Part shown: positions 1-64,000 of the stretch, in pieces | Numbering within the stretch: the first letter of the stretch is position 1 | Layout: the number at the start of each line of letters is the position of its first letter | NCBI GenBank assembly: GCA_034440635.1 | Contig: JAOTON010001483.1 | Location: 248,001 to 312,000, forward strand | DNA: 64,000 nt | Direction: 5' to 3' | From: Lepas anatifera | Taxonomy: Eukaryota > Arthropoda > Thecostraca > Lepadidae | Position numbers and translations under genes: made by a program | Notes under the pieces: model-generated | Told to the model about the DNA's origin: nothing | What the model saw: the letters and a program-made list of their open reading frames with translations, nothing else | The model's database searches: none

Positions 1-243
1 CTTCCAGAGCCAGCATAGTGGACCACTAGGTGACGCACCAGGTCAGGAACAGTCTCCATGATAACGTCTGGAGATGACTCGGCAGGACATTTTGGCCTTC
101 CTGAATATGGCCAAAGCTTCAGTATGAAGCGGTTGTTAGCGTCTGCGACACTACGGAATAAGATTCCGTACTTTCCAGGCTTGCTTGGCATGAATACCTT
201 GAAAGGGCACCTGCCACGGAAACGCAGTGACGATACGTACTGA
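1..243 (-). pseudogene. piggyBac-type transposase fragment
   Basis: Read on the minus strand, this edge segment translates without a stop into a peptide containing FRGRCPFKVFMPSKPGKYGI followed by VADANNRFILKLWPYSG. This is the conserved FRGR..K.Y.PSKP.KYGIK block of the piggyBac (DDE_Tnp_1_7) transposase catalytic domain, which cuts and pastes DNA at TTAA. Sequence upstream (to about 490) has stops and no recognisable piggyBac text, and the downstream part lies outside the window, so only a fragment of about 75 codons is seen. It is likely a dead relic. It matters because many TTAA-flanked non-autonomous elements lie elsewhere in this window and need such an enzyme. Family recognition is from memory and fairly secure. 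Confidence 0.75.
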
Positions 244-1129
244 CGATCATGCGCTCTACCTGGTTTTACATGAATGAGTATGGTATCTATCCGCAGGGAG
301 GGGACAGAGGTGCAGAAAGTATACTGGCTGTCACAAACGCAATGCAACATATGCCTCCTCTGTCACACAAAGCTGGAAATGATAATTTTATGCTTGAATA
401 CTATTTCCAATATGCTGAATGTCATCTACCTGTCTCTTACTTTTTGCAACTGACAAGGTTCAAGCACCAAGCCATTACCGCATGAAAGTATTAAACTGTG
501 TTTTCATTTTTAGATCATGTTTATGTTTTGGAAGGAAAATTTCCAATTATGGATCATTGTTTTCAGTGATGGGATCATAACTATTATTGGCAGCTCTGAC
601 TGCAGTTTCCCCCCAATGACATGCATTTCCCTTTTTGAAGAAGTTTCCATTTTTGGAAGGAGTGTTTCCAATTATGGTACATTTCCCCATGATTAAATGT
701 GGCAATTATCATGAAAATTATTATTGGAAACTAATCTATAAATGGGAGCGTACACCTACACACAATTGGGAACCCTGATCACAGCTTCCCCCCCCACCCC
801 CCCACTGAACTTCCATCTCACATATCAACAAAAGGGACAAAAATGTCAATGTCAACATAGGATTTGGATCTACCTAAAATGTGTTGGTAAAGTGGACCTT
901 AGGTAGCATTTTTATAGCCAGATCAAATGCTTAAAATTTCCCCCAACACCTGATTATCACCTGCCTGGTCGTTCCTTCTTGCAGTAAAAACTCTGAGGCA
1001 ACTACCCTGCATAGATGTAAAATTATGTCTATTGGCCTAATAGGTACAGAGGTATTGGAAATCTCATACCAAAGAAAGATCCAGTGTATAAGTCAAAATC
1101 CTGCTTTAACTCCAGGCAGTTCAGGTCCT
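244..1129. other. no gene recognised
   Basis: AT-rich unique-looking sequence with only short shadow frames and a C-rich run near 788-803. I see no domain, RNA gene or repeat here. Confidence 0.5.
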
Positions 1130-1166
1130 GTGTGTTGCTTACTACCACTGGTAGTAAGCAACACAC
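1130..1166. repeat. perfect 37-bp palindrome
   Basis: Arms GTGTGTTGCTTACTACCA and its exact complement are separated by one C, giving 18 perfect base pairs around a one-base centre. It could extrude as a cruciform or be a remnant of a small inverted-repeat element. No flanking gene explains it. Confidence 0.85.
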
Positions 1167-1227
1167 CTACAACCAGCGTTTTTCAAAGTCTCTTTCTTTC
1201 TGAAATTTTCTGTGATTTTCTGAGATG

Positions 1228-1296
1228 AGAAGGGGGTCTTCTAGGCCCCCCTCTAGTGCACGTTAGTGCCAGGCCCCTCTCCAGTGTGTGTTTTAA
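1228..1296. repeat. terminal fragment of a TTAA element
   Basis: The G/C-rich end (AGGCCCCCCTCTAGTGCACG, then CCCCTCTCCAGTGTGTG running into TTAA at 1293-1296) resembles the right terminus of the element at 12038-17893, which ends CCCTCCAGTGCGCGTG-TTAA. Only the end is present. Confidence 0.5.
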
Positions 1297-2928
1297 CACT
1301 TTGTGGAGGACTGCATTGGCACAGCCACACATTTGCTATCTGTACAATATTGACATGATAATTTGATCATGAAACCTCACCTGAATTACTGTTGTTGCCA
1401 GTCTGCTGCTGGCGCCAACTCTCCCAACTTCCTCCAGCTCCAAATCTACCTAACCAATCTTGATCTAGGGCACAAATAAGGTAAGGCACAAGCAAGCTAA
1501 GGAATGAAAAACCAAGTTTGATGTGTGAAAGTGCATCAGAATCAAAGTAGCCTACATTCATCTTAGATTAGCCATGGGCAGCACTATTTATTCCAGCTAG
1601 TTTTAGCCTGCACTTATTTCAGATATACCTAATAAATATGCCCTCAACAGAAGTAGCTTCCCACTTGTTCAAATTTTTTTGGCAGGCTCTACATCACACA
1701 AACATTGCGAACTTGTGTTGTCGCTGTTGCGTAGTTTAGGTAGAATTGCTGCCCAGCTATGTTTATTTCTTTCACTCATTTAGTACTTTTCCTAGTAGCT
1801 TTTAGGCGTACTTGATACTAAATTCAAAGAAATAGGGACCGCTAAATCGCAGATACTCAAACTTTAAATATTATTTAACCTGACAAAATGGACAGAAAAG
1901 TACTTGATAACGTATCTGCGTTATCTTTAATGCCTTAAATATGCCCACAATCATGTATTTCTCGAAAAAATTGACTGTCACATTTCGGGCATCTAGGCGG
2001 CAACTTTCTGGCAACTACTAACAATCGGCGCCATTGGGCTGCATGTTAAAATCTGGCAACTGTGACAGCGGTTTCCGGGTTTTCTGCAGCGGGGGTCTCT
2101 CGTTTTAGTATAAACTGAACACAGTACCAATATTGTATCACTGATGGTACGCTGTGCAATTGAAGGACAGAGTTGCTAAATTAAAATATTCGCTACACGC
2201 TTCATTCTGTATTTCGAAAATGTGTGGTTTGATTTTGAACCATACTGTCACGATCGCTATTTTGTCACACTAATGCACCTCAACTATCATAAATGTGTCA
2301 CAAACTCCAGTAGCCGAGTTGGCAAGTTTCTGCACCTCTGGGAGGGGATTTTCCGGGAATTCAGGCACAAAGTTGTCACACGTCAGATATGACGTGGTGT
2401 CAGAACTAGCAAAACGAAAAAGGAAATACCATAATTTATGGATACGTGAGGAGTAAGTGTGCATATTTTTATTCATTCAATTTTGTTTTGACCACTGTGA
2501 AAATTCAACAAAAATGTAAAGCGAAACCCGAGGAACTAGAAGGCTGAGGATCACAAATTGCTCTATTGTTGCCTACGTTCCTTTTTACATCCCCATCCGT
2601 TGGCTACCTTTTTACACAGGAAGTTGACCCTTTGCCACCCAGTTGTGAACCAGACAGAATGTCGAGTTTGGCGTGGAAATCTCCCCTGGGTAACCATGAT
2701 ACAAGGAGGGTGGCCTGAGACCACCCCTCTCACCCCATTGTTATCGAGTCTGGTATTGCCGCCATGCCGTCTGGGGACGTTTTCCAGGAATCAAGCGTGA
2801 GAAACGCTGCCTGTGCCATTGTTCCGTATTTTCACGCGTGCCCATATCGTCCCGTCGATCGCTATCAGCTGACCAAACCACGAGAATTGTCACCCTTCCG
2901 CCCGCTGATGGCGTTGACAGCGCCGGCC
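1297..2928. other. no gene recognised
   Basis: AT-rich sequence with no convincing coding frame, RNA gene or repeat family that I can name. Confidence 0.5.
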
Positions 2929-3112
2929 TGTGTCAGAGGCTGTACACGGGTGCTGCGGGGGGCCGCTCCACTCGCCGCTGCTGCCAGGCATGTGTCAGAG
3001 GCTGTACACGGGCGCTGCGGGGCCGCTCCACTCGCCGCTGCTGCCAGGCCTGTGTCAGAGGCTGTACACGGGCGCTGCGGGGGGCCGCTCCACTCGCCGC
3101 TGCTGCCAAGCC
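2929..3112. repeat. three-copy 60-62 bp tandem repeat
   Basis: Three adjacent copies start at about 2929, 2991 and 3051, each beginning TGTGTCAGAGGCTGTACACG and ending GCCGCTGCTGCCA. Copies differ by a two-base G run (60 versus 62 bp), which shifts any reading frame, so the open frames across it on both strands are by-products of high GC content. Recent tandem duplication is the simplest explanation. Confidence 0.85.
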
Positions 3113-3299
3113 TGAGCGAAAGAGCGCCAACATCGTCTCAATAAATCTCGCCTTGCGCAAAAAGTTAAAAAGGTATCTACTTTCTGTTTGTCCTCAATGA
3201 CACAAAATTCACATAGAAACAGCTACACCGAGTGTTATTATCGAGATGGTTAGTCAGATGAAAATATCTGCATTGAAACAGCGAGAGGAGGAAAAAACA

Positions 3300-4310
3300 G
3301 CACTGCCGGCAGGGCGCGGGCTAGGACCCTAAGCCTAGCTGGGGCCCTGGGCTAATCTGGGTATCCCTATGCTTAACTGGGGCCCCTGATCTGGTATGGG
3401 GGCCCTGAACTCTTCTAAGGTCCCCGGGCTAAGCTGGAGGCCGTGAGCTTGAATGGAGCCCCCTGAGCTGGTATGAGAGGGGACCCTATATCAGCCGATC
3501 TGGGCCCCTGAGCTGAGCTGGCTTGTGGTGAAAAAGAGCCCTGAACTGGTCTGGGGCCCCTGAACTGTTCTAGTCATTGAGCTAAGCTGGGATCCGTGAG
3601 CTTGAACAAGCCCCTTGGGCTATTTCGAGACCCTACATAAGTCGACCTGGGGACCTCCGAGCTGAACCGGGCCCCTAAGCTAATCTGGCATCCTGTGCGA
3701 ATCTGGGGCTCCCCTGTGATGAGCTTCTAGGGGTCCTGCGCTTATTTAAGGTCCCTTGATAAGCTGGCCCCGAGGTTGATGCACTGGTCTGGGCCCTTGA
3801 GCTGACTGACCTGGGTTACCGAGTCATGGTCTGGACCTTGGGGCCCTCCAAGATAATTTGGTGGCCCCTGGGCCGCATAGGCATAGGAACCCAGGGGGAA
3901 AATGTCCCCTTTTGTGGTGGCCCCCGCAACGAATATAAAATAACAGCAACTGTAATATAGAGCAAGAAACCCAAACGGGCCCGAAAGCTTGTCTGGGAAA
4001 GTTCCAGTTCCGTAGTACGCCGCCTGCAAGCCCCAGGAGGAGGAGCGGTTCGTGAAAAAGGCCAAGGCACCTACTACCCGAGGGTTTCCAAATGAGCCCC
4101 GAGAACTGGACCCAATCAAACTCCATCTCATATCAATCCCAACACAAAGCATGAATCAGACACACACCCCGCACAGGCGTGACGAGGCCGGCCGTCTTCT
4201 ACTACGAAGTGAAAAAAACAACACGGAACTGTTCAATGAAAGGAAACAGCGGAAAATAACGTAAGAAGTAATGTATGGAAATACCTCGTGCATGCCGGTG
4301 TATTAGTTTT
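3300..4310 (-). repeat. diverged copy of the interior of the 48.9-53.6 kb hAT-type element
   Basis: The reverse complement aligns along most of its length with about 51.1-52.4 kb. It starts with the shared words CATGCACGAGGTATTTCCAT versus ATGCACCAAATATTTCCAT, runs through a conserved stretch around 4000-4260, and ends in the same GGGCCC-rich short repeats (3310-3870, units built on CTGAGCTG and GGGGCCCC). A weak conserved frame (GLQAAYYGTGTFPDKLSG here, GLQAAYYGTATFPDKLSG at 51.4 kb) spans both copies, but I do not recognise a protein in it. Confidence 0.7.
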
Positions 4311-5042
<732 letters not shown>

Positions 5043-5465
5043 TGGTATTCCGCTCTCTTTATCAGCATCGGTCATGGAGGCTCATTATCAATAATTCTAT
5101 ATTTGCAAAAAAAGAATTCCCTGATATGTTGTTTAAGCCTATGTTTGTTCAATGGAACTTCCGTTATGTTTTTGAAGGTTGGACATATAGTTGTATTCCA
5201 ACTTTCAGCTGCAGAGAATGTCAGAGCAAACTTCCTATAATTTTGTGTAGCCAGAGGTATTTCAAAATGTCGAATCAATCTCGTATTATTTGTTTTGTAT
5301 ATCTGAAAAAGAGATGATATCACATATGTCATTGTACCATCCAATACTCTAGCCAATATGATAACTTTTTGTTCTGAGACTAGATCTGGCAATTTAAGTA
5401 TTTTTAATTTTAGGAACAGTTCATTAGTGTGGTAATAGCTGGTTTTTTGTCAATGACGCGAATGG

Positions 5466-5632
5466 GGGCGCGGTAGTGGGTGGTCGCGTAGCTGTCGCCC
5501 GCAGCCGACCCGGGTTCAGGCCCGGCGGCTTCCCTGAACAAGGAGCAAGCTGGCTCCCGAGAAACCCTTCCAACAGGGAAGAGTTGGCGACGCCATATGC
5601 CCTCAGTTGGTTCATAAGCCCTAATTATTATT
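5466..5632 (+). mobile_element. tRNA-derived SINE with target duplication
   Basis: A 167-bp insertion in the LINE is flanked by direct repeats AATGACGCGAATGG at 5452-5465 and 5633-5646. The homologous position in the other LINE copy (near 42.96 kb) is unoccupied. The head GGCGCGGTAGTGG and the box-B-like GACCCGGGTTCAGGCC point to a tRNA-derived RNA polymerase III promoter. The tail ends in ATT-type repeats (CTAATTATTATT). Other copies lie at 9.3-9.6, 26.5, 26.8, 29.8, 49.6 and 61.8 kb. Confidence 0.88.
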
Positions 5633-6125
5633 AATGACGCGAATGGCACGTTTCTGTAACTTGATGACTTTATCGAGAGCCGGTTCGTAATTACTACCTC
5701 AAACCAATGCATAATAGTTTAGATGGGGCAATATAAAGGCGTTATACAAATGAGTAAGTTGTCGTGATGATAAGAAATACTTAGCTCTGCTCATGATTTC
5801 TAAATTTCTACTGATTACTGATGATACATGAATGATGTGCGAATTTCACTTAAGTTTTTCGTCGATATAAATTCCAAGATACCGTCCAGTTTCTTCACGT
5901 TTAAGCTGCAATCAATATTTCTAATGTTAGCGCCGGAATAAAGCTGATGATGAGATTTTGAGGTATTGAGAGACAAACGATTTGACTGAAACCATTTTGA
6001 CACTTCTGGAAGAACTTTATGGACTTTTGTGTGAAGACTTCTTACACCATCTCCCGAAATTATAATAGCGGTATCATCCGCAAATAAGTAAATTCTAGTT
6101 TCAGTAGGGACTCGATACGGATCAT

Positions 6126-6168
<43 letters not shown>
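6126..6168. repeat. (AT)n microsatellite inside the LINE
   Basis: About 21 AT units. The intact LINE at 43.48 kb has the short precursor TTAATGTATATAATAAATA at the same point, so this tract expanded after insertion. Confidence 0.9.
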
Positions 6169-6171
<3 letters not shown>

Positions 6172-8247
6172 AAAGCGGTTCTAGTATTGAGCCCTGAGGC
6201 ACGCCCGTCATTATTTGTTTTGCATGGGATACAATCCCCTTAATTTTAGTCCTCTGAAATATGTTAGCTAGATATGAAGAAATAATATTTAACAATTTAC
6301 CCTTAATGCCAATGTGATTTAACTTTTGTAACAATATTTCTAAGCTAACCGTATCGAACGCTTCTTTCAAGTCTAAGTAAATTCCGTATGATATATTACC
6401 CTTTTCTAGAGATTTGTTACGCTGTCGTAGAGATGTACCAGAGGCATGTAAGTACTATGCTTTTTTCTACAGCCGAACTGTAATGAGTATAAAATGTTAT
6501 TTTCGATCAAATAATCAGAAGTATATTGGTATATTAAACGCTCCAAGATCCAAGGTTGTCAATATATGTAAAATTGAAAAATGATATTTTGTCCCATGAT
6601 TTCCTGTTCTATTATGATCTAAAAAAATAATCAAAACCAAAAATGGTCTAGGTCTTTGCACCTATCCCGTTTTCGATTGAAAAATGTATTTTCAAGTTTT
6701 TTTGGGGGCATGCAAACCATTTTCACAAAGAGCATTGTTCTTTATATTTGCAGATGTTTCGGCTTTTTAGCGCATTTACTAAAAAAATATTTAGAAAAGC
6801 ACCGGCAGTGCCCTGATATAAAACGACCACACTTCCTAATGCCAAGATAGCTTTGAATGACCTATTTCATGACACAAACGAGACGAGCTATTTGGGTCAT
6901 TAGGGACTCCTCCTTTACAGCAGTAGGAATTGATTCAGTGAAAGGGTTGTCAACATAAGTCTAGCTGTCTTTCGAGGTCTAAAATAGAGTTTCGGATTGA
7001 TTAAAAGTTCCATCTATTTGAACGTCATCTTTGCGATGCCGAGAAGGTCCTGCTTGCTGTTGATACTGAGCATCAGTTTGGTGTGCTGTGTCCATCGCCT
7101 TATAAAACTATTCCTCTTCCAGCACGGCAGACAGAACTGGCAGCCGTCATTTGCTTTACAGACGTGGCAGCTACAGCCATGGCCTGCGTGTGGCAGACGA
7201 AGTGCTCTACCTCCATGGGTTTCCCCACGAACCCTGGAAACTTGGATTTGATCAGGCTGCAGGTGATATTGACCACTCATAGTCAATTATATTTTTGAGA
7301 GTGGTCATCTGTGTGTTGACGTACGGCAGGTTCCGCAGCCTGAGAGAGGTGTTCCCCCGTCTCCTGCTCCCCTCTGATGGAGATGATCTTGTGGAAGGCG
7401 GTCCTTCTCTCCTCCTCCTCACTGCAGAACATGCCATTGCCATGTTCATCAGGATCTTCTCGGAGTGAGCGAACCATTCAGAGGAGCACACGGTCGGCAT
7501 GACAGTCCATTGCACCATCTAGGGCTGGGTCCTGAGGCATGAGAGTTAGGATATGACGTTTCTGGGACCGTCTACCAAGTTGTTGGTTACCTTCATCTGG
7601 AGTCAGTAGGGAAATTGGAACTCAGTAGGAGATCGTGGTCATCATTATCGAGCTTTACTTTCCCTACTGGCTACAGGTGTAGACCAGCAACGACTGGCTG
7701 CATAGCCCTCAGAATGTCACGTTTGAGCTCTCCTACCTTCGTACCCAGCCCTAGGCGGTGCAGTTAAATGCCATGCCCGCCATGTGCTCCTCTGCAATGT
7801 TCGTTCACACCGAGGCGTTCCCGATGACATTGCGCTGCAGAGAGGAGTAGGAAGTTCGTCTTTGTCAAGATTATCTCCATCAGAGGAGAGCAGGGGAAGG
7901 AGAACACCTCCCTCAGGCTGCGGATCATGTCCTGCCTCAACACACAGGCGTCTGCCCTCAGCACTATAATCGACCGGGAGGCCACCATTGAGTTTATCAT
8001 GGACTGAGTTTGGCCAAGTGCAAGTCGCGAGAGTTCATGGGGAAGCACATGAAGGTAGAGTACTTCCCCTGCCGCCCACACATAGGCCATAGAGAGAGAG
8101 AGCTGTAAAGGAAGTGATAGCTGGAGCCAGTTCAGTCTGTAATGCTGAGAGGAGGGATGAATTAATCTGCCAAAGGTTATAGCACATCAAACTGGTGCTC
8201 AGTATCAAAGCTGGACCTACTCGGCATAATAACAATAATTTTTGGGG

Positions 8248-9278
8248 TTAACCCTCGCCCCACCGGGGGCCATCGATGGCCCCCTAAGGTTTTTCCGGGA
8301 TAGCAGAAAAACGACGAGGCGCAGCACCGCGGTTGAGGGCTCTACCTCTCACTGCATCATTTTCCCATCATCCCTGAAATTTTTTACCCCGGGTCACCCA
8401 AGGTCAGGTCACCAGACGAGGTCAACCAAGGTCACCTCACTTCACTTTAGAGCTCTGTAAGAGCTACATTTCAAAGTCGATCGATTTGAAACTTCCTACA
8501 CTTCATGACCCCTCCAGGGTCTACAAGGTGTATATCCGGGATTTTTTCGATTTCGTGCCCTGAAGTCAGGTCACGAGGCGAGCTCTCCCATTGGAAAAGC
8601 ATGGGGAAAAGCTATTTCATGATATAAAAGTCACAAAAATGATTGCAAATACTCAGACTGCTCAGAACAACGTTTTTGGACACCCTTTCACGGATCCCAG
8701 GGGTCATATTTGCCCTTTGACTTTTCCAAGGTCATCCAAGGTCACCGGAGGTCAAAAACAGTATTTTGACAATAACTTTTGACCTAATTGAGCTAGAGCG
8801 GTGAAACAAACACCATCGTGTTTGTCTTGTCACTGGCTTTCATTTGATATACAGCTAGGTCACTTTTTGAACTTTCGTGACCTCAGGTCATATTAGGTCA
8901 CGAGGTGACCTCTGGCGGTCAAACCACTGGCGGGAGGTCTTTACGTTCCACATAGCGGAAAAAGTACAGGCAATTTGCTATCAAATGTACTTTACCAGGC
9001 CTCAATAGCTCTAATGACATAAGAGTTATGCCCAGTTTGCTTAATCATTGCATATTTGAGTGAAAATAGCCGATCTTGACCTAATTTGACCTCTGGAGGT
9101 CAAACCATTGACCTGAGCACTAAAACATGCGAAGTAATTTCTTACTGAATTCACGCGAGCTTTCTATTGCACTTTGCAGATTTGCGCTAACGCCCATATT
9201 TTCGGAGTTAGAGGGGGGCCATCGATGGCCCCCGGTGGGGCGAAGGTGGCGCCGGACCCCCGGTGGGGCGCGGGTTAA
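8248..9278. mobile_element. TTAA-flanked non-autonomous DNA element (CCC-ended family)
   Basis: About 1.03 kb. The left end reads TTAA-CCCTCGCCCCACCGGG and the right end, inverted, TTAA-CCCGCGCCCCACCGGG, one mismatch in the shared terminal repeat. TTAA target sites and CCC starts are typical of piggyBac elements. Both ends carry the 20-bp palindrome formed by GGGGGCCATC and its complement. The interior has no ORF but dozens of AGGTCA/TGACCT hexamers, for example AAGGTCATCCAAGGTCACCG near 8729. Probably mobilised by a piggyBac enzyme supplied elsewhere. Confidence 0.82.
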
Positions 9279-9283
9279 TAGAC

Positions 9284-9590
9284 GCACCAACTACCAGGGT
9301 TATATGGTGTTGCTAACTCTGCCTGTTGGAAGGGTTTCTCGGGAGCCAGATTGATCTTTGTTTACGGAATCCGCCGGGCCTTGAACCCGGGTTGATCGCG
9401 TGGAAACCAGCATAATTGTTGGGACTTATCGACGCACCAACTCTCAGGGTTATATGGCGTCGCCAACTCTTTCACTGTTGGAGGAGTTTCTCTTGGGAGT
9501 CAAATTGCTCCTTCCACAAGGAATCTGCCAGGCTTTAAACCCGGGTCGGCCGCGTGGAAAGCAAAGTTGCTAATCACTATAACACCATGC
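9284..9590 (-). mobile_element. two adjacent SINE copies
   Basis: Two minus-strand copies of the SINE family lie head to tail: each begins (in + orientation) with GACGCACCAACT and passes GTTGGA..GGTTTCTC, and the box-B region reads TTGAACCCGGGTTGATCGCG in the first and TTTAAACCCGGGTCGGCCGC in the second. Either a tandem pair or two insertions at a preferred site. They sit just right of the TTAA element. Confidence 0.8.
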
Positions 9591-10275
9591 CCACACCTCC
9601 TTGGCATCACAAAGCTGGCCATCAAGTACATTGCCCTTGCAGTCATACTGGAACTCCGCATCTTAGGCATTAAAAATAGCTAGGGGGGATTTATTGTGAT
9701 CGGCCTTTACCTAAATTAATATCTAATGATGTAAACAAGGAATCCGTACTAAGCTAAATAAATGTTCCCATATTTTGTCATTAAATAAGGAAATATAGGT
9801 TGATTAGGCATAGTGAAGTGAGGCTATTTGGCATCAAAACATTGTTTGTAGTTATCATAAGTTTTTAATTTTGTAGATTTGATGAAAGGGCCTACATATC
9901 TGTAAATATAAAAACGCTCTCGTGGTAAAACATGATTAAAATCCTCCATAAGAGCTTAAAAATGTATTTCATATTTGAAAAATCGTACAGGTAAAATGCC
10001 AAAAAATATTTTTGGGCTTTTTACTATGATTTATTAGATCATAATAGGTACAACTCGAATCATAAGGAAAAATTTAATTTCTCAATTTTTCATATATTGA
10101 CTACCTAATGTGCAGCGTGCCTTATTGACACCAAACGAGCGGTCTAAAATTGCTCATGCACGTATGCATGCATGTATTTATGTATGCATGTATGTAGGTA
10201 TATTTCAACAAGTATTCACATATTCATCAACAAAAACAGGCAATTGGTGATTAAGCACCTAAATGCTTTAAAAAA

Positions 10276-11265
10276 TCACCGCTTGCACGAAAAAAGGCGA
10301 AACATTGGAACCACCGCCGAGTCGTCGGCCACCCGCACTCGCAACCCTGATTCCAAAAAAACATCGTCTCTCCAGCAAGGCCCCCACCCGCCGTCGCCGC
10401 CGCCGCCACCACCACCATACTCGGCAAACCGCTTGATTCTTCTGATGAACTTTTGAACGCTGCGTGCTACTCGTTCTCGTTTCTTTTCCGTGAGGTTTGA
10501 ACCGTGCAATATTACCCCAAGTTTGATTAATTGGTTTAATAAATTAAAGTTGACTTCGACAATGTTTGATAATGATTGAAACAGAACAGCTCTTTCAATG
10601 TTATACGCCGGACAAGACAACAAGAAAAAGGGAACGTTTTCATTGACGTGATTATATTTTTCACACAAAGGAGAGTCGGATAATTGAATTTTGAACTGAT
10701 GTGAATTTAGATTACTCATACCTACCCTTAAGGCCATTAAACGTGTGTTATTCCTTTTTGAGCCAAATTTTTAATAAGCTGGTGGTTTGGGGGATCCAAA
10801 AATTCTGTTGATTTCTTGTTTGAAATGCTTCCTGGATTGGGCAATTCGAATACCCTGTGGGAGAGAATTCCACAGTTTGGTGGCCGAAAGAAAGAATGAC
10901 TTCATAAATCCCGATGTGTGGTGTTGAGGTGCTGTCCTCCTTTCAGGGTTTCTCAGGGTTCGGGTAGTAAGGTCAAGTCGGGTCGGGGGAATAAGTGCCT
11001 TGATATACTGAGGAACATGGGCATTAGTTAAAATGTTGTGATAAAAGTTTAATTTATGAATATTGCGTCGGTCCTCCTGGGTTTCCCATCCTAACTCTCG
11101 TTTTAGGTTCTCTGTCGGAGTCCTGCATTGTGCTCCTGTTACGAGCCTTGCTGCACGATTCTGGAGCCGTTCTAGTCTGGTGGTGTCTTGTGTCGTGATA
11201 TGTCCGTCGAATATAATGCCGCAGTAGTCAAAGTGAGGTCTAATGTAGGTTTTGTCCAGAAACTC
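10276..11265 (-). pseudogene. C-terminal part of a second LINE (RT thumb and Cys/His tail)
   Basis: The minus strand from about 11265 reads HFDYCGIIFDGHITTQ, RLERLQNRAARLVTGA, LWNSLPQGIRIAQSR and then, after an in-frame TAA near 10770, KRNNTRLMALRVGMSNLNSH. These are the usual C-terminal landmarks of LINE polyproteins. The tail SPLCEKY..NENVPFFLLSCP resembles the terminal CxxC..H..C knuckle of LINE proteins. A GCC/ACC-rich run at 10385-10422 encodes a glycine stretch on this strand. RT catalytic motifs are missing, so the copy is 5'-truncated and dead. It differs from the LINE at 42.6-46.4 kb. Confidence 0.8.
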
Positions 11266-12037
11266 GTGATTTTAGGTTTTGAGGTCGGCTCGCTTGACCT
11301 TGTAGCTCATTGAACTGACATGACCTGACCTAAAGAATTTGGTCAAATGCGTAAAATTCGTCAGGAATAAGGTACTGTAAGTTTTGCTGCTCTGCGTTCT
11401 TTCGTTTTTGCGTTATCTGGGGAAAACCAGGAGGAAGGCGAATTTGGCCCCCAGCGGGGCGCATGTTAACGATCGTAACAATGTTGCGAGGTTATGGCGC
11501 AGTTTTAACACCATCGTGTAAACGTTATCGGTGTTCGCAAAAGTTTCGATGATTTTCATTGTTGTTTCATTATGGTCCATGACCCATCTCATCCAAATTC
11601 TTACCAATCCTTAGTCACCCGGAAAAGTTTGGTTCGAAAAATCTCCATCTGCCAAACGTTTCAATTGTTTTCGCTAGATTTTATGACGTTTTTGACATGA
11701 CTTGTCTCGCTTGTTGCCCCAGCACTACTCAATACGGTATCATGCACAAGCTGAGATTCGAAAATCTTGATCGGAAAATAGGAACACGACTACTAATAGA
11801 TAAAGGAAACACGAAGTACCTAATCGAACCCACTAGATATGAAACAAATAATTGTAGCCCTCAAACTAATTATTGGGTCAAAAAAGGAAAAAACATGAAA
11901 ATCTGCAATATCTGAGGATCCTCAAGTCGAAAAATAATTTGGACCCTCAGTGCGGATAGCTTTGCCGGCCTAGTAGATTCGCATGCTGGAATTTAATTTA
12001 ATTTAATGTACCCAAAATTTTCCAGATGTATCAATTC
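11266..12037. other. no gene; remnant of a TTAA element to about 11476
   Basis: The first 200 bp carry AGGTCA-type words and end CCCCCAGCGGGGCGCATG-TTAA, like the right end of a TTAA element into which the LINE fragment may have inserted. I recognise nothing from about 11480 to 12037. Confidence 0.4.
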
Positions 12038-12724
12038 TTAACACCCGCACTGGAGGGGGTCTGGCACTAACGCGCACTGGAGGGGGGCCTGGTAGGCCCC
12101 CCTAAGATCTCGGAAACTAAGAGGGTTAGAAAAACGCCACTTGGTAGGTGGGTGGGGGCTATGGTGGTCTACATGATGACCAATTTTTTGACCTAGGTCA
12201 ATATCTTCAAGGTCAAACGAGATCGTAAAGGTCAAATATTGGCCATGCTGGGATCGATTGGTAAATGCTGTGATTATGCAGGAAAATGGCGGAAATAAGC
12301 TAAAGGCGGACAAGGTTCATAGAAAAGAGGTCTCAAAAAGGCTTCCCCACAACTTTTGGGTCAAGGTCATTCAAGGCCATTGACCTTTAAGGTCACCATA
12401 TGGTATACTACTTATTATTTACACTTTGACTAACACTGTAGCCATTGTTTGACGGGAAATGAGGATTGACCTTTCCCAATGACCTATGACCTTGACATTT
12501 GACCTTGACCTTTGTATTGGGGTACCCTACTGATGACGTCATAGCATAATATATGTCAGACGGGGTAACGTCATTTGGCCGGACGCACAGTGGTCAGTGA
12601 CCTTGAAAGTGCAGATATGACCTTGACCTGTGACCTTTGACCTTGACTTTGACTTTCATGTGAAGTGACCTTGACATATAGTCCCGCTTATATGACGTTA
12701 TGACCAGGGGCGCAAGTTTCCATA

Positions 12725-14520
12725 TATTTGGGGGGGCTCGAGCCCCCCAATGCCCGGAGAAGCCCCCCAATGACCCGACGAGCCCCCCAATCCCAAGTTG
12801 CGGGCCCCTGCGTACACAGCCGGGCCCCTGCCACGATTGCGGCCCCCAGAGGTCAACTTGGCCTAGCTTTGGCTGAGGCCAGGCTCCCTGGCATGCTTGC
12901 AGGTCCCCTGTGGGCCACCCTTAACCTCGGTGTCCGCAACCGGGCCCCTAACGATATTTTTAGGCCCACTTTGACTGCAGCCGGGTCCCTAATTCCGGCA
13001 GTCTCGGGCCTCCTGTCATCCAACCGGGCCCTCTGTAATCAGCCCCGGGCCCCCTGTGGACTGCAACCGGGCCCACTGTAATCCACCCGGGACCCCTGTG
13101 ACTGCGGGCGGGTCCCCTGTGATCTGTCCGGCCCCTTGTGACTGCAACCGGGCCCCTCTGTGATCCACTCGCACCCCTGTGACTGCAACCGGACCCCTGT
13201 GATTCAGCCGGGCCCCCTGTAATCCACCCGGGCCCCCTGTGACTGAAACTGGGCCCCCTGTCATCCACCCGGGCTCCCTGTGACTGCAACCGGGCCATCT
13301 GTGATCCAACCTGGGCCCCTGTGACTGCAACCGGGCCCTCTGTGATCCATCCGGCCCCCCTGTGACTGCAACCGGCCCCCCTGTAATCCACCCGGGCTCC
13401 CTGTGATTACAACCGGGCCCCATATCATCCACCCGGGCCCCTGTGATACACCCGGGCCCCCTGTGACTGGGACCAGGCCATCTGTGATCCACCCGGGCCC
13501 CCTGTAATTACAACCGGGCCCCCTATGATCCACCGGGCCCCTGTGACTGCCACCGGGCCCCCCGTGATCCACCCGGGCCCCTGTGGCTGCAATCGGGCCC
13601 TCTGTGAGCCACCCGGCCCCCTGTGACTGCAACCGGGCCCCCTGTAATCCACCCGGCCCCCTGGGACTCCAACCGGGCCCCATGTGATCCACCCGGGCCC
13701 CCTGTAATTACAGCCGGGCCCCTATGATCCACCCGGGCCCCCTTTGACTGCAACCGGGCCCCCTGTGATACACCCGGGCCCCCTGTGACTGCAACCGGGC
13801 CATCTGTGATCCACCCAGGGGCCCTGTGACTGCAACCAGGCACTCTGTGACTGGAACCGGGCCCCCTGTGACTGCAATCAGGCACTCTGTGACTGCAACC
13901 GGGCCCCCTGTGACTGCAACCGGGCCCTTTGTGATCCACCCGGCCCTCTGTGATCCACACGGGCCCTCTTTGACTGCAACCGGGCCCCCTGAGATCCACC
14001 CGGGCCCCTGTGACTGCAAACGGATTCCATGTGGTCCAACCGGGCCACCTGTGACTGCAACTGGGCCCCCGGAAGCCACCCGGCCCCCTGTTATCCACCC
14101 GGGCCCCGGGGACCCCTGTGACTGCAACCGGGCCCTCTGTGATCCGCCCGACCCCCTGTCACCGCAACCGGGCGCCTGTGATCCACCCGGGCCCCCTGTG
14201 ACTGCAACCGGGACCTGTGACTGCAACCGGGCTCCCTGTGGTCCAGGAGGCGCGGGTCCTCTAATGCCTCGGACGGGCCCTTGCCATGAGTGCGGGGCCC
14301 CGTTGTTTATCTGGGCTTGCTGTGGCTGCCGCCGGGCTCCCTGGAATGCTTGCCTGGCATACTTGCTTGGGTGCGGTTCCCTTTAGGGCCACCCATAATG
14401 GCTGTGTCCGCAAACGGGCCACTAAAGATATTCTCAGGCCCATTTTGACTGCATCCGGGCCCCTATTTCTGGCAGTCTCGGGACCTTTTTGGTTCAGCCG
14501 TGCCCTCTGTGACTGCAACC
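12725..14520. repeat. dimeric GGGCCC minisatellite
   Basis: Two alternating half-units of about 20-21 bp, roughly CTGTGACTGCAACCGGGCCC and CTGTGATCCACCCGGGCCC, form a higher-order dimer of about 41 bp repeated some 35-40 times with point changes. Each half-unit contains the palindrome GGGCCC. Stop codons are rare in several frames on both strands, which yields long spurious ORFs such as minus 13523-14098. Confidence 0.9.
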
Positions 14521-15640
14521 GGGCTCCTTGTATTCTGTCTTGGCCCCTTTTAGTCTGCCCGGGCCCCTGTGGTCTGCCCGGGCCCCTTGTGGGCGGTCTG
14601 GGCTCCTTTTAGTCTTCCTGGGGTCCTTGTGGTCTTACCGGGCCCCTATGGTCTGCCTGGGCCCCTGTGGTCTGCCCCGGCCCCTGTGGTCTGCCCGGCC
14701 CCATTTGGTCTGCATGGACCCCTTGTATGCTAGTGCCCATTTTGGTCTGATCGAGCCCCTTGTGGTCTGCCCGGGCCTCCTGTGGTTTTCCCGGAACCTT
14801 TTTGGTCTGTTCGGGCCTCCGTGTGGCCTCTGCGGGCCCCCCTTTTGTCCGTCTGGGGCCCCTTTTGTCTGCGCGGGCCCTCTGTGGTTTGCCCGGGCCC
14901 CTCCCAGTCTGCAAAGTTTGGCACTTTCGACGAGATCTCGTGGTGCGGACACCCTTCAGGTGGTGCAAACTTTGGAGCAAACAAATGCCCACCTTTGCCG
15001 TCTGGTGGGGGATCTCAAATCAAACACTCACAGAGTTCTGAGAAGGGAGAAACTGGTAAAAACATCGAAATTTCCGAGTCAGTGAAATTTCTCACCAGTG
15101 TTTGGTGTGAATTTTATGCTGCTGGTGGTGCGAAAAAAATCTACAAGGATGGTGCGAACTCGTCGGGTTTGCTGCCATACTTCGCAGACTGGGGCCCCTT
15201 CTGTGGTTAGCCCGGCCCCTGTGTTCTGCTCGGGTCCCTGTGGTCTGCCTGGGTCCTTTCATCTGTCCAGGCCCCGTGTGGTCTGCCCGGGCCCGCTGCC
15301 CAGCCAGCAATTCCGACCAGGCCCAAAGCGGGCTGGGCCGGGCTCTGCCCGAGCCATAAGACTCATAGCTGAGCCACATAGACTCGGGCTGAGCCCGACA
15401 TTAGGTCGGAGGATGACACCTTGCCCGAGCGGTAGAGCCCGGTCTTGCTTGACCATGGGCTCTGCCCAGGCGGAGCGGAGCCGGAACTGGGCTGAGCCCA
15501 TGTACTCGGGCTCTGCCCAGTCAAAGCCCAGCATATATCGAGCAGAGCCCAGCCAAATTGCTGGCTGTGTGTGGTCTGCTCGGGCCCCTTGTGGGCTTAC
15601 CGGGCTCCTAAGGTTTTTTGGGTTCCTGTGGTAGGGGGGA
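14521..15640. repeat. second GGGCCC array and related degenerate sequence
   Basis: From 14521 the unit changes to about 20 bp, TGTGGTCTGCCCGGGCCCCT, with weaker copies to about 14915. A spacer follows (14920-15190), then more copies, and a block of GAGCC/CGGGCTCTGCCC words at 15330-15560. No gene is seen. Confidence 0.8.
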
Positions 15641-15959
15641 TGATAAATCTCAATGTTATCGTTGCTCAGTTGCCGCTTAACACATGATTCTATATTAAAA
15701 GTGATAACTTTGGTGGTGTTGTTATGGGTCCAGCTTTCAAAAAAACTTCGACCATGGCCAATTGAAAATTTTCCTTTCTGCCAGTCATTTCCCGTATCGC
15801 CCGAGTGTCCAATCGGTCCTGTCCCTCCCAGTTTTTCGCGAATATTTGTGAGCTTGATTACACCAAAGAAACAAAACTTTGTAAAATGTCTAGTTGAATA
15901 ATTTTTTAAGCTTTCCAAAAAATTGTGTCAAGCCAGGTAACTGACTTATGACGTCATTA

Positions 15960-16845
15960 TCTAACAATCACACCGGAGAGGGGTCTGGCTCTAACGCACA
16001 CTGGGTACTGGTAAGCCCCCTCCTAAGATCTCGGAAACTAAGAGGCGTAGAAAAACGCCGGTTGGGGGGTGGGTGAGGGCTATGTTGGTCTAAATCATGA
16101 CTTATTTTCATTGACCTAGATCAATTTCTTCAAGGTCAAACGAGGTCATAAATTCAAATGGCCATGCTGGGTACCTATTGGGCAATAATGTGATTATGCG
16201 TGAAAAGGACGGGAATAAACTAAAAGCGGACCAGGGTCATTTATGGAAGATCGCAAATCATCTTTCTTGCTGTTTTGAGGTCAAGGCCATTCAAGGTAAT
16301 TAACCTATAAGGTCACAATATTGTATACTACCTATAATGTACACTATTACGGACGCTATAGCAACTGTTTGATGGGATATGATGATTGACCTTTACCAAT
16401 GACGTTTGACCCTGGCCTTTGACCTCGACCTTTACATTGAGGTACCTTGACTATGACGTCATAGTATAATATGCATCAGACCAAGTAACACTATATAACC
16501 GGAGGCACTGGGGTTAATGACATTGAAATGTTGATATTACCTTGACCTGTGACCTTTGAAATTGATCTTGACCTTCATTTGAGGCGAACTTAACATATCA
16601 TCCCGGTTATATGGCGTTATGACGTCACTTCTCGGTCTCCAATGCAAGTGAACTGGTCCGACCGCGCGATTCCGGCGATATCAAAATGCAGGTCTGACTT
16701 TGAAAGCCTATGAGTAAAACGAAATTCAACCGATGAAAAAAATGTCTTCGCAAATCGACAAGCCGTTAAATGCTTTCAAATGTCTACCTTCCATTTGTAT
16801 CAAATTATTCGTGATAATGTGATTTCGTTCCAGGTGTGAATGTTA
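15960..16845. mobile_element. nested second copy of the CACGCGC-family TTAA element
   Basis: Parallel along its length to the left half of the element at 12038: both carry AAGATCTCGGAAACTAAGAG and ACGCC..TTGG..GTGGGTG, then TCTTCAAGGTCAAACGAG, then TGACGTCA (16454-16461 here). Its degenerate ends (CTAACAATCACACC and, inverted, TTAACATTCACACC) support an independent insertion within the hAT element. Confidence 0.7.
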
Positions 16846-17893
16846 AAATGGTTGGACAGTATAAACATAAGTCGGGTGCACAAAAGCGTAAAACAAAGAA
16901 CATTCAAGACCGGGAGGCTGCTCGGGCAAAACTACCCAAACTTTCTTCATTTTTGAGGTAACCTTTGAATCTAGAATCGTCTTGTTAATTTTGCAAACTG
17001 TTATAAAATGACCCCGATCATATTTGCATTTAATCTCTAGCAACGTACGCGTTCACTTAAAGTAGTTTATATCACTACTATTTTTGGTACTATGCAAGCT
17101 ACCTTCATCTATCGACCGCAAAAATTAAAACCCCAATTTAAAACTAACTCGGAAAAGTGCAATGTATATAGTTTCTAGCAAAACGGTAAAGTAAGGTTGT
17201 AATTCCAATCCTTCTTTTCCTGGTCATTGCCTTCCTCGGCCAGGCCACCAACCGGATCTCATTTGCTAAAAGACCCTTCAGCATCCATCCCTCCTGCGTC
17301 GTGCGGGGCTGATCCCGTTGTACCTCCGGAGGAGAGCATTCGCGTGGACGACGAAGACGGTTAGTCCAATATCCTCACATACTTTGGCAGCTCGTTCAAA
17401 AGATTGGGTCTTCAGACTACTTTTTGGGCTAAATAGTGCAAATCATGAACAGTGACGAATAGCGCGTTAAAAATTGTTATATAACCTTTGCAGTCAGTTT
17501 TCGACAATAAACGGTCGAAAATATGTTTTTTCGGTCACATTTGCATTAAAAAAATACGGGCCCCCATCATGTACGGGCCCCCTTTCGAGCCGGGTGCCCC
17601 CCAATCGAAAACATAAAGTTGCGCCCCTGGTTATGACGTCACCACTCGGTCTTCAATGCAAGCTAACTGGTCCGACCGCGCGTTTATGGTGATCTCAAAA
17701 TGCAGGTCTGACTTTGAAAGCCTATAAGTCAAAAAAATTTCGGTCGATTTTCAAAAAGTCTTCACCAATCGACGCGCTATTAAATTCTGTTAAATGTGGC
17801 CACGTTTCGTTTTTCGGCTACAAGCGGTTCTCCGGTCACCTTGGAAAAATAGGTGGGGGGCCTCCGAGCCCCCCCCTCCAGTGCGCGTGTTAA

Positions 17894-18245
17894 GACGGTG
17901 CAAAAATCTCGCCCATATGCCCACCCACATGAACAAAATGTCTCGCACACCCGTCCTTCCTCAGTTTAACAGCGGGCACTCGTAGTACATAGTACATAGC
18001 AGCGGGCACATAGTATAAGCATCCTCATCACTAGACAGGCAGGTTTTATAATCCGCCTCGCGACTCCTCCCCTCCGGCGGTTCAACTCGGCGTCGGTGGT
18101 CACCAGCGTGACCTCTCACCTCTGTGCCCCGCGGGCAAGCGGCTCCCCGTGGATGGTGGCCGCTGATTGGTGGAGGCGCGTTCACTTGCATTGCGAGACA
18201 TTTAGTAGTAATGTCCTTATCAAAGTGATACTATCCTAAAGAATC
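17894..18245. other. no gene recognised
   Basis: Short spacer between the TTAA element and the next minisatellite-bearing repeat. Nothing identified. Confidence 0.4.
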
Positions 18246-20930
18246 AGTGGCGTAGCCAAGGGGGGTCCTTGGGGTCCGCAGACCCCCCTTGGGCTGACCT
18301 TATGCACTGGAAAACACGAGCATTTGGTCTCAGGGGCCCCCTGAGCTTGGTCTCAGGGGGCCCCTCCGAGCTCGATCTCAGGCCCCCCGAGGTTGGTCTC
18401 AAGGGACCTCCGAGCTTGGTCTCAGGGGGCCCCCAAGCTTGGTCTTACGAGCCCCCCCTTATCTTGGTCTCAGGGGTCCCCGAGCTCAGTCTCAGGGGGC
18501 CCTGAGCTCGGTCTCAGGGGCCCCCGAGCTTGGTCTCAGGGAGCGCCCAAGCTTGGTCTCAAGGGGCGTCCGAACTTGGTCTCAGGGGCCCCCCGAGCTT
18601 GGTCTCAGGGGGGCCCCCGAGCTTGGTCTCACGGGCTTCCCAAGCTTGATCTCAGGGGCCTCCGATCATCGGTATTGAGGGCTCCAGAGTACCGAACATT
18701 GATCTCGGGGGAGGGGGGCCCTGAGCCTGGTCTCAGGGCCCCCGAGCTTTGTCTCAGGGGGCCCCGCGAGCTTGGTCTCAAGGGACCTCCGAACTTGGTC
18801 TCAGGGGCCCCCCGAGCTTGGTCTCAGGAGGCCCTCCGAGTTTGGTCTCACGGGCCTCCTGAGCTTGGTCTCAGGGGGCCCCGAGCTCGGTCTCAGGGGC
18901 CCCAAGCTTGGTCTCAGGGGCCCCCGAGCTTGGTCTCAAGGGACCTCCGAACTTGGTCTCAGGAGCCCCCAAGTTTGGTCACAGGGGCTTTCCGACCCTG
19001 GTCTCAGGGACCCCCGATCATCGGTATCGAGGGCTCCAGAGTACCAAACATGGATCTCTGGGGGCCCCCTGAGCTCGGTCTCAGGGGCCCCGAGATTAAT
19101 CTCACGGGCCTTTCGATCTTGGTCTCAGAGGCCCCCCGAGCTTGGTCTCAGGGGTCCCCCGGGCTCGGTCTCAGGGGCCCCCGAGCTCGGTCTCAGGGCC
19201 TCCAGGTTGGGCTCAGGGGACCCCCAAATTTGGTCTCAGGGGCCCCTGATCATCGGTATCGAGACTAGGGAACCAGACTTTGATCTCGGGGGCCCCCTGA
19301 GCTCTGTCTCAAGGGACCCCCGAGCTTGGTCTCAGGGGCTCCCGAGCTTGGTCTCACGGACCTTTCGATCTTGGTCTCAGGCGGCCCCCTAGCTTGGTCT
19401 CAGGGACTCCCGAGCTTAGTCTCAGGGGCCTTTCTATCTTGGTCTCAGGGGGCCCTCCGAGTTTGGTCTCAGGGGCCCCCGAGCTTAGTCTCACGGGCCT
19501 TCCGAGCTTGGTCTCAGGGGAACCCGAGCTTGGTCTCACGGGCCTTTCGATCTTGGTCTTAGGGAGCTCCAGAGCTGGTCTCAGGGATCCCCCGAGCATT
19601 GGTATTGATGGCTCCGGAGCAGCGAACATTGATCTCGGGAAGTGGGGGGGGAAATATTGATCTCGGGGTGCCCCCCGACTATCGATATCGAGGGGACTTA
19701 TGAGCGAGGCACGAGAATTGGCCCCACGGCACCCAGAATTTGGTCTCAGGGGCCCAGGCTTGGACTCAGGGTCCCCGAGCATTGGTATCGAGGGGCTCCA
19801 GAGTACCGAGCATTAGTCTTGGGGGGCTCCGAATGTTGATCTGGGGGCCCCCCGAACAACGGTGTCGAGTTACTCCTGAGAAAAGCGCAATCATGGGCCT
19901 AAGGGTGCCCCCGAATCTGATCTAAGTGGAACCCCGAGCTTGGTCTTAGGAGCCCCGCGCATCAGTATCCAGGGGCTCCGGAGTATTGGCATCGGGGGGG
20001 AAGCAATGCTTTCAGGGGCCTCCAAGTGCTGCTCTCGGCAGGCCCCCGAATGTGTGGATGCAGTGGCGTAGCCTAGGGGTTCTAGGAGTCCGAGGAACCC
20101 CTTTGGGCCAATCTGAACCACTACACAGCATTCTCTGATCACGGGGCCCCCAGAATCAGTCTCAGAAGCCCCTGAAGATTCGTTCTCAGGACGTCCCGAG
20201 TCGGCCTCAGGGCCGCCCTGAGGGTCAGTCTCAAGACCCCCAAAAGTGATTTCAGGGGGTGCCTGAGAGTTAGTCTCAGAGGATCCCGAAAGTCGGTCTC
20301 AGGGGCCCCGAGAGTCGGTCTCAGGGGGCCGAGCTCGTCCCAGGGTCCCCCAGAGAGTGGTTCTCAGGGCCCCGCGACGGTCTATTTCAGGGGGCTCCAT
20401 GAGAGTCAGTCTCAGAGAACCCAAAGAGTCGGTCAAGGGGACCCCGAGAGTCAGTCTTAGAGGATCCCCGATATTCAGTCCCACAGTCTTACGGGCGTCT
20501 CTCTCAGGAGTCAATATTTACTTTTAGGTGGCCCCGAGAGTTAATCTGGGGGTCCGAGAGTTAGTCTCATTTGATCTGCAGAGTGCTGATCTCAGGAGGC
20601 CCCCGAGGGGTAATCTTGGGAACCCTCGAGATTTAGCCTGAGGTTGTGCCCCGCCCCCCCTAGTTGTTGCATAAGAGGCCCCGACAGTCAATCTCAGGGA
20701 GCACCTAAAAGTTAGTCTCAGAGTGGTCCCGGGAGATAGTCTCCGGTTCGTCCAAGAGCTAATTTTGGGGCTTTGAGAGTAATTTCCAGAGGTGTTCCCG
20801 AATTTTGGTCTCACGGCCCCGAGTTAGCCTTAGGCCTCTGAAGGCTAATCTGGGCTTCCGAGAGGCAGTCTCAGGAGTGCCGTGCCAAATACTCAGTCTC
20901 AGGGGTGCTTCCACGCCTCTCTATATCAAA
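18246..20930. repeat. two tandem hAT-like left ends, each followed by GGTCTCAGGGGCCCC minisatellite
   Basis: CAGTGGCGTAGCCAAGGGGG at 18246 and CAGTGGCGTAGCCTAGGGG near 20060 are direct copies of a hAT-like terminus. Each runs into degenerate 20-23 bp units close to GAGCTTGGTCTCAGGGGCCC. Every several hundred bases the array holds a longer spacer, CCGATCATCGGTATTGAGGG then CTCCAGAGTACCGAACATTG (about 18660, 19015, 19245), a sign of higher-order organisation. No matching right ends were found. The 291- and 206-codon frames here are not genes. Confidence 0.8.
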
Positions 20931-22004
20931 CATCAAACACGTAGAACAGGTACTAAAGAAAAACCACAATCCCAAGACATCAGGGCATTTTTTAAGGAAA
21001 GGTCAGTGGGGGGCATTCTTTGTGCTGGCCGTTATAGTGTCTTCAAGGGATGAATACCCCATTTTGAGGGGTTTGAATAAAACTTAGAAGCGTTAGTGTT
21101 AATAAAATGTTTCTCAATTTTTGTGTTATTCCAGATTATACATGCTGCCCAGGGTTGCCATTTTTCGGTGGAAAAGGTCAAACCGAGTTAGAAAAAGGGC
21201 CAAAGAGGGGCAAAATTTCATTTTCACTAAAATAGCCAAATAAATACCACAAAAGCCAGATTTGATGCTAAAACAACCCCTAACGGTAGTCATAAGCCCG
21301 TAGAAAAAGCCACTTGTATCACTGTTTAAAATTGATTGTTGACAATTTGATACTGACTTGATGCAATACTTTTTTAGCACACCACTCATTTAATACTGAG
21401 CCAGGGGTACTCTTCCAATCCCGCGTGATCATCAAATGATTTTATCCTCATAACCAGATCATTTGTTGGCATCATAAATCACCTTGACCGCACCACTCCC
21501 CGCTAATATTTAATCCTTTCTCTTTTTTCTATTCATTTTTTTCTCTTGAACTAAAATAGCTCTTCGGTGGCGCTCTATGATTTTGGTAAGTGGGTGGAGA
21601 GCGGAGCCTCAGAGGGCGCACTTTGCCATCACCTTTTCACCCAAAAGGTGCCTATAGTATCGCATCCTTTGAGTCCAGTTTTCGGTGGCCATCATTTTTT
21701 TGTGGATAGTGTTTTTAACAAAGTTCTGTCCCTCCCTTCCACCACCAAACCAGTTTTGCTGCTGCTGTGCTGTTTTTTCGGTGTCAGAATATCGTATTCC
21801 AGAGCGGAAGAGGTCAAAATAAGCCATATTTATGCAAGGGAAAAAACAGAAATAGCTTAGTTGCCAACAGCTGGAAAAAGGGGCAAAAAGGCCAGATTCC
21901 ATGAAAGGGCCAAGCGAAAAAATCGCGAGACCAAACACGACAAGGCCCAGTTCGAGGAATTTGGCTACGACATGGCCGGCCTGGCAGCCATGACGCTGCT
22001 CAAT
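20931..22004. other. no gene recognised
   Basis: Mixed sequence containing two related patches, near 21148-21250 and 21870-21935, with words such as GGGCCAAAGAGGGGCAAAA and AAGGGGCAAAAAGGCCAG. They may be ends of one repeat, but I cannot delimit it. Confidence 0.35.
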
Positions 22005-22351
22005 AATAATAATTATTAACACTTAAACCAACACAGCAGGCAGATGAACGCGTTTCGACAAAAATTGTCTTCTTCAGCATCTATGGTAGGAGGGATAAGG
22101 AACCCGTCATCAAGACATTCAGCAGTTTCATCGTTTGGATTTTTGTGCAAAATTATCGTGCGATAGAAATATAAAGGCACCGTTTTTTGAGGATATTCCA
22201 ATAATGCTTCTTGAATTATTCTAAAATGTATACAAGCAAGCTTCGATATGAGACAATCTAGCCTTATCACTTGTTTTAAATAATGTTCTATTTTTATTTT
22301 ATCATCATTATTGTTTTGTTATTATTATATAAAACGTTCTTCTCTCTTTGC

Positions 22352-24226
22352 TTAACCAACTCCTAATACAGCCGCAGATTTTGCCCATTTCATGAAGCCT
22401 GGCCTAAGATTAAAAGTATCATGTTTAGCTATATGTGCTGCTTCTGTAGCTTTCCTATTATCTTTGTTTTTACAAACTGCTATAATTTTAGCTCTATCCC
22501 AGTTTGGTAGATGATTTGTTTTCATGGAATGTATGACAAATGCACTGAATTCTGAGTTGTTTCGAAGGTCTCTTCTATGTTCTTTTAATCTTGTTTTTAG
22601 ACCCCGTCCTGTTTCACCTATGTACGCTTTCGTACACGACCCGCACGGCACCTGGTACACTACACTTTTTGGATCTGAGTCATCTGATCTTTCTTTTCTC
22701 GCTAAGATGCTACTAAGTTTTTTACCGGAACAAAATGCTACTTTGCAACCCGTTTCTTCAAGTTTGTTTGCAATAATTTCAGCTGGTTTGGAGTAAGGTA
22801 TCGTAACACATCGTATCTGTTCCTTTTTGTTGGATTTCGCGGATCGTTTTCTTATATCTAGAGCTTTCTTTTTCATATTAATCAGGAATCCTCTCGGATA
22901 TTTTAGCTTCGTGAACGAGGTCATAATATGTTCTATCTCTTCTTGTAGGTATTCATCACTACAAATACGGAAGGCCCTAAGAAAAAATCCTAATACTACT
23001 CCTCGCTTCACCCTATCACTGTGACCTGAGTAATAATGTACATAGCATTCCTTGTTCGTTGCCTTTCGATATACTTTGAATTTAACTTCGGCTCTCCTAA
23101 CAATCTCTGTGTCAAGGAAAGCTAGAGTTCTCTGATGTTCTTTTTCAATGGTGAACTGGATTTTCGGATCAACTGAGTTTAGTTGATTGAGTTTAGTTTC
23201 TAAGTCCATATCATTGGGGACTACAGCTAGTATGTCATCGACATATCGAGCCCAGATCACATTTGACCCCATTATCTCTAGGTAATGATGTTTTTCAAGC
23301 CATTCCATGTACAGGCATGCAGCAACTGGGCTTAACGGTGAACCCATCGCAAGACCACTGTGTTGAAAGTACTCATCCGAGTTGAAAGTGAAACCACCAA
23401 AATTCATGCACATTTTTAGCAATTTTAAATAGTCTTGTTTTGGTAAGGGCAGTTGGTCAGGGTTCATTTTCTTTGTTACGGATTCGATAGCTTTCATTGC
23501 CCCCTCTACTGAAACGTTCGTAAATAATGATTTAACATCAAAACTGGCTAGAAACTTATCTGAGAAGTCGATGTCCTTAATTTTCATCATGAGGTCATCA
23601 GTATTCTGGAGGTGTGCGTCGCTGACGGCACCCAACGAGCTTGATAGGGGTCTTGCTAATACTTTGGCGATACGATGAGGAGCACTGCCAATCCCTGACG
23701 TAATGGGACGCATCGGTATATTTGTTTTGTGAAGCTTTGGAAGACCGCGCATTCGTGGTGCGGTAGGAGCCTCTTCCAGGAGGTGAAGGAGTTGTTTTCC
23801 CTTTTCAAACTTTTGTAACAGTTTTCTTGTTTCTTGGTTGAATTTCTTACTGAGTTTTTCAATAAATCCAGAAGCTTTTTTCTCATAGGTATCTGTGTCT
23901 TGTAAGAGATTCTTCATTTTGTTTATGTATGCAGCCTTATCCAATATCACAACTCCTCCTCCTTTATCCGCTTGAGTAATGATTATTGACCGGTCATTGG
24001 CAAGGCTCTTCAACGCGTTCATGTATCTTCTAGGTAGTTTATCAGGTTCTTTGTCCGTTAGAGCCTTACAGCATAACAGAATGCCTTGTATAAATCCCTT
24101 CTCTATATCATCCTCGTAATATTTGTAGTTCCTACGGACATGATCTACATAATGATCTTTGTCTCTGCCTGTATCAAACTTGAAACCAAGAGATAACGCT
24201 TCTTTTTCATAATTACTGAGTGACCG
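22352..24226 (-). CDS. Penelope-like reverse transcriptase with GIY-YIG endonuclease (left arm)
   Basis: The open frame continues upstream of the first internal Met (24022) to the palindrome spacer, so the protein lacks its natural N-terminus. In order: RT fingers ADKGGGVVILD, then MRGLPKLHK (a Penelope signature), TSGIGSAPHRIAKVL, SFDVKSLFTNV (motif A), GLAMGSPLSPVAACLYME (motif B), ARYVDDILAVV (motif C, catalytic YVDD), then LAFLDTEIVRR and the linker. The C-terminus carries a GIY-YIG nuclease, VYQVPCGSCTKAYIGETGRG..TRLKEHRRDLRN. Such elements copy their RNA into chromosomes, with the nuclease nicking the target. The frame is uninterrupted and may have been active recently. Confidence 0.9.
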   Translation of the reverse strand, partial: RSLSNYEKEALSLGFKFDTGRDKDHYVDHVRRNYKYYEDDIEKGFIQGILLCCKALTDKEPDKLPRRYMNALKSLANDRSIIITQADKGGGVVILDKAAYINKMKNLLQDTDTYEKKASGFIEKLSKKFNQETRKLLQKFEKGKQLLHLLEEAPTAPRMRGLPKLHKTNIPMRPITSGIGSAPHRIAKVLARPLSSSLGAVSDAHLQNTDDLMMKIKDIDFSDKFLASFDVKSLFTNVSVEGAMKAIESVTKKMNPDQLPLPKQDYLKLLKMCMNFGGFTFNSDEYFQHSGLAMGSPLSPVAACLYMEWLEKHHYLEIMGSNVIWARYVDDILAVVPNDMDLETKLNQLNSVDPKIQFTIEKEHQRTLAFLDTEIVRRAEVKFKVYRKATNKECYVHYYSGHSDRVKRGVVLGFFLRAFRICSDEYLQEEIEHIMTSFTKLKYPRGFLINMKKKALDIRKRSAKSNKKEQIRCVTIPYSKPAEIIANKLEETGCKVAFCSGKKLSSILARKERSDDSDPKSVVYQVPCGSCTKAYIGETGRGLKTRLKEHRRDLRNNSEFSAFVIHSMKTNHLPNWDRAKIIAVCKNKDNRKATEAAHIAKHDTFNLRPGFMKWAKSAAVLGVG

Positions 24227-24238
24227 TAAGAAGCCGGG

Positions 24239-26143
24239 GACGTTGACATAGTTACAAATTTATCAACACGGTCACTCAGTAATTATGAAAAAGAAGCGTT
24301 ATCTCTTGGTTTCAAGTTTGATACAGGCAGAGACAAAGATCATTATGTAGATCATGTCCGTAGGAACTACAAATATTACGAGGATGATATAGAGGAGGGA
24401 TTTATACAAGGCATTCTGATATGCTGTAAGGCTCTAACGGACAAAGAACCTGATAAACTACCTAGAAGATACATGAACGCGTTTAAGAGCCTTGCCAATG
24501 ACCGGTCAAAAATCATTATTCAAGCGGATAAAGGAGGAGGAGTTGTGATATTGGATAAGGCTGCATACATAAACAAAATGAAGAATCTCTTACAAGACAC
24601 AGATACCTATGAGAAAAAAGCTTCTGGATTTATTGAAAAACTCAGTAAGAAATTCAACCAAGAAACAAGAAAACTGTTACAAAAGTTTGAAAAGGGAAAA
24701 CAACTCCTTCACCTTCTGGAAGAGGCTCCTACCGCACCACGAATGCGCGGTCTTCCAAAGCTTCACAAAACAAATATACCGATGCGTCCCATTACGTCAG
24801 GGATTGGCAGTGCTCCTCATCGTATCGCCAAAGTATTAGCAAGACCCCTATCAAGCTCGTTGGGTGCCGTCAGCGACGCACACCTCCAGAATACTGATGA
24901 CCTCATGATGAAAATTAAGGACATCGACTTCTCAGATAAGTTTCTAGCCAGTTTTGATGTTAAGTCATTATTTACGAACGTTTCAGTAGAGGGGGCAATG
25001 AAAGATATCGAATCCGTAACAAAGAACATGAACCCTGACCAACTGCCCTTACCAAAACAAGACTATTTAAAATTGCTAAAAATGTGCATGAATTTTGGGG
25101 GTTTCACTTTCAACTCGGATGAGTACTTTCAACACAGTGTTCTTGCGATGGGTTCACCGTTAAGCCCAGTTGCTGCATGCCTGTACATGGAATGGCTTGA
25201 AAAACATCATTACCTAGAGATAATGGGGTCAAATGTGATCTGGGCTCGATATGTCGATGACATATTAGTTGTAGTCCCCAATGATATGGACTTAGAAACT
25301 AAACTCAATCAACTAAACTCAGTTGATTCGAAAATCCAGTTCACCATTGAAAAAGAACATCAGAGAACTCTTGCTTTCCTTGACACAGAGATTGTTAGGA
25401 GTGCCGAAGTTAAATTCAAAGTATATCGAAAGCCAACGAACAAGGAATGCTATGTACATTATTACTCAGGTCACAGTGATAGGGTGAAGCGAGGAGTAGT
25501 ATTAGGATTTTTTCTTAGGGCCTTCCGTATTTGTAGTGATGAATACCTACAAGAAGAGATAGAACATATTATGACCTCGTTCACGAAGCTAAAATATCCG
25601 AGAGGATTCCTGATTAATATGAAAAAGAAAGCTCTAGATATAAGAAAACGATCCGCGAAATCCAACAAAAAGGAACAGATACGATGTGTTACGATACCTT
25701 ACTCCAAACCAGCTGAAATTATTGCAAACAAACTTGAAGAAACGGGTTGCAAAGTAGCATTTTGTTCCGGTAAAAAACTTAGTAGCATCTTAGCGAGAAA
25801 AGAAAGATCAGATGACTCAGATCCAAAAAGTGTAGTGTACCAGGTGCCGTGCGGGTCGTGTACGAAAGCGTACATAGGTGAAACAGGACGGGGTCTAAAA
25901 ACAAGATTAAAAGAACATAGAAGAGACCTTCGAAACAACTCAGAATTCAGTGCATTTGTCATACATTCCATGAAAACAAATCATCTACCAAACTGGGATA
26001 GAGCTAAAATTATAGCAGTTTGTAAAAACAAAGATAATAGGAAAGCTACAGAAGCAGCACATATAGCTAAACATGATACTTTTAATCTTAGGCCAGGCTT
26101 CATGAAATGGGCAAAATCTGCGGCTGTATTAGGAGTTGGTTAA
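24239..26143 (+). CDS. Penelope-like reverse transcriptase with GIY-YIG endonuclease (right arm)
   Basis: About 634 codons are open from the spacer to TAA at 26141. The frame starts DVDIVTNLSTRSLSNYEKEA, slightly longer than the left arm because the spacer belongs to this copy, and then repeats the same domains. The apparent Met at 24473 is internal. Differences from the left arm include HSVLAMGSP for HSGLAMGSP in motif B and YVDDILVVV for YVDDILAVV; the catalytic aspartates are intact. The Gly-to-Val change just before LAMGSP could affect activity. No promoter or N-terminal region is present, so expression would depend on surrounding sequence. Confidence 0.9.
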   Translation, partial: DVDIVTNLSTRSLSNYEKEALSLGFKFDTGRDKDHYVDHVRRNYKYYEDDIEEGFIQGILICCKALTDKEPDKLPRRYMNAFKSLANDRSKIIIQADKGGGVVILDKAAYINKMKNLLQDTDTYEKKASGFIEKLSKKFNQETRKLLQKFEKGKQLLHLLEEAPTAPRMRGLPKLHKTNIPMRPITSGIGSAPHRIAKVLARPLSSSLGAVSDAHLQNTDDLMMKIKDIDFSDKFLASFDVKSLFTNVSVEGAMKDIESVTKNMNPDQLPLPKQDYLKLLKMCMNFGGFTFNSDEYFQHSVLAMGSPLSPVAACLYMEWLEKHHYLEIMGSNVIWARYVDDILVVVPNDMDLETKLNQLNSVDSKIQFTIEKEHQRTLAFLDTEIVRSAEVKFKVYRKPTNKECYVHYYSGHSDRVKRGVVLGFFLRAFRICSDEYLQEEIEHIMTSFTKLKYPRGFLINMKKKALDIRKRSAKSNKKEQIRCVTIPYSKPAEIIANKLEETGCKVAFCSGKKLSSILARKERSDDSDPKSVVYQVPCGSCTKAYIGETGRGLKTRLKEHRRDLRNNSEFSAFVIHSMKTNHLPNWDRAKIIAVCKNKDNRKATEAAHIAKHDTFNLRPGFMKWAKSAAVLGVG

Positions 26144-26402
26144 GCAAAGAGAGAAGAACGTTTTATATAATAATAACAAAACAATAATGATGATAAAATA
26201 AAAATAGAACATTATTTAAAACAAGTGATAAGGCTGGATTGTCTCATATCAAAGCCTGCTTGTATACATTTTAGAATAATTCAAGAAGCATTATTGGAAT
26301 ATCCTCAAAAACGGTGCCTTTATATTTCTATCGCACGATAATTTTGCACAAAAATCCAAACGATGAAACTGCTGAATGTCTTGATGACGGGTTCCTTATC
26401 CC

Positions 26403-26460
26403 TCCTACCATAGATGCTGAAGAAGACAATTTTTGTCGAAACGCGTTCATCTGCCTGCTG
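26403..26460 (+). ncRNA. possible hammerhead-like motif in Penelope 3' region
   Basis: GCTGAAGAAGACAA-TTTTTGTCGAAACGCG fits CUGANGA, a stem-II hairpin (GACAA paired with UUGUC) and GAAA, with one extra A before the stem. The same motif is inverted in the left arm near 22034-22090. Hammerhead motifs are known in Penelope-like terminal repeats. I could not confirm stems I and III, so self-cleavage is only a suggestion. Confidence 0.35.
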
Positions 26461-26513
26461 TGTTGGTTTAAGTGTTAATATCTGTCAACCGCTGTTATAC
26501 AATAATAATTATT

Positions 26514-26893
26514 GTTGGGGGGTTTAACGACACATCAACTGCAAGGGTCATACGGCGTCGCCAACTCTCACCCTGTTGGAGGGATTTTGGCCTGACTCTG
26601 ATACAATGTATTCCAAATGAAAAGGTGATTTTCTTATTTTTCTTTATGAGTGTGGCAAGATAATTAAATTCCTATAGCATCGAAAACAAGTCGTTCATAG
26701 GCTAAATCGAGATAGGTTTTTATATACATACCTTCTATGATGTGTGACTTTTGCTGTCAAAATCATCTAGGGAATGTAGTACAAAAACCATTTAATAATT
26801 GTTTAGGCTTATCGAAGCACCAAATGTCAGGGACATATGGCGTCACCAGCTCTTTCCTTCTTGGAAGGGTTTCTCGGGAGTTAGTTTTGTGAT
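26514..26893 (-). mobile_element. two partial SINE copies
   Basis: The 3' parts of the SINE family lie at about 26514-26600 (CAACTGCAAGGGTCATACGG..CCCTGTTGGAGG) and about 26808-26893 (CACCAAATGTCAGGGACATA..GAAGGGTTTCTCGGGAG). The Penelope pair may have inserted in the ATT-rich tail of the first copy. Confidence 0.7.
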
Positions 26894-28059
26894 TCTAACG
26901 AATGGCCGTGGCCGAATATATAAGCTCTCCCCATTTTCAACATCAAGGAATCTATGATAAAAGCCAGCTTACAGCTTATCGATTTTTCAGAAAAATTGAT
27001 GCAGCGATCTCACTAAAAATTTCACGCATGCTACAACAAGCGTCGGAAAAGGGGAGACCAGGAGGCTTGTCCACTCCCCTCCCCCCCCACCCACTTCTTG
27101 ACCAGCAAGCTCTTGATCTCAGTCAAAATGGGGAAAACCGGAAATTTATATAACCAGCCGCTGCGGAAGGCAACGAGGACCCCAAATTCGAACAGTTTTT
27201 GGTACTTACGTGGAAAGTTTGTGGTCAGCATCAGGTTGAAGTGTGGCTGGCCCCCTCACTTTCATGCTTGAAGTTTGTTTGGAGTTTGAAGTCACTTGTA
27301 TGTATGAAGTTTGGCTGGCCCCTGACGTTTATGTATGCTACCACCACAATAACAAATAAAAAGACTTAGCACTTCATACTTCCACACCAGCAATCACCGG
27401 CTTCTGACCTGTCTTAAGCGCTTTGACTACACCGTGTCCCGTCTAATCCACGAATGAGCTCACAACTGACCTCGTGTGAAACGAGAGCATCTTACAATCT
27501 TACGATACTGGCTGGGGTGTGAGCTTCTGGTCGGATAGAACATGATGTTTGATTGGTTGTAGGCCAGCGTTCATCTCCAGCGTTGTGATTAGTTGATGCT
27601 GAGGCCGCTTTGCCGGGATTTCCCGTAACTATGCGCTTTTTTCGTCTTCGCACGATGGAGGAGACATCCACGGATGAAAATTGTTTAACACAATTTTTGT
27701 GGATTGCCAATTTGGCACCAGCAATAAACCTAAATTATCAATATCGGGTAGTGTTCTGACTTTTGTTCGTTAGCTGGGTTTGCATTTATTGATGTTTAAG
27801 GCATATTTTGTATATATTTTTGTATATATTTGTATATATATAAGTCATATTTCACTGGGGGGGCAATTTCCGGTCACTGGGGGGGAATTTCGGCCGACTG
27901 GGGGGCAAATGCCCCCCCAGTTAACATGTTAAAAAATGGCCTGCAAGACATTCATCAAGAACACTCACAGAAAAATCCAACGCCAGGAATCTCGACATGA
28001 TACAAACCAGTCAGAGAGAGAGAGGAAACAAAGCCCATGGTAGTCGTTCCTAAGTGTGA
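26894..28059. other. no gene recognised
   Basis: No coding signal. A short internal repeat of GAAGT(G/T)TGGCTGGCCCC occurs at about 27238 and 27307, and G-rich words GGGGGG..CACTGGGGGGG lie near 27856-27910. Confidence 0.4.
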
Positions 28060-28510
28060 GGAATTTCAGAATGTATTGTGCGTTTAGTAACGTCATGCCC
28101 AAAAAAACAAACTAAACCGGCAACAAACATTAAAAATATACTAGTAAAACCAAAAGACAAAAGACACCAACATCAAGACAAAGGGGTAGTCTACAAGAAC
28201 ACATGTCAATGTGGAAGAACATGCATGGGAGAAACATGCAGGACCATTAAAACACGATCAGAAGAACAAAGAAGAGCTATAGAAAACGAGGACCACAACC
28301 ACTCAGGACTGGCTAAAAACATTTTATAAACCGGACACAACATACACTGGGATGACGTTCAAATGCTAGCATATGAAAGCCATTGAAGAAAAAGAAAAAT
28401 CAAAGTAGGCATCTTTATCGCAAACACACAAGACCTGCTTCTCAATACGAACTCAGGCATTCCCATGCCAGAAATCCACCAGGTACTGCGACCTTCATAA
28501 AGAAATAATA
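28060..28510 (+). pseudogene. GIY-YIG endonuclease end of another Penelope-like element
   Basis: The + frame reads GVVYKNTCQCGRTCMGETCR, then TIKTR..EEQRRAIENEDHNHSG, a stop at about 28327, then TGHNIHWDDVQMLAYESH, another stop, and IFIANTQDLLLNTNSG. This is the GIY-YIG nuclease and C-terminal tail of a Penelope-like ORF from a different lineage than the 22-26 kb pair. The YIGE motif is altered to CMGE and two stops interrupt it: a dead, 5'-truncated copy. Confidence 0.8.
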
Positions 28511-28613
28511 ATAATAAGTAAACAAGTATCTAAAAGTACAATTTTTCCAAGTACGCCTGAAATTAAACTAATTCAACTACGCGTCGTGACACGGCATTGG
28601 TGTGGTACGTATT

Positions 28614-30393
28614 TTAATACGCGCATTAGCGGGGGTTGGGTACCCTCCCCCTCTGGCAAAAATTCTTACTGAATTCACGCGAGCTTTCCAATGCACTTCT
28701 CAGATTTGCGCTAACCCCCATATTTTCAGAGTTAGAGGGGGGCCATCGATGGCCCCGGTGGGGCGAAAGTGGCGCCGGGCCCCTGGTGGGGCGCGGGATA
28801 ACATGGTAAGATATAAATACCATATAAGCTATAAGCTGAAACCGGCACACAAATGTAAACTTTAACCAAACGCCTGTGGTCGTCGAATGCTTGGGAGGGG
28901 AAGGGGTGTGAGTCCGCCTAAATCGTGAACTAGGGAGAGGGAGACCCCAAAATTGTGGGATTCAACTCAGGTGTCTCGTCTTTCCTTCTTTCTACCAGCG
29001 TGCACCTACATACATTTTCCTGCTTTCAGCTTTTTCTAAATGGCTTGATACCGCTCCTCAAGACAGCTATACAATTACTGTTTTCCCCCTAGCCCCCCTC
29101 TCCCCTCAGGTGATGGGCAGATCAGAGCTCACCCCCCCCCGCGCAGAAAACAAGAGAAAAGTTCCTGATACTAGGTACACCTTGGCCCCATGGTTCCTGA
29201 GAATTATTCTATGGCCATATGTTTGCTCTTCCAAGCCTGTCTCCTCTTTCCTTAGTAACATTTTTACCGGTTAGGGGCCTGCCACAGATTGCGTAACGCA
29301 TGATAGCGGGGGTCTAACGCATGCAGTGGCAGGGGGTCGGCCGCAGTGCTATCAAGCGTTACAGAGGTGGGCTCCCGTGGGGCAGGGCACTGGTCCCGGT
29401 CGTTACGCAACGCCTGCAATGCTGCCCAGCGCAGTAGCCTATCCACTTCTCCATTGAAAATATTTGTGCCATTTCTTTGTCAGTTCACATTTAGGTCATT
29501 AGAGGTCAAAACATCCGTCATAGGGATAACATGCAAGTGAAGGTTATCGGTCATTTCATCTGGATAAGTGAAGATAGATCAAAATAATTTAAACCATTGG
29601 AATCCTCCCATTAAGCCGAATCGAATGATATATAAAGACCTTGATAGAATAAATCGGATCAAATATGGCATTTGACCTGACCTGAGATGAGGTCAAGATC
29701 AAATTAGGTCAAAATGCATATCATTAGGACCGCAAAGAAAAGGCAAGTCCAATGAAGCTATAATAAACACTCTATCACCATCCATTAATATTTTTTTTGG
29801 GGGCGGGCTTATCGACGCACCAACTGCCAGGGCCATATGGCGTCGTCAACTCTTTCCCTGTTGGAAGGGTTTCTCGGGAGCCAGCTTGCTCCTTGTTCAG
29901 GGAAGCCGCCGGGCCTTGAACCCGGATCGGCTTCGTGGAAGCCAGCTACGCTGACCATTCCACTACCGCGCCCCCTATCACCATCCATTACCAAGTTATT
30001 TAGTTAAAACCACTTTTCCCATGCATTTCCAATGGAGAGGTCATGGGTCGTACCAAGCCATTAGGTCATCGATATATAAAATACCGGAACATATTTTAGA
30101 GAAATCGGTAGGCCCATTATGTGGTATGAGTTTCAATCGTACAAGTTCACCCAGTTCTGACTTCTGCTATCTTAAACCTTTTTTGAGGTCAGGTCACTTG
30201 ACCTGTACTGGTGACCTGACCTGAGATGACCCTACCTTGAAATTTTGAAAAAAAGTTGTAAAAATGATCAGAGAAAAGCTATGATAAGTACAGCGGCGCT
30301 AAGCGCCGCCGTTTTATGCTATCTCGACAAAACCCAAAGGGGGTGGTACGTAGCACGTATTACCCGCCCCGCCCCCGCTAATGCGCGTGTTAA
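28614..30393. mobile_element. TTAA element (GCGCATTAGCGGGGG family)
   Basis: The ends TTAATACGCGCATTAGCGGG and, inverted, TTAACACGCGCATTAGCGGG delimit it. Inside are a fragment of the CCC-ended family (28664-28805), unrelated sequence to about 29440, then an AGGTCA-rich region parallel to 33475-33850. A hairpin CGGCGCTAAGCGCCG lies at about 30293. A SINE sits at 29788-29974. No ORF. Confidence 0.75.
29788..29974 (-). mobile_element. SINE with 16-bp target duplication
   Basis: Flanked by CTATCACCATCCATTA at 29772-29787 and 29975-29990. The sister TTAA element has the empty site CTATCACCATCCGTTACTGA at 33809. The minus-strand copy shows the full family structure, with a box-B-like region TTGAACCCGGATCGGC and a tRNA-like head CCACTACCGCGCCCC. 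The best-preserved SINE in the window. Confidence 0.92.
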
Positions 30394-32036
30394 GCGCGTG
30401 GAAGCGAGCTGACGCCAGCCATTTGAGTTCCCATCTGCTGGAAATTTGAAAGTAGACCCCTAAATTTACCTTTCATTGGTCACTATTGCCCACAAAAGGT
30501 ATTGTGTCCATACGCTGGGTGGGTTTGACAAAACATATACAAATTTCCGGCCCGCAGCCTGATAGTCAAGTGCCTTCCTGAAATCATAAGTAAATTGCCA
30601 ATTTTTAAGAGCTGGAGACTTTTGAAAACGTAGTTTGATCCTCTAAGCTCTTTCTATCCTGCCAAGGACAGAGGACTGTGGCACCACACAACCACAAACA
30701 TTTGGACTGCGGTTGAACCTCAGCAACTATTATCATTATTTCTTTTTATTGTTGCGTACTTTATATTATCATTATTACTGTTATTAACATCATTTTCATT
30801 ATATGCTTATTTGGGCCTGTTTTTTTTGCTCACTATCGCATGCTTGAGGAAAAACATTGGTGACGTCCGCAAGTCATCACAGTGAATCTCTTGCTGCGTT
30901 ATAATGTTCTGTACTGCTGGGAAATGTTTGTGTCAGCCAGATCGGAGCTCGCAGGTGAACCTGATTATGCCCGTCTAATATTTCACAAACATTAGAGAAA
31001 CTTGGATTGGACTTCTGAGTTTCATGAAACACCACTCGCTTTGCGTCAAACATAGCTATAGGGATGAAGACTATCGATAGGTTAAAAATAACGCAAGTTT
31101 CCAAAGCTAGAGCGCTCATTATTTTGGTTTTCTCTCGCCGGAAGCGGCTACGGCATATTCGACGGTAACAAAGCTGATTTTCTTCGCCTCAGCAGCCCAC
31201 CAATGGCGTGCAAGGGGTGGGACCACGCTGTGACGTCATGGTGCCGATCGAAATTGCTTCTTGATGCAATAAAGTCCGGTGCAGCATTTCCGTTCCAGTG
31301 TCCGCGGCGTTCGGATGTTTTGTCGAAAGTTGTGTTTTGTTGTGTTCTCCAGCGAGGGTCTTCTCTGATTCTTCTCAGCTCCTACAACGGTAGGTAACAT
31401 GAACCTTCGTTGTTTTAACTTTTTCCTTGTGGTATAATTATCCAAACATTTTTGTATTACTATACTAGCAATTCATGAAAACTCTCGCCATCCAAAGTAA
31501 AGAATGCCTACATATTTAACGAATGCTAGTACGGGGATGGGTATCACCCCCTCCCCAAAGCCTTAAAAATGGGTAGGCAAAAACGGTGGTGCTAAGCTCT
31601 GTCGTACTTGGTATGGCTCTCACTTGCTCTTTTATAGCTTCTAGCAAAACTTTCGGGGCAGGTCAGTTTAGCTCAGGTTACCAGTCCAGATCGAATGACC
31701 TAGTCTAGACTCGACAAGGTTATATGGTGATCTTTGGATTGGTATTGACGAGAGGATTCCAGTGGTGAGAGCATATTTTCTATGCCTTTTGCCTAAGCCA
31801 ATAAGGCAAACCACGTACATTTCTATTGGAACACTCTTTGACCTCCATAGTCCTAGAAAAAAAGCTTGACTAGAATTTCTGTTACAATTTTTTTTCGATA
31901 GAGGTTAAGACGGCAATCCGAATTGGCCTATCCTTCCACTTTTCGCTCCCTGCTGGCGTTATTTTAAGATCATAAGTGGAAGAGACACCTGAATCCAGAC
32001 CAGAAAAGGAAGCTGAGACCCCGGAACATGTACGGT
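30394..32036. other. no gene recognised; weak promoter-like patch
   Basis: No protein match. Around 31196-31240 are CACCAATGG (CCAAT-like) and a perfect TGACGTCA (CRE) in a moderately GC-rich stretch, followed near 31390 by CAACG-GTAGGTAAC, which could be a splice donor. This could be a promoter and first exon, but chance is not excluded. Confidence 0.25.
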
Positions 32037-33219
32037 TTAACCCCTGCCCCGGTGGCGGGTAGGAGCCACCTTTGCCCTGCTGGGGGGGGCGAAAAAAGAC
32101 CCCCACAATCTCAAAAACTAAGAGAGCTAGAAAAACGCACAAAACTGCCATCGAAAGCTCATCGAAAATCATATCGAAAGTACTTCAGTCATTTTTCTCG
32201 TCAGGTCGATATGAAGGTCACCAGAGGTTAAAATAGGTTAAAACCGCTAATATGAGGTGTACTAAGAAAACCTCATATATCTCAGAAACTATGATAGCTA
32301 GAAACATTTTTCTAACACCATTCGAAAGCCCTTGAGTTGCTCTTTCATTAAAGTGGCATTCATTTTCGTGTCAGGTCAAAGCCCAGGGCGCTACAGGTCA
32401 CTGAATATTAGAAATGTTCTTGGGAATATCCATAGCCACCCATGCATAAGGGCGTTTCCTTTTTTCGCTAATAAATTTCAAACCAAGCAAGATAAAGCCA
32501 TAGTTGATGCACCATTGCAATGGTCTCGTCAATACAAATCGAATGATATACAATATTGCCATGCTAGGTCAACTTTGAAAATTTGACCTGGTCCAGGTCA
32601 ACAGTCTGACCCAACTTGACCTGGTATAGTCATGATGTATATCATTTGACTTGCAGTGACTATACAAACACTTTGGTGATAAAATAAAACTTCTATCTTT
32701 GTTTGTTCAAAATGTATAGAGTAAAACACCAAAAAATTCTTATTTGACCTAAGGAGACCTGTCAAAGGTCACAGGCCGAATTTTTTGGCATCAGCTTCAG
32801 AAATAAGGTAAGAGCAAGCCGTAACCGATGGTTGAAGTTGATTCCATCCATACTTACTGAGAAAAGCTCATTTCGTGATTTTCCCCATGCATTTACAAAG
32901 GGGAGGTCATGCTCTGCACATGACCTTAGGTCACCAATATGAAAAATTCTGGAACATATGTTGTAGCTCCTGGTGGGACCAATATGTGGTAGGAGTTTCA
33001 ACTTGATCAATTAACCTGCCTTTTAGTTATGCAGTCCTAAGCATTTTTGAGGTAAGGTCACTTCACCTGGCCTGGTAACCTAACCTGATATGACCTTGAG
33101 CTAAATTTTTCAGGCAAGATGTAAAAATAATGAAGGAACAGTTAGACCAAGTTTGGCGGCGCTGCGCGCCGCCGTTTACCGAGGGGGTCTAAAAAGACCC
33201 CCACCCGGGCGAAGGTTAA
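32037..33219. mobile_element. TTAA element rich in AGGTCA motifs
   Basis: Starts TTAACCCCTGCCCCGG at 32037 and ends GGGCGAAGG-TTAA at 33216-33219. The terminal repeat match is only partial (inverted right end TTAACCTTCGCCCGGG). The inner ends share AAAAAGACCCCCAC words in opposite orientation. The interior contains many AGGTCA/TGACCT motifs and the hairpin GGCGGCGCTGCGCGCCGCCG near 33155. A related copy begins at 39090. Confidence 0.72.
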
Positions 33220-35888
33220 CCCTTGCCCCACCGGGGCCATCGATGGCCCCCTAAGGTTTTTCCGAGATAGCAGAAAAACGACGAGGCACAGCGCCGCGGT
33301 TGAGGGCTCTATCTCTCACCACACAATTTTCCCACCATCCATGAAATTTTTTACCCGGGTCACTTAACACGCGCATTGACGGGGGTCTGAGTCACCTTCG
33401 CATTGACGGGGGCGGGTACCCGCCCCTAAGATCTCGAGAACCACGGTAGGTAGCGAAAAACGGTAAACGGCGTTGGGCTGCCCATCCACTTCTCCATCGA
33501 AAATATTTGAACCATTTTTTTCAGGTCACATTTAAGGTCACGAGAGGTCAAAACATGCCCGTCATAGGGATAACATGTAAATTCAGTTTTTCGGCCATTA
33601 CATCTGAACAAGTAAAGATAGAGCAAAACTGCTCAAACTGTATGAATCCTCTTAGCAAGCCGAATTGAATGATATATAATTTGGACCTTGCTAGGTCAAA
33701 TCAAGGATTTGACCTGACCTGGGGTCAGGTCAGGGTCAAATTATATAAAATGCGTATCATTAGAACCGCAAAGCCCAGGTGAGTCTAATGTAGCTAAAAT
33801 AATTGCTCTATCACCATCCGTTACTGAGTTATTCCATAAAAACCATTTTTCCCATGTACAGAGCTGCAAAAAATCTCAAATCTGTCGGGCACTTTCGAAA
33901 ATACCTCCAAATCTGTCGGGTGGTTAGGATAGGACTATTAAAATTGTCTAAAACCCATTCAATTGGTAAAATGTTCCTACTCATTTTCCACATTCTTAAT
34001 AGAAAATACTAAAATTAGCATAAAAAACTTCTAGTTTGGCACCAATGGATATCATTATCCTTATTTTTGTGCTCTGATCCTTATATGTGTGATATCCTTA
34101 TTTTTCGTGCTCTGAAGCCGCCTATGGCAAATCTAAGTGGAATGGCACAAGTCTATTAATTTTCAAAACTCTAGAACTGAGACTGTTCTTCGGGTTTTCA
34201 ATTATCAGACGCGCTCAGGAAATTAAGGTTATCGGCAGAAACCTATAACAAATTGAATACCGAACCACCAATTCTCATTTTCTGGAGTCACCATTGGTAA
34301 AGGAAATTTATTATTGGATGTAATTTGAGATTTGTGGACGTACAGCATACAAATAGTGTGTGTCAAAGTCAGCTCGACTGGGTCTTGAATAAGACTCAGT
34401 CTTGAATTCAGATGATTTAGGTCACAGGTGGAAATATACAATAACATGAAAAGCAGCCCCCCTTTTTTCAGTCCTCTGCAGCTGCCATTGACAAAATTGC
34501 TGCACTAGAATGAGAATAAGTGATATTTTGTTATTAGGTTACATAGTCCAGCCCAGAATACTTAAAAAATATAGTTTGCAATGGAAGAAAGCTGACCTGG
34601 TTCCCATACCATGCTGTTACTTATGCCAGCTTCTGCAGATTTTCATGTCAGTTTTTGGAGGTGGGAGGGGGTAATTTGGAAGGAACCCCCAAAATTTATA
34701 TATGGATTTTGCTCTGATAGCCAGACAAACAGGATTGGAGGGGTACTTTTTTGATATTTGAAAGTGTTTTTTTAAGGATCATGGCTACTTGTAGTTGAAT
34801 ACAAACATGTAATATTAACTTTCCATGACTTATAAATACATGTTTACATGAAAAATCCTAAATTTTGAAGCTGTTGGCTATTTCAAAGTTTTTTATGCAT
34901 TGCCGTGCTCATTTCCATGAGGGTACGTAGTTTAGGATCTGAAGTTCATGAGGCTAATAAATAACCTTAAGTCAGTTAGATAGTAAATGTCAAATAAATA
35001 TCATGTTTCCAAGGAAGTTATGAGTAAAAGGAATGAGTAAAGGTTGCACTAGGCTGTGTTTTTGTTATATCTTTGTCCCCTTGACATAGATCATAGCCAT
35101 ATTTAGGTAAGTGAATAAAATGAAATGGGAGAAATAGTTTGGTACTTAAAACTCAAATTAATGTGAAAAGGTGAAGAGTTTTGTTTCTTTGGCATCTACA
35201 AATCCACTGATGAAGGTATGCAACTTTTGTGGTTAATTCTGGACAAACAGGCATTGGATTTAAAAGAAAACGGAAGGGAAAATCAAATGTTTTAGTCTAA
35301 TTTGACCAGTCTGCTGGTAAAATTCATTTTTCCCTTATTAATATCATTTAAAATTATTGATCAACAGTGAGCATAACATACTGTGTGGAAATAAATGTAA
35401 GCTGCCGAAATTACAACGAACACCACATCACTTACTTGTTTGTTTTCTCCCCACTGTTCTGATCTGCCCGCTGTTTGACCCATGCTTCAAAACGACCTCC
35501 TTGGCCAAAACCACTGTTCCTGAACTTGCAGGGCAGCCCAGAATGCTTGATTCGCTGATGCTCCTAAAAAAACGTTTTTCGCCAAAATACCCACATCCCT
35601 CAAATCCACATTTAAGCTTGACACGGGACGGTGGAAGGGGCTTCAGCTTAATCGGAGCCATTTATCAGCCCTTCAACTATGGACGGTGAAATCCAGGCTC
35701 AACCAGTTTACTCAAGATGTATACCAAATTAATGCAAGAGAAAAATAATCAAAAACACAACCTTGCAACGTATTCCCTCCACCACACCACGGGATTCTAG
35801 GGCCTTGGCCTCCGCCATATCCATAACGCAACACACCAAACCGCAGGGCTGCTTTTCAAACCAAAGATACCTTTTACACCGGCTTTGT

Positions 35889-35920
35889 CGCAAGGGCGCT
35901 GTTCAAACAGCGCCCTTGCG
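35889..35920. repeat. hairpin, 13-bp arms
   Basis: CGCAAGGGCGCTG and its exact complement are separated by TTCAAA. Followed 75 bp later by a second hairpin, GGCCTGTCGGGCC at 35996-36008 pairing with 36039-36051 (30-bp loop). Their role inside the hAT element is unknown. Confidence 0.85.
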
Positions 35921-36108
35921 GCAGCGTTGAGTGTTCTTCCAAACGAAGGAAATGAAGGAAAAAAACTGTTTTGCCTGTCTAAAGGCCTTTACGGCGGCCT
36001 GTCGGGCCAAGCTGTCGCGTGCTATGGAATACAAATCGGGCCCGACAGGCCGGTGAAGGAATTTTTCCAGCAGAGAATTCTCTGGGTGACGTTTAAAAGG
36101 CCCTCTGT

Positions 36109-36212
36109 GCATAAGGCCCTCTATTCAAAGGTCCCTCGATTCATAAGTCCCTCAAAGACCCTCTGTGCATAAGGCCCTCTATTCAAAGGTCCCTCGATTC
36201 ATAAGTCCCTCG
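36109..36212. repeat. two-copy tandem duplication
   Basis: The phrase CCTCTGTGCATAAGGCCCTC followed by TATTCAAAGGTCCCTCGATT and CATAAGTCCCTC occurs twice in a row. Unit about 56 bp. Confidence 0.85.
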
Positions 36213-36835
36213 ATTTTCCATCGGTTCTTTCCGCACACTGGCTTGATATGGGAGAGGTGCAAATTCATGAAAAACTTGTTGAGTGAAAGAGGTGACAATT
36301 CTAATATTGAGATTTTTTAGAACAAAAAATATTTTCTGTTTCCTTTCAATATTTTTTTCTCACAGATTGTAAGATCTGTCGCAGGACCATACCGTGCCCT
36401 AAAATCTGTCGGGCACTTTATGACCCGAGAGCCCGACTTTTTGCAGCTCTGCCCATGTATTTCCAATGGAGAGGTCATGCCTCGTACCTGACCTTAGGTC
36501 ATCGATAGCAAAAATACCGGAACATATTTTAGAGAACTCGGTGGGGCCATTATGTGATATGAGTTTCAATCGGATAAGTTCACCCTGCTCCGACTTATGC
36601 TATCTTAAACTTTTTTTGAGGTCGGGTCACTTGACCTGTACTGGTGACCTGACCTGAGATGACCTAACCTTAAAATTTTTACAGAAGTTGTAAAAATGAT
36701 GGGAAAAAAGGTATACCAAGTACGGCGGCGCTACGCGCCGCCGTTTTTCTACTGTCTCCGAGAAACCCGAGAGGGGCGGGTACCCGCCCCCCCGTCAATG
36801 CGCGTGTTAAACTTCCTACACTTTATCACCCCTCC

Positions 36836-39046
36836 CAGTGACCCAAAATAGGCTTTGCGCTAGGGTGTCGAGTGGAAGAAAATTCAGCTCGGAATGTATG
36901 GCGAGTGGGTGGAAAATTCCCCTCAAAATGTATGGCGGAGAAAAAATTTTCCAATTTGGGTACTCAGGTGGTAAACTATCAGAGCCCTTGTTTGAACTGA
37001 GGGATGGATATTTCCTTTAATTTTCTCAAAGTAAATATTTTAAATCGTCCCCAAGCTGCATTGTTTGACCATTACCATGTAAAAAATTTGGGTTAAGCAG
37101 GTAAATATTTACCAACTGAAACCCCTGATGCAGTCTCCAATTTTTTCAGGAATTGGTGAATTGCCACAAATAAAAACATTTTGGGGGGCCTCTGAGACCA
37201 ACCCTCGGGGGAAAGAACTCTGGGAGCCACAAAGACTAACATTTGTGGGATGAAGATAAACTCTTGGGGGCTTCCCTAGACCAACTCTTGTGCCCCTCCT
37301 CTCCTCTCCCACACGACCAGTTCCTGGGACCCTGAGGGCCCCTGAGACGAAATATCGGGGGCCACGTTAGACCAACTCTGCAGAGGGGGGCTCCGAGACC
37401 GGCAGGTGGTGAAAAATGAAAAGGGATTTTTTCATGCAATACCTAGTGTCAAAATTAATTATCTAACCACACACTGTACAGTTTTTCTGTCCGGGACAAC
37501 GCCCCTCCTATACCTATAGTTATCGGAATTTTGGAGGCCACTCCTGACCTCAATCACTGCACCTCGCATACACCTATGCTAGGGCCCAGTAGAGCCTTGG
37601 TTTACACTTAACTAACCCAGACGAAACTACAAACTTTCTTTCATGGCAATAAACTCTTCCAGACTCTTGCTAAAAGTTTCTTTTCTTTACCTGTCAATTC
37701 CCCTGCTCTTCTTCACATATCCACTCACCTTCATATGAATATGCTGCTTTCTATCAATCTAATCGAAACTACAGCCTTCTTTCTGTTGTTTCTTCCTTTC
37801 GTCTACAATCAGCCAGGCGCGGCGGTTTGCGACAGCGTCAGAGCGACTACTACTTTAAATTTCTGATCGCCTGCCGCTTGCTGGTCGCATGAGCCACATA
37901 ATTTGCATTTAAAAAATTGCTCTAAATTAATTTTCTAAATCCTTATAGACTAGAAAACTATACAACTTAAAGCACCCCAAGAGGAAGGCTAATAATGCTT
38001 TGTCGATAACGAATAAGAAAGTGGGCTTTCAAAAAGCCTAAAGATGCCGCTTTTATTTACTAGATGTAAAGACGGCGATTTGGTAAGTCCACGCCGTAGA
38101 CCAGCCATACAGAAGTGCCGATGTTTCAAGGGTAACTGGATGCATTCTTGTTGCCCAAAAAAATCATTTAATGAAAATGTAGAGTTTCAATGTATTCAAG
38201 TACCGTACACTTTCAGTTCAACTTAAATATCAGGGTATTTATGCCTAGGGTGTCGTAGGGTGTCGTGAGTGGATTTGGGTGTTACAGGACGTGGACGCAG
38301 CAATGAAGGGCTGATATGGATACAAAATATTTTCTTCGCAATAAATGGTCAATTTTCTACCATACAATGTCAAAAATATGCTGCTTAGCATAAAAATTTC
38401 AAGATAATTGCTTTTAACAACAATATGATCAAAAATGGTTTTTCACTATTCTCGGTACCAGAAATGCAAAAACAATTTTTCAAGGACGTAAGCCTAGAAA
38501 TCATGTACACAAATAAACTGCTTTCCAGAAATGTATCTTTCAAAGCGGTCAGCTCATTTTTGGCAACACAAGGCTAGGGTGTCTAATTTTCCACTCACCA
38601 ATTTTGTGAGTGGTGGAATTTAGTGGCGGTGTTCACCCATTGGAACTTTCTCCGGTGGGGCGGGGGGCACTGAGCGTCTTGCCCGCGCCAGAATTTCGAT
38701 TCAGTTGTTCCACTGAAATCGGTGGAGATAAGGATGCCAGGTATAATTGGCCAGAAAAATAGAAATCGCCAGGTTTTCTTCCAGAAAAGCGAAAGAAGGC
38801 CATAAAAGCCGAGTTAATTTGGCGACCTTCTAGTCGATTCTACTGCCCTCTTTTTCCAGTGGACGTTGGCAGAGGAGGCAATGGAACTGGCCTTTGTAGT
38901 AAGTATTGTTGAGTAAAATTCAAAAGTAGTAAGTAGTATTGTTGGAATTGCGTGGAAAATTCAGCAAAAAGAATATAAAAGTGAGTGGAAAATTCTGCTT
39001 GACTGGTTGTCGTTCTGCACCCAGCACCCCAGGTTTTGGGACACTG
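36836..39046. mobile_element. 2.2-kb hAT-type element, non-autonomous
   Basis: The ends CAGTGACCCAAAA and, inverted, CAGTGTCCCAAAA are flanked by the perfect 8-bp duplication ACCCCTCC (36828-36835 and 39047-39054). The interrupted sequence matches the uninterrupted TGACCCCTCCAGGGTCTACA at about 8505. No transposase is seen. A short piece (37170-37410) resembles the GGTCTCAGGGGCCC minisatellite in inverse orientation. The word GCTAGGGTGTC recurs near 36860 and 38573. Confidence 0.85.
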
Positions 39047-39089
39047 ACCCCTCCAGGGTCTACAAGGCTTATATCCGGCATTTTTCGGT

Positions 39090-39895
39090 TTAACCCTTAC
39101 CCCGATGGCGGGTTCGAGCCACCTTCGCCCTGGTGGGGGTAAAAAAGGCCCCACTATCTAAAAAAATAAAAATAAGAGAGCTAGAAAGAAACGCAGAACG
39201 GCAATCGAAAGCTCTTGAAAAATGACATCGAAGATACTTGGATCATTTTTCTCTTCAGGTCAAATATAAAGGTCACCAGAGGTCAAAATAGGCCAAAATT
39301 ACAAATATGAGGTGTACTAAGAAAACCTCATTTATCTTAGAAACTAAAATACCTAGAAACATTTTTGAATACCATTCGAAAGCTCTTGAGTTGTTCTTTC
39401 ATTATAGTTGCATTCATTTTTGGATCAGGTCAAAGCCTAGGGAGCTGCAGTTCACTGAACATTGCGACTGTTTTTGGGAATGCCCATAGACACCCATGCA
39501 TAAGGGCGTTTCCTTTTTCGCTAATAACTTGCAAACCAAGCAAGATACAGCCATGGTTGATGCACCAATGAAATTATCTCGTTAATACAAATAGAATGAT
39601 ATATGATATTGCTATACCAGGTCAAATTCAAAATTTGACCTGACCCAGGTCAACGGTTTGACCCAACTTGCCTGGTATGATGTATATCAATTGACTTGTA
39701 GTGACCATACAACACTTTGGTACCAAAATAAATTCCTATCTTGGTTTATTAAAAATTTTTAGAGTAAAATACCAAAAATTTTATTTGAACTTAGGTGACC
39801 ATTCAAGGGCTACAGGTCAACATTTTTGACATCAACTTCCGAAATGGGCTAAGAGCAAGTCATAACCGATATTTGAAGTTGATTCTATTCATACC
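39090..39895. mobile_element. truncated TTAA element
   Basis: Starts TTAACCCTTACCCCGATGGC and runs parallel to the element at 32037 (shared AAATATGAGGTGTACTAAGA-like and GCATAAGGGCGTTTCCTTTT segments) until 39895, where a hammerhead-like repeat monomer replaces it. The right end is not found. Confidence 0.7.
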
Positions 39896-40060
39896 TACGA
39901 GTTGTTAAGATGTTCCCTGGCCTCTCCCCTCGAATCCGGAAATGTAAAAAACACTGAAGATTATATATTCGGGCACAGCCCTTCATCAGAATCGTGGAGT
40001 AAATATCAATAATTCTCAGTCCTAGTATAGCCAGACCTCGAATTGAACTTCACACAAAAA
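39896..40060 (-). mobile_element. solo monomer of a small hammerhead-like retroelement
   Basis: About 155 bp, nearly identical to each arm of the inverted dimer at 52682-53056. On the minus strand it contains ATTCTGATGAAGGGCTGTGC followed by CCGAATATATAA: CUGAUGA, a GGGC/GCCC stem, then GAAU where a hammerhead has GAAA. It may be a Penelope-like terminal repeat or a retrozyme-type element. Confidence 0.5.
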
Positions 40061-40492
40061 TGCCTTTTAGAATGAATCGTTAAAAATAAGATTGAATGTC
40101 GTGACAACAACCATATTGGTGCCTCTAACCTAAAAGTAATGCCGACAATACGACAAACCTAGAGCAGTATTTGTGACAATCTTTTCTATTATTTCAGCCA
40201 AACACTAGCTTTTGATTAACAGTGAAAAACTTGCTGAAGTACCTTAATCGGTTATTTGAATATTTCTGTTCTTCTTATTTACTATTTTTCCGTCGACTGC
40301 AGCTAAAATGCTAACCAAAAACTACTTATTAAGCACTAGTAGACGTGATACTAGATCGGTGTAAAGACTGCATACTTTCCCCTTTAAGATGATGCTATAT
40401 TTTTACAATAAAAGCCTCCCTCGAATTATTTAGTTAAGATTGCACCTAGTGGTCAAGGTCAACTTTTTTGTAATTGATAAACCCATTTTCCA

Positions 40493-41110
40493 CAGCCTGC
40501 TCCTCTGGCCCAACGTTAAGCGGCGAAAGAGTATACGTGTGACTGTAAAAAAACATTATAAATTTTACATTATACTTATTCAACAACCCTTGCCCTTAGT
40601 ATGTACCTCTTAAACAAATGCAACTTTTATAGCTAGTTAATGTGAACAATCATTGGTAAATACTTTTCCTCAGCCTGTACCTCTAGCCCAACGTTAAGTG
40701 TCGAATGGTTATACGTCTAGCTGCAGAAAAGTATTATCAATAATTAGTTGCATATTTCAAAAACCCCAACCCCAGTACGTACCCCTAAAATCAAAACATC
40801 TCTTTGAGCTAGTTAATCTGATCAATCATTAATAAACACTTTTTTCCCAGCCTGTACCTCTGGCCCAACGTTAAGCGTTGAAAGAGTATACATCTGGTTG
40901 CAGAAAAGCACCATCAAAGATAAATTACCATAAAAAAACCTGAGCCTTACCTGTGACCTAAGTCCACCACTTCTGACTAGCTAAACTAATTCAACCATCA
41001 TAGCCCTTTTTCCCAGCCTGTAAATCGGGCCCAAAGTTAAACGTCAAAAGCATATACGTCTAGCATCAATAACACTATCAATAATGTAAGGAAGTCCTAC
41101 CCCAGAACAC
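40493..41110. repeat. old tandem repeat, about 177-bp unit, four copies
   Basis: Units begin with CAGCCTGTACCTCTGGCCCA-like text at 40493, 40671, 40848 and 41014 (spacings 178, 177, 166). Each contains AACGTTAAGCG.CGAAAGAGT, ATACGTCT and then AATCATT words. Divergence among copies is considerable, so the array is old. Confidence 0.82.
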
Positions 41111-42249
41111 ATATACTTACGCTGATCCCTCCCTTACCTCTTAAGCCACTGCTGTTAAGTGATAGCCTATCCTAGACCCGCATAATAGGCCAGGACGTAC
41201 CTTGTACGTTAAGGCTGGGATGACGATCCTGAATGATTATGGATTCGGCTATCTTTCTATCTGGATGATCACGTGCCCGATGAACTACTTACCCCGATGA
41301 ACCACTTGAGCTAAAAGAAACAAAAAAACATCCTGGTGTGGCAGTGCGGGAAACGTCAAAAACAACCGATGCCGGCATACGCTGGATGCTAATCTCGATG
41401 CCGGATACTAGTCTCAGGAGTGCACCACGTTGGAACAGCGCTGTCAGCAGCGGAGGTCCGACTACAATGAGTGCCACTGGAAAGTCTCTGCTGGGCCTCT
41501 GGCTCTACAAGAAGACTGATGGAGACACCTGGACCATGAAAGAAGCGGAGACGAAGCCTCTCCTACCGGTAAGAGTCGACCGAGCTTCTGCTGAACTTGA
41601 TTAATGCTTATTCAAGGTGACATTTAACAGCTAATGCAGGTACAAAATGCCTCAGCACCAGCACGGTGGGGAAATCTAGCAATTAGTGGCTCAAATTTTG
41701 AATGAGAGGAGAGTAAATATGGTGCTTTAGGTTTTGGAAATTTTTTTTTCATGCAATTCTATTGCTAGAAAAGGTCCGCCATCCATTTAAACGGGTAGCC
41801 AGGCGTGCCCCCTCCGCGATCCCAACGACAACAGTACCCTTACGTTAACACCACCAGAACATAAAATATTACAAGTCGCGGCACGCCCTGCTAGGGAAAA
41901 GAAAGTAACTTAAAGAAAGCATAATGAATATCATACTATTAGTAAAAACTGCCAGTAGTAGCTCCCTGTAAATATACAGGGAGCAGGAATACAGGTCTAT
42001 TTAGGTTAAATGCACAATAATTTAGCTCATTACCGGTTAGATTGTTAGTCTTTTTCCAAACGGGACTACCCAAAACTGGAGATTCGTGTTAGCCCCTCCG
42101 AGATTCTGGCGAAAAGATAGAGGCCTAGTAACATTCGCCAGAGAACTCGGAAGACAGTAAGCAAATTAGGGCAGACATGCAGGCATAGGCAAGCAAGCAA
42201 ACAAGCAAGCAGGCAAATTAGCAAGCAAGCGCAGCAGGGAATCAGACAC
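41111..42249. other. no gene recognised
   Basis: An 88-codon + frame at 41338-41604 has no features that I recognise. A short inverted repeat, TAGCTCCCTGTAAATATACAGGGAGCA, lies at about 41969-41995. The 42170-42240 stretch is a GCAAGCAA-type simple repeat. Confidence 0.4.
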
Positions 42250-42250
42250 A

Positions 42251-42294
<44 letters not shown>

Positions 42295-42298
42295 CCAC

Positions 42299-42360
<62 letters not shown>
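42250..42360. repeat. compound (ACGC)n and (AC)n microsatellite
   Basis: About 11 ACGC units, then about 29 AC units, followed by degenerate AC-rich sequence to 42550, next to the 3' end of the LINE. This mirrors the arrangement at 4842-5041. Confidence 0.92.
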
Positions 42361-42560
42361 CCGAATTCACGCACGCACGCCCGCCCACACATCCACACAC
42401 ACGCGCACGCACACACCCACACACACCGAGTACCGCAGTCACCCACCCACGCACGGCAGACATCCACCTTCCCACCCACAAGTACTCCCTCTCGCCCACC
42501 TACAGGCACACTATCCCACTCACACACATGCACGCCCACACCCACACACATTGTGCTCTG

Positions 42561-45500
42561 GTACATTATCACCACCATCAGCGCCGGTCATTGAGGCTCA
42601 TTATTAAGAATTCTATAATTGCAAAAGAATACTTCTCTGATATATTTTTAAGCACATGTTTGTTTAGAGGAACTTCCGTTATACATTTAAAGGTTGGACA
42701 TATAGTTTTGTTCCAAATTTCAGGTGCAGAGCATGCCAGAGCAAATTTCCTATAATTTGTTGTAGCCTGAGGTATTTCAAAGTGTCTAATCAATCTCGTA
42801 TTAGTTGTTCTGTATTTCTGAAAAAGAGACGATATCACATCTGGCATTGTACCATCCAATACTTTCGACAATATAATAACTTCTTGTTCAGAGACTAGGT
42901 CAGGGAATTTAAGTATTTTTAATTTTAGAAACAGTTCATTTGTGTGGTAATACTAGGGTTTTTTGTCGATGATTCGAATAGCACGTTTCTGTAATTTGAT
43001 GATCTTATCGAGAGTGGATTCGTAATTACTACCCCAAACCATTGCACAATAATTTAGATGGGGCAATATAAAGGCGTTATACAAATGAGTGAGTTCGTGC
43101 GATGATAGGAAATACTTGGCTCTGCTCATGATTCCTAAATTTCTACTTAAAGATACATGAAGGATGTGCGAATTCCACTTAAGCTTTTCGTCAATATAAA
43201 CGCCAAGATACTTTACAGTTTCTTCACGTTTAAGCTGCATTCCATTTAGTCTTACATCAAAATTTCTAATGTTAGCGCTAGAATAAAGCTGATAATGAGA
43301 TTTTGAAGCATTTAGAGACAAACGATTGGACTGAAATCATTTTGACACTTCTGGAAGAACTTTATGGATTTTTGACTGTACACTTCTCACATCATCCCCC
43401 GAGATTATAATAGCAGTATCATCTGCAAATAAGTAAAATCTAGTTTCAATGGACACTCGATACAGATCATTAATGTATATAATAAATAATAGTGGTCCTA
43501 GTATTGATCCCTGTGGTACTCCCGTCCTTAATTGTTTTGCATGAGAGATGACCCCCTTAATTTTAGTCCTCTGAAATCTGTTAGTTAGATATGAAGAAAT
43601 AATATTATACAATTTACCCTTAATACCAATGTGATTTTATTTTTGCAATAGTATGCCTAGACTAACCGTATCGAATGCTTTTTTCAAGTCTAAATAAATT
43701 CCACATGATATGTTACCCTTTTCTAAAGATTTTGTTACGCTCTCGTAAAGATGTACCAGAGGCATGTACGTACTATGCTTTTTTCTAAAGCCGAACTGAA
43801 ATGAATGTAAGATGTTATTTTCGATCAAATAATTAGAGATATATTGGTATAGTACCCGTTCCAAAATTTTGGAGAAGATGGGTAACAATGAAATGGGTCT
43901 ATAGTTCGTAAATCTATCTTCTTCACCTGATTTAAATATAGGGACCACTACTGCTTCTTTTAACATCTTTGGGAATATACCTTTCTTAAGACATAGGTTG
44001 AAAAAATAAGTCAAATTACAAAGACAACTTTTATATGTACGATGCAGAATCTTTGTGCTAATTCAATCAATGCCACCACCCACTTGTTTTAGTGATTTGA
44101 TGATATTTTCTATGTATTGTTGGTTTGTTGAAAGTTCATCCGTAAATGGTGGGTGTGAGTAATCTTCGAGATATTCTATAGGATTTATGTTCGAAACAGG
44201 AATGTCTTTTTCAAGTGTTGATCCAATTGTAGCAAAAAAATCGTTAGATCCATTCGCTATGTCATCATCTTTGTGCTCCCCGGAACTATTATCAAAAAAC
44301 ACAGAGGGATATGATGTACTTTTCACAGTGTTTCGATTCATAATCTCATCCAAAAGTTTCCACGTTTGTTTTCCATCCCTCTTATGAGCTTCAAACTCAG
44401 ACATATAGTATTTCCTCTTACTTTCCTTAATAATTTTAGTCAGGTAGTTTCTACAGGGTGTTTCAAAAAGAATGATATTTTTAAATGTTCAGTAAAGTAC
44501 TACAAATCCTTCAAATCCGTCCACAAAACACTCATTTTAATGGTAAATTGTAGGAAATTTTTTATATAAATATGTTTCATTTGCATCAAATGTTTTCTCT
44601 CGTCTTAAATGTACTCGAAAAATGGTGCAAGAAACATAATATATGCCCGCTTATATTTGAGAAAACGGAACTTGCAACACTCTAAAAGGCTTCAGCACAC
44701 ACAAATGGCACGTGAGCATGCACATTAAAAAGCAAAAGTCTCAGTAATACTACAAGTTAAAAGTTTTTGGCTCAAGCTCCGTATAGCTCATTGGTTTACC
44801 TTCCATATGAATGACTGGATGCGGCGGACACAGCGCAAAAGACCCCACTGTTCACCGCAGAACAAGGGGCATGGACCAATTGGGAATTGCTTGCTTGAAC
44901 CCGAGCTTTCCTAAGCTTGAGAGGTGTGTTTTTTAGAATTAATTTCCAGAGGCAATGTGCATGTGGACTGAGACGTACCATAGTGACGATATTATGTTTG
45001 CAGTGCCATTGGCGCGATACTTGTCACGTGATACGCACGTGATTTCTACGAACATTTTCGATGAAGGCAAGATAGACAGAATTTTTCAAGTCAATTTTAA
45101 GACTACTTTTTACTAGCAAAAATATCAAAACAGCTATCAAAATACGAATAATCGTAAATGTCCCAAAATCATCTTTCGATTGATATGTAAATCATACCAC
45201 AACAACCTCTTTATAACCGCATTATGATCCATTAAAAAATATCATTCTTTATGAAACACCCTGTATAAAGTTTATATTTAATTTCATGTTGTCTCAGCAC
45301 AGGATCATTTTCACTATTTGTTTTTTTCCTATTTTTGTGTGAAATATACCTATGATACAGTTTGTTCTTATAATTTATAGACGCTAGTATCCCTGGAGAA
45401 ATCCACGGTTTAATTGGAGTTTTCCTTCTACATGGTGTAAATGATTTCGAAAATTTATCAATTCCAGTTTTATAAGTATTTATAAGAACTTCACAAGCCT

Positions 45501-46440
45501 CATCAGGATCATTGATGTTTTGAAAATTGGCTAATTCCGAAACCATATAATCATTGAGTTCTTTTTCTTTGGACCAGTCTAAAGTCTTTATCATAATTGC
45601 CGTTTTTGTATTAACTAATCTTTTTTTAAAGTTATATATATATATAGGTAAATGATCAGATATATCAGTTACAATTATACCTGAATGTGCAACTTGATCT
45701 GTATTACTGACAAAAAAGTTATCCAATAAGGTATGAGAATTTGATGCAAACCTAGTTGCCCTTGAGACCAGAGGCAAAAGGTTGTATGATAACATCAGGG
45801 TTAGAAACTTATGTGCGTGTTTGTCATCTTTAGTCTTTAATAAATCATAGTTGAAGTCCCCTGCCAATACATAGTCATTTTTACACGGATTTATTGAGTC
45901 CAAAACCTTTTCAAAATGTTCCAGAAAGCTATTGCTGTCCTGGTTTGGAGGTTTATAAACCTCACCAACCACGAAATGTTTCCCATGTTTATCTCCTGCG
46001 TTCTCTACTTCTACAAAAGTGGATTCTATTTGTTCAAACTCGAGATCTGCCCTTCTTCTAGAGGTATATTTTTTGTTCACATATATTGCTGTTCCTCCCC
46101 CTGATTATTTTCCCGACTCGATGAATATAGTTCATATTCATCTATATCAAAATATTTTTCGATTTCTTTTTTCAGCCATGTCTTCGCGATGCAAATAATA
46201 GACCAAGTTATGCCAGATTGTGATAGAAATGTTTTGATTTCATCAAACTTGTTTTTGATTGATCGCGCATTTATATGGATAATTTGAAAACTATTTGATA
46301 TATTCATTTTAATGGGAGGTACATAGTATTCACATTTATTTGTTATTTCAATAAATTGCTGGTTTAAATCAGAAGTATCTTCAAGTACTATATCTTTAAA
46401 AGGATTCTCAAACATTTCAGAGAACATCACGACAGATATC
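42561..46440 (-). pseudogene. nearly full-length LINE (endonuclease plus reverse transcriptase), split by a MITE
   Basis: Read right to left. An APE-type endonuclease begins FQIIHINARSIKNKFDEI, with GGGTAIYV after a one-base frameshift near 46095, then VLAGDFNYDLL and DISDHLPI. Next come the RT: FKSGEEDRFTNYRPISLLP, then FGFRKKHSTY, YLDLKKAFDTV (motif A), GVPQGSILGPLLFIIYINDL (motif B) and LFADDTAI (motif C, FADD). After that SLNASKSHYQLY and KYLGVYIDEKLKWN, and a C-terminal tail. Lesions: the frameshift, in-frame stops near 44060, 43638, 43337 and 42953, and an 810-bp MITE at 44454-45263. It resembles jockey/CR1-type LINEs. The 3' end abuts AC-rich simple sequence. Confidence 0.9.
44454..45263. 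mobile_element. 810-bp TA-flanked MITE inside the LINE
   Basis: The ends CAGGGTGTTTCAAAAAGAAT and, inverted, CAGGGTGTTTCATAAAGAAT (about 30-bp terminal repeat) are flanked by TA on both sides, as expected of Tc1/mariner-type transposition. LINE coding text resumes on each side (YKL to the right, NYLTKIIKESKRKYY to the left). No transposase is recognisable. Confidence 0.87.
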
Positions 46441-48239
46441 TTCTAGGTCTTAGCTTGCACCTGTCAATGTATCGCTGTGTGTATATAGCTTTGTTTGGTG
46501 TTCAGTTTTATCAGAATTGAAAATGCAGTTAAGGCAACCCCGAACGACCAACGCTTGATAAGGAGCAACGACGTCCTGTCTAAGATTCATACGTACAAAC
46601 TGAAAAAACTACTAGATATACCTTAAGCTTTTTCTGTCCCACATCTGGGGAATCTAGAACAATACTATAAATACTAATAATACTAGAAATAATTATTAAA
46701 TACTAAGATAAAGGTAAGATTAAACGCGAAGATTCGGTCGCCGCGGCTAATTGACCGCGGCGACCGAAGACCCGGAGCCGCAGAGTGGCCGCCGCGGCGG
46801 GCGGCGGGAGGCCGTCCCGGTACAGCGACCGGCGGATACGAAACCACGCAACCGCAGAGCGGACGTCACCCGCCCACGGCCGGACGGCCAGCCGCCGGCA
46901 AGCCGCGGCGGCGCCAGCCCCCAATAAGCAGCCAGGGCAAACAAAAGAGAAAAAAACAATTTCACATGAAGACCTTTTTTCCTCGAACAACCACTGATGC
47001 TTGCTGGTAATGCTACTTGTATCAAAATGAAGGTGATAACACATGTACCATAACACCATTTCTTCTGTCCCTATCCCGCAAAAATTTAAGGTGGCGCACC
47101 CGCCTCCTAAACTGACATAAGAACAATTTTTATGGTCAAGTTTACATAAATATAATCTTGGCCCAGATATCAACCAATATTTCACACACACAAAAACATT
47201 TGAGGCTGGTTGTCACAAAAATATCTATAATTTATCATAAAGAGCAAGAAAGAAAGAAGGAGGCAAGGGAGAATGGGAGTTTAGAAGGGAAGGGGGAGAG
47301 AGCGCGCGAGAGAGAGAGGGGGAGAGAAGCAGGGAGGAAGAAGATGGAAGGAATTAAGAAGGAGGAGCAGGGAGAGAGGGTGGAAGGAAGTAAGGAAGAG
47401 ATGCACTGAGGGAGTGTGGGAGACTTCCTGACCAAGAGGCTAAACAATGGTATACACCTATGAGTAAGCCGAACCGTACAGCATTCCATTAGGGTCAGCA
47501 TGGGTCTCTTTCTCACCACATTTGAAATGAAAAACCTTCCACGAAATAAGTCACTTAAAATTATGCAAACATCATATTCACTCGTAACCTGCCGTAAACA
47601 ATGATTATCCCCATTAATATTAACCTCTATCTCATTGTGAGTTCGACCTTTGCCTCATTCGGAGATTTCCAACACCCCTCCTTTTGATCTCACCGTCAAT
47701 AACCGACAGGAAACCACCGAATAGGAATACTTGCAAAACTGTATCAAGTACTTTTTGGCTCAAGACGATATTGAGATCATCAATAATCAAATAAAGTGGC
47801 CGATTAGTGACAGCTTTTAGCTCCAGCTTCCGACTGGTTAAAACCAATGCCTAGCCATAATTATATTTTGTCTTAGTCACGGGAAAATCGACCGATGTGT
47901 AATATGAGCTTACTAAGTCAACACATGTAACTCACTTGACCCAAGCTTATTTCGTGGTCACTGTACGACCTAATATAGCCATTGTGCATATCGATCGACT
48001 CGCAATGACACTACCAATGCAATGAGAAAAATGAATGCTCTATCATCTCTTTTTGTGAAGTCATTGAACAAAGTCCGAAACCCTGCTAAAGCTATAGTGC
48101 CGGATGACTTCTCAGAGGCTGTGGGTCAAGTTCGTAACTCGTTCTGGAGAATCGCCTAAAGTATGACAATTCTGGTAAGAAATGGGTTATGCCATGTGTA
48201 CAGAAATAGAAACAATTTTCTACTATTTCCCATTTTTCC
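46441..48239. other. no gene recognised; GC island and purine tract
   Basis: A GC-rich patch of about 190 bp at 46736-46925 sits in AT-rich surroundings and begins with a strong hairpin (listed separately). A purine-rich stretch at 47226-47410 (AAGGAGG, GAGAGA) could form triplex or be simple-sequence expansion. No coding region is supported. Confidence 0.5.
46733..46768. repeat. GC-rich hairpin, 14-bp perfect arms
   Basis: TTCGGTCGCCGCGG and its exact complement are separated by CTAATTGA. It lies at the edge of a GC island. Confidence 0.88.
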
Positions 48240-48427
48240 CATGCATTTTCAAAAGGGAGGCCATGCGCCGTACCAAAATCTACAATTTCGGTGAGGTCGC
48301 TTGACCTGAGATGACCCTGAAATTAAATTTTCCTTAAAGTCGCAAAGATGATAAAGGTTAAGGTACGGTTTAAGTACAGTGGCGCTCCGCAGCTCATGTT
48401 TTGACCGCCTCGGAAATATTTAGAGGC
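48240..48427. repeat. fragment of an AGGTCA-type TTAA element
   Basis: CCCATGCATTTTCAAAAGGG..AGGCCATGC and CTTGACCTGAGATGACC parallel 36450-36665. Only an internal part survives. Confidence 0.6.
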
Positions 48428-48702
48428 CAGGGGTGTAGCCAAGGGAGGGCAGCAGGGACAGCCGCCCCCTGAGGGCCCGAAAGGCCCCCTTAGGACACGA
48501 GCCGCGCAAAGCGCGGCTCGCCCGTGCTATGCTCTGTGGCCAAAGTTGACATTTTACACCTGACAGGGCCCTCTTAAGCCCTCTTCAGCACTCTATTCTG
48601 TAACAAGCAGGTCCCTTTTTACCCATCAGGGCCCTTTTGGCACTTCTGCAGGGGCCCTTCTCGGGGGGCCACCCCCTGAGCAAAATCCTGGCCACGCCCC
48701 TG
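48428..48702. mobile_element. 275-bp hAT-type MITE
   Basis: The ends CAGGGGTGTAGCCAAGG and, inverted, CAGGGGCGTGGCCAGGA are flanked by TTAGAGGC and CAAGAGGC (6 of 8 bases match), as expected for an aged hAT insertion. It contains the hairpin GAGCCGCG-CAAA-GCGCGGCTC near 48500. A left-end copy lies in TPH intron 3. Confidence 0.78.
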
Positions 48703-48818
48703 CAAGAGGCTGTGTTGAAACGCCCCTCCTCTGCTGGAGCAAAGGTGAACGTGGTCTTGGAAAAGACATTCAAGCATTTAATTTGCCCTGATCTAAATTT
48801 ATTGGTGTTTTATATATG

Positions 48819-48819
<1 letters not shown>

Positions 48820-48864
<45 letters not shown>
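48820..48864. repeat. (AT)n microsatellite
   Basis: About 22 pure AT units. Confidence 0.9.
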
Positions 48865-48869
<5 letters not shown>

Positions 48870-49021
48870 TATTTCGGCAGAATATTTTCGTATAAGCAGC
48901 GCTGGTTAAATTCGATGGCTGATGCCAGAGGCGTAGGAACGGTTTGAAAAGTGGGGGGGGGCCAACCTTAGAGGGGGCCCACCTCAAAGGGGGCCCCGGC
49001 CCACGGGGGCCCATAATTATG

Positions 49022-51110
49022 AACAATTTTAGATAGCTCGTTTGGTGTCAATAGGGCACGCATGCACACTAGGTTGTCAATATAAGAAAAATTGAGAAAT
49101 TAAATTTTTCCCCATGATTTCGAGTTGTACCTAATGTGATATAATAAATCATAGCAAAAAACCCAACAATATTTTTTGGTTTTTTACCTAAAGCTTTTTT
49201 CAAATAAGAAATACATCTTTAAGCTCTTTTGAAGGATTTGAGTCATTTTTTAACCACGAGCGCGTTTTTTATACTCACAGATGTTTAGGCCCTTTTCATA
49301 ATATTTACAAAACTAAACTCTTTAGAAAGCTACAAACAATGCTTTGATACCAAATAACGTCACTTGGCCATGCCTAATCAATTTGTCTTTACTTATTTAA
49401 TGGCAAAAAATGGGAACATTTATTTAGGTTATTACGGATCCCTTCTTTACATCATTAGAGATTCATTTAGGTAAAGGCTGGTCACAATAAATCCGCTCAG
49501 CTATATTTCGATGCCTAAGATGCAGAGTTCCAGTATATATTGCAATGTACTTGAAGGACAGCTTGTAATGCCGAGGAGGTGTGGGCATAGTGTTATAGTG
49601 GTTAGCAACCTTGCATACCACGCGGCCAACCCGGGGTTAAGGCCCGGCAGATACTCTCAGTGGTGGCCTCCCGGACGATTATATTATTGAAGGGAGACGC
49701 CTGTGTGTTGAGGCAGGACATGATCCGCAGCCTGAGGGAGGTGTTCTCTTTCTCCTGCTCTCCTCTGATGGAGATAATCTTGGCAAAGACGAACTTCCTC
49801 CTCCTCGCTGCAGAGCAATATCATCAGGATCGCTTTGGTGTGAACGAACATTGCAGAGGAGCACACAGCGGGCATGACATTCAACTGCACCATCTTGGGC
49901 TGGGTACGAAGGCAGGGGAGCTCGAACATGACTTTCCGAGGGCTGCCCGGCCATTCGTTGCTGGTCTACACCTGTAGCCAGTAGGGAAAGTAAGGTTCGA
50001 TAATGATAGCGACGATCTCCTACCGAGTTCCAATTTCCGTATTGACTCCAGATGAAGGTTATCAACAACTTGGTGGACGGTCCCAGAAACGTCCTATCCT
50101 GGCTCTTATGCCTCAGGATCCGGCCCTAGATGGTGCAATTGACTGTTATGCTGACCGTGTGCTCCTCTGAATGGTTCGCTCACTCCGAGAAGATCCTGAT
50201 GAACATGGCAATGGCATGTTCTGCAGTGAGGAGGAGGAGAGAAGGACCGCCTTCCACAAGATCATCTCCATCAGAGGGGAGCAGGAGACGGGGGGAACAC
50301 CTCTCTCAGGCTGCGGACCCAGCCCTACGTCAACACACAGATGACCACTCTAAAAAATATAACTGTTTGGGAGACGTGGTCACCGAGCCTATCATCACCT
50401 GCAGCTTAATCAAATTCAAGTTCCCAGGGTTCATGGGTAAGCCCATGGAGGTAGAGCACTTCGTCTGCCAAACGCAGGCCATGGCTGTAGCTGCCACGTC
50501 TGTAAAGCAAATGACAGCTGCCAGTTCTGTCTGTCGTGCTGGAAGAGGAATGGTTTTATCAGGCGATGGGCCCAGCATACCAAACTGATGCTCAGGATCA
50601 ACAGCAAGCAGGACCTCCTCGGCATCACAAAGTTGACGATAAATAGTTGGAACTTGCAATCAATCTGAAACTCTAGTTTAGGTATCGAAAGACAGCTGGA
50701 CTTATCGTGACCATCCTTTCCCTGAATCGATTCCTACAGCTGTAAAGAAGGAGTCCGTAATGACCTAAATAGCTCGTCTCGTTTGTGTCATTAAATAGGT
50801 GATTCAAAGCTATCTAGGCATATCTGGGTCTGCTAGGAAAATATATCTAGGTCTGTGCTTTTCTAAATACTTTTTTGTAAATGCGATAAAAAGCCGAAAC
50901 ATCTGCAAATATAATGAGTAATGCTCTTGGTGAAAATGGTTTGAATGCCTAAAAACGAACATAGAAAGGCATTTTTCAGTCGAAAACAGGATAGGTAAAA
51001 ATACCTAGATCATTTTTGGCTTTGATTATTTTTCATTAGACCATAATAGAACTGGAAATCATGAGGCAAAATCTCATTTTTCAATTTTCCATATATTGAC
51101 ACAACCTAAT
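49022..51110. mobile_element. palindromic repeat element, copy B
   Basis: The left end ACTAGGTTGTCAATATAAG and the inverted right end ATTAGGTTGTGTCAATATATG start arms of about 1 kb that are diverged inverted copies almost to the centre (about 50040). Each arm contains an outer AT-rich half and an inner GC-richer half with AGATGATCTTGTGGAAGGCG-type text. Formerly coding-looking frames (LREVFSFSCSPLMEIILAK; SEKILMNMAMACSAV) are broken and unrecognised. A SINE head fragment lies at about 49589-49655. Confidence 0.72.
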
Positions 51111-51589
51111 ACACACCGGCATGCACCAAATATTTCCATACATGACTTCTTACGCTATTTTCCGCTGTTTCCTTTCATTGAACAGTTTCGTGCTGTTCTT
51201 TTTTTTTGCTTCGTAGTAGAAGACGGCCGGCCTCATCACGCCTTTCGATGGCTCAGGGACGACTGTTGCTCGGCATTTGTTGCGGGGAGCGTGTCCGATT
51301 CATGCTTTGTGTTGGGATTTATGTGAGATGGAGTTTGATTAGGTTCAGTTCTCGGGGCTTATTTGGAAACACTCGGGTAGTAGATACCTTGGCCTTTTTC
51401 ACGAAGCGCTCCTCCTCCAAGGGCTTGCAGGCGGCGTATTACGGAACTGCAACTTTCCCAGACAAGCTATCGGGCCTGTTTGGGGTTCTTGTTCTATACT
51501 ACAGTCTCTGATATTTGTATATTTGTTGCGGGGGCCCACCACAAAAGGGAGAGCAATACCCTCCTGACCCCCGGTTCCTATGCCTATGC

Positions 51590-53455
51590 CACCCAGGGGC
51601 CGCCAGATTATCTTGGAGGGCCCCCAAGGTCCAGACCATGGCTCAGAAAGCCACATCAATCAGCTCAGAGGGCCCAGGCCAGTGCATTGGCCTCGGGACC
51701 AGCGTATCAAGGGACCCCACATAAGCAAAGGGCCCCTAGAAGCTCAGCACAGGGGAGCCCCAGATTCGCACAGAGTGCCAGATTAGCTTAGGGGCCCGGT
51801 TCAGCTCAGAGGTCCCCAGGTCGGCTTATGTAGGGTCTGAAAACAGCTCAAGGGGCTTGTTCAAGCTCACGGATCCCAGCTTGCTCAGTGACGCTAGAAC
51901 AGTTCAGCGGCCCCAGACTAGCTCGGGGCCCTTGTTCAGCAAAGGGGGCCCGGATTAGCTTTGAAGGCCCAGCTCAGCTCAGGGGCTCCCAGATCGGAGG
52001 ATATAAGGTCACGCCCCATACCAGCTCAGGGGGCTCCATTCAAGCTCAGGGCCCCCAGCTTAGCCCAGGGACCCTAGGAGAGTTCAAGGGCCCCCATTCC
52101 AGCTCAGAGGCCCCAGTTAAGCACAGGGGTGCCCGGACTAGTTTAGGGCCCAAGCTCAGCTTAGGGGGCCCAGTGTGGCTTATGTAGGGTCTCAGAACAG
52201 CTCAAGAGGTCATTCAAGCTCGTGGCCCCCAGCTCAACCCAGGGGCCCCAGACCAGTTCAGGGGCCGCCCAGTTAAGCAGAGGGGTGCCCAGACTAGCTT
52301 AAGGCCTAGACTAGCTTTCGGGGCCCAGCTCAGCTCAGGGGCACCCAGATCGGCTGATATAGGGTCTCGACCCTAGAAGAGTCCAGGGGCCACAGTTAAG
52401 CGCAAGGGTACCCAGATTAGCTTAGGGCCCAGCTCAGCTTAGGGGGCCCCAGGGTGGCTGATATAGTGTCTCAGAACATCTTAAGGGGCCCATTCAAGCT
52501 CACGGCCGCCAGGTCAGTCGCTGTAAAGCCTATAGGGGGCCCTCAGTTCAACACAGGGGCCCATATGAGCTCTGATGACCAGATTAGCTTAAGGGCCCGG
52601 ATCAGCTCAGGGGCCCCTTGTTGGTATATATAAGGTTTCAGAACAGTTCAGCGTTCTAATTAAAGCTTATAACCCCAAGTTGTTAAGATGTTCCCTGGCC
52701 TCTCCCTCGAATCCGGAAATGTAAAAAACACTGAAGATTATATATTCGGGCTCAGCCCGTCATCAGAATTGTGGAGTAAATATCAATAATTCTCAGTCCT
52801 AGTATAGCCAGACCTCGAATTGAGCTTCACTTGCTCAATTCGAGGTCTGGCTCAATTCGTGGTGAAGCTCAATTCGAGGTCTGGCTATACTAGGACTGAG
52901 AATTATTGATATTTACTCCACGATTCTGATGAAGGGCTGTGCCCGAATATATAATCTTCAGTGTTTTTTACATTTCCGGATTCGAGGGGAGAGGCCAGGG
53001 AACATCTTAACAACTCATCATCATGCTCCTCGCCGCAGCACTTCAAAACTTATCAACTTATAACCCCAAGTTCAGGTCAGGGGCCCCATTACTGTGCAGG
53101 GGCCACAGATGAGTTTAGGGCCTCCTGTGCAGCACAGGTGACCCAGATTATCTCAGGGGACAAGATTAACATTACATTCCCAGCTCAGCTCAGGGGCCCC
53201 CCAGGTCGGCGGATATAAGGTCTGGCCAACTCAAGGGGCCCCGTTCAAGGTCAGGGCTTCTAGCTCAACTTAGGGATCCTAGAACAGTTTATGCTGCCTT
53301 GTCCATCTCAGTGGCGCTCAGTTCAGCTCGAGGGGCCCCAGATTAGCTCGTATATGGCATCAGAGGCCAGTGCAGGGGCCCCGAACAGCTCAGGGGAACT
53401 TAAAATCAACCCATAGGGCCTCAGCTTAGTTTAGGGGCACATATAAGTTTAAGGT
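51590..53455. repeat. GGGCCC-type degenerate minisatellite
   Basis: Loose 20-30 bp units built on CAGCTCAGGGGCCCC and CCAGATTAGCTTAGGGGCCC, interrupted at 52682-53056. The same text in inverse orientation is at 3310-3870. Confidence 0.78.
52682..53056. mobile_element. 375-bp inverted dimer of a hammerhead-like element with 16-bp target duplication
   Basis: CTTATAACCCCAAGTT at 52666-52681 and 53057-53072 brackets the insert. Two arms of about 150 bp (GTTGTTAAGATGTTCCCTGG..) point in opposite directions around a short centre made of ATTCGAGGTCTGGCT repeats. The right arm contains GATTCTGATGAAGGGCTGTG..CCCGAAT on the + strand, a CUGAUGA/stem/GAA core. The long duplication suggests retrotransposition, and the inverted dimer echoes the Penelope pair at 22-26.5 kb. 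Confidence 0.75.
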
Positions 53456-53739
53456 TTTCCGGGGCAAGCTATCGGGCCAGTTTGAGTTTCTTGCTTGATA
53501 TTACGGGTGTTGATATTCTTATCTCTGTTGCGAGGGGCCCATCACAGAAAAGTGGGGGGCTAGTGGCCCCCCTGGCCCCCCGGTTCCTACGCCTATGGCT
53601 GATGCTGCTTTTCAGATCTTCTTATTAGTTCGGATGATTGAGTTGATGATGTTTCTTTCTTCTCTGTTTAAATCGTAGACCAACTCGCCAAAATTCATAG
53701 ATAAGGAAATTAATAGGATTGGAAGAGTTAAGATCATGT

Positions 53740-54730
53740 CAGGTAAGTAATATTGAACGCATTTTTCGACCGGTTTCACTTTATTTTTTAAAACATTATC
53801 AAGAAAAACATTGGAAATTCTGTTGAGTGGGCTCGGAGAGATTGCAGCACATATTTGAATAACATTTTACACGAGCAACAGTATAACAACAAGCTTCGTC
53901 TGAACAGATCAATATAATGTACAGTATTTTAAGTTTGCAAGGTAAAGTTTACATTAGGCAACACAGGCTGAAAATTAAAATAATGAGTATGTTTTTAGAG
54001 TACCTATTGAAAAACCTAACTGCAAAATTTTCACGATATCAATATGACAGTGTACATAAACGACTAAAATACATTTCATGTTGAGCAAATCTAAAACACA
54101 ATCGAACACACTTCAGCTTTTTATGTGAGCATGATATTAAACATATAACCGCACCTCAAATAAACAAAAATTAACTACCTAACTAAATGAGGATTCCTGT
54201 GGATAGCTCCTGCCGCTTCTGTGCCCACGTGCTACTGTGAACACGGATGCGGGAGGTGCAGTATCCTCACCTCGGACATCTTCACAACCGCTTCTTCCTC
54301 CTCCATCATCTGTGCGGTTATGGGTTACCAAAGCTGCCTGCTGCTTGGTTCCCCATAAAGCTAACTTTTCCAGTCTATTGTTCCGCTGGCTGCATATGGG
54401 AGGAGCGTAGTCACGAATATGTATGGCCTCTGCTATTTCGATACGTCTGGCATCACTCATATGAACTATTTCAGTGTTGTCAACAAGGTGTTTTCGGGTG
54501 AGGGTGATGTTGTGCTCAGTTTGCATATGGTCTTTTATGGACGACTTCTGGAGGTGCATCGTCAGCCTGCGAGACAGGGTAGTTAAAGAGAAACCAACGT
54601 AATGATTTTGACGGAGTCTACAACCTTCGTCTGGGCAATTAAACTGGTACATTACGTTGGTTCTATTCAACTTCCCTGTCTGGCGGGGATTGTTACGCAT
54701 CAGTAGATCCTTCACTTTCCTACTCGTTTA
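53740..54730 (-). pseudogene. 3' fragment of a third Penelope-like element (GIY-YIG domain)
   Basis: Minus frame 54715-54179 reads LNRTNVMYQFNCPDEGCRLR, then NHYVGFSLTTLSRRLTMHLQ (GIY-YIG core), HNITLTRKHLVDNTEIVH and RRIEIAEAIHIRDYAPPI. This is the nuclease end of a Penelope-like element, distinct from the other two. No RT precedes it (54730 is a truncation point). The AT-rich sequence down to about 53740, with GAAACCGGTCGAAAAATGCG on the minus strand, is probably its 3' region. Confidence 0.8.
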
Positions 54731-54885
54731 ATATATTCTAAGTCCTATTCTAGTGATTGTGGCCGTACACTTGATGTTCTTGCGCATAATGTGTTGGAGA
54801 ACTCGTTCATCGGTTTTGTGGGCTGTGTTCATATAATTTTTATCAATCACAAACACTCTACCAACACCCACTCTACCAACGCTAG

Positions 54886-54930
<45 letters not shown>

Positions 54931-55330
54931 TCCTAGCTCTCCTGTTTCCAACTTATGCAATGTTACATTTAAGTGGGTTGATACCGGTTGGTGACAACTG
55001 TGAATAAGTAAATAAATATGTTTTTAGCTTTATAATATTTTTTATCTCATCATAGCTGGGATTGAACATGATACAGAAGCTGATTTTATATCAGACATAG
55101 CGCATGGCTCCATGGCTGCATGTGAACTGTGGCTCATCATCGAACTCAGGTAATAAATTGCGGCGTAAACAAAGGAGAAAAATACTTTAACCATGGGCCT
55201 GCTATCAAAGCTCGATACCTCCACGCCATTACATCATTTAACTGGGCCAGTGAGCATGCTGGAAAGGACTACTGCAAAGAAAAAGGGTGCACAGATCAAT
55301 TCACTAAGTATGACCTTGTGTTATTCCCAG
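54731..55330. other. upstream region or first intron of TPH; (AT)n tract
   Basis: Contains a pure (AT)n tract at about 54889-54930. A possible first exon ends at AACTCAG-GTAATAA (55150), but its reading phases do not join cleanly to the next exon, so I do not call it. The promoter and initiation codon of TPH are not identified. Confidence 0.3.
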
Positions 55331-55423
55331 AAGAAGGGGGGCCTTCGAACCTCTACAAACTCCATGGTATTTTCTTTGAAGCACGGCATGGGAGGACTTA
55401 GCGAAGCACTCTCCGTAGTGCAG
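55331..55423 (+). CDS. TPH: TPH exon 2
   Basis: Acceptor TTATTCCCAG, donor CAG-GTCAGT. 31 codons, phase 0 to 0, encoding the start of the ACT domain ([20 protein letters not shown]). Confidence 0.85.
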
Positions 55424-58361
55424 GTCAGTAAGGCTTATTTTCCCATGCACCCATTGGAGATACGATACTGTTAAATTGATATGTAGCTTGTTCGCGTTCT
55501 GGTGACGCTTCTCTGAAAACGTGATTTGCCAGACTCGTTATCAAGTTTCCTCTTTTGTGGCATCCAATATCAAATCAATGTGAAAGTGAGAGAAGTTTTG
55601 AGTAAAGTTAGTGGTAAACAGATTCGAAACTAGCACTGGCTCAGCCAAACTAGTTCTCCCAATCGTTCCTTCTGCTGGGACGCAAAACGCCCTAGACAGC
55701 AGTATATGTAGAGTGATATGCCGTGGTATCCGCCAGGATCATGGAATCAATGTTGTTTACATCGAAAGTCGAAAATCACAGCGAAGAAACTCGGATTTCG
55801 ACATCTACATGGACGTAGAGTGTGGTGAAAAGGTGAGAGCTAACGGGGTGAAAAGGTGCCCAGGGGCGTAGCCAAAGGGGGGCGAAAGGGACAGCCACCC
55901 CTTCCCTCTGAGGGCCCGAAGGGCCCCCTGAGTACACGGGCCGTGCGAAGCGCGGCTCGCCTGCACTATGCACTGTGGCCAAATTTGAAGTTTTATACCA
56001 GACAGGGCCCTCTTCAGCACTCTATTCTGTAACACGCAGGGCCCTTTTTTACCCATCAGGGCCCTCTTGGCGCTGTCGCACGGGCCCTTTTCGGGTGAAA
56101 TACAGACGATTGCATGTGTTCTGCTTTAGGCCTAGCGTTTAGTGTTGTTTTATTTCGCTGTTGTCTCCACTTGGTCCATGCATTTTGAGATTGTTGTTCT
56201 TTCAAATTATGGTCAGTTCCGGGCCAACTTTTTTGTATAGCCCTTACACTTTCTATTTGTGTTTAGCCTTCCTGAAAAGCCTATTTCTTTTCCGAATGTT
56301 TCGCTTTAATTCGCAGCTCATCCAAACTTTGTCGTTCTGTCTTAGGTAAACTGATTTACTAGGAATGGATTCCTCCGCAGCATGGAGTAAAGTTTCGGAG
56401 AATATTTTAGTTGCTCTAGGTGAGAGCTAGAGAGAGGGTGAGAGCTGGCGAGAAAATGAGGCACGGCGAGAGGACAAGTGCTGGTAAGAAGGTTGGGGAG
56501 AAGATGGGAGCTGGTGAGAGACAAGAGGTGGTTGATACAAGGGGAGGGCTGGTATGGCTCAAGTCCCCTCGCTGACATTTCTGAGTAACAATATTAATCA
56601 CTTAGTAAGAGCTTATCCGAGGAGGAGGCAGGGTAAGGCTGAGCCCCCTCCCCTGCAAGTCTGCATTCTGCCAGTTTGAGAAGGTGTGCTTTGCAGAGTG
56701 AATAGTTGAAGCTCAGAGATGCCATAGATAAGACTCGTGAGAAGTGGGCTTCATTTTTCTCGTTTGGAGGTTAAATGCATTGTCCAGCTCTGAAATAATA
56801 CAAATGCGTTGTACTGTAGTAGATCGCTAAATGAGGCCCTCTGCTAACCTGTGCTTGCTCATTGACAGGCCATGCAATCGCTGGCAACAGACTTGTCCAA
56901 GTCTCTGGAGGCGACGCAGCTGCAGTGAGTGGAGATTTATGCGATACATATCTGCAGTAAACAGGTTTTGTGCAGTACATAAAACACAATTTACCATAGT
57001 AACAGTGGCTAGTAGTCTGTATGACTGGAAATGGGGAGAGGGGATGGGATTTTAGAACTGGATGAAATGGATATGATTTCTCCGGTTTTATTTCAAAGTG
57101 ACTGGAGACTTCTTTTGTTTTGTTTTTCTTTCTACAGGGTTAAATGAAATGGGATAGGAATGCTTATAACAGACATCTTCTGGAGCGGAATAGGGGCGGT
57201 AAACACCAGCATTTAGATACAAAAGCATTCTCTGCGATACCATCAGAACCCTGGGTGTGAAACTGTCGCAAGAAAACTACGTTGCTTGCGGTTTTAAGCA
57301 GATAGTTTTGTCAGCTTTTTCTGTGCTTGAAACTTTTGTGATGACTGAATTACTGCATGCAGTGTGGTTTTTAAATGACAGACGTCGATATTCAAGAGAT
57401 GACAATGTGAAAACAGGTGTGACTTTACAATCCATGGCGCTGCACCTTTGCTCAGGTCCTTTGATGCCGGCGGGGAGCTCCCAAAGAGAAGCATGAGCGT
57501 CCAGAGCAGTTTCGGTGAGGACGCTGTACTATGTTTTCTTAATAGAATATGATGCCTAAAATTTCCAGTCATTAGTGGTGGATATATTTGGGTAAAAATG
57601 CAGGAAAATCGAGTGGTGAATACAGAATCTGCCTACACACCGTTCTTCTAAGTGGATGCTCTTGCTGCCATCGTGATTGCTTGGACCATATCTTTGCCAC
57701 AGTTGTGTAAGTTAGTTTAACAATATTTGCTGCTGAAACTTACAAAGGAAGCATAAACCAGAACACTGGGTGTTCTACATTATAGTATAACATCAGAAAA
57801 TAATCAGTCCCCGACGACGACATTTCTGACGGAGGCACACGCGTTTTTTTTGTACCAAAGTGCATTCTGAGAAGGTAATGGCTTGGTTTTCCAGAAATTT
57901 CTTTAAAGCTTTGGTTGTTTTGGTGCTTTCTCCTGTATTTAGCCAAACATGTTTCACAGAAGGCGTCTGGAATATAGAAATACCTGGAACATTGCAAAAG
58001 GAACTGATGTCTGCTGTCATGCTCGTTTGTTTTTGCATGACTTTGCCCTAATAGATTTTCTGGAAATAGCTATCTCAGAAATAATGACTTCCTCAAGAGT
58101 ATTCTATTGTGTGTCCAGATTTCGAGGACATTCCATGGTTTCCACGCAAGATATCTGATCTGGACCGGGCGCAAAAGACCCTGATGTACGGATCTGACCT
58201 CGACGCCGACCACCCGGTAAGGTCAAGGTCGGATCATAATGAGAGTTTTGCTGAGGGAGCTATGTAGTCACAACATGTTTGAAGAGCATCGGAGTGGTCT
58301 TGGCAATAAGTATCTTTATCCTACATTTTTTCACCCGACAGTGGAGGAAGCAGAGAGAAGT

Positions 58362-58408
<47 letters not shown>

Positions 58409-61400
58409 GGATGAGGGAGAGAGAAGGGGATGAGGGAGAGAGAAAATATATGGTTGATGTTCAATTTTTTCGAATAGTTGGTAATTGCTACTCAGCTTTT
58501 CAATTCTCAACTAAGCCGATTAATATTTTAGCAGCATGCCCATATTTGCCCTGCCCCTCCCTTAGGCACATGACTGAGGCAAACTAAGCACTTTGGGTGG
58601 TTTTCTTCAAAGTTGACCAGATCGAAAAGGTGTGAGTCTGTGAAAAGCTCAATTATTTCAGCATTCATTACCTCGTAAGTTTGGTACTTTCCCTCTTTTT
58701 CCGCGGGTCTGTCTCTTCCAACCGGAACAACATTATTTATCTGTATCTATAGGCCCTGTGTGTCTGGATAATGCGTTGATGCCAGCGATAACCAATATCC
58801 AAAGAGGCAACAGTACGCCATTCTAATGCGTTACCTATCTTCTACAGGGTTTCAAAGATAGCGTCTATCGCAAGCGAAGGAGGCACTTCTCGGACATCGC
58901 CATGAAGTACAGACAGTGAGCAATTAAATGTCGTTTGTTTATGCTTGCTGACATGAGAGTCCCCATTGGAAAAAAGTAAAAAATTGGGGGGGAGTATCAG
59001 TAAGTCTTCCACCTGCTGCTGACAGTATAATTTTTCCTTTAAAACAAAAAACATCGAATTTGGTTTCAGTATTGCCTTCCGCACAGGCTGGTTCCACAAG
59101 TTTTTATTTGTACTCAATTTGACTGAAGCTGGTTATTTTGTATGAAAATAGTGGGGAGAGTCATGCCCAATTTTAGCCTGCGCTACCCTGACGCATATGG
59201 CTTCTCAATATCTAGCGACGAAGGCGCATTTTCAGGTTATGATCAGTAACCATACCTACCAACATTGGTGTTGTTTATTTTTGTCTGTATACTTTCTGGT
59301 TTTGATGAGCTAGCACCTCAGCGTCAGAGCCGCCAATTTTTCCGATAAACTTCTAAAAAACTTTGTAATGATCAAGTAAAAACACAGTTCGGAGAAATGA
59401 ATAACCCGCCATAACTTTCATCACACGAAATACGCTCAACAAAGTCGTCGGACACTTCGAACACATTCTTGTCTATTGCAAAAATAACTCGTAGGCTATA
59501 GCATGTCATGATCACAGCAGTCCATTTATTTTATGGCTTGCTGTTTGGTAATTGTTCTGCCGTTTTCAGCGGTCAAACTATCCCACGTGTGGAGTATACC
59601 GGGGAGGAAACCCGCACATGGTGAGTACATCGAGTATACCGGGGAGGAAACCCACAAATGGTGAGTACATCGAGTATACCGGGGAGGAAACCCGCAAATG
59701 GTGAGTACATCGAGTATACCGGGGAGGAAACCCGCACATGGTGAGTACATCGAGTATACCGGGGAGGCAACCCACAAATGGTGAGTACATCGAGTATACC
59801 GGGGAGGAAACTCACAAATGGTGAGTACATCGAGTATACCGGGGAGGAAACCCGCACATGGTGAGTACATCGAGTATACCGGGGAGGAAACCCGCAAATG
59901 GTGAGTACATCGAGTATACCGGGGAGGAAACCCGCACATGGTGAGTACATCGAGTATACCGGGGAGGAAACCCACAAATGGTGAGTACGTTGAGTATACC
60001 GGGGAGGAAACCTGCATAAGGTGAGTACATCGAGTATACCGGGAGGAAACCCGCACATGGTGAGTACGTTGAGTATACGGGAGGAAACCCGCACATGGTG
60101 AGTACATCGAGTATACCGGGGAGGAAACCCACAAATGGTGAGTACATCGAGTATACCGGGGAGGAAACCCGCACATGGTGAGTACGTTGAGTATACCGGG
60201 GAGGAAACCCGCACATGGTGAGTACATCGAGTATACCGGGGAGGAAACCCGCACATGGTGAGTACATCGAGTATACCGGGGAGGAAACCCACAAATGGTG
60301 AGTACATCGAGTATACCGGGGAGGAAACCCGCACATGGTGAGTACGTTGAGTATACCGGGGAGGAAACCCGCACATGGTGAGTACATCGAGTATACCGGG
60401 GAGGAAACCCGCAGCTGGTAAGAAGGCTAAAGAGGAGACACGTACATGGTGAGTACGTTGAGGAGAAGGCAAGTAGAGCTGCACGAAGGCACGTGCTAAA
60501 ATGCACTTGGTGAGCATCTTAGCCGTGATGATATTTGCCACTCTGATGAGAAGCACCTGACGCCGTAGAAAGATAACTGAAAATCCTGGGACAGTGCCTA
60601 AAGCTCACCAGTTTTAAATGCAAAAAAGCACTGCATCAATCTTCCTGGCACACCTTTAAATATAACTGTCCTAGACTGGCTCAGCGCACGATTCACTTAT
60701 TTGTTTAATACACACTGCATTTGTCAACTTTGCTCGGAAATGCTGCCTGGCTTGACGGAAATAAGGCCAAGTTGTCTGGTGCTCTCGCGCCCGGTAACAT
60801 AGTTACGGAAACTCTGACGAGCTCTCCTTCCAATGATTAGCTGTAGTGCAGTAACGAGACCAAGATCTGATCTAGTTTTCCATAATGAACGTCAAAATGT
60901 GGCTCCACGTCAAAACTGTGCTTGGATACCAGTTGTGTCTCCGACTTCAAACTTTCCCATGTTTCAAGCTTTACTGTTAGACTGTCTTGATCAACCATTA
61001 CCGAATAAAGCGTGATGGGCTTGAAACAAATAAGTGTGCACGTTTGGAGTCTTTGTCTGCTAATTCCATGTTAATTGCTTAAATATATATTTAAAATAAA
61101 TTGCTTGTTCGTGAGCGTTTTGAGCTATAGGCGGAGCCTTTAGTCCTGGAGTACATAAAACTCCAATGTGTGTAGTATAGTGGATCTTTAAGGACGAGAG
61201 CCCATATTTATTTCTCTGGATAAAATAGGAAACGATTAACAAAAACGCTGGTATCGGTAAACGGTATTGTAAAATTCAGTGCCACTTTCACCATTTTTAT
61301 ATATTTTTCCCACGGATACGTAAAACCAAGGAGCTTAAAAAGTCACTGAACGGTGGAGAATTCGGAAGCTCCCGGAATTCTCGCTCCCTGTAACATTTAT

Positions 61401-62537
61401 TTGTATTTTTTCGAAATTGTCGGGACTGCTCCTGAGATACGGGTTCCTGCTCTCAATGTAGTTTTACTGTAACGAACATTCCCTGGGTGTTAGACTTACA
61501 CTTGAAGTGTGTTTCTTGACGATGTGGACGGACTTGTCTCTTATGAATATGCATCGATTCCTTCGCGTTAGATATATTTCAATAAACTCACTCTAAGTCT
61601 ACACACAAAACCTCGCTCAATTCCAGTAGAAATGATAGGACGACTCTGGATCTGTTTCCAGGGGCGTTGTTTTTGAGCAGCTGAGTGCCTTGTACGAGAC
61701 GTACGCCTGTCAGGAGTACCTGGAGAACTTCCACCACCTGAAACGCTACTGGGGCTACAGGCGCGACAACATACCTCAGCTGGCGGACTTGGACAACTAC
61801 CTCAGACGTGAGTGGAGCGTCGGCTCTCGCGGTGGTGCATTGGTTAGCACGCTCGCTTTCCACGCGTCCGACCCGGGTTGAAGGCTAAGGGGTTCTCTAA
61901 TTAAGGGGAATCCGACTCCCTAAAACCTTTTCAACAGGAGATAAGTTGGCAACGCGATGTGACTCTGGCAGTTGGTGGGTCGATACGCACCAAAACTCGT
62001 TTGGCACGGATCAGAGGTCAGAAAAAGTATACATTTTCCCCAACTGAGACCAATTTTTTACCCTAGATAAAAATATGTTACCAGACAAAAATGGCTCTTG
62101 CAGTCTAACGAAAGAGACAAGAATTATTCGTAAGCTCAAAGTAAGTAGATTAGGTACCAACTTGTGATATCATACAATATCGAAGAGAACGTTTTGGTGC
62201 TTCAAATCTCAACTTCAAAAAGAACCATTCAACTTCACTGTAAACATCGAGCTTTGGATAGAAAAAAACAAGCATCTTGTGACCACATCTTACGCCCGGT
62301 AACGTGTTTTTGTTTTTGCTTTTTGACTTTAGCTTGTCCCCCTAAGCTTACCGGCTAGATCCGCCACTGGTTACAAGTGCCACGACCCATCTCTTTTCCA
62401 GAGAAGACGGGCTTCCAGCTACGGCCCGTGGCGGGCTACCTCTCCCCGCGGGATTTTCTGGCTGCCCTAGCCTTCAGGGTTTTCTCCTGCACCCAGTACA
62501 TCCGCCACAGTTCTGACCCGCTCTACACACCCGAGCC
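55331..62537 (+). CDS. TPH: tryptophan hydroxylase (partial, exons 2-10 as numbered here)
   Basis: TPH converts L-tryptophan to 5-hydroxytryptophan using iron, tetrahydrobiopterin and O2, the rate-limiting step of serotonin synthesis, in the cytosol of neurons and enterochromaffin-like cells. Nine exons with GT/AG borders join in frame. First comes an ACT-type regulatory domain ([19 protein letters not shown], then [11 protein letters not shown], a possible kinase site). A variable linker leads to the catalytic domain from [10 protein letters not shown] to the pterin-binding [13 protein letters not shown] and the active-site YTPEP. IESRKS.RRNS and DVECG distinguish TPH from phenylalanine and tyrosine hydroxylases. 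The HELLGH iron ligands and tetramerisation helix lie beyond the window, and the first exon is not found. Exons ending at 59620 and 62537 run into splice-donor minisatellites. Confidence 0.93.
55737..55832 (+). CDS. TPH: TPH exon 3
   Basis: Acceptor CCGCCAG (weak pyrimidine tract), donor AAG-GTGAGA. 32 codons, phase 0 to 0: [20 protein letters not shown] then [12 protein letters not shown], the TPH-diagnostic block. Confidence 0.93.
55861..56095 (+). mobile_element. left part of the CAGGGGCGTAGCC hAT-type MITE in TPH intron 3
   Basis: Parallel to 48428-48665 (CCCAGGGGCGTAGCCAAAGG.., GGGCCGTGCGAAGCGCGGCT, GACAGGGCCCTCTTCAGCAC). The right end is missing. Confidence 0.8.
56869..56924 (+). CDS. 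TPH: TPH exon 4
   Basis: Acceptor ATTGACAG, donor CTGCA-GTGAGT. 56 nt, phase 0 to 2: [18 protein letters not shown], matching the helix of the regulatory domain by position. Low sequence similarity, but the phases join perfectly. Confidence 0.75.
57456..57514 (+). CDS. TPH: TPH exon 5 (variable linker)
   Basis: Acceptor TTTGCTCAG, donor TTCG-GTGAGG. 59 nt joining phase 2 to phase 1, encoding [19 protein letters not shown], a Ser-rich linker (KRSMS could be a kinase site). Supported mainly by phase and position. Confidence 0.75.
58119..58216 (+). CDS. TPH: TPH exon 6
   Basis: Acceptor GTGTCCAG, donor CCCG-GTAAGG. Encodes [20 protein letters not shown] then [13 protein letters not shown], the start of the catalytic domain. 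Phase 1 to 0. Confidence 0.96.
58361..58444. repeat. (GA)n microsatellite in TPH intron 6
   Basis: About 22 GA units, then degenerate GAGGGAGAGAGAA copies. Confidence 0.9.
58848..58915 (+). CDS. TPH: TPH exon 7
   Basis: Acceptor TTCTACAG, donor AGACA-GTGAGC. 68 nt, phase 0 to 2: [20 protein letters not shown] then YR. Strong family match. Confidence 0.96.
59570..59620 (+). CDS. TPH: TPH exon 8
   Basis: Acceptor CCGTTTTCAG, donor ACATG-GTGAGTAC. 51 nt. Joined to exon 7 it gives [18 protein letters not shown] (W completed by exon 9), matching human TPH2 PIPRVEYTEEETKTW. Its last 29 nt plus 11 intron bases are the repeat unit of the minisatellite that follows. Confidence 0.96.
59588..60460 (+). 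repeat. splice-donor minisatellite 1 (40-bp unit, about 21 copies)
   Basis: Unit: GTGAGTACATCGAGTATACC then GGGGAGGAAACCCGCACATG, i.e. the exon 8 end joined to its own donor. GTGAGTAC recurs at 59621, then every 40 bp to 60021, at 60060 and 60098 (one- and two-base deletions), then every 40 bp to 60378, and once more at 60449. One copy has GTAAGA (60417). Common variants are CCCGCAAATG/CCCACAAATG and ACGTTGAG for ACATCGAG. The 190-327-codon minus-strand frames are by-products. Confidence 0.96.
61662..61807 (+). CDS. TPH: TPH exon 9
   Basis: Acceptor CTGTTTCCAG, donor AGAC-GTGAGT. Encodes [20 protein letters not shown], then [20 protein letters not shown], then ADLDNYLR. Phase 2 to 1. Family text is clear (GYR.DNIPQL.D...L). 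Confidence 0.96.
61831..61995 (+). mobile_element. SINE in TPH intron 9
   Basis: tRNA-like head GGTGGTGCATTGGTTAGCAC (box-A region), TCCGACCCGGGTTGAAGGC (box-B region), then the family's CCTTTTCAACAGGAG body and a GGGTCGATACGCACC tail. It starts 23 bp after the exon 9 donor. Confidence 0.8.
62402..62537 (+). CDS. TPH: TPH exon 10
   Basis: Acceptor CTCTTTTCCAG, donor GAGCC-GTGAGTAC. 136 nt, phase 1 to 2: [20 protein letters not shown], then [20 protein letters not shown], then YTPE(P). It carries the pterin-binding loop and the active-site TPEP segment. The next exon (HELLGH) is outside the window. The last 17 nt of the exon recur in the following minisatellite. Confidence 0.97.
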
Positions 62538-63450
62538 GTGAGTACTGGCCCACTCTGTTTACACATCCGAGTCGTGAATACCGGCCCACCTCTATCTACA
62601 CACCCGAGCCGTGAGTACTGGCCCACCTCTATCTACACACCCGAGCCGTGAGTACTGGCCCGCCTCTATCTACACACCCGAGCCGTGAGTACCGGCCCAC
62701 CTCTATCTACACACCCGAGCCGTGAGTACCGGCCCACCTCTATCTACACACCCGAGCCGTGAGTACCGGCCCACCTCTATCTCCACACCCGGGCCGTCAG
62801 TACTGACCCGCCTCTATCTACCCTCCCGAGCCGTGAGTACTGGCCCAGCTCTATCTACACACCCGAGCCGTGAGTACTGACCCGCCTCTATCTACACACC
62901 CGAGCCGTGAGTACTGGCCCGCCTCTATCTACACGCCCGAGCCGTGAGTACCGGCCCACCTCTATCTCCACACCCGGGCCGTCAGTACTGACCCGCCTCT
63001 ATCTACCCTCCCGAGCCGTGAGTACTGGCCCAGCTCTATCTACACGCCCGAGCCGTGAGTACCGGCCCACCTCTATCTACACACCCGATCCGTGAGTACC
63101 GGCCCGCCTCTATCTACACGCCCGATCCGTGAGTACCGGCCCACCTCTATCTACTCACCCGCGCCGTGAGTACTGACCCGCCTCTATCTACACACCCGAG
63201 CCGTGAGTACTGGCCCGCCTCTATCTACACACCCGATCCGTGAGTACCGGCCCACCTCTATCTACTCACCCGCGCCGTGAGTACTGGCCCACCTATATCT
63301 ACACACCCGAGCCTTGAGTACTGGTCCACCTCTATCTACACACCCGAGCCGTGAGTACTGGCCCGCCTCTATCTACACACCCGATCCGTGAGTACCGGCC
63401 CACCTCTATCTACTCACCCGCGCCGTGAGTACTGGCCCACCTATATCACT
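62521..63450 (+). repeat. splice-donor minisatellite 2 (37-bp unit, about 25 copies)
   Basis: Unit: GTGAGTACTGGCCCACCTCT then ATCTACACACCCGAGCC, the end of exon 10 joined to its donor. Variant units reading AGTACTGACCCGCCTC are closer to the exon text AGTTCTGACCCGCTC. Most copies keep GTGAGTAC; a few have GTCAGT (near 62790 and 62970) and one GTGAATA (62574). A block of about five units containing the GTCAGT variant appears twice, about 180 bp apart, showing later higher-order duplication. Confidence 0.95.
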
Positions 63451-64000
63451 GCTGATAACAGATCCGTGCTCGGATATTGAGTGTACCCAGGGAGGCACGG
63501 TCACGTGACATCAAAAAATTTCATGCCAGCTGATGATTGAACCTCGTATTCCGGAGATACTCAAATTGGACAAGCAAAGAGCGTAAACGTAAAGTAAAGG
63601 ATGCAGTTCGATGTAATTTTAGCAATGCCATCAGCGGAGACTATTCTAGTGCACTGAATTTTCACCGACGCTTGATAAAAAATTGGAAAGGTAATAGTAC
63701 CTTGGAAAAGTAGTATTCGCATAGAAATAATATGCGGAATGGTGGAAAATATATATATTCCGACGGATTTCTACCATACTCAGCCTCAGCGACGGTGGAA
63801 CGTCCAAATGTAAGGGGGGGCACCGTGAGCTTTTCAACCCATAGGCGGATGCAGGGGTGAAAGGGGGGGGCACGTGCCCCTCGATCGACTCTCACCCCCC
63901 CACCCCTGAAATGTCGCTTGCCCCCCTCCAGGATGCGAAAATCGGCGCCCACCGATAGAATTTTGCGCCTATCTGATAGGTTTTCCGGTCAAAAGTGGCG
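63451..64000. other. TPH intron 10, continuing past the window
   Basis: No exon is recognised. G-rich sequence with GGGGGG and CCCCCC runs at 63816-63925 resembles dispersed-repeat ends. Confidence 0.5.

Follow-up and report, generated by a model that had tools for sequence, protein, structure and literature searches.

Introduction

In amphioxus, the alcohol dehydrogenase gene Adh3 and the globin genes BflGb6 and BflGb9 carry mirages, tandem duplications of an exon-intron boundary that resemble minisatellites and present splice signals in many copies, as described in the available text of the original report (PMC3087553). That introns of other animals can arise by tandem duplication has likewise been published, in work cited in the accessible parts of two papers (PMC3087553, PMC2812944). 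Here we describe two tandem arrays in a stretch of 64,000 nucleotides of DNA, referred to below as the window. Each array repeats the end of a coding exon together with its splice donor, and both lie in one gene, for tryptophan hydroxylase (TPH). Judged from the DNA alone, we read these arrays as mirages by anatomy, in an arthropod and twice in the same gene.

Results

Part of the gene lies on the plus strand, from 55.3 kb to the end of the window. Exons 7-10 and the 98-nt exon that precedes them are consecutive, join in frame and have AG/GT borders throughout (Table 1). Exon 8 is flanked by ttcag on its 5' side and gtgagtac on its 3' side, and it aligns without gaps to TPH relatives; its number is nominal, since the gene's 5' part was recovered incompletely. 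The joined peptide scores 338 bits against the NCBIfam TPH profile TIGR01270, 300 against the PAH model and 255 against the TH model, with all three scores under the full-length cut-offs for this partial gene, and TPH2 and TPH1 top its matches among solved structures (PDB). The gene is thus a tryptophan hydroxylase gene, matched better by TPH than by PAH or TH models.

The closest TPH proteins in the full-length protein search are those of Amphibalanus amphitrite and Pollicipes pollicipes, and the top identity in the first protein search was to Pollicipes TPH. Catalytic-domain identity is 78.8% to Amphibalanus and 79.4% to Pollicipes (170 aligned columns), compared with 61.2-74.7% to 17 other hand-chosen sequences, two of them PAH (163-170 columns). 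A tree splits the window TPH, Amphibalanus and Pollicipes from these 17 with support 100, and within the barnacle group places the window TPH outside the Amphibalanus and Pollicipes pair (support 85). Protein identities and tree therefore place the window in the barnacle lineage (Thecostraca), and give no support to an origin in amphioxus, which a mirage might have led one to expect. The Amphibalanus TPH model (P0121) has tandem peptide repeats, TAANHSAGTE and variants of it, at its C-terminal end, so that tandem repeats touch the coding end of TPH in Amphibalanus too. The TPH model of Pollicipes shows a disturbance where exons 10 and 11 meet, but it is labelled low quality, and we drew nothing from it.

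Table 1. Exons of the TPH gene, junction arrays and related features, in window coordinates.
Feature	Position	Strand	Basis
Three upstream TPH exons	ends at 55423, 55832, 57514	+	Recognised by peptides
Possible beginner: 12-nt exact copy of the junction GGTGAAAAG/GTG, 23 bp downstream, at a TPH donor (exon end 55832)	55824-55858	+	Score reached by 1/300 shuffles; 13 junctions tested
TPH exon before exon 7, 98 nt	58119-58216	+	AG/GT borders, in-frame join
TPH exon 7, 68 nt	58848-58915	+	AG/GT borders, in-frame join
TPH exon 8, 51 nt; last 29 nt are the exon part of array 1 unit 1	59570-59620	+	AG/GT borders, in-frame join, alignment with relatives
Array 1, 40-bp units of 29 nt exon 8 end and 11 nt intron start	59592-60413	+	TRF; unit and donor lists
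Decayed array-1-like pieces, donors at 60449 (GTGAGTAC) and 60510 (GTGAGCAT)	60414-60520	+	Donor list; sequence reading
TPH exon 9, 146 nt	61662-61807	+	AG/GT borders, in-frame join
TPH exon 10, 136 nt; last 25 nt are the exon part of array 2 unit 1	62402-62537	+	In-frame join; unit list
Array 2, exon 10 end and GTGAGTA, 25 units	62513-63447	+	TRF (62522-63447); unit and donor lists

Array 1 starts inside exon 8, whose last 29 nt form the exon part of its first unit. TRF reports a period of 40, 20.6 copies and 93% matches. Eighteen of the 20 measurable units are 40 bp long, with one of 39 and one of 38, and seven units, the exon's own copy included, match the consensus exactly. The donor reads GTGAGTAC in 20 of the 21 units and GTAAGAAG in the 21st. 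When the exon 8 end and its donor were compared with the next 392 nt, the match scored 74, against a maximum of 24 among 300 letter shuffles. These results bear out the anatomy proposed in the earlier note: a 40-bp unit made of 29 nt of exon end and 11 nt of intron, a ladder of about 21 donors of nearly one sequence, and an array that begins within an exon joined in frame to exons 7 and 9. That note had also suggested slippage or unequal exchange as the origin, which the recurrence of some multi-unit blocks makes the natural reading; units 13-16 and 17-20, for instance, carry by our reading the same order of variants but for a 2-nt gap. Taken over all units, order did not depart significantly from shuffles (1556/2000 and 291/2000 as good), so the evidence for block expansion consists of these few visible repeats. 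We found no inverted repeats around array 1, and its RNA, the only one of the two folded, was on par with shuffles (z 0.27); we therefore rejected a hairpin or inverted-repeat function.

A second array, absent from the earlier note, has the same structure at the exon 10 donor. Its unit joins the terminal 25 nt of exon 10 to 7 nt (GTGAGTA); in most of the later units the exon part is extended by 5 nt. Unit lengths run, in order, 32 bp (the exon copy), 36 bp (a divergent unit) and then 37 bp 23 times. The step from 32 bp in the exon copy to 36 and 37 bp in the later units indicates that expansion occurred on the intron side, and the 5 extra nt of the 37-bp units would shift the reading frame if located in the exon. 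GTGAGTAC occupies 21 of the 25 donor positions, and the others hold GTGAATAC, GTCAGTAC (twice) and TTGAGTAC. The exon 10 end with its donor scores 56 against the following intron (maximum of 300 shuffles, 24).

In the whole window, GTGAGTAC occurs at 42 sites (20 in array 1, one in its decayed tail and 21 in array 2) and at none on the other strand. The units of the two arrays have only the donor 8-mer in common, which indicates that the arrays arose separately; on the same ground we rejected a shared seed for both. Purine content is 64% in array 1 and 39% in array 2, an opposite composition that counters a single strand-composition driver.

Self-match was tested at 13 junctions, eight donors and five acceptors. 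None of the five acceptors matched adjoining sequence beyond shuffles, and of the six donors other than those of exons 8 and 10, four were at background, one scored 24 (1/300 shuffles) and one 19 (6/300). The exact junction copy listed as a possible beginner in Table 1 is only suggestive, as an incipient mirage or as the edge of a mobile element. A rough placement estimate, based on nine hand-picked TRF arrays and eight donors, puts the chance of at least two arrays at donors at 0.0009; the other seven arrays have no known exon link, so arrays are also simply common in this region. Within the window, GGT[AG]AG forms clusters in array 1 alone, and no added cluster was seen for GTGAGT, GTAAGT or GTGAGTAC; the GGT[AG]AG pattern misses array 2, which has C before its donors, and ladders of other donor types may escape it. 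Rfam and tRNA scans were empty.

The window contains other repeats as well. Minisatellites with periods of about 20-45 bp (TRF), several of them large, lie at 13005-20480, where no gene was identified, and show that this genome region readily forms such arrays. At 4842-5041 the dinucleotide CA is repeated 100 times without a mismatch. Two reverse-transcriptase genes of 556 aa stand head to head at 22014-26480; they differ from each other 15 times over 1671 nt and lie in inverted arms that are at least 2187 bp long and 99% alike. Their relatives, among the best 120 of 785 matches, include two Amphibalanus proteins, the only ones of these 120 to carry an organism name. Pieces of a LINE-like element with endonuclease and reverse-transcriptase matches lie on the minus strand at 43637-46080.

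Introns 8 and 10 are both phase 2 and open with GTGA, so a retained donor reads NNG TGA and places a stop directly after the junction codon. Such an in-frame stop precedes every later donor, 22 listed at array 1 and 24 positions at array 2 (one without GT). It follows for any phase-2 GTGA intron and needs no adaptation. Because use of a later donor adds NNG TGA, mis-spliced messages should enter nonsense-mediated decay and not yield altered protein. In array 1, U1 pairing is equal in 19 of the 20 GTGAGTAC units and better in one: the first donor is equalled by 18 units after it and by the outlier at 60449, and it is surpassed by unit 11 (-12.1 kcal/mol for unit 11, -10.6 for the first donor). 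Equal use of equal donors would leave correct messages at 1/20 and 1/21 at the two sites, or about 0.24% jointly. Either position decides donor choice, or the gene yields little protein. The question raised in the earlier note, how a donor is chosen among identical copies, is thereby sharpened, with all later donors lying beyond an immediate stop and U1 not favouring the first. In mammals, SRSF1 favours the intron-proximal of competing donors and hnRNP A1 the intron-distal, according to the available part of one paper (PMC5585400); under an SRSF1-type preference, a late copy would be chosen at this locus and a stop incurred. For amphioxus mirages, the accessible report describes regular splicing (PMC3087553).

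The low yield expected from equal donor use, and the retention of GTGAGTAC in 20/21 and 21/25 donors, would also fit ladders that are functional, either by binding many U1 particles or as poison donors that set the level of tryptophan hydroxylase. We consider such a function improbable, since a column-by-column comparison gives no sign of selection on the donor copies of arrays 1 and 2: varying columns number 0 of 8 in the donor vs 8 of 32 elsewhere in array 1 (18 full-length units; hypergeometric 0.14), and 2 of 7 vs 11 of 30 in array 2 (23 units of 37 bp). U1 pairing is already stronger at exon 8 than at the other four exons scored, and the shuffle-like folding of array 1 RNA also argues against a function. 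We hold the donor copies to be tolerated intron sequence, and moderately doubt a regulatory role.

By PAH numbering, exons 8 and 9 would cover the same residues as human PAH exon 6. Together the two exons measure 197 nt (51 and 146 nt) and human PAH exon 6 about 197 bp, as given in the accessible text of one paper (PMC12483855), a comparison in which intron 8 seems extra. Array 1 might then have given rise to intron 8, with a coding stretch duplicated and its copies turned into intron as modelled for the amphioxus globins, but several observations make this quite improbable. In P0103, a TPH model from the lobster Homarus, precisely the 17 residues encoded by exon 8 are missing (one of 29 picked proteins, and noticed beforehand), so the exon 8/9 intron appears to be present in a decapod; the flanking leucine in P0103 would fit split codons. 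The exon 9 acceptor region is unlike array 1 (400/500 shuffles as good), although old decayed copies could be missed by this comparison, and the rest of intron 8 is also unlike the array (203/300 shuffles as good). Exon 10, moreover, has an array too, and some incomplete TPH models from other animals stop at the border of this exon (3 of 29 picked proteins, plus P0001). With the intron apparently present in a decapod, and with the acceptor end and the rest of the intron unlike the unit, the arrays probably grew on introns older than themselves.

Tandem arrays are often mis-sized in assemblies and the exact array lengths here are uncertain, but it is highly improbable that read joining inflated or invented the arrays, given that their units vary by substitutions and small indels, that two deviating units stand at the exon in array 2 and that decayed pieces end array 1.

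Discussion

We consider it likely that both arrays are mirage-type minisatellites, in which junction-spanning segments were duplicated and expanded, the first donor is spliced and the copies are tolerated. Short segments of the exon-intron junction would have been tandemly duplicated, separately at exon 8 and exon 10, and would have expanded afterwards, with slippage of several units at a time or unequal exchange as the probable mechanism. In both arrays the exon-proximal donor, which is the first to be transcribed, would be the one spliced, and the later copies would therefore be ordinary intron sequence. Duplication across a donor may be tolerated because the original exon and its own donor stay intact upstream.

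The locus amounts to a natural competition experiment, in which some 20 donors of identical sequence, spaced at 40 bp, face one acceptor and every wrong choice is marked by a stop. TPH messages could reveal whether position or transcription order sets the choice of 5' splice site. More tentatively, 5' splice sites in this barnacle lineage might be hot spots of tandem amplification (two, perhaps three, of the eight visible donors and none of five acceptors), with a strict rule that the first-transcribed donor wins making the ladders harmless; we regard this combined proposal as rather doubtful.

Like amphioxus mirages, the barnacle TPH units hold exon sequence together with adjoining intron sequence, and the in-frame joins and the alignment indicate that the copied boundary is the end of a genuine coding exon. 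Unlike the amphioxus cases, they lie in an arthropod of the barnacle lineage and affect a single gene at two donors, one array having 21 units of about 40 bp and the other 25 of about 37 bp. The available text on amphioxus gives globin mirage units of 150-160 bp, with BflGb6 haplotypes of 6 and 3 units, at the acceptor, and Adh3 units of 10-72 bp (PMC3087553). The same text reports both splicing and instability for the amphioxus mirages, and the TPH arrays are known from one sequence. In human segmental-duplication genes, expansion of a minisatellite within a gene can create or change introns, a likeness to the TPH arrays; the internal tandem repeats there differ in averaging four units of 30 bp, and the accessible part of the paper describes no ladder of donors at one exon (PMC2812944). 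Intron 3 of the abalone TSSK1-like gene resembles the TPH introns in holding a tandem array, which is length-variable and has a 27-bp unit, and differs in that the available account does not speak of its unit as containing a donor or any exon sequence (PMC6905558). In the open-licence literature, as far as its accessible text goes, we found no donor ladder of this kind outside amphioxus. The TPH arrays would thus extend mirages from cephalochordates to an arthropod, and would allow their recurrence and mutational cause to be compared.
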